34,027 nt of DNA from Candidatus Omnitrophota bacterium (GTDB lineage: Bacteria > Omnitrophota > Gorgyraeia > 2-01-FULL-45-10), in assembly GCA_029004355.1 (NCBI GenBank), contig JAQURV010000005.1:1-34027 (forward strand), in the 5' to 3' direction. Numbering within the stretch: position 1 is the stretch's first letter; every line of letters begins with the position of its first letter. Under the pieces are notes generated by a model. It saw only the letters and a program-made list of their open reading frames with translations. It was not told the DNA's origin and made no database searches. Made by a program: the position numbers and the translations under genes. Below are positions 1 through 34,027 of this stretch, one piece after another.

Positions 1-2
1 GC

Positions 3-1430
3 ATCGCGACGGCTTACATGGACTCGGTTCCGATGGTCGCCATCACCGGACAGGTCAAATCATTCCTGATCGGTAACGACGCTTTTCAGGAAGCCGACAT
101 CACAGGTATTACGCGTCCGATAACGAAGCATAACTATCTGGTCGAGGATGTCGATGACCTCACCAGGATAATAAAAGAGGCGTTCCACATCGCGTCTACG
201 GGCAGGCCGGGGCCTGTATTGATCGACTTTCCGTCCGATTTTCAGATGAAAGAAGCGGAATTTATCTATCCGGATAAGGTCGATATACGCGGGTATAATC
301 CGACTTATCGCGGCCACCCGGGCCAGATAAAGAGGGCGGCCAAGGCTATTTCCGAGGCGAAGCGTCCGATACTTTATGTCGGCGGCGGTGTCATAAGTTC
401 GAACGCCTCGGAAGAGGTGCGCGAGCTTGCTGTAAGGAACGATATTCCGGTAACGATGACGCTTTTGGGGCTGGGGGCATTCCCGCAGGACCATAAGCTT
501 TCACTCGGCATGCTCGGTATGCACGGCACGGCCTACGCGAACCATTCGATAATGGAGTCCGACCTGATAATCGCGGTCGGCGCGAGGTTTGACGACAGAG
601 TCACCGGCAAAGTCGATGAATTTGCCCCGCACGCCAAGGTCATCCACGTCGACATAGATCCGTCCAGTGTCTCGAAGTCCGTTGACGTCGATATACCGAT
701 AGTCGGGGACGCGAAGACGATCTTAAAGCATCTGATAAAGGCTGTGAAGAAGCCGGATACGAAGGATTGGCTTAAAAAGGTCCAGGATTGGAAGGAAAAG
801 CACCCGTTGAAATATAAGGACGACGATAAGATGAGGCCTCAGTATGTCCTAGAAGAGATATGGCGCGCCACGAAAGGCGATGCCATCATATGCACCGAGG
901 TCGGACAGCACCAGATGTGGGCCGCACAGTTCTATAAATTCGAGAAGCCGAGGACGATGATCTCATCGGGCGGGCTCGGGACGATGGGTTACGGGTTCCC
1001 GGCTGCGATAGGAGCCCAGTTCGGCAAGCCCAAGGCGACGGTCTTTGACATCGCCGGAGACGGCTCGATCCAGATGAATATCCAGGAGCTCGCTACGGCG
1101 GTCATAAATAAACTGCCCATCAAGGTCGCGATCTTGAATAACGGCTATCTAGGCATGGTCAGACAATGGCAGGAATTATTCTATAAGAAGCGGTATTCCT
1201 ATACGACGCTGGGCGGTATGTGCCCGGATTTTGTGAAGCTGGCCGAAAGCTACGGCGCGGTCGGAATACGCGTTACGAAGAAGAGCGAAGTCAGGAGCGC
1301 TATCGATAAAGCGCTTAAGACCGATAATTGCGTCTTCATCGACTTCCATGTCGAAGAAGAAGAGAACGTCTATCCGATGGTCCCGGCGGGGCAGGCGATA
1401 AACAAGATGCTGGGGGGAGGGTTAGCGTAA
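3..1430 (+). CDS. ilvB: Acetolactate synthase large subunit, 5'-truncated by window edge
   Basis: Frame is open from base 3 ([18 protein letters not shown]...); ThDP-enzyme motifs such as [15 protein letters not shown] and [12 protein letters not shown]; followed by ilvN and ilvC. Confidence 0.95.
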
Positions 1431-1437
1431 TAATGTC

Positions 1438-1554
1438 AAATGTCAAAATCCAAATACTACCAAATAAATCCCAATTTCAAATAATACAAAATACAAAGTG
1501 TTTTGGATTTGGGATTTTGAACTTATTTTGTAGTATTGGTAATATTTGACATTT
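1438..1554. repeat. AT-rich imperfect inverted repeat between ilvB and ilvN (CCAAATACTACCAAATAAATCC family)
   Basis: Left AAATGTCAAAATCCAAATACTACCAAATAAA is mirrored by right TTTGTAGTATTGGTAATATTTGACATTT; related to the copy at 6401-6523. Confidence 0.75.
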
Positions 1555-1572
1555 AATGAGGAGCTAGTATAC

Positions 1573-2088
1573 GTGAAGCATACTATTTCAGTCTTAGTAG
1601 AGAATAAGTTTGGTGTTCTGGCCAGGATCTCGGGCCTTTTCAGCGCGCGCGGATTCAATATCAGCTCGCTTGCTGTCGGCGAGACGGAGGATCCTACCGT
1701 CTCAAGGATGACGATAGTCGTCCAGGGCGACGACAAGACGCTCGACCAGGTAAAGAAACAGCTGAACAAACTGATAGACACGATAAAGGTAGTCGATTTC
1801 AAAGAAGGCGAATTCATAGACCGTGAGCTGATACTTGTCAAAGTCGCGGTCACGGCCAAGAACAGAAAAGAGGTCCTCGAGGCGATCGAGTCGATCGGCG
1901 CTGGAATCGAGAATGCGGGTTCGAAGTCGGTAAGCATCGCGGCTACCGGGGATCATACTAAAATAAAGGCTCTCCTGGAGCTTCTGCGTCCGTTCGGTAT
2001 AATGGAGGTGGTGAGGACCGGCAGGATCGCGATGAGTACGGAAGATAAAGGGTTAAAAGTAGAAGGCAAGCCGGAAGTGAATGAGTAA
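1573..2088 (+). CDS. ilvN: Acetolactate synthase small subunit (ACT domain)
   Basis: [52 protein letters not shown] start at 1573 after GAGGAG is preferred to the TTG start at 1546, which lies in the repeat. Confidence 0.92.
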
Positions 2089-2117
2089 TAAAAATCAAGA
2101 AAGGAGTAAGTAGGAAA

Positions 2118-3107
2118 ATGGCAAAGATATACTATGACAAGGATGCGGATCTGAATTTATTGAAAGGTAAAAAGATCGCCGTTATCGGATACGGCATACA
2201 GGGGCGCAGCCAGAGCTTGAATCTCCGTGACTCAGGGCTGGATGTCGTTGTGAGCGAGCTTCCCGGGACGAAAAATTACGAGCAGGCAAAGGCGGACGGT
2301 TTTACCCCCGTCTCTGCCAAAGAGGCTTCGGCCCAGGCGGATATCGTCCAGATACTGACCGAAGATCACGTCCAGGCCAAGGTCTATAAGGAACAGATCG
2401 CGGAGAATATGACCAAGGGCAAGGCGCTCCTCTTCTCGCACGGGTTCAATATAAGGTTCAAACAGATAAAGCCGACGAAGAAGATCGACGTCATCATGGT
2501 CGCCCCGAAAGGCCCGGGCGCCCTGGTCCGCAGGATGTATGAAGAAGGCAAAGGGGTTCCCTGCCTTGTGGCGATCTATCAGGACGCGACCGGCAATGCC
2601 AAGAACGTAGCGCTCGCATACGCCAAAGGTATCGGCGGGACGAGAGCCGGCGTCATCGAGACGACTTTCGATGAAGAGACCGAAACGGATCTTTTCGGCG
2701 AGCAGGCCGTTCTCTGCGGCGGAGCGTCGGAGCTTATTAAGGCGGGGTTCGATACGCTCATCGAGGCGGGTTACCAGCCGGAGATCGCGTATTTCGAGGT
2801 GCTGCACGAGCTTAAACTTATCACCGACCTCATTCAGCAATACGGGATAAGCGGTATGAGATGCAGGGTTTCCAATACAGCATGTTACGGCGACATTACG
2901 CGCGGCAAGAAGGTCATAACCGACAGGACGCGTAAAGCGATGCAGAAGATGTTGAAAGAGATAAAGTCCGGTAAATTTGCCCGCGAATGGATCAAAGAGT
3001 GCGAGGCGGGCAGGCCGAATTACAAAGCCATATTGGATAAAGAGTGCGGCCATCAGATAGAGAAGGTGGGAGCCGATCTAAGGAAGATGATGCCATGGAT
3101 GCAGTGA
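2118..3107 (+). CDS. ilvC: Ketol-acid reductoisomerase
   Basis: [48 protein letters not shown]; ilv cluster context. Confidence 0.95.
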
Positions 3108-3141
3108 GTCAGATTGGTGGGTGGTACTTCAGTGGAATGTA

Positions 3142-3215
3142 GTTAGTGAATAGTGATTAGTGGATAGTAAGTTAAGTAGCGGATTTTTTCTATCCACTCC
3201 CCACTATACACTAAC
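3142..3215. repeat. Inverted repeat (26-bp arms, 22-nt spacer) between ilvC and leuA
   Basis: GTTAGTGAATAGTGATTAGTGGATAG (3142-3167) against CTATCCACTCCCCACTATACACTAAC (3190-3215); 22/26 positions complementary. Confidence 0.8.
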
Positions 3216-3235
3216 GTCAATAAAGAGAGTCAAAC

Positions 3236-4753
3236 ATGAACAATATCATTATTTTCGACACAACGCTGCGCGACGGGGAACAATCGCCGGGCGCCAGCCT
3301 GAATATCAACGAGAAGCTCGAGATAGCCAGGCAACTGGCTATCCTGGGCGTCGACGTAATCGAGGCGGGATTTCCTATATCGAGCCCCGGTGACTTCGAG
3401 GCTGTAAAGAGCGTGGCGAAGTCCGTCAAAGGGCCGGTCATATGCGGCCTGGCGAGGGCGATCGAAAAAGATATCGACGCCGCCTATGAAGCCGTGAAAT
3501 ACTCGGCGCGTCCGCGTATCCATGTCTTCCTGGCCACGTCCAAGATACACATGAAGTATAAGCTGAAGAAAGCCGAAGACGAGATACTGAGGCTCGCGGT
3601 CGCGTCGGTAAAATACGCCCGCGCCAAATGCGCGGACATAGAGTTCTCGCCCGAGGATGCATCGAGGACGGACCGGGATTTCCTGCATAAGGTAGTAGAA
3701 GCCGTCATAGCGGCCGGCGCGGTGACCGTGAATATACCGGACACCGTCGGCTATACTACGCCGTTCGAATTTGCCGAAATAATAAAAGGCATAAAGAATA
3801 ACGTGCCGAATATCGCCAGGTGCGTTATCTCGGTCCACTGTCATAATGACCTGGGCCTGAGCGTGTCAAATTCTTTAGCGGCGGTCTTGAACGGCGCCGG
3901 GCAGGTAGAATGCACCATAAACGGCCTGGGCGAGAGGGCGGGCAACGCTTCATTAGAAGAGATCGTGATGGCGATCAGGACTAGGAACGACATCTTTAAA
4001 GACATCTCCACCGGCATAAATACGAAGGAACTCTACAAGACGAGCCGCCTGGTATCTAAATTGACGGGCATGATCGTCCAGCCGAACAAGGCTATCGTGG
4101 GCTCCAATGCATTCAGCCACGAAGCCGGTATCCATCAGGACGGAGTCTTAAAAGAACGCATCACATACGAGATAATGAAGCCGGAGGACGTAGGCTTTGA
4201 AGAGACTCGCCTTGTCCTGGGAAAACATTCGGGCAGGCACGCATTCGCGGAGAGGTTGAAGAAGCTCGGGTTCGACCTGAAGAAGGAGCAGATAGATACG
4301 GCCTTCGACAGGTTTAAAGCGCTGGCCGACAAGAAAAAAGAGATCTTCGATGAGGACCTGGAGACTATCGTAGACGAAGAGATAGCGAGGATACCCGAGA
4401 AGTTCCGCCTCGTCCATTTCTATATCTCGTCCGGAGATGAGGTAAAGCCTACCGCCACCATAAAACTGAGGTTCAACAATAAAGTCCTCGAGGCCAGTTC
4501 GACCGGGGACGGCCCTGTCGACGCGTGTTACAAAGCGGTCGACAAGATAACCGGGATGACCGGGAAGCTTATGGATTACCAGATACGGTCCGTCACAAGC
4601 GGCAAGGACGCCCTCGGAGAGGTCTCTGTCAAGGTCTCATTGAAGGGGAGCATAGTCTCGGGACGCGGTGCCTCGACCGACATTATAGAGGCGAGCGTGA
4701 AAGCATACCTGAACGCGGCGAACAAGCTCGTCTATACGAGTAAAAAATCCTAA
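3236..4753 (+). CDS. leuA: 2-isopropylmalate synthase
   Basis: [75 protein letters not shown]. Confidence 0.95.
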
Positions 4754-5611
4754 ATGGCAAAACTCAAGTACGGTATAATCGGCCATCCGGTGAAGCACTC
4801 GCTTTCGCCGGCCATGCAGAACGCGGCCTTTCATGCGCTCGGTATCGACGCAGAGTACCTCCTGTATGACGTCGAGCCTGAAAAGCTGGAAGCTTTCTTA
4901 AAGAACGCCGCGGATAATAATATCTCCGGCCTTAATATCACCATTCCCCATAAGATAAAGGCAAAAGAGTTTCTCGAGCGCAAGGGTACGCTGGACGAGA
5001 ACGCCAGGCGCCTCGGCGCCGTCAACACGGTAAAGATCGCCGAAGATGGTTCGATCTGCGGCTACAATACCGACGGCCCCGGATTCTACCGCTCGCTCAT
5101 CGAGGAACTGAAGTTCGAGCCCGAAGGTAAGAACATCTTTGTACTGGGCGCGGGCGGCGCCGCGCATGCGATCGTGATGTATCTCGGCAACTCCCCTAAA
5201 AGGATATATGTTTCGGATATCGATAAGGCCAAGATAGACGACCTGAGGACCCATTACAAGAGATGGTTCGATGGGAAGCGGCTCGTGACGGTCGGGGAGG
5301 ATGAGTTTAAAAGCAGCTTAAAGGACGCCGAGCTTCTGATAAACACGACGCCGATAGGGATGAGGGTGACGGATCCGTCACCCATTGACCCGTCGTTATT
5401 CCATTATGGCCTATACATATATGACCTTGTATATAATCGTCCGTCTACGGAAATGGTGAAGAAGGCGACTTCGCTGAAGCTCCACGCGGTTACGGGCACA
5501 GGTATGCTGCTCCACCAGGGCGCGATAGCTTTTGAGATATGGACAGGCGCAAAGGCGCCGGTGGCAGTGATGAAGAAAGCGCTGAAAGAGGCGCTGAAAA
5601 GTCAGGCGTAA
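4754..5611 (+). CDS. aroE: Shikimate dehydrogenase
   Basis: YGIIGHPVKHSLSPAMQNAAF; NITIPHK; GAVNTVK; VLGAGGAAHAI; INTTPIGM. Confidence 0.93.
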   Translation: MAKLKYGIIGHPVKHSLSPAMQNAAFHALGIDAEYLLYDVEPEKLEAFLKNAADNNISGLNITIPHKIKAKEFLERKGTLDENARRLGAVNTVKIAEDGSICGYNTDGPGFYRSLIEELKFEPEGKNIFVLGAGGAAHAIVMYLGNSPKRIYVSDIDKAKIDDLRTHYKRWFDGKRLVTVGEDEFKSSLKDAELLINTTPIGMRVTDPSPIDPSLFHYGLYIYDLVYNRPSTEMVKKATSLKLHAVTGTGMLLHQGAIAFEIWTGAKAPVAVMKKALKEALKSQA

Positions 5612-6388
5612 ATGCTGATAACGATCATCTTTATTTTCGGGCTGCTCATAGGCAGCTTCCTGAATGTCTGTATCTACAGGATGCCTAAGAGGGAGTCTAT
5701 AGTACTCCCGGCGTCACATTGCCCCGGCTGTAAAAAGCCCATTCCCTGGTATGACAATATCCCGCTCTTAAGCTATATCGCCCTGGGCGGGAAATGCAGG
5801 TTCTGCAAGATGGGGATAAATTTAAGATATCCGCTCGTCGAGGCGCTGACGGCGTCGGTATTGGCCGCGCTATTTGTCACATTCGATATCACGCCGAAAT
5901 TCTTCGCCTATTCGATCATGGCGTGCGGCCTGATCGTCGCGACCTTTGTAGATTTTGAGATACAGGAGATACCGGACGAGATCTCGCTGGGCGGGATTGC
6001 CGCGGGATTTTTCCTTGCGTTCGTCTTCCCGTCGGTCATGGGAGAAGCGGTCCGGTCGCGCGCTATATTGGGTTCGCTTTCGGGCGCGATCACGGGCGGC
6101 GGCATCATATACCTTCTGGGCGTAGCGGGCAAGATCGCGTTTAAGAAAGAGGCGATGGGCGGCGGGGACGTCAAGCTGATGGCGATGCTCGGCTCATTTC
6201 TCGGATTGAAGCTGGTGGTATTGACGTTCTTCATCGCGCCTTTCCTGGGCGTGGTGCAGGGGATAATATTGAAGTTCAGGAAGGGCGCCGAGACTATTCC
6301 GTACGGGCCGTTCCTTTCGGCGGCGGCTCTTATATCGGTATTTTTCGGGGATCAGATCATACGGTTGTTGTTCGGAGGACTATTTTAA
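5612..6388 (+). CDS. pilD: Type IV prepilin peptidase (A24 family leader peptidase)
   Basis: GSFLNVCIYRMPKRESIVLPASHCPGCKKPIPWYDNIPLLSYIALGGKCRFCK (two CxxC pairs), MGGGDVKLMAMLGSFLG, multiple TM segments. Confidence 0.92.
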   Translation: MLITIIFIFGLLIGSFLNVCIYRMPKRESIVLPASHCPGCKKPIPWYDNIPLLSYIALGGKCRFCKMGINLRYPLVEALTASVLAALFVTFDITPKFFAYSIMACGLIVATFVDFEIQEIPDEISLGGIAAGFFLAFVFPSVMGEAVRSRAILGSLSGAITGGGIIYLLGVAGKIAFKKEAMGGGDVKLMAMLGSFLGLKLVVLTFFIAPFLGVVQGIILKFRKGAETIPYGPFLSAAALISVFFGDQIIRLLFGGLF

Positions 6389-6400
6389 TACTGATATGGT

Positions 6401-6523
6401 AAAATCCCAAATTCAAATAGTACCAATACTACCAAATAAATCCAAAATTCAAAATCCAAAATGTTTGGGATTTGGGGTTTTGAATTTATTTTGGATTTGG
6501 TAGTATTTGGATTTTGGATTTTT
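6401..6523. repeat. AT-rich imperfect inverted repeat upstream of aroC, same family as 1438-1554
   Basis: AAAATCCCAAATTCAAATAGTACCAATACTACCAAATAAATCCAAAATTCAAAATCCAAAA mirrored by TTTGGGATTTGGGGTTTTGAATTTATTTTGGATTTGGTAGTATTTGGATTTTGGATTTTT. Confidence 0.8.
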
Positions 6524-6541
6524 CAACTTAGGGAGGTAGTT

Positions 6542-7666
6542 ATGCTCAGATATCTGACTAGCGGTGAGTCTCACGGAAAATGTATGCTCGCGATACTCGA
6601 CGGCATACCGGCGGGCCTGAAGATCGAAGAGTCGTTCATCGACGAGGAACTATGCAGGCGGATGTTCGGTTACGGCCGCGGCAGCCGCATGAAGATCGAG
6701 CGTGATTCGGTCGAGATCCTCTCCGGGCTTCGGCGTTCGCAGACGATAGGTTCTCCCATAGCCATCATGATCAACAACGCGGATCAATCCATAGACAGGC
6801 TTCCCGTTGTCCTCGAACCCCGGCCGGGGCACGCGGACCTTGCGGGGGCTATGAAGTATGACCGCGCCGATATCAGGGACGTCCTGGAACGCGCGAGCGC
6901 CAGGGAGACCGCCGTGAGGGTCGGCGTCGGGGCCGTCTGCAAGATACTTTTATCGGAGTTCGGTATCCGCATAACGAGCCACGTGACGGCGATCGGCAAA
7001 GTGGAATCGCGTAAGAACAACCTCGGGTATAAACAGATAATCACGCTTGCCGAAAGGTCGGCGGTGAGATGCGCGGATAGCTCGGCTTCGGTACTTATGT
7101 GTAAGGAGATAACCAGGGCTATGGCGGACGGCGATACCCTGGGCGGTGTCTTTGAGGTGATAGCGAGCGGTGTGCCCGCGGGCCTGGGAAGTTACGCGCA
7201 GTGGGACAGGCGGCTTGACGGAATACTCGCGCAGGCGGTCATGTCGATCCAGGCCGTGAAGGCCGTGGGTTTCGGCCTGGGATCCGACCTGGCCGGTATG
7301 CGCGGCTCGAGCGCGCACGACGAGATATTTTATTCGAAGGCGCGCGGTTTTTACAGGAAGACCAATAACGCGGGCGGCATAGAAGGCGGTATGACGAACG
7401 GCGAGGATATCAGGATACGCGCCTGCATGAAACCGATCGCTACGCTGCGCAAACCGCTTGCGAGCGTCAATATAAAGACGAAGAAGGCGTTCAAGGCTAC
7501 CGTAGAGCGTTCAGATACGTGCGCCGTGCCAGCAGCCGGAGTGATCGGCGAAGCCGTCGTCGCGGTGGAGATCGCGAATGCAATGATCGGGAAGTTCGGC
7601 GGAGATTCGATAGGCGAGATGCGCCGCAACTTCGACGGATACTTAAAACAGATCAAGAAATTCTGA
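6542..7666 (+). CDS. aroC: Chorismate synthase
   Basis: MLRYLTSGESHGKCMLAILDGIPAG; RPGHADLAGAMKYDRADIRDVLERASARETAVRVGVGAV. Start at 6542 after AGGGAGG; the upstream extension to 6461 is repeat-derived. Confidence 0.95.
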   Translation: MLRYLTSGESHGKCMLAILDGIPAGLKIEESFIDEELCRRMFGYGRGSRMKIERDSVEILSGLRRSQTIGSPIAIMINNADQSIDRLPVVLEPRPGHADLAGAMKYDRADIRDVLERASARETAVRVGVGAVCKILLSEFGIRITSHVTAIGKVESRKNNLGYKQIITLAERSAVRCADSSASVLMCKEITRAMADGDTLGGVFEVIASGVPAGLGSYAQWDRRLDGILAQAVMSIQAVKAVGFGLGSDLAGMRGSSAHDEIFYSKARGFYRKTNNAGGIEGGMTNGEDIRIRACMKPIATLRKPLASVNIKTKKAFKATVERSDTCAVPAAGVIGEAVVAVEIANAMIGKFGGDSIGEMRRNFDGYLKQIKKF

Positions 7667-8175
7667 TGAAGAATATAGTCCTCGTGGGATTTATGGGTAC
7701 GGGCAAGACGACGATCGCGATCAAGCTTGCCAATGCGCTCAATATGGATTACGTCTCGACCGATGACCTTATAGAGAAGCGGGAGAAACGGACGATAAAC
7801 GAGATATTTACCAAAGAAGGGGAAGACTGTTTCCGCGATGTCGAGAGCGATGTGATACGCGAAGTCTCCTCACGGGAAAATCTCGTTATCGACGCGGGCG
7901 GCGGCGCGGTGATAAGGGAAGAGAACCTGACGAACCTGAGATCGAACGGCATCGTGATATGCCTTACCGCCGACGAAGATACGATCATGGAACGGACGAA
8001 GAAGTATAAACACAGGCCGCTCCTTAACGTCGAGGACCCGAAACAGAAGATACGGACGCTCCTTGCCAAGAGGGCGCCGTTATATGCCAGGGCCGACCAT
8101 TGCATAGATACGGGCAAGCTCACCGTGCGGCAGGTGGTGGATGAGATCATAAAAATAGTTACCAGAAAGGTATGA
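7666..8175 (+). CDS. aroK: Shikimate kinase
   Basis: MKNIVLVGFMGTGKTTIAIKLANALNMDYVSTDDLIE; DAGGGAVIREENL. ATG overlaps the aroC stop (TGATG). Confidence 0.92.
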   Translation: MKNIVLVGFMGTGKTTIAIKLANALNMDYVSTDDLIEKREKRTINEIFTKEGEDCFRDVESDVIREVSSRENLVIDAGGGAVIREENLTNLRSNGIVICLTADEDTIMERTKKYKHRPLLNVEDPKQKIRTLLAKRAPLYARADHCIDTGKLTVRQVVDEIIKIVTRKV

Positions 8176-8492
8176 TGACACTCAAAGCGCGGCTATGGAT
8201 AGGGGCGACGCTCGTACTTATTCTTGCTTTCAATTACGGCATTATCGGCATGCCGCTCATCCGGAAGGCGATCTCGCTCAACGACAAGTCCACGACTATC
8301 CTGATGAATAAGATAAAATCCGGGGATGCCCTCAGGACCTCTTCGGAAGAGGATTACATCCTCGACATCTTCCGGCGCGAGAAGGAATCCATTACCCGGA
8401 AACTTATCATATTGAATGCCGTAAGCCTCACCGTCCTGATAGTGATCGGCAGCTGGACGCTGTTCGGACTTGCGGTGCGTAAGAAGAAGTAG
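8172..8492 (+). CDS. Small two-TM membrane protein, unknown function
   Basis: Hydrophobic segments near both termini; start overlaps the aroK stop. Confidence 0.65.
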   Translation: MMTLKARLWIGATLVLILAFNYGIIGMPLIRKAISLNDKSTTILMNKIKSGDALRTSSEEDYILDIFRREKESITRKLIILNAVSLTVLIVIGSWTLFGLAVRKKK

Positions 8493-8524
8493 AATTTTTA
8501 TACGGATCAAGGAAGAGATGGCGG

Positions 8525-9520
8525 ATGTCTGAGCTTCGATACAATGTAGTCTCGAGGGATTGGGTAGTCATAGCGACCGAGAGGGCAAGGCGGCCGGATA
8601 GTTTTAAGCGTCCCGCAAAGAAGGAAGACGCCTTGCCGGAATATAAGAAGGATTGCCCGTTCTGTCCCGGGAACGAGGGAGACGGGCACGACGAGACTTA
8701 TCGTCTCGTAGATAAGGATACCTGGAAGGTCAGGTCGATACGTAATAAATATCCCGCGTTCTCTCCCGAGGTGAAAGAAGAGCGCAGGATCAGCGGGATA
8801 CATAATAGCATCACCGGTTACGGCATGCACGAGGTCATCGTAGAGAATCGCGCGCATAACAAAATAATAGCGCTGATGACGGACGGCGAAGTCGAAGATA
8901 TTATAAGGACCTATAGAGAACGTTACATTTACGCGGAGGCCGTCGAGGGCATCGAGGCGGTCACGATATTCAAGAATCACGGGCCGGGAGCGGGATGTTC
9001 GCAGGAGCATCCGCACTCGCAGTTTATAGCGACCCCGATCACCCCGCCGCAGACGAGGGTCCGGCTGGAGCAGGCGGCCGAGTTCTTTGACGTTACCGGG
9101 AAATGCATATTCTGCCGCATGGCCGAAGACGAACTGACCGCAAAGGAGCGGATGGTCCTCGAGACGGATAAGTTCGCGGCCTTCTGCCCGTATGCGTCAT
9201 TTATGCCTTTTGTCGTGTGGCTGTTTCCGAAGAGGCACGCGGCCTCTTTTGCCGATATAGACGAAGACGAGATACGCGGCCTTGCGCGCGCCCTGAAGAC
9301 TATACTGCGCAAGATCTATGCCGGGCTTGGCAACCCCGATCTCAATTATGTCATACGCTCGGTCCCGGTAAAAGAGAAGGACGTCGAATATTTCCATTGG
9401 GGGATCATGATCACTCCGCGGCTCCTTCAGCCCGCGGGATTCGAGCTGGGCTCGGGCATATTCATAAATTCATCGCTTCCCGAAGAATGCGCGAAATTTC
9501 TGCGGGAAGTTCAGGCATAA
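8525..9520 (+). CDS. galT: Galactose-1-phosphate uridylyltransferase
   Basis: CPFCPGNE; HPHSQFIATP (HIT-superfamily HPHxQ catalytic motif); second-half zinc/HIT-like region. Confidence 0.9.
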   Translation: MSELRYNVVSRDWVVIATERARRPDSFKRPAKKEDALPEYKKDCPFCPGNEGDGHDETYRLVDKDTWKVRSIRNKYPAFSPEVKEERRISGIHNSITGYGMHEVIVENRAHNKIIALMTDGEVEDIIRTYRERYIYAEAVEGIEAVTIFKNHGPGAGCSQEHPHSQFIATPITPPQTRVRLEQAAEFFDVTGKCIFCRMAEDELTAKERMVLETDKFAAFCPYASFMPFVVWLFPKRHAASFADIDEDEIRGLARALKTILRKIYAGLGNPDLNYVIRSVPVKEKDVEYFHWGIMITPRLLQPAGFELGSGIFINSSLPEECAKFLREVQA

Positions 9521-9524
9521 GCTT

Positions 9525-10436
9525 ATGATCAGGAAGATTACACCAAACGATGCGGAGTATCCCAAGAATCTGCGCAATATCCATACGCCGCCGAAACAGC
9601 TGTATGTAAACGGCACGCTCCTTGAGTCGGATGAGATGGCGGTCGCGATAGTGGGCTCCAGGCGGGCAACGATCTACGGGCTCGAGACGAGTGAGAAGCT
9701 CGGGTTTGAGCTGGCTGCGCGCGGGATCACCGTAGTAAGCGGGATGGCGGTCGGCATCGACTCGGCGGCCCATCGGGGAGCGCTTAAAGCGAAAGGCAGG
9801 ACGATCGCGGTCATGGGCGGCGGGCATAACTGCATCTACCCGCCTCAGAATAAGGAATTGTACGAAGAGATCGCAAAGACAGGCGCGGTCGTGACCGAAT
9901 ACGAAGATGATATGCCGACCTTGCCGCAACAGTTCCCGGCGCGGAACCGCATAATAAGCGGCCTGTCGCTCGGAGTGGTCGTCGTCGAGGCCGCGCGAAA
10001 TTCAGGAGCGCTCATTACGGCCAATTTCGCGGCGGAGCAGGGCAGGACGGTATTCGCGGTCCCCGGCAAAGTCTCGTCCGGCACGAGCTCCGGCAAAAAT
10101 GAGCTAATAAAGGATGGGGCGTGTCTTATCCAGTCGGTCGATGACATATTGGATGAATTATCCATAACGGAGATAGCGCCTGCCGCGGACGGGGCCCGGG
10201 AAGCGCTCGGGGAGAAGATAACCCGGCAGACGAACGCGTATATCTATAATTCGCTTACCGATGACGAGCGGAAGATCTACAAAAATCTATCCGATGAACC
10301 AAGCTATATAGACGAGCTTTTGGAGAAGACCGGTATGGAGCACTCTAAGATATCGCAGGTTCTATTGAACCTGGAATTGAAAAAACTCATAAAAGAACTA
10401 CCTGGCAAACAGTTCGTAAGGAAGGAGTCCGTTTAA
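9525..10436 (+). CDS. dprA: DNA processing protein DprA/Smf
   Basis: AIVGSRRATIYGLETSEKLGFELAARGITVVSGMAVGIDSAAHRGAL; FPARNRIISGLSLGVVVVEA; upstream of topA. Confidence 0.93.
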   Translation: MIRKITPNDAEYPKNLRNIHTPPKQLYVNGTLLESDEMAVAIVGSRRATIYGLETSEKLGFELAARGITVVSGMAVGIDSAAHRGALKAKGRTIAVMGGGHNCIYPPQNKELYEEIAKTGAVVTEYEDDMPTLPQQFPARNRIISGLSLGVVVVEAARNSGALITANFAAEQGRTVFAVPGKVSSGTSSGKNELIKDGACLIQSVDDILDELSITEIAPAADGAREALGEKITRQTNAYIYNSLTDDERKIYKNLSDEPSYIDELLEKTGMEHSKISQVLLNLELKKLIKELPGKQFVRKESV

Positions 10437-12439
10437 TGGCAAAAAATTTAGTAATAGTAGAATCGCCGGCCAAGGCAAAGACGATAAATAAGTTCCTCGG
10501 CTCGAGTTATAAGGTCGTCGCGAGCATGGGCCACATCATAGACCTGCCCAAATCGAAGCTCGGCGTCGACGTCGAGAACGACTTTGCGCCGCAGTATGTC
10601 GTCATGGCCGACAGGAAGAAGAACCTCTCCGCGTTGAAGAAAGAGGCGAAGACTAAGACGGCGATATATCTGGCGGCCGACCCTGACCGCGAAGGCGAAG
10701 CGATAAGCTGGCATCTTAAGAACCAATTGTGCGATGAGAATAAAAAGGGCTATCGCGTAGAGTTCGACGAAATAACCAAGGACGCCGTCCTTGCCGCGTT
10801 CAAACACCCGCGCGATATAAATATGAGCCTTGTAAATGCCCAGCAGGCGAGACGCATTCTCGACCGCCTTGTCGGATATTCGATAAGCCCGATACTATGG
10901 AAGAAGGTAGCCCGGGGCCTATCGGCCGGCCGGGTACAATCGGTGGCGGTCCGCTTGATAGTCGAGCGCGAAAAAGAGATAAAGAAGTTCAATCCGCAGG
11001 AGTACTGGAGCGTAGAGGCCGAGCTCAAACGGAAGGCGGACCAGCCCAAAGATAAGTTCATCGCCAAGCTCGATAAGTGCAAAAATGCCGATATAGCTAT
11101 AAAACAGAAGCGCGACGCCGAAAATATCGTCGAGCACCTCAAGAAGCAGACCTTCATAGTCAGCGACCTGCGCGAACAGAGGAAGAGGAGGAGCGCGTAT
11201 CCGCCGTTCACGACGAGCAAACTCCAGCAGGAGGCTTTCAATAAGCTGAGGTTCTCCGGCGCCAAGACGATGCATGTAGCCCAGACCCTTTACGAAGGCG
11301 TCGAGATCGGCGGGGAAGGCTCGGTCGGTCTCATCACTTACATGAGGACGGATTCGGTGCGCATCTCCAAGGACGCACAGGCCGCGGCCAAAGAGTATAT
11401 ACTTACCACGTACGGCAATAAATATTACCCGGACCCCCCGAACGCCTATAAGTCGAGGAAGAGCGCCCAGGAGGCCCACGAGGCTATAAGGCCGACGCTT
11501 CCTTTGAGGAACCCGGAGTCGGTGAAACAGTATCTTTCGGGCGAACAGCTCAAGCTCTACCAGCTTATATGGAACCGCTTTGTCGCCAGCCAGATGGCCC
11601 CGGCGGTATATTCACAGACCACCGTGGATATTAAGGCGGGAGACTATCTCTTCAAGGCAAGCGATACAAAGGTCGTCTTTGACGGTTACACGGCGGTCTA
11701 CGAAGCCGAAAAAGAGAAGGAAGGCGACGAGGAGCCGAAGACGAAGCTCCCGGCGCTTTCGATAGGATTGCCGCTCGATCTCCTGGGGCTCATACCGGCC
11801 CAGCATTTTACGAAACCGCCTCCGAGGTATTCGGACGCCAGCCTCGTGAAGGCGCTCGAAGAGCTCGGCATCGGCCGTCCCTCCACATACGCGCCGATCA
11901 TCCAGACGATAACGGCCAGGGATTACGTCAGGCGCGAATCGGGTTATTTCTACCCGACGGAACTCGGCACCATAGTGGAGGAACTTCTCATGAAGCATTT
12001 CCCGAAGATCCTCGACGTTGAATTCACCGCCAGGATGGAAGATGAGCTTGACGGTATAGAAGAAGGCGAGGCCGATTGGCTCACGGTATTGAAGGCCTTC
12101 TACTCGCCGTTCATCCACTCGGTCGAGGCCGCGAAGCTGGAGATGAAGGACGTCAAGAAGGAGATAGGGGCCACCGACCAGATATGCGAGCTCTGCGGGA
12201 AACCGATGATCATTAAATGGGGCAGGCGCGGAAAATTCTTAAGCTGTTCCGCTTATCCCGAATGCAAGAACGCGAAGTCGATAACCTCGGGCGTGAAATG
12301 CCCGACGGGTTGCGGTGGAGAGCTCGTCCAGAGGCGTTCGACCAGGGGGATGTTCTTCGGCTGCACCAAGTACCCGGCGTGCACATTCACCTCTAAGAAG
12401 TTACCTGAGAAGGCGAAAGAAGGCGAAACCGTAACCTAA
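10436..12439 (+). CDS. topA: DNA topoisomerase I with C-terminal Cys-rich zinc modules
   Basis: NLVIVESPAKAKTINKFLG; AADPDREGEAISWHL; ITYMRTDSVRIS; C-terminal CxxC...C modules. Confidence 0.97.
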   Translation: MAKNLVIVESPAKAKTINKFLGSSYKVVASMGHIIDLPKSKLGVDVENDFAPQYVVMADRKKNLSALKKEAKTKTAIYLAADPDREGEAISWHLKNQLCDENKKGYRVEFDEITKDAVLAAFKHPRDINMSLVNAQQARRILDRLVGYSISPILWKKVARGLSAGRVQSVAVRLIVEREKEIKKFNPQEYWSVEAELKRKADQPKDKFIAKLDKCKNADIAIKQKRDAENIVEHLKKQTFIVSDLREQRKRRSAYPPFTTSKLQQEAFNKLRFSGAKTMHVAQTLYEGVEIGGEGSVGLITYMRTDSVRISKDAQAAAKEYILTTYGNKYYPDPPNAYKSRKSAQEAHEAIRPTLPLRNPESVKQYLSGEQLKLYQLIWNRFVASQMAPAVYSQTTVDIKAGDYLFKASDTKVVFDGYTAVYEAEKEKEGDEEPKTKLPALSIGLPLDLLGLIPAQHFTKPPPRYSDASLVKALEELGIGRPSTYAPIIQTITARDYVRRESGYFYPTELGTIVEELLMKHFPKILDVEFTARMEDELDGIEEGEADWLTVLKAFYSPFIHSVEAAKLEMKDVKKEIGATDQICELCGKPMIIKWGRRGKFLSCSAYPECKNAKSITSGVKCPTGCGGELVQRRSTRGMFFGCTKYPACTFTSKKLPEKAKEGETVT

Positions 12440-13311
12440 TGCAAAGGTTCATTGAGAAATTCATAAACTATCTGAACGTAGAGAAGAACGCGTCGCCGCA
12501 TACGATCCTCAATTACAGGATAGACCTGGAATCGTTCGACAAGTTCTTAGGCGATAAAGACGTTGCTGCGATCGACCATCTTCTGTTGAGGAAATTCCTT
12601 GCAGAGCTCCGGGGCAAGAACTATTCGAAGCGGACGATAGCGCGGAAGTTAGCGTCTCTACGGAGTTTTTTCAGGTTTATGTTCCGCGAAGGACATATCA
12701 AGACCAATCCGATCACCGCCGTCTCCACTCCGAAACTTGATAAGAAACTGCCGATAGTCCTGGACGAGGGGGCCGTAGCCAAGCTGCTCCAGAGCCCGTC
12801 CGGCGACGACGTATTCGGATTAAGGGACAGGGCCATCCTCGAGACGATATATTCCGGGGGCATCCGCGTAAGCGAACTCGTGGGGCTCAACATGAGGAAC
12901 GTCGACCTGATAGGCGAGGTGATCAAGGTATTCGGCAAGGGTTCGAAGGAGCGGATGGTGCCGATAGGAGGACCTGCCGTTTCGGCGTTGAGGAAGTATA
13001 TAGACAAACGCGAAACGATGAAGGTCAAGGATAAAGACGCAGTTTTTCTCGGGAAGAATGGAGCACGCATGGGGGACAGGAACGTGCGGCATATGCTCGA
13101 TAAGTATATAAAGCTCTGCAGTATGACCGTGCATATCTCGCCGCATTCGCTTCGCCATTCGTTTGCGACGCATATGCTCGATCGCGGCGCGGACCTGCGT
13201 AGCGTCCAGGAGCTCCTGGGCCACGCGAATCTGTCGACGACGCAGATTTATACGCATGTGACTATGGACCGCCTGAAGACGGTATACGACAAAGCGCACC
13301 CGAGGGCATAA
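12439..13311 (+). CDS. Tyrosine recombinase XerC/XerD family
   Basis: N-terminal SAM-like domain; HISPHSLRHSFATHMLDRGADLRSVQELLGHANLSTTQIYTHV; coupled to the topA stop. Confidence 0.9.
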   Translation: MQRFIEKFINYLNVEKNASPHTILNYRIDLESFDKFLGDKDVAAIDHLLLRKFLAELRGKNYSKRTIARKLASLRSFFRFMFREGHIKTNPITAVSTPKLDKKLPIVLDEGAVAKLLQSPSGDDVFGLRDRAILETIYSGGIRVSELVGLNMRNVDLIGEVIKVFGKGSKERMVPIGGPAVSALRKYIDKRETMKVKDKDAVFLGKNGARMGDRNVRHMLDKYIKLCSMTVHISPHSLRHSFATHMLDRGADLRSVQELLGHANLSTTQIYTHVTMDRLKTVYDKAHPRA

Positions 13312-13489
13312 AATTTTCATTCCCTGCCGCACGAGGCCCCTCTCGGGGCTCATGCCTCGCAGGGACGCGCAAATTTTAGCCATGTAAAATTTGCGCTCGG
13401 GAAAAATTGCTCGGACGCTGCCTCGCAATTTTTACGCCCTGCTCGACACGAGCCCCTCGGGGGCCACTTCGGCAGGGAACGAAAAACTA
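13309..13489 (+). repeat. Type 1 composite palindromic module, copy A
   Basis: Outer arms TTCCCTGCCG (13320-13329) / CGGCAGGGAA (13470-13479); hairpin GCGCAAATTTTA-gccatg-TAAAATTTGCGC (13367-13396); hairpin AAAAATTGC-tcggacgctgcctc-GCAATTTTT (13402-13433); closing GCAGGG/CCCTGC (13359-13364/13437-13442). Confidence 0.85.
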
Positions 13490-13530
13490 CTAAGGGGTAA
13501 AAGTAATAGTAATAGACAGAGGTTAAAAGT

Positions 13531-14301
13531 ATGACAGTATTTAATGCAAAAACGGATAGAATTAAAGAATTGGCTGTAAAGTTTCATTTCAGGATTACCG
13601 AACTAGAAAAGATATTCGATAAGCCGACAAATGTTTATATTGATTTTGCCAATGTAATATCCTGGCAAGAAAAGTTAAATTGGCATTTTGACATAAAACG
13701 TTTAAAGCAGTTATTTGATTCATTCTCTAATGTAAAAAAGGTAAGTTTTTATTATGGGACGCTACTGGGAGATGTAAAATCCGTGTCCACGCTTGCTGAA
13801 GTTAGGCGTTTAGGGTATTCTGTTAACACTAAACCAGTCAAGATAATGAAGTTATCAATAGATGTCTCTAGTATATCGGTGAATTCCACAGAAATAATTA
13901 AGCAATTTATTCGCCCTCCATTGCTAAAAAAAATAAGTGTTGAAACTGTTGAGTTTTTGAATAAACGAATTAAAGAGCTCAATCAGCAAGGTATAATGTA
14001 TTTAGAAGATTTAAAATGCAACTTCGATGTTGAAATTGGGAGAGATATGCTATTGGACTATCATGGAAATCATGTAGATAATTTTGTTTTATGGAGCGGT
14101 GATAGTGATTTCCATGATCCAGTGAAACAATTGCTGAGTGAAGGCAAGAAGGTGGTATTATTCGCTACAGTCCGCAAGGTGTCTAGGGAATTAAATGATT
14201 TAGTACACGATGGGTTGTATATTTATGAGATACAAAAAATAAGAAATTTTATTTGTTGGCCACGCGAGATTGAGCCTGAAAAGCAAAAGGGACTCAAATA
14301 A
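13531..14301 (+). CDS. NYN (PIN-like) domain putative ribonuclease, LabA/DUF88-like
   Basis: NVYIDFANVISW near the N-terminus, LWSGDSDFHDPVKQLLSEGKKVVLFATVRKVSRELNDL near the C-terminus; typical NYN acidic motifs. Visibly AT-richer than neighbours. Confidence 0.75.
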   Translation: MTVFNAKTDRIKELAVKFHFRITELEKIFDKPTNVYIDFANVISWQEKLNWHFDIKRLKQLFDSFSNVKKVSFYYGTLLGDVKSVSTLAEVRRLGYSVNTKPVKIMKLSIDVSSISVNSTEIIKQFIRPPLLKKISVETVEFLNKRIKELNQQGIMYLEDLKCNFDVEIGRDMLLDYHGNHVDNFVLWSGDSDFHDPVKQLLSEGKKVVLFATVRKVSRELNDLVHDGLYIYEIQKIRNFICWPREIEPEKQKGLK

Positions 14302-14325
14302 ATGAGCCCCCAAGCATTAGATATA

Positions 14326-14350
14326 TGCAAAACTGATCTCTCAGTTTGCA
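14326..14350. other. Hairpin downstream of the NYN gene
   Basis: TGCAAAACTGA-tctc-TCAGTTTGCA, 10-bp stem with one bulge; no clear U-tract. Confidence 0.4.
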
Positions 14351-14540
14351 GTTCAAGTATAGCATTTATAGTTTTATTGTCAAGATAAAAATAAAAAAGT
14401 TAGATGTTGCTCTTTGCTTGAGTTGCTTTGGCTGTGCAGTCTTTAATAAATAAAAGTAGGCATGCTTACTAAGCAATAAGCAGAAAATTTTACGCTGATG
14501 GGAATTGGCTAAAAGTAGTCTGTGCCAAAAGTGAGTATCT

Positions 14541-15245
14541 ATGAAGACAAAAGAACAGAAACATAAAAATTCTATAAATAAAACATGGATTGAACATTGT
14601 AATGATTGGTGTAATGAGCATGCTACTCTAAGCGTGGTTCTTAGCACGATTATTAGTGCATTACTTGTTACGATTATTACATTTTTGCCATTTTACCCAG
14701 CCAATAAGATTGCTAAAGAAACATCTGAACGAGCAGATAAAGAATTTTCTATGCTAAATGCGTCAGACATTAAAGTTTTTACTCTTTATGATTTTTATGT
14801 TGGTACGGGTAAAGAAATGGGGCGCATAGATGATGTTATTGATATACCGCTAGTAATTTGTAATAAAGGTCTCGGGATAGCTAAAGATGTTGCTATGACC
14901 GTTACTTATAATGATGGCGCAGGTTCTGATAAAACATTTAATGTAAATGTACCCTTGTTGAAAGGGACAGAGACGCACCCATTTCCTATATTTCGTCAAT
15001 CAATATTAGCGAATTCTCGCGAGGCTTATTTGTCAAAACGCAATTTTTTCAAAATGAAAATATTTTTGGGATGGAACGATATTTTTGGAAAACGACAGCG
15101 CAACGTAGAATTATTTAAATTAACTGCTACGCCTGCTTATAAAGATTATCCTGCGAAATTTGCATTTGATTCATTAGGCTTTTATAGAGCAAGCAATGAC
15201 GCAGAGACCTTTAAGAAGTGGTCAGAGGAAAAAATAGATTTCTGA
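14541..15245 (+). CDS. Hypothetical protein with one N-terminal TM segment
   Basis: LSVVLSTIISALLVTIITFLPFY; no recognised family; AT-rich like the preceding gene. Confidence 0.65.
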   Translation: MKTKEQKHKNSINKTWIEHCNDWCNEHATLSVVLSTIISALLVTIITFLPFYPANKIAKETSERADKEFSMLNASDIKVFTLYDFYVGTGKEMGRIDDVIDIPLVICNKGLGIAKDVAMTVTYNDGAGSDKTFNVNVPLLKGTETHPFPIFRQSILANSREAYLSKRNFFKMKIFLGWNDIFGKRQRNVELFKLTATPAYKDYPAKFAFDSLGFYRASNDAETFKKWSEEKIDF

Positions 15246-15255
15246 ACAGCCAAGG

Positions 15256-15709
15256 AAATTTTTACGGGTGACGCGGTTGGGTTTTATTAAATGCCGCCAC
15301 GAGGCTTGACTGCAGAATTGGCACCTGGTGATGAGGAAGGTTGCATAAAATCGTGTAGCGGTTAAATGGCCGACTGGCCTGGCGGGAAATTTTTTGGTCG
15401 TTTGGCGGTAATTGTGAAGGATTTGTGAACGGCCTTTAAATTTTTTCGGCATACTGTTATTTGACTGTTGGTGCGCAAGGCCCCGCCGCCGCTAAAGCTT
15501 TGGCGAGGTTTCGCCGAAGGCGAAATTTACGTTGAGCGAATGCAGGAACTGACTGAGGCCTATGTTTGCTTTGTTTTTGCGAAAAGCAAAAACTAAACAT
15601 AGGCCGAAGGAATTCCTGCAAATTCGCGAGACGTAAACCGTAGCGCACGGCGAAAAAATTCAGGCCGTGAACAAAGCCTTCACAATAACGACAGGACCCG
15701 TAAAAATTT
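15256..15709. repeat. Type 2 composite palindromic module, copy D
   Basis: Terminal arms AAATTTTTACGGGT (15256-15269)/ACCCGTAAAAATTT (15696-15709); nested arms 15411-15448/15651-15686; GGCCTATGTTT (15557-15567)/AAACATAGGCC (15595-15605); inner hairpin TTTTTGC-gaaaa-GCAAAAA. Confidence 0.8.
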
Positions 15710-15718
15710 AAGGAGATT

Positions 15719-16996
15719 ATGCTCTACGACATAGGATTCGCGATATTCTCGATCTTCTATCTACCGACGCTGATATTTAAAGGTAAGCTGCACGGAGATT
15801 TTTTCGAGCGGTTCGGCGCGTACGGCAAGGAGAAGAGGGAAGCGCTTGTCAAGGCGAAGGGCGCCATATGGATCCAGGCGGTGAGCGTAGGAGAGGTCGC
15901 GCTCTGCAGGAGCCTGGTCCCGCTCATAAGGGAGAAGTTCCCCGCGCGGCCGATCGTATTCTCGACGATAACAAAGACGGGTAATGACCTTGCGAAGAAG
16001 CTATTCGGAAAAGACGCGGTCGTCATATACTTTCCCCTCGACTTTTCATTTGTCGTGAAGAAGGTCGTCTCCCTGATAAAGCCGAAGATGTATATCATGG
16101 TCGAGACCGAGATATGGCCGAATTTTCTTAAGAAGATAGAACACGATACGGTCCCTGCCATCCTGATCAACGGCAGGATATCCGACAGGTCCTTCGGGAA
16201 GTACGAATTGGCAAGGCCGTTCCTGAGGCCCATTCTTAAAGATATGAATATATTATGCATGCAGTCGAAACTCGACGCCCAAAGGATAACCTCCCTCGGC
16301 GCCAGGCCCGAGCGGGTCAAGGTCACCGGTAATATGAAGTTCGATGTCCAGCTTAAAGTGGGGCGGGTAAGCGGCGATGATCTGAGAAACGAGTTAGGGC
16401 TGTTGCCGGGCGACGAGCTTCTAGTGGCCGGCTCGACGCACGCCGGCGAAGAAGGGGCGATCGTCACCGCGTTTAAAGAGCTGGCCGTGAAATTCCCGAA
16501 ACTTAAATTACTGATCGCTCCGCGGCATATCGAAAGGACCGGCGAGGTCGAAACGGTCATAAAGGAAGACGGTTTTGTACCGGTCCGGTTGTCCGGTCTC
16601 GGTAAAGCGGGGGATGCGTCAGGCGCCAGACGCATATACATCCTCGACACCATCGGGCGATTGAGCGATTTCTATTCGATAGCAACTATAGTCTTCGTGG
16701 GCGGCAGCCTCATAAAACACGGGGGCCAGAACCCGATAGAGCCGGCCATCTACGAGAAGCCGATAGTATTCGGCCAGTATATGTTCAACTTCAAGAATAT
16801 AGCCGAGGCGTTCCTCGCGAAAGAAGCAGCCGTCAGGATCGATAATGCGGGCGAACTGGTACCCGCTCTGTATAACTTACTGGCGGATGAAAAGAAGCGC
16901 CTGGAGGCAGGCAGGGCCGCGAAGAAGGTCGTCGTAGACAATATGGGCGCCACCGATCAGGTGTTGAGCGAGATGGCGAGGTTCCTCGATGCGTGA
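15719..16996 (+). CDS. waaA: 3-deoxy-D-manno-octulosonic acid transferase
   Basis: GAIWIQAVSVGEVALCRSLVPLI; VETEIWPNFL; VFVGGSLIKHGGQNPIEPA; AAGGAG SD just upstream. Confidence 0.93.
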   Translation: MLYDIGFAIFSIFYLPTLIFKGKLHGDFFERFGAYGKEKREALVKAKGAIWIQAVSVGEVALCRSLVPLIREKFPARPIVFSTITKTGNDLAKKLFGKDAVVIYFPLDFSFVVKKVVSLIKPKMYIMVETEIWPNFLKKIEHDTVPAILINGRISDRSFGKYELARPFLRPILKDMNILCMQSKLDAQRITSLGARPERVKVTGNMKFDVQLKVGRVSGDDLRNELGLLPGDELLVAGSTHAGEEGAIVTAFKELAVKFPKLKLLIAPRHIERTGEVETVIKEDGFVPVRLSGLGKAGDASGARRIYILDTIGRLSDFYSIATIVFVGGSLIKHGGQNPIEPAIYEKPIVFGQYMFNFKNIAEAFLAKEAAVRIDNAGELVPALYNLLADEKKRLEAGRAAKKVVVDNMGATDQVLSEMARFLDA

Positions 16997-18035
16997 GCTT
17001 ATATATTCATTGATGACCGATAAACGTAACGGGCCGGTATTTGCCCCTGTAAAATTTTTGCTATACCTTGTCTCGCTCGGCTATGGGGCGGGGCTATTTG
17101 TGAGGCATATATTTTACAAGACAGGCATCTTCCGCTCCGAAAAGGTCCCCTTAAAGATAATATCGGTCGGCAATCTCACCCTGGGCGGGACGGGGAAGAC
17201 GCCATTTGTGATGCGGCTGGTCAAGATGCTGGACGAAGAGTGCGGCAAGCGCGCGAGCGTCCTTATCCGCGGCTACGGATGGGACGAACAGACGATGCTT
17301 AAACGCAAACTCGCCGATACCCCGATCCTTGTCGGCGAGGATCGCGCCAGGTCCGCCCACAAGGCGATAAAACTGTACGGAAGCGATACGGCGGTCCTCG
17401 ATGACGGGTTCCAGCATTGGGAGCTTGAGAGAAATCTGGACATAGTCCTTATCGATTCGCGCAATCCTTTAGGCAACGGTTGTCTCTTTCCCCGCGGGAT
17501 ATTGAGAGAGCCCAAAGAAGCGGTCAAGCGCGCCTCGGTCATCGTCTTCACAAAAGTAGATAAGGCCGGATCGGGATCGGACAATATAAGGAATGAGCTT
17601 AAGATGATAAATGGAAGGCTCGTCTTCATCGAGGCCGTCCACAAACCCGTATGCGTGTATGACCTTAAGGCGAGGAAAGCGCGCGCCCTGGACTTCCTGA
17701 AAGGAAAGCGGGTCGTCCTCCTATCCAGCATAGGCGACCCTGATTATTTCGCGGAGTCCGTCCGTCGGCTGGGCGCGGATATAGCGGAGCATGTCGTCTT
17801 CGCCGATCATCATAACTATGATCAAGCCGACGCCGTCCGTATTACCAAGAGATGCGACGAGAGGAAGTTCGATTTTATATTAACGACCGAAAAGGATGAG
17901 GTTAAATTGAGAAGGATGTCATTATCGTTCGGAGACTACCCTGTGATGACCCTCAATATAGAGATGGATATAATTTCGGGAAAGGATGAGCTCGTTGATA
18001 GATTACGTAGCCTATATAGCCGTAAGGGCGCTTAA
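16989..18035 (+). CDS. lpxK: Tetraacyldisaccharide 4'-kinase
   Basis: ISVGNLTLGGTGKTPFVMRL; LIRGYGW; VLDDGFQHWELERNLDIVLID; LTTEKDEVKLRRM. Confidence 0.93.
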   Translation: MRELIYSLMTDKRNGPVFAPVKFLLYLVSLGYGAGLFVRHIFYKTGIFRSEKVPLKIISVGNLTLGGTGKTPFVMRLVKMLDEECGKRASVLIRGYGWDEQTMLKRKLADTPILVGEDRARSAHKAIKLYGSDTAVLDDGFQHWELERNLDIVLIDSRNPLGNGCLFPRGILREPKEAVKRASVIVFTKVDKAGSGSDNIRNELKMINGRLVFIEAVHKPVCVYDLKARKARALDFLKGKRVVLLSSIGDPDYFAESVRRLGADIAEHVVFADHHNYDQADAVRITKRCDERKFDFILTTEKDEVKLRRMSLSFGDYPVMTLNIEMDIISGKDELVDRLRSLYSRKGA

Positions 18036-19938
18036 TAAGATACTTGGGTTCGTGCCGATAAGCGCGTCGCTGTGGCTCGGCAGGCGCATCGGGGACGTCG
18101 TCTTCTTCTTTAATAAGGAGAGGCGGCTCGTCGCCTACGCCAACCTGAAGAGCGCGTTCGCCGGCGAGAAGACGCCTTCGGAGCTGAGGTCCATCACGAA
18201 GAGGGTATACCGCAATATGGTCCAGACTTTCGTGGAGCTCCTGAACCTTACGAAGGTCAACCGCAAATATTGCGACCGGTATGTGGAAGTCGTGAATATG
18301 GACCGCATCCGCAACGCCTCGAAGTCCGGGAGGGGCACCATACTCCTTACGGCGCACTTCGGCGATTGGGAGCTCTCCAGCCTCGTCAGCTCGGTAGAAG
18401 GATTTCCCATCCTCGTTCTCGTGAGGGAACAGAAGATGAAGCGCCTGAACGAGCTTTTGAATACCCTGAGAGAATCGAACGGCTGCAAGGTCATCAGGAA
18501 GGGGATGGATGTAAAGAATATATTGAAGGCGCTTTACGGGAAGAATATAGTAGGCATTCTTTCCGACCAGGACGCCGGCAAGAACGGCGTCTTCGTCGAT
18601 TTCTTCGGCCGCCCGACCTCTTACCATTCCGGGCCGTTCGAGATCGCGAAGCATACGGGTTCGCTCATATTGCCTAATTTTATAGTCCGCACCGGCGGGC
18701 CCTATCATAAACTTTACCTCGAAGAGTATATAGACTTCGGGAAAGGTCCCAAGGACGGCGATATGAAAGAGAATGTGCAGAGATTCGCGAAACTTCTCGA
18801 GGATTATATACGAAAATACCCCGACCAGTGGCTCTGGCTCCACAAGAGGTGGAAGTCGACGCCTGTCCGCACCGTCCTTGTCCTGAATGACGGCAAGGCG
18901 GGCCACCTGAATCAATCTATGGCCGTAGCGGATCAGCTCCGCCGGGCCAGGATGACTCAAGGTTATGGTCCTGAGGATACTAAGGTAGTCGTGGTCGACG
19001 TTAAGTATAAGAGCAGGTTTTCGCGCGTCCTGCTTACGGCTTGCGCGAGCCTCGTCGGCTGGCGCTGTCACGGGCGGATGGGGATCATGAAGCTCTGCCT
19101 CGAGAAAGAGACTTACGATACGCTGATGAAGACGTATTCGGAATTCGTAGTATCTTGCGGATCGGCTCTCGCGCCGGTCAATGTCTTTATAGCTAAAGAG
19201 AACTGCGCGAAGAACATAGTTGTCATGAGGCCGAATATGCCGATCGGCCTGGGTAAATTCAACCTGGCGGTCATACCGAGGCACGATAAGCCGCGGAACG
19301 CGAAGAACGTAGTCGTGACGGATCTCGCGCCGAACCTGATAGATGAGACGAAACTCGCGAAGGGCGCCGAAAGCATGAAGGACCACCTTCACGCGGACGT
19401 AAAAGACGCGGTGGCGCTTTTTGTGGGCGGAGATAACCCCGAGTTCAGGCTGACGGGCGATATCATGAATTCGGTGATACAGGGCGTGTCGGAGTTCTGC
19501 AACCGTTCGGGCGCATCGATGCTGACGACGACATCGCGGAGGACCTCGCCCGAGATCGAGAATATACTTAAGAAGAGGCTGAATAATTATCCCAGGAGCA
19601 AGCTCCTTGTGGTCGCCAACGACAGGAATTTCGATTTTACGGTAAGCGGGATGCTCGCTTTGAGCAAAGTTGCCATAGTCTCGGAAGAATCTATCTCTAT
19701 GATCTCGGAGGCGATCAGCGCGGGTAAGAAGGTGGTGGTCTTCCGGCTGTCGAAGAATGCCGAAGCGATCACTAAACATGAACGCGCCCTGAAGAGCCTG
19801 GAGAAGGAAGGGTACGTTGCCATTACAGAGTCGTCGAACCTTATGAACGCGCTGGAAAAGGTATGGAACGATAAGGCGCCCGTGACTCCGCCGAAGGACA
19901 TGGAGCGCGTCTTCGAGGCTCTTCGGAAACTTATATAG
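17986..19938 (+). CDS. Fusion: LpxL/HtrB-type lipid A acyltransferase (N) and mitochondrial-fission ELM1-like domain (C)
   Basis: N-term: ILLTAHFGDWELSSL (HX4E), GILSDQDAGKNGVFVDFFGRPTS, PDQWLWLHKRWKS. C-term: VLVLNDGKAGHLNQSMAVADQL, LLVVANDRNFDFTVSGMLALSKVAIVSEESISMISEA. Overlaps lpxK by 50 nt. Confidence 0.82.
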   Translation: MSSLIDYVAYIAVRALNKILGFVPISASLWLGRRIGDVVFFFNKERRLVAYANLKSAFAGEKTPSELRSITKRVYRNMVQTFVELLNLTKVNRKYCDRYVEVVNMDRIRNASKSGRGTILLTAHFGDWELSSLVSSVEGFPILVLVREQKMKRLNELLNTLRESNGCKVIRKGMDVKNILKALYGKNIVGILSDQDAGKNGVFVDFFGRPTSYHSGPFEIAKHTGSLILPNFIVRTGGPYHKLYLEEYIDFGKGPKDGDMKENVQRFAKLLEDYIRKYPDQWLWLHKRWKSTPVRTVLVLNDGKAGHLNQSMAVADQLRRARMTQGYGPEDTKVVVVDVKYKSRFSRVLLTACASLVGWRCHGRMGIMKLCLEKETYDTLMKTYSEFVVSCGSALAPVNVFIAKENCAKNIVVMRPNMPIGLGKFNLAVIPRHDKPRNAKNVVVTDLAPNLIDETKLAKGAESMKDHLHADVKDAVALFVGGDNPEFRLTGDIMNSVIQGVSEFCNRSGASMLTTTSRRTSPEIENILKKRLNNYPRSKLLVVANDRNFDFTVSGMLALSKVAIVSEESISMISEAISAGKKVVVFRLSKNAEAITKHERALKSLEKEGYVAITESSNLMNALEKVWNDKAPVTPPKDMERVFEALRKLI

Positions 19939-19942
19939 AGGA

Positions 19943-20148
19943 GTAAAATTTTTCGATGCAGCAACAGCATGTGATGTGTCAATGTGGCTCGCAGGGACGC
20001 GAAATTTTCAGCCATGTGAAAATTTCGCTCGATAAAAGTTCTCGTACGCTGCCTCGAACTTTTAACGCCCTGCTCGCCTCGCTTCGCTCGGCGAAGCGGG
20101 CTCACCACATCGCCACATCACATTGTGATAGAGATCGAAAAATTTGCT
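19943..20148 (+). repeat. Type 1 composite palindromic module, copy B
   Basis: Outer GTAAAATTTTTCGAT (19943-19957)/ATCGAAAAATTTGC (20134-20147); hairpin GCGAAATTTTCA-gccatg-TGAAAATTTCGC (19999-20028); hairpin TAAAAGTTC-tcgtacgctgcctc-GAACTTTTA (20033-20064); GCAGGG/CCCTGC closing. Confidence 0.85.
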
Positions 20149-20158
20149 GGAGAGTGTA

Positions 20159-20399
20159 GTAAAATTTTTCGCTCCGTCAGATGGCAGAACTTTTGGGTGA
20201 TTGCCGGAGCGACTGTTTAAAATTTCGATACCTCATGGCGATATAGCAGGACGCGAAAACTGGTCAACAGATTTAAGCATTACCAGGTTGAGCGGCCATC
20301 GAAATTTTACCACAGCAAATTGGCATGCCTAATGCCAATTTGCGACAAGCGGAGGCAACACCCAAAAGTAAATGCCGGCTTGAGACGAAAAATTATTAC
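20159..20399. repeat. Type 2 composite palindromic module, copy E
   Basis: Outer AGTAAAATTTTTCG/CGAAAAATTATTAC; ACTTTTGGGTGATTGCC (20189-20205)/GGCAACACCCAAAAGT (20354-20369); TAAAATTTCGAT (20218-20229)/ATCGAAATTTTA (20298-20309); hairpin GCAAATTGGCAT-gccta-ATGCCAATTTGC (20315-20343). Confidence 0.8.
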
Positions 20400-20410
20400 G
20401 GAATGACTTT

Positions 20411-22510
20411 ATGAATATTTTACAGGTTCTGCCATCACTGGATATCGGCGGAGTCGAGACAGGGACGATAGATCTCGCGAAGTATCTCGTCAGCCGCGGG
20501 CATAAGGCCATCACCATCTCTTCCGGCGGCAGGCTCGTCCGGGAGCTCGACGCTATCGGCGCGCGCCATTACAATCTGCCCATCGGCAAAAAGTCCCTTA
20601 TTAATATCATCCGCATGATAAAAGAGGTGTGCGAGATCATCCGCAGGGAAGATATCGATATCGTGCACGCCCGCTCGCGCGTCCCGGCCCTGATAGCGTA
20701 TATAGCGTGCAAGGCTTCGAACAAGGCATTTCTCACGACCGCCCACGGTTATTACAGGAAACATCTCATGAGCGAGGCGATGGGCTGGGGCAAGTATGTC
20801 ATAGTGGCCTCGAATATAATGGCAAAGCACATGGTGAATAATTTCAAAGTGCCGTATGACAGGATACGCCTGATACCGCGCGGCGTGGACCTCGAGTGGT
20901 TTACCTTCAGGGATCCGTCGGCGCATTCTCCGGCCGGTTTTACGGTCGGGATGGTCTCCAGGATAACCCCGCTTAAAGGACATGCCGATTTTGTAAGGGC
21001 GATAGCCATTCTCAACCGGCAGATACCGAACCTGCACGCCGTGATAGTGGGCGAAGCTCCTAAGAGTAAATATAAGGAGGACCTTGAGCTTCTCATCAGG
21101 AGGCTTGGCCTCTCCAATACGATAGAGTTCCTCTCCGCGACTAACGATGTGCCCAACGTGATGAAGAAGCTGGACGTGCTCGTCTCCGCCACCATAACTC
21201 CGGAGGCGTTCGGGAGGGTAATAATAGAGGCCCAGGCCTCCGGCGTACCGGTCGTCGCTACGCAGGTCGGCGGCGTAGTCGATATTATAGAAGACAGTAA
21301 GACGGGACTCTTATGTTCGCCCCAGAACCCGAAAGACATGGCCGAGAAAGTGCTTAAACTTTACAAGGACAGGGCGCTATGGATGAATCTTGCGATAGGA
21401 TCGAGGCGGCACGTAGAGTCGTATTTTAACCTGGAAAAGATGATGGAGAAGACGCTCGCCGTCTATGAGGAGGCCCTTGCCACAGTGAACATCCTAGTTA
21501 TAAAGATCAGCGCGATAGGCGATGTCATATTGAGCGTGCCGTCGTTGAAGGCGATACGGGCCAAATACCCCAGGGCGAATATCAAGGTCCTGGTCGGCGT
21601 ACAGTCCAGGGAAGCGCTCGACGGGTGCCCGTATATAAATGAAAGGATCGTATGCGATCTCAAAGGCAGACACCGCGGTATCTTCGGCCTGTGGCGCCTT
21701 GGAAAAGAGCTGCGGAGTTCCTGCTTCGACATCGCGATAGATCTACAGAATTCGAAGAGGAGCCACCTGCTGGCCGCGTTGAGCCTCGCACCTCTAAGGT
21801 ACGGTTACGATAATAAGAAACTGTCGTTCCTTTTGAACAGGCGCCTCCGGGACGACGCGCCTTACCTCGACCCGATCGAGCACCAGTTCAGGACGCTGCG
21901 GATGGCGGCCATAAAACCGCAGGAGAAGTGTCTGGAACTCTGGCCGTCGCCCGCGGAAGAGGATCGCGCCGAAAAACTCCTGACGGAAGGGTGGATGACT
22001 CCGTCCGCCGGGCTCGTGGGCGTCAATGTCAGGGCATCCTCGAGATGGGTCACGAAAAATTGGCCGGTCTCGTATATTGCCGAACTGTCGGACAGGCTCG
22101 CGAAAGAGTTCAATGTAAGGACGGTCCTGACCGGCGCCGAAGAGGATATCGATTTTGCCCAGGCGATAGCGAGGTCGGCTAAGTCCAAGCCGCTCGTCGC
22201 GGCCGGCAAGACGAGCATCCTGGAACTAGCCAGTCTCATCAGGCGTTTTAAGGTCTATCTGACGCCCGATTCCGCGCCGATGCATATAGCCGCTGCCATG
22301 GGCACGCCGTGCATAGCGCTATTTGGCCCGACAAATCCCGAGCGCCACGTGCCTCCTTCGGGGACCTGCATGGTCATATCGAAGAAAGACGAATTAAAGT
22401 GCAGTCCGTGCTACAATCCAAATTGTGTCAAGAATTTCGTATGCATGAAGAAGATAACCGTCGATGAAGTGCTCGAGGCGATGCGGCCGTACCTGAAAGA
22501 AGGCGTTTAA
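20411..22510 (+). CDS. Fusion: GT4 glycosyltransferase (N) and GT9 heptosyltransferase-like domain (C)
   Basis: N-term: LPSLDIGGVETGTIDLAKYL, VSRITPLKGHADFVRAI, EAFGRVIIEAQASGVPVVATQVGG. C-term: NILVIKISAIGDVILSVPSLKAI, LTPDSAPMHIAAAMGTPCIALFGPTNP. Confidence 0.88.
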   Translation: MNILQVLPSLDIGGVETGTIDLAKYLVSRGHKAITISSGGRLVRELDAIGARHYNLPIGKKSLINIIRMIKEVCEIIRREDIDIVHARSRVPALIAYIACKASNKAFLTTAHGYYRKHLMSEAMGWGKYVIVASNIMAKHMVNNFKVPYDRIRLIPRGVDLEWFTFRDPSAHSPAGFTVGMVSRITPLKGHADFVRAIAILNRQIPNLHAVIVGEAPKSKYKEDLELLIRRLGLSNTIEFLSATNDVPNVMKKLDVLVSATITPEAFGRVIIEAQASGVPVVATQVGGVVDIIEDSKTGLLCSPQNPKDMAEKVLKLYKDRALWMNLAIGSRRHVESYFNLEKMMEKTLAVYEEALATVNILVIKISAIGDVILSVPSLKAIRAKYPRANIKVLVGVQSREALDGCPYINERIVCDLKGRHRGIFGLWRLGKELRSSCFDIAIDLQNSKRSHLLAALSLAPLRYGYDNKKLSFLLNRRLRDDAPYLDPIEHQFRTLRMAAIKPQEKCLELWPSPAEEDRAEKLLTEGWMTPSAGLVGVNVRASSRWVTKNWPVSYIAELSDRLAKEFNVRTVLTGAEEDIDFAQAIARSAKSKPLVAAGKTSILELASLIRRFKVYLTPDSAPMHIAAAMGTPCIALFGPTNPERHVPPSGTCMVISKKDELKCSPCYNPNCVKNFVCMKKITVDEVLEAMRPYLKEGV

Positions 22511-23608
22511 ATGAAGATACTGCAAGTGACGACGCATATGAATATAGGCGGGATAGCAAATTACATCCTTAACATTTCCGAGTCGCTCCGGGAAAAGGGG
22601 ATGGAGGTCATGGTAGCGTCGAGCGGCGGCAACCTCGGGAACGAATTGCTTTCGCGTAAGATACCTCACAGGTACGTGGACATAAGGACAAAGTTCGAGT
22701 TTGGCCCCAAGGTTATAGGAGCGGCCTTCCGGCTGGCGCGGATAGTAAAGACGGAGAAGGTCGACATAATACATGCGCATACGAGGGTCTCCCAGGTAGC
22801 GGTATTTTTGGCTTCCAAGTTGACGGGCGTGCCTTATGTCACCACGTGCCACGGTTATTTTAAATTACGCTCGCGCAAACTTTTCGACACATGGGGCAGA
22901 AGAGTTATAGCGATAAGCGATGCCGTAAAGGATCATTTAAAAAATGACCTGGGCGTGGACGAGGAGAGGATAAGACTTATCTACAGCGGCGTAGATATCG
23001 CCAAATTCGCGCGCCGCTATTCCGAAGCCGGGAAGGGCGCGATAAAGATCGAGCTCGGCCTGAAGGATGCGCCCGTGGTTGGGACGATAGGGAGGCTTTC
23101 CCAGGTCAAGGGGCAGAGATATCTGGTCCAGGCGATGGCCGATATCGTTGACAAGATAAGCGAAGCCCAGTGCCTTATCGTGGGCGACGGGGGAGAGCGG
23201 CTTGCCCTAGAGAATCTGACCAGGGCCCTGAATATCAGGGATTCCGTCTGCATCATTCCTTCAAGTCTCGATACTCCGAGGATCTTTGCCGTAATGGATG
23301 TCTTTGTATTTCCGTCGGTTAAAGAAGGCCTCGGCATTGCGCTATTGGAAGCGATGGCGGCGGGTAAGGCCTGTGTGGCGTCCGACATAGGAGGTATAAG
23401 CGATATTATAAAAGACTCCTCCTGCGGCATATTGGTCGGGGTCGGCGATATCAAGGCGATAGCGGAAGCGGTGGTAAAGCTTCTTGGTGACGGAGCCCTG
23501 AGGCAGAAGATCGGCGAGAACGCCAGGAATCTGGTGAGCGAAAAATTTTCGCTTGACGTTATGACTGACAGTGTCATACAGTTGTATAAAGAGGTGATCG
23601 GTGCGTAG
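22511..23608 (+). CDS. GT4 family glycosyltransferase
   Basis: MKILQVTTHMNIGGIANYILNISESL; GRLSQVKGQRYLVQAM; KEGLGIALLEAMAAGKACVASDIGGISDII. Confidence 0.9.
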   Translation: MKILQVTTHMNIGGIANYILNISESLREKGMEVMVASSGGNLGNELLSRKIPHRYVDIRTKFEFGPKVIGAAFRLARIVKTEKVDIIHAHTRVSQVAVFLASKLTGVPYVTTCHGYFKLRSRKLFDTWGRRVIAISDAVKDHLKNDLGVDEERIRLIYSGVDIAKFARRYSEAGKGAIKIELGLKDAPVVGTIGRLSQVKGQRYLVQAMADIVDKISEAQCLIVGDGGERLALENLTRALNIRDSVCIIPSSLDTPRIFAVMDVFVFPSVKEGLGIALLEAMAAGKACVASDIGGISDIIKDSSCGILVGVGDIKAIAEAVVKLLGDGALRQKIGENARNLVSEKFSLDVMTDSVIQLYKEVIGA

Positions 23609-24386
23609 GCGGATATTATTTATAGGGATAGTGGCGGTAGCGGTGATAGCGGTTGTTTCCGCCGTCATATATGTCGAGACATCCTATACCGTTCCCATCC
23701 TGATGTATCATTCTATAAATAACGACGCCGGGGCTACCAAGCTATCGGTCTCCCCGGAAGATTTTGCCAGGCAGATGGAATTTTTACACAAAAATCATTA
23801 TAATGTCGTGCCGCTTGAAAAGGCCGTCCCTTTCATCAAGAAGAAAGAGAGGCCGCCGCAGAAGACCATAGCGATAACTTTTGACGACGGCTTTCGCGAT
23901 AATTACGTTTATGCATATCCGGTGCTGAAGAGATACGATATCCCGGCGACCATCTTTGTTGTCATGGACTGGGTAGGCACGTCGCCGAAATACATGGATT
24001 GGGACGAAATAAAGGAGATGTCCGATTCCGGCCTTATCGCTATAGGCAGCCATACTAATGAACACCACTGGCTCTTAGATTCGGACGAAGACATCCTTAA
24101 GGCCGAGGTTGAGGGTTCTAAGAAGACCCTGGAGAGCCGTATCGGGCGCAAGGTCAACGTCTTCTGCTATCCAATGGGCAGGTTTGACGAAAGGTCGAAG
24201 AAGGCGGTAGAGGCGGCAGGTTATTTATGCGCGGTATCTACGAATTCCGGGGACGTGTCCCTGGATGACGTTTACGGCATTAATCGCGTGAGGATATCCC
24301 GCTCGTCGGGTAACTTATTTATCTTTTGGGCCGAGACGACGAGATGCTATGCATGGTTCAAGCAATTTCGCAAGGTAGTTTCATGA
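23601..24386 (+). CDS. Polysaccharide deacetylase (CE4/NodB domain) with N-terminal membrane anchor
   Basis: PILMYHSI; TIAITFDDGFRDNYVYAYPVLKRYDIPATIFVV; IGSHTNEHHWL; FCYPMGRFDE. Confidence 0.9.
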   Translation: MRRRILFIGIVAVAVIAVVSAVIYVETSYTVPILMYHSINNDAGATKLSVSPEDFARQMEFLHKNHYNVVPLEKAVPFIKKKERPPQKTIAITFDDGFRDNYVYAYPVLKRYDIPATIFVVMDWVGTSPKYMDWDEIKEMSDSGLIAIGSHTNEHHWLLDSDEDILKAEVEGSKKTLESRIGRKVNVFCYPMGRFDERSKKAVEAAGYLCAVSTNSGDVSLDDVYGINRVRISRSSGNLFIFWAETTRCYAWFKQFRKVVS

Positions 24387-25417
24387 AGAAAAGAATATTG
24401 ATAGTCAATGTCAACTGGATAGGCGATACGCTCTTCTCGACGCCTTTTATACGCGCCGTGAGGGATGCGTATCCTGACAGCTACATCGCCTGTCTTCTCC
24501 ATCCGAGATGCGTCGAGATGCTCGAGCTGAATCCCCGATTGGACGAGATAATCATATACGATGAAGAGGGCGTTCATAAAGGGCTCTTCGGTAAGCTTGC
24601 CCTGATAGCGTCGCTGCGGAAGAAGCGTTTCGATACCGCGTTCCTTCTCCACGGGTCCTTTACGAAAGCATTCATAGCGTTCCTTGCAGGCATAAAAGAA
24701 CGGGTGGGGTATCCTACGAAGAAGAGGCAGATGCTGCTGACGAAGGTGGTCGAGGCGCCGTCGGAAGAGCTGCACAAGGTAGAATATTTTTTGAATATCG
24801 CCAGGGCTTACGGCCTGGCGCCGAAGAGCGTTTCGTATGAATTTTTTATAGACGATTCCCATAAAAGATTTATAGCGGGCCTGCTCCGGGAGTCGGGCGT
24901 TTCCGAGGGGGACAGGATCGTCGTCCTGTGTCCGGGCGGCAATTGGGACCCCAAGAGATGGCCGAAGGAGAATTTTGCGGCATTGGCGGATACACTGGCC
25001 AAAGAATACGGCGTCAGGATCGTGATATCCGGCGCGCGGAAGGACCTGAGGCTCGCCGAAGAGATAAGGGGCATGATGAAGGCGAAGCCGATAATTATCG
25101 CCGGGAGGATGACGCTGAAGGAACTCGGGGCGCTCTTTTTGCACGCCGGCCTTGTTATCGCGAACGATTCGGGGCCGATGCACCTTGCCGTAGCTATGAA
25201 GGCAAGGACGATCGCTCTCTTTGGCCCGACCTCGCCGGCCATCACGGGACCGTATGGCGAAGGCCGCTATAAAGTGATCTCGAAGAACGATACCTGCGAC
25301 ATACCATGCTATGATGTCACGTGCCGGGACAACCGTTGCATGGCCGCGATAAAGGTCGAGGATGTGCTGAAAGAAGCGAAGGAAGCGTTAATGACAAACT
25401 GCCGGGCCGCAAGATGA
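24383..25417 (+). CDS. GT9 heptosyltransferase-like protein
   Basis: MKKRILIVNVNWIGDTLFSTPFIRAVRDAYPDSYI; CPGGNWDPKRWPKENFAAL; VIANDSGPMHLAVAMKARTIALFGPTSP. ATGA overlap with the deacetylase. Confidence 0.9.
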   Translation: MKKRILIVNVNWIGDTLFSTPFIRAVRDAYPDSYIACLLHPRCVEMLELNPRLDEIIIYDEEGVHKGLFGKLALIASLRKKRFDTAFLLHGSFTKAFIAFLAGIKERVGYPTKKRQMLLTKVVEAPSEELHKVEYFLNIARAYGLAPKSVSYEFFIDDSHKRFIAGLLRESGVSEGDRIVVLCPGGNWDPKRWPKENFAALADTLAKEYGVRIVISGARKDLRLAEEIRGMMKAKPIIIAGRMTLKELGALFLHAGLVIANDSGPMHLAVAMKARTIALFGPTSPAITGPYGEGRYKVISKNDTCDIPCYDVTCRDNRCMAAIKVEDVLKEAKEALMTNCRAAR

Positions 25418-26391
25418 TAATAGACAAAACTCAGGTAAAGAGGATCCTGGTAATAACGTTGAGCAATGTGGGCGATATCATCCTTACTACGCCCGTTATC
25501 AAGGCGCTAGCGAAAGAATTTCCGGGGATCAGGCTCGACGTCATGGTCGGGCCGCAGGGTAAAGAGATATTTGAAAAGGACCCTCATGTCTTCAAGGTCA
25601 TCATTTACGACAAGCATCTGCCGATAGGCCAGAAGAGGCGGCTGCAGCTAAAGCTTAAAAAATTAAAATACGACCTTGTGGTCGATATCAGGAATACCGT
25701 GTTTCCTCTCCTGATCGGCCCGAGGTTCAGGACCGCGACGATACAGAACTTCCCGCACCATATCATTCACAGGAAGCTGCGCCATCTCTACAGGCTTAAA
25801 TCGGTGGGTATAGAGAAGATGGAAGAGTCGCCTTACATCCACACTACAAGCCAGGACGATGAGTACATCGACAGGATGCTCAAGGAGAACGATATCGTCG
25901 ATCCGATAGTCGTGATGAATGCAGGCGCGAAGAGCCATCTGAAGAGATGGACCGCCGGGGGGTTTGCGGAAGTGGCGGAAAGGCTTATGGCCGAATGCAG
26001 GGCCAGCGTGGTCTTCGTCGGGCTGAACGAAGACGAGGCGATAGTGAAAGAGGTCATTTCGCGGATGAACCGTAAGCCGCATAATTTCGTCAATAAGACC
26101 AATATCAGGCAGCTCGCCAGCCTGCTCAAGCGCTCCAGGCTCCTCATAACAAATGACAGCGCGCCGCTCCATCTTGGATGCGCGGTCGGCGTAAAAGTGG
26201 TCGCATTATTCGGCCCCACGGATCCGCGTAAATACGGGCCGACGGGCGAATTCGACGTCGTCATTACAGAAAAATTATCATGCGCGCCTTGCGAGTGCGC
26301 CCAGTGCGCGCGTAACTATGAATGCATGCGGCTCATCTCTCCGGATGCCGTATTCGACGCCGCGAAGATGATGATCGAGGGATATGAGTAA
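25414..26391 (+). CDS. GT9 heptosyltransferase-like protein
   Basis: KRILVITLSNVGDIILTTPVIKAL; NAGAKSHLKRWTAGGFAEV; LITNDSAPLHLGCAVGVKVVALFGPTDP. ATGA overlap start. Confidence 0.88.
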   Translation: MIIDKTQVKRILVITLSNVGDIILTTPVIKALAKEFPGIRLDVMVGPQGKEIFEKDPHVFKVIIYDKHLPIGQKRRLQLKLKKLKYDLVVDIRNTVFPLLIGPRFRTATIQNFPHHIIHRKLRHLYRLKSVGIEKMEESPYIHTTSQDDEYIDRMLKENDIVDPIVVMNAGAKSHLKRWTAGGFAEVAERLMAECRASVVFVGLNEDEAIVKEVISRMNRKPHNFVNKTNIRQLASLLKRSRLLITNDSAPLHLGCAVGVKVVALFGPTDPRKYGPTGEFDVVITEKLSCAPCECAQCARNYECMRLISPDAVFDAAKMMIEGYE

Positions 26392-27454
26392 AATCCAAAT
26401 GACAAAATCCAAAATCCAAAAACGGGGAGGCAAAAGAGTTCTTATCGTAAGGCTCGACAGGATAGGGGATGTCCTTCTCTCGACGCCTGTCATAAAGGCT
26501 GTCCGCGATGTCTGCCCCGACGGCCACATAGCTTTTATGGTCAGGAGATATGCCAAAGATATCCTGGAAGGCAATCCATACCTGGATGAGGTGATAGTCT
26601 ATGAAAAGACCGGGCGGGAGAGGGGATTTTTCAGGAACCTGGGTTTCGTACGGCACCTGCGCCGCAAAAAATTCGACATCGCCCTGATCCTGCACCCGAC
26701 GAAGAGGACGCATCTTCTTGTGTCGCTGGCAGGTATCCCCGAGACGGTCGGATACAACCGGAAGTGGGGATTCCTTCTTACCACGAGGATCCCGCATTCC
26801 AAACAGTATGGTCTGAAGCATGAGATCGATTATACCCTCGACATACTGAGATATACCGGATTAGAGCCCAGGGACAAGACCCTCTACATGCCGGTGAACA
26901 GCCATTCGGAATCGAAAGTGGACGAACTCTTAAGGACGAGCGGCATAGCTAAGGATGACCTTTGCGTCGCGATGAACCCGGGCGCCAGCTGTCCTTCGAA
27001 GAGATGGAAGCCGGATAAGTTCGCCAAGGTCGCGGACGCCCTGATCGAAAGATATGGGGCTAAGATAGTGGTGGTGGCGGCCGAGGCGGATAAAGGGCTG
27101 GGCGACAGGATCGCATCGCTGGTAAAGAAGGATTGCGTGAATCTGTCGGGCAGGACGAGCGTCGCCGATGTGGCGAGCGTACTGAGGCGGACGAAGCTCT
27201 TTATATCGAATGACTCCGGGCCGGTGCATATAGCATGCGCCGTAGGGACGCCGGTCATCGCGATATTCGGCAGGCATGACCGCGGGCTTTCGCCGACGCG
27301 CTGGGGACCGACAGGATGGCACGACGCGGTGCTCCATAAGGACGTGGGCTGCATCGAATGCCTTGCGCATAACTGCGCCAGGGGATTCAAATGTCTCGAG
27401 GCGGTAACGGCCGATGAGGTGCTCACAGCCGCTGCAAAAATATTGGGGAAGTAA
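26384..27454 (+). CDS. GT9 heptosyltransferase-like protein with repeat-encoded N-terminus
   Basis: KRVLIVRLDRIGDVLLSTPVIKAVRDV; NPGASCPSKRWKPDKFAKV; FISNDSGPVHIACAVGTPVIAIFG. First ~13 residues (MSKIQMTKSKIQK) come from AAAATCCAAA-type repeat. Confidence 0.87.
   Translation: MSKIQMTKSKIQKRGGKRVLIVRLDRIGDVLLSTPVIKAVRDVCPDGHIAFMVRRYAKDILEGNPYLDEVIVYEKTGRERGFFRNLGFVRHLRRKKFDIALILHPTKRTHLLVSLAGIPETVGYNRKWGFLLTTRIPHSKQYGLKHEIDYTLDILRYTGLEPRDKTLYMPVNSHSESKVDELLRTSGIAKDDLCVAMNPGASCPSKRWKPDKFAKVADALIERYGAKIVVVAAEADKGLGDRIASLVKKDCVNLSGRTSVADVASVLRRTKLFISNDSGPVHIACAVGTPVIAIFGRHDRGLSPTRWGPTGWHDAVLHKDVGCIECLAHNCARGFKCLEAVTADEVLTAAAKILGK
26388..26423. repeat. Partial copy of AAAATCCAAA-family repeat spanning a gene start
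   Basis: TAAAATCCAAATGACAAAATCCAAAATCCAAAAACG, resembling the arms at 1438-1554 and 6401-6523. Confidence 0.6.
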
Positions 27455-27671
27455 AATTTTTCACCACAGCGGTAAATGTGCTGTGCCGAGTGGTTCGTAA
27501 ACCTCGGGGTTGTGCTTCGCAGGGACGCGCAAATTTTAACCATGTAAAATTTGCGCTCGGGAAAAATTGCTCGGACGCTGCCTCGCAATTTTTACGCCCT
27601 GCTTAAGCACGAACCCCTCGGTTTCCGAACCACATCGCCATATCACATTACGGCAGAGCGAAAAATTTTAC
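27451..27671 (+). repeat. Type 1 composite palindromic module, copy C
   Basis: Outer GTAAAATTTTTC (27451-27462)/GAAAAATTTTAC (27660-27671); middle arms GTGGTTCGTAAACCTCGGGGTTGTGCTT / AAGCACGAACCCCTCGGTTTCCGAACCAC; core 27519-27602 matches copy A at 83/84 positions. Confidence 0.87.
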
Positions 27672-27682
27672 TGGGGTGGCTG

Positions 27683-27988
27683 GAAATTTTTCGGGTGACG
27701 CGGCTTCTAGCCTTTTGTCGAATAGGGCGATTACGGGGTGGGTCTACTTCGCTCAAAGCTTTTCAGCTTTGAGCTTCGAAGGACCCATCCCTACGAAGCC
27801 GTGCACGAAAGTAGCACGGCGAAGTAGGATGGGGTTTGACCTTTCGGCTTTGCCGTAGCACACTGACCGTTAAGGTTATTTAAATAAGGCTGATTAAATC
27901 AAGAATACCGATATTAAAAGCCGTGCATGCGCGCGGATAAAGCCCTATAAAACAAAAGGCGAAGCCGCGGCAGGACCCGAAAAATTTC
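27683..27988. repeat. Type 2 composite palindromic module, copy F
   Basis: AAATTTTTCGGGT (27684-27696)/ACCCGAAAAATTT (27975-27987); hairpin GCTCAAAGCT-tttc-AGCTTTGAGC (27751-27774); CCCATCCCTAC-gaa-GCCGTGC...GCACGGC-gaa-GTAGGATGGG (27784-27833). Confidence 0.8.
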
Positions 27989-28015
27989 TAAGGATCTGGG
28001 AAATTTGTTGAGGAG

Positions 28016-28106
28016 GTAGAAACAAAAAAGACCTCGATTGCGGGGTCTTTTTCGGAGGTGATAGGCCTCAATGGCTTTCGCTATCATTGCCCTCTCGTGT
28101 TTCTAC
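28016..28106 (+). ncRNA. Candidate structured leader: closing helix enclosing a terminator-like hairpin and a second weak hairpin
   Basis: GTAGAAACA (28016-28024)/TGTTTCTAC (28098-28106) enclose the 28025-28052 hairpin and GATAG...CTATC. Confidence 0.4.
28025..28052. terminator. Rho-independent terminator-like hairpin with A/T-tract flanks
   Basis: AAAAAGACCTCG-ATTG-CGGGGTCTTTTT: 12-bp stem (one G-T) with 5' A-run and 3' T-run, potentially bidirectional. Confidence 0.7.
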
Positions 28107-28203
28107 TAAAAGTATGCCACATAAAACAGGAAAAGGCAATAGTCGGAGGCCACTTTTTTAATCAAATGTTAAACAGAAATTCAGCCAGAAAGAAGGTATT
28201 TGC

Positions 28204-29277
28204 GTGAAGATAGGACTGATAGGATTACCGCAGGTAGGGAAGAAGACGCTCTTCGAGCTTTTGACGAACCATAAGCCATCGGAGAAAGAGCTCGTTTCCG
28301 GCAAGCCGATAAAAGGCGTTGCCGAGATAAAGGACCCCCGCTACGATAAGCTCGTGGGGATGTATAAGCCTAAGAAGGAGGTCAGGGCGAGGATAGATGT
28401 CGAATGCCTGCCCAAGCTGGAGAAGGATACTATCGCAAAGGGCGAGATATTCACCGATATAAACGAACTCGACGCTATATGCCATGTCGTCAGGGTCTTT
28501 AAGGACGATTCCGTTTATCACGCGGATGGTTCGGTCGACCCCAAGCGCGACATAGATTTTGTGAATTCGGAGCTCCTGCTCCACGACCTGATATTTATCG
28601 AAAAACGTATGGAGCGTCTCGACCAGAAGATAAAGCAGACCAGGGAGGAAGCCTCAATAAAGGAGCGGGAAGTTCTTCTTAAACTTAAGACGCATCTCGA
28701 CAAGACATTGCCGCTCAGGCTCCTGAGTTTGAGCCAGGACGAAAAGAAGTTGATAACGAGTTATCCTTTTGTGACATTGAAGGAGATGGTCATAGTCCTG
28801 AACGTCTCGGAGAACGAGCTTAGCCAGACGGCGCTTGCGGACCGGCTTAAAGCGGAATTTGCGCCTATCCGGATAGAGGTGATGCAGGTCTCCGCAAAAG
28901 TCGAGGCAGAGATAGCGGGCCTTGAATCCGAGGATGAGAAGAGGGAGTTCATGGGTTCTCTCGGCATCGAAGAGAGCGCCGTAAGCGTCCTTACCCGCGT
29001 CCTGATCAAGGCGCTCAGCCTCATATCGTTCTTCACGGTAGGCGAGGACGAAGTGCGGCAGTGGTTGGTGCGGCGGGGTTCGAATGCCCCGGAAGCGGCG
29101 GGCGCGATACACTCGGACCTCCAGAAATGCTTTATAAGGGCTGAAGTGATGAAGTATGACGATCTCGTGGCGCTGGGCGCCGAAGAGAAGCTGAAGGCTG
29201 CGGGCAAATTTTATCTAAAGGGCAAAGATTATATAGTTGAAGACGGGGATATAGTCAATATACGATTCAGCGTATAG
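28204..29277 (+). CDS. YchF/Obg-like P-loop protein with C-terminal TGS-like domain, divergent G motifs
   Basis: MKIGLIGLPQVGKKTLFELLT; LDAICHVVRVFKDD; VLNVSENEL; C-term FFTVGEDEVRQWLVRRGSNAPEAAGAIHSDLQKCFIRAEVM...GKDYIVEDGDIVNIRFSV. Confidence 0.85.
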   Translation: MKIGLIGLPQVGKKTLFELLTNHKPSEKELVSGKPIKGVAEIKDPRYDKLVGMYKPKKEVRARIDVECLPKLEKDTIAKGEIFTDINELDAICHVVRVFKDDSVYHADGSVDPKRDIDFVNSELLLHDLIFIEKRMERLDQKIKQTREEASIKEREVLLKLKTHLDKTLPLRLLSLSQDEKKLITSYPFVTLKEMVIVLNVSENELSQTALADRLKAEFAPIRIEVMQVSAKVEAEIAGLESEDEKREFMGSLGIEESAVSVLTRVLIKALSLISFFTVGEDEVRQWLVRRGSNAPEAAGAIHSDLQKCFIRAEVMKYDDLVALGAEEKLKAAGKFYLKGKDYIVEDGDIVNIRFSV

Positions 29278-29286
29278 GAGGATATT

Positions 29287-29751
29287 ATGCTGCCTAAAGA
29301 ACTGGTCGACCTGCTCGAGACGAGAGAGTTTATAAGCGTAGCCACCTGTGATTTCGAGGGGCGGCCTAATGCGGCGCCGAAATTCATCCTGAAAGTAGAA
29401 GGCAGCCGCATATACCTGGTGGATTATATAATAGGCGCGACGTGGAAGAATCTTAAAGCGAACCCCAGGATATCGATGTCGCTTATAGATACGAGGACCC
29501 TCAAGGGTTATCAGCTCAACGGCGCCGCGAAGATAATGTCGCGGGGAAAGCTTTATGACAAGATGCGCGAGGAGATGACGGATAAAGAGGTACGTCTCAC
29601 GAGCCAGCATATAATAGATGAAGTCCGGGGGCAGCCTACACAGGAGACGTTCGAGATACTCTTCAGCGAAAAATTCATCATATTTGAGGTCAGGATAGAT
29701 GAGATCGTCGAGATGGATGTCCACGGCGAACTTAAGCGTAATAAAAAATAG
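29287..29751 (+). CDS. Pyridoxamine 5'-phosphate oxidase-like FMN-binding split-barrel protein
   Basis: ELVDLLETREFISVATCDFEGRPNAAPKFILKVEGSRIYLVDYIIGATWKNLKANPRISMSL. Confidence 0.75.
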   Translation: MLPKELVDLLETREFISVATCDFEGRPNAAPKFILKVEGSRIYLVDYIIGATWKNLKANPRISMSLIDTRTLKGYQLNGAAKIMSRGKLYDKMREEMTDKEVRLTSQHIIDEVRGQPTQETFEILFSEKFIIFEVRIDEIVEMDVHGELKRNKK

Positions 29752-29806
29752 TAGCGGCTTTTCGATATTCATGTTAAAATGACTATTCTATTTAAAAGGA
29801 AAGCGT

Positions 29807-30745
29807 ATGAAGAGACAGAGAGTGGATCTTGAGAAGATAAAGACGATACCGCTTCAATTCCGGAAATGCAAGGTATCCATAGATGATTTTGCCAGGCCCG
29901 GCCGGAAGGGCGCTTCCTTCAAAGAGTTTTACGCGTCATTGCCGAACGTCCTTGCCAGCCAGAACCTGCAGGCGCTGGTCGACAAGATAACCAAGGCTTA
30001 CAAGGGCCGGAAGATGGTCATCCTGATGATGGGCGCGCATGTGATAAAGTGCGGCCTCTCGCCGCTTGTCATAGACCTGATGAGGCGAGGCGTCATAAAG
30101 GCGGTCGCCTTGAACGGGGCCGGCGTAATACACGATACCGAGATAGCTATGATAGGCAGGACCAGCGAGGATGTCGGGGAAGGCATACTCGACGGCTCGT
30201 TCGGCATGGCTAAGGAAACGGCCAATTTCATAAACGGCGCGATAAACGACGGATTTAAAGACGGCATAGGCATCGGCGAGGCTGTCGGCGCCAGGATAGC
30301 GAAGGCAAAGCTGCCGCACAGACGCTTCAGCATACTCGCCACCGGGCACGAGCTGAATATCCCGGTGACGGTCCATGTCGCGATAGGCACCGATATAATT
30401 CATCAGCACCCCAGCGCCAACGGCGAGGCCATAGGCGAGGGCTCGCTCCTCGACTTCAGGAATTTCATCTACAGCGTCGGGAGACTCGAAAACGGCGTTG
30501 CCGTCAATTTTGGTTCGGCGGTAATATTGCCGGAAGTCTTCCTGAAAGCGGTGACGGTCGCGCGGAATCTCGGCTATAAACTCAACGCGTTCAATACGGC
30601 CAATTTCGACATGATAAGCCAGTACAGGCCCTACCAGAACATACTTTCACGGCCGACGTCTTCCGGCGGTAAAGGGTATAATATCATCGGCCATCACGAG
30701 TTGATGTTCCCGCTCCTCTACCGCTCTATCATAGAGAAGATATAG
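29807..30745 (+). CDS. Conserved protein, possibly deoxyhypusine synthase-like fold
   Basis: MVILMMGAHVIKCGLSPLVIDLMRRGVIKAVALNGAGVIHDTEIAMIG; GTDIIHQHPSANGEAIGEGSLLDF. Family call from memory of motif style only. Confidence 0.45.
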   Translation: MKRQRVDLEKIKTIPLQFRKCKVSIDDFARPGRKGASFKEFYASLPNVLASQNLQALVDKITKAYKGRKMVILMMGAHVIKCGLSPLVIDLMRRGVIKAVALNGAGVIHDTEIAMIGRTSEDVGEGILDGSFGMAKETANFINGAINDGFKDGIGIGEAVGARIAKAKLPHRRFSILATGHELNIPVTVHVAIGTDIIHQHPSANGEAIGEGSLLDFRNFIYSVGRLENGVAVNFGSAVILPEVFLKAVTVARNLGYKLNAFNTANFDMISQYRPYQNILSRPTSSGGKGYNIIGHHELMFPLLYRSIIEKI

Positions 30746-30763
30746 GAAATCAAAATAAATTTT

Positions 30764-31762
30764 ATGCATACAATAGGTTTCGAAAAGATACAAAAAAAGA
30801 TAGGGAATTTTAAAAACGCGCGCGTGCTGGTGATCGGCGACCTCATACTGGACGAGTTTCTCTGGGGGGACGTCTCGCGGATATCGCCCGAAGCTCCCGT
30901 GCCGGTCGTCTGGGTCAAGAAGGAGAGTTTCATGCCCGGCGGGGCGTCAAATGTCGCCAATAATCTCCGTTCGCTCGGCGCAAACGTCTATCTGGCCGGC
31001 GTGATAGGCGATGACGAGCGCGGGGCGATCCTGAAGGGTGAGCTTGAGCAAAAGGGGATCCACACAGCCGGCGTGATAACGGATGATTCGAGGCCGACCA
31101 TCTTAAAGACGCGCGTTGTGGCCCAGCATCAGCAGGTTGTGCGGATCGACAAGGAGCGCGTCGAACCGCTGAGCGGCGGCATACTGGGAAAGCTTGTCGA
31201 GTATGTCGAGGGCGCGATGAAGGATGTCGACGCCGTTATAATCGAAGATTACGGCAAAGGCGTCATAACGTCGGCGCTGCTAAGCAAGGTGGTCCCCGCG
31301 GCCAAGAAGCATAGCAAGATCATTTCGGTCGATCCCAAGGAAGAGAATTTCAAGTATTACAAAGGCATAAGCGTTATCACTCCGAATAATTACGAAGCCT
31401 CGAAGGCGGTCGGATTTGAAATTAAAGATGAGGCGACGCTGCTCAAGGCGGGCCAGACGCTCCTGACCAAACTAAATTGCAAGATAGCTCTCATAACGCT
31501 GGGCGAACACGGCATGGCAGTATTCCAGAAATCGAAACCGGTGAAGCATATACCGACGGTGGCGCAGGAAGTCTTCGATGTCTCAGGCGCCGGCGACACG
31601 GTCATAGCTACTTATACTCTGTCGCTTGCGGCGGGCGCGGATCCGATAATGTCGGCGCATATAGCGAATTGCGCCGCCGGTATCGTTGTCGGTAAAGTGG
31701 GCATAGCGGTGGTAACGCCGAACGAACTTTTAGATAGAATAAAGAGGGAGCTGGATAAATGA
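30764..31762 (+). CDS. hldE1: D-glycero-beta-D-manno-heptose-7-phosphate kinase (RfaE1/HldE N-domain type, PfkB family)
   Basis: VLVIGDLILDEFLWGDVSRISPEAPVPVVWVKKESFMPGGASNVANNLRSLGANV; DVSGAGDTVIATYTLSLAAG. Confidence 0.88.
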   Translation: MHTIGFEKIQKKIGNFKNARVLVIGDLILDEFLWGDVSRISPEAPVPVVWVKKESFMPGGASNVANNLRSLGANVYLAGVIGDDERGAILKGELEQKGIHTAGVITDDSRPTILKTRVVAQHQQVVRIDKERVEPLSGGILGKLVEYVEGAMKDVDAVIIEDYGKGVITSALLSKVVPAAKKHSKIISVDPKEENFKYYKGISVITPNNYEASKAVGFEIKDEATLLKAGQTLLTKLNCKIALITLGEHGMAVFQKSKPVKHIPTVAQEVFDVSGAGDTVIATYTLSLAAGADPIMSAHIANCAAGIVVGKVGIAVVTPNELLDRIKRELDK

Positions 31763-32508
31763 GGGTGATCGGAGTAATACCCGCGCGTTGGGGCGCGACA
31801 AGGTTCGAAGGTAAGGTCCTGGCCAATCTTCTGGGGAAACCCGTCATACAACATGTCTGGGAGAACGCCAGGAAGGCCAAGACGCTCGACGATCTGATAG
31901 TTGCATGCGACGACGAGCGCATAATGAAGGTCGTGGAAGGTTTCGGCGGCAAGGCCATCTACACGTCTCCCGACCAGCCGTCCGGCACGGACAGGCTTGC
32001 CGAGGTCGTGAATCCTATGGCTGTAGACATAGCTGTGAATATCCAGGGGGACGAGCCTCTCATCAAACCTATCATCATCGACAGCCTGGTGATAGCGCTG
32101 CAGAACGAAAAGCTGGCCCAGATGGCGACGGTGATAAAAAGGATAGAAGATGACTCCGAGCTTACGAGCTCACACGTCGTTAAGGTCGTATTCGATAAGA
32201 ACGGCTACGCTATATATTTCTCGCGCTACGCCATTCCCTACAACAGGACGAGCGAAATAGACGAGACCAAGAGGCCGGTATACTATAAGCATATAGGGCT
32301 CTACGCATTTACCAAGGATTTTCTATTCACATTCAGGAATCTTCCGAAGTCGACTCTCGAGAACGCGGAGAAGCTTGAGCAGCTCAGGGTGATCGAGAAC
32401 GGCTATAAGATAAAGATCGTCGAGACGAAGCTCGATACGATCGGGGTCGACAGGCCGGAGGACCTGAAGAGGGCCGAAGACGCGCTCTTAAAAGAGAGAG
32501 AAAAATAA
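31759..32508 (+). CDS. kdsB: 3-deoxy-manno-octulosonate cytidylyltransferase
   Basis: [55 protein letters not shown]. Confidence 0.94.
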
Positions 32509-32510
32509 TA

Positions 32511-33326
32511 ATGAAGGAGATACAGGCAGGCAATATCAGGATGGGCGCGGACAATCCGTTTGTTTTGATAGCCGGACCTTGCGTTATCGAATCGGAGGCG
32601 AGCGCCATGCGCCACGCCAAATCGCTGAAGGCGATAGCCGGGAAGCTCGGCATCCCGTTCATCTATAAATCGAGCTTCGACAAGGCCAACAGGACCTCGA
32701 TACATTCTTTCCGCGGCCCCGGCCTGAAGAAGGGCCTGGCCATACTTAAGAAGATCAAAGATACCCTGGGGGTGGCCGTCCTGTCGGATGTCCATTGCAA
32801 GGGGGATGTAAAAGACGCCGCGAAGGTGCTCGACGTCATCCAGATCCCGGCCTTTCTTTCGCGGCAGACCGATCTTATAGTCGCCGCCGCGGAGTCCGGC
32901 AAGACCATCAATATAAAGAAGGGGCAGTTCCTTGCTCCGTGGGACATGAAGAACGTTATCGTAAAGATAGAAGCTACCGGGAATAAGAAGATAATCCTGA
33001 CGGAGCGGGGCGTAAGCTTCGGGTATAATAACCTGGTGAGCGATTTTCGTTCCATATCTATAATGAAGGAATTCGGCTATCCCGTTGTATACGACGCAAC
33101 GCATTCGGTCCAGATGCCGGGAGGCCTCGGAAGCAAGTCGGGGGGAGAGAGCCGCTTTATCCCGTATCTTTCCCGGGCGGCTGTAGCGTGCGGCGCGGAC
33201 GGCATCTTTATGGAAGTCCACGAAGATCCCGAGACCGCGTTAAGCGACGGGCCGAACATGGTAAGGCTGGAGGCCTTGGAAGCGATCCTTTTGAAGTTGA
33301 AGAAGATAGAGAAGGCCGTTAAATAA
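32511..33326 (+). CDS. kdsA: 2-dehydro-3-deoxyphosphooctonate aldolase
   Basis: [73 protein letters not shown]. Confidence 0.95.
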
Positions 33327-34027
33327 TGTCGAAGAATATAGCAAGAGAAGTCCTTAGGATAGAACGCGATGCCCTTACAAGCCTTGCGGCGAGGATAGGG
33401 CCGGGCTTTGACAGGATAATAAATGTTATAAGCAAAACCAGGGGCCGTGTCATAGTGACGGGCATGGGCAAACCTGGTTTCATCGCCCAGAAGATATCCG
33501 CGACCCTGTCGTCTACCGGGACACCGTCATTATATCTTCATCCCGCGGAAGCGCTCCATGGCGACCTCGGCCGCGTAACTAAGGACGACCTTATAATCGC
33601 ATTATCGAACAGCGGTGAGACCGAAGAGATCGTGAAGTTTCTCCCGATCGTCAAGAAGATCGGCGCGAAACTCGTAGCCATGACCGGGAATGTCAAGTCT
33701 ACCCTGGGAAGGTTCGCGGATCATTCGATCGACGTTTCTGTGAAGAAGGAGGCGTGTTCGCTCGGGCTGGCTCCTACCGCTTCCACGACGGCGATGCTTG
33801 CGATGGGAGACGCCCTGGCTGTGGCCCTTCTGGAGAAGAAGGGGTTCAGGGAGAAAGACTTTGCGTTCTTTCATCCGGGCGGTATACTGGGCAAACGGCT
33901 CATATTGAAAGTAGGCGATATCATGAGAAGCGGGCCGGCCAATCCTATCGTAAGAGAGACTACGCCTGTAAAGAAGGTGCTGGTCGCGATAACGAAGGCT
34001 CGCGCGGGCTCGGCGAGCGTAGTCGAT
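33326..34027 (+). CDS. kdsD: Arabinose-5-phosphate isomerase (KdsD/GutQ family, SIS plus CBS start), 3'-truncated by window edge
   Basis: VIVTGMGKPGFIAQKISATLSSTGTPSLYLHPAEALHGDLGRVTKDDLIIALSNSGETEEIVKFLP; LAPTASTTAMLAMGDALAVALL; FHPGGILGKRL. Absent from the ORF track because no stop lies in the window. Confidence 0.92.
   Translation, partial: MSKNIAREVLRIERDALTSLAARIGPGFDRIINVISKTRGRVIVTGMGKPGFIAQKISATLSSTGTPSLYLHPAEALHGDLGRVTKDDLIIALSNSGETEEIVKFLPIVKKIGAKLVAMTGNVKSTLGRFADHSIDVSVKKEACSLGLAPTASTTAMLAMGDALAVALLEKKGFREKDFAFFHPGGILGKRLILKVGDIMRSGPANPIVRETTPVKKVLVAITKARAGSASVVD

Follow-up and report, generated by a model that had tools for sequence, protein, structure and literature searches.

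Dispersed palindromic repeats in an Omnitrophota bacterium border an AT-rich two-gene island at the xerC-waaA junction and are probably docking sites for exchangeable genes

The window, i.e., the whole stretch of 34,027 nucleotides analysed here, is contig C5 of the source genome (G000), a fragmented assembly of 1.69 Mb in 179 contigs that is about 90% complete. The gene order is dprA, topA, xerC, waaA, and lpxK, and the gap between xerC and waaA contains a palindromic element A, a gene for a NYN-domain protein, a gene for a transmembrane (TM) protein, and a second palindromic element, B. The upstream neighbour, xerC (12439..13311, + strand), lies in the dprA-topA-xer context and scores 354 bits with the NCBIfam XerC model TIGR02224, above its cut-off. 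The downstream neighbour, waaA (15719..16996, + strand), encodes a KDO transferase (PF04413, E 2.8e-59). No credible Rfam match was obtained for positions 12300-28300 of the window.

The island between A and B (13490-15255) has a GC content of about 0.34, compared with 0.50-0.53 around it, and its edges are sharp, with A ending at about 13486-13489 and B starting at AAATTTTTACGGG (15256). The first cargo gene (13531..14301, + strand) encodes a NYN-domain (PIN-like) nuclease of 256 aa. It matches PF01936 (E 4.7e-15, 56.8 bits) as well as the NYN and HEC-09 models of PADLOC, and the acidic residues D38, D166, D191, and D193 are conserved with its relatives, so both the profile and these residues agree with a NYN protein. 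The second cargo gene (14541..15245, + strand) encodes a protein of 234 aa with a single TM segment, placed by hydropathy at residues 27-55; it has no credible family in Pfam, NCBIfam, PHROG or PADLOC, and its AlphaFold model has a mean pLDDT of 50. The GC content is 0.335 for the NYN gene and 0.340 for the TM gene (0.53-0.54 for the flanking xerC and waaA), and their GC3 values are 0.32 and 0.26, respectively (0.70-0.71 for the same flanking genes). With regard to codon adaptation, they rank 17th and 9th lowest among 723 genes (z -3.0 and -3.5). An earlier note, made from the sequence alone, had described an AT-rich, codon-deviant island with a NYN gene and a single-TM gene inside a palindrome pair, and had proposed to compute these values, which confirm the description for both genes.

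The nearest relative of the NYN protein, with 56% identity, is encoded on an IMG/VR contig together with a phage integrase and an IS1595 transposase, and the matches among 57 related genomes are all weak. For the TM protein, one clear relative (46% identity) was found in these 57 genomes; it is located at a different place in the genome of G017 (L228), on a contig that carries GmrSD-like and other foreign genes. Among GTDB genomes, the sole relative found for the TM protein belongs to Candidatus Omnitrophota. Plasmid searches returned no relative of either protein, nor did a phage search and a PDB sequence search with the NYN protein or a search of viral contigs with the TM protein. As far as can be judged from sequence, the surroundings of the cargo relatives support a horizontal origin and a conflict-related role.

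Element A (13309..13489, + strand; terminal motif TAAAATTTT..CGAAAAA), the left border of the island, is supported by repeat matches, fold, and compensatory changes, and its first bases are the TAA stop codon of xerC. Such elements are palindromes of about 170-250 bp that are bounded by TAAAATTTTTCG..CGAAAAATTTTA and consist of an outer stem with two hairpins inside. The copy at the island has 26 matches inside G000, where 35 A copies were counted in the 1.03 of 1.69 Mb that were scanned, and matches occur in 7 of the 23 genomes searched, all from one Omnitrophota family. Compared with shuffled DNA, the single-strand fold lies well outside chance, both for the A of the island (z -7.6) and for that of locus 3 (z -10.1). 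Compensatory changes affect 20 of the 43 predicted pairs in a comparison of 17 A copies, again well outside chance, which indicates that complementarity of the arms is maintained. Where the start of A could be measured across all genomes, it falls exactly within the upstream gene's TAA stop codon in 19 of 39 cases.

The right border, element B (15256..15712, + strand), also folds well outside chance (z -11.0), and this region has 23 matches in its own genome. It is a composite, in which an outer GGGTGACG..GGACCCG palindrome encloses other palindromic pieces; tRNA-like pieces were suspected in it, and ARAGORN finds none. In general, B stands for a set of palindromic elements (B1, B2, and B3, which leave some A partners uncovered) with the same end motif as A. 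Exact sequence runs of 64 bases (A) and 116 bases (B) are common to other copies. Where a B is close to an A, it mostly follows on the right and shares the orientation of A (28 of 35 pairings), the exceptions involving truncated or nested copies. At one locus (G000:C65, L114:3608-3926), a B2 is inserted inside an A at the internal AAATTT, which indicates that the elements are, or were, mobile. RAYT genes exist and were considered as the source of a mover; the loci examined around them contain no A, no B, and no AAATTTTTCG motif, and this candidate was rejected.

The two other pairs of the window are empty sites, one of the form A-linker-B2 (19944..20400, + strand; linker GCTGGAGAGTGTAGTA) and one of the form A-linker-B3 (27452..27989, + strand; linker TACTGGGGTGGCTGG). 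The two elements had been said to abut there, and the A-to-B distances are indeed just 16 bp and 15 bp. The linker is normally 15-17 bp long and reads roughly TACYRGGGNNRGCNNGG, and empty linkers are alike across loci and genera (TACTGGAGAGGCTGG, TACTGGGGTGGCTGG, TACCAGGGTAAGCGAGG, and TACTGAGCAAGATGG). By comparison with the empty sites, whose linkers read TACYRGGG.., the island could have kept a left linker half, TACTAAGGGG (13488..13497, + strand), and a right one, AGCCAAGG (15248..15255, + strand). Half-linkers also look retained in G005 and at G000:C1, which is suggestive, but at most sites they do not. A comparison of cargo edges revealed no clear sequence in common, and the half-linkers are the one hint that the linker could be the precise point of insertion.

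The same junction was then compared between relatives, nearly all of which are represented by fragmented assemblies with contigs broken at such repeats. In G001, a sister species of the same genus, the locus is split between two contigs: C30 ends with xerC and A, and C3 starts inside an A and continues with genes for a TM protein of 231 aa, an HTH_17 protein of 89 aa and a Fic protein of 141 aa, followed by waaA. These three cargo genes have a GC content of 0.34-0.40, and B is missing at this site. In G005, which belongs to another genus, xerC is followed by A (partly unread), a gene for a 567-aa AAA_15/OLD-GajA-like ATPase (GC 0.34), B, and waaA. G003, G008, G011, and G015 exhibit B2-type palindromes and no gene in the gap, and G021 exhibits an A-like element without cargo; in all, palindromes of the superfamily are present without cargo in at least four further genera. 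In G013, G014, G016, G019, and G025, a gap of about 7 to 82 bp separates xerC from waaA. At this junction, the NYN/TM pair occurs in 0 of 57 relatives, which disfavours its vertical descent there in the sampled family. Three unrelated cargos (in G000, G001, and G005) are thus located between the same conserved genes, as expected for a hotspot of exchangeable cargo. Empty orthologous sites exist both here (G003, G008, G011, and G015) and elsewhere (L109 for L085, and L116 for L130). The comparison of sister genomes had been proposed in the earlier note, which regarded the island as the occupied form of an otherwise empty site and would have given up this view if all relatives carried a vertically inherited NYN/TM pair here. 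No relative carries the pair here; other cargo occurs in two of them, and in the remaining ones the gap is short or contains palindromes alone, so that the reading as occupied versus empty sites is supported.

The earlier note had also asked whether other palindrome pairs ever contain cargo. AT-rich ORFs to the right of A were found at 13 sites in four genomes, i.e., at the island and at 12 further sites, where A and either B or the next gene enclose the ORFs (the window, G000:C76, G000:C1, L079, L080, L085, L120, L123, L130, L132, L138, L142, and L143). The position of the cargo is uniform, on the right of A at 13 of 13 sites (two-sided sign test, p ~0.0002), or at 12 of 12 (p ~0.0005) when L079, where the left side lies beyond the contig, is left out. 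Several of these sites can be compared between genomes. The NYN cargo of G002:C99 (L085) corresponds to an empty A-B pair in G000:C89 (L109), with flanking genes that are 83-84% identical. A 458-aa cargo in G001:C5, where B is missing, and a 330-aa cargo in G002:C70 are located behind the same gene, which is 90% identical (L120/L142), and the 167-aa cargo of G005:C14 (L130) corresponds to an empty A-B2 pair in G001:C51 (L116).

In G000, cargo is present at 3 of 35 A sites, compared with 7 AT-rich clusters in about 797 other gaps (Fisher p 0.007), i.e., it is about 10-fold commoner at A sites, with a GC threshold and a cluster count that were chosen post hoc. As about seven clusters of G000 are located away from A (on C2, C7, C31, C46, C9, C11, and C20), the association is an enrichment and not an exclusive rule. 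In a 0.38-Mb sample of G002, one of eight A copies has cargo. The cargo comprises NYN proteins (twice), HTH and Fic proteins, an OLD/GajA-like ATPase, SocA/Panacea, FRG (PDC-S15), and unclassified membrane or secreted proteins, so that several cargos match families known from defence or toxin-antitoxin systems. No cargo is common to two loci at more than about 31% identity, the level at which the two NYN cargos resemble each other. The PADLOC models matched are GajA/Old, PDC-S15, NYN/HEC-09, PDC-S23 (across the Fic part), and PDC-S54, the last over the full length of a cargo protein with 452 bits. At G005:C41 (L132:3549-6388), an A-adjacent cargo with homologues of PDC-S15 (FRG) and PDC-S54 is followed by a RAYT gene (C41:7161-7496).

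Varied or absent cargo at orthologous sites, a fixed side relative to A, deviant composition, and the likeness of A copies within a genome all argue for A-B pairs being docking sites with cargo turnover, to which we assign a probability of about 85%. In the proposed mechanism, the xerC-waaA gap would hold a long-standing pair of dispersed non-coding palindromes, A then B, between which AT-rich genes from horizontal transfer, in many cases of a nuclease, toxin-antitoxin or phage-defence-like kind, would come to sit. The cargo would turn over, and A, B, and the neighbouring genes would persist. The NYN/TM pair may be a defence or toxin-type unit, in which the membrane protein would regulate or sense the nuclease. 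The favoured route of entry would be homologous recombination, e.g., after DNA uptake, between incoming copies of A and B and the resident ones, as dispersed near-identical repeats provide homology on both sides. We lean slightly towards docking and turnover in combination with this route. The A copies group by genome and not by locus (8 label changes, compared with 14.1 in shuffled data and with 0 of 200 shuffles as low), although many A loci are syntenic between genomes. This higher likeness within a genome than across a locus favours homologous exchange between dispersed repeats, and the clustering resembles concerted evolution and hence suggests that the copies recombine with one another. 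Alternatively, the clustering could stem from lineage-specific amplification.

A, B, and foreign genes could instead have built up independently in gaps at gene 3' ends that tolerate insertions, the palindromes being uninvolved in entry. The 19 of 39 A copies that start precisely at a stop codon, which points to tolerated sites, the nested palindromes of G000:C65, and the AT-rich clusters elsewhere are consistent with this, and we see in it a minor but real possibility. Nevertheless, such a gap would not account for the position of the cargo, which was on the right of A 13 times out of 13, between the two elements when both are present, and 0 of 13 times between the upstream gene and A, nor for the roughly 10-fold excess at A sites and the differing cargo of several genomes at one site.

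The whole of A, cargo, and B could also transpose as a composite MITE or mobile insertion cassette, with a transposase acting in trans on the shared termini TAAAATTTTTCG..CGAAAAATTTTA. The alike termini of A and B, their constant order and linker, the B2 nested within A, and copy numbers in the tens would fit. This is, however, unlikely: at xerC-waaA, palindromes of the superfamily persist and the cargo varies, so that several independent insertions into a single position would be required, and the same A-cargo-B unit was never seen at two loci, the NYN cargos being just about 31% identical. Moreover, a target-site duplication outside the element is not established, and no transposase flanked by A or B is known from a test that covered the RAYTs. 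We regard as quite unlikely a stronger form of the docking proposal, in which A-linker-B would be a dedicated integrase-free system with tens of equivalent slots, its linkers being loaded repeatedly with defence or toxin genes by RecA-dependent exchange after uptake or by XerCD.

Two tyrosine recombinases (PF00589) are found in G000, identified by NCBIfam as XerC (12439-13311 in the window) and XerD (C76:2436-3323; L111, L216). An A-cargo-B site is located directly 3' of each of the two genes, and XerD is also followed by A in G002 and G005; with so many such sites, the neighbourhood of both xer genes may be due to chance. Integron-like capture, in which XerC/XerD or a lost integrase would act on the folded palindromes as if they were attC sites and cassettes would enter the linker, could draw on this neighbourhood, on palindromes capable of folding as single strands, on their fixed orientation, and on the small ORFs between them. 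It is nevertheless very improbable, as both recombinases are canonical and score below the integron-integrase cut-offs, XerC far below, the consensus and termini of A show no RYYYAAC..GTTRRRY boxes when read by eye, and no cassette arrays were seen. No IntI integrase was found in the assembly of G000, which is about 90% complete. The family score and gene context of XerC also justify the caution with which a role of this recombinase in insertion had been called speculative. Finally, a misjoin of the island at repeats was rejected as extremely unlikely, even with exact runs of 64 (A) and 116 (B) bases common to other copies and fragmented assemblies that break at such repeats, since xerC adjoins waaA throughout the family and two compensating misjoins per independent assembly, always between A and B, would be required.

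Other repeats border AT-rich islands in G000 as well. A 4.9-kb island (C7:21296-26427, L156), with tRNA genes close by, is bordered by an inverted repeat of 85 bp that is perfect and belongs to another palindrome family. A second island (C2:18802-25129; L147, L148), which encodes an AbiJ-like protein and a DNA methylase, is bordered by perfect 65-bp direct repeats, with a third copy within. In the window, another repeat family (AAATCCAAAATTC..) forms long inverted repeats about 4.9 kb apart (1432-1549 and 6413-6516).

The docking sites proposed here share features with several known systems. Mobile insertion cassettes, such as MIC231 of Bacillus cereus (cited in PMC6542083) and the qnrS2 cassette of the Aeromonas plasmid pAC3 (PMC5444012), also combine a passenger gene with MITE-like repeats and lack their own transposase. 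In contrast, two different large palindromes here persist at syntenic loci with changing passengers, and neither movement as a unit nor a helper transposase was found; A and B share terminal motifs, yet they differ as elements and stay put. The small mobile palindromic repeats of bacteria, of the MITE, REP/BIME, and RU/ERIC types (PMC2229807), similarly occur as tens of structured intergenic palindromes, often at gene 3' ends and in nested mosaics, whereas the ordered A-linker-B pairs bracket whole foreign genes. In the literature on Omnitrophota palindromic repeats and MITE-borne cargo, we found no description of the A/B family. As with integron cassettes and attC sites, small variable genes, often of defence or toxin-antitoxin type, are located between folded recombination-like sites, but there is no integron integrase, each site has one cargo island, and the sites are dispersed around the genome. 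As in defence islands and integration hotspots, foreign gene sets differ between the same two core genes of relatives, but the borders are non-coding palindromes and neither an integrase nor a tRNA gene was seen at the site.

An integrase, a tRNA or a transposon underlies the majority of known cargo hotspots. In the present case, slots with candidate defence genes appear to be marked by non-coding palindromic repeats alone, in a largely uncultured phylum. If this is general, a scan for A-B pairs would provide a direct listing of the accessory and defence gene content of these bacteria, and would make it possible to study whether insertion slots arise from repeat families.
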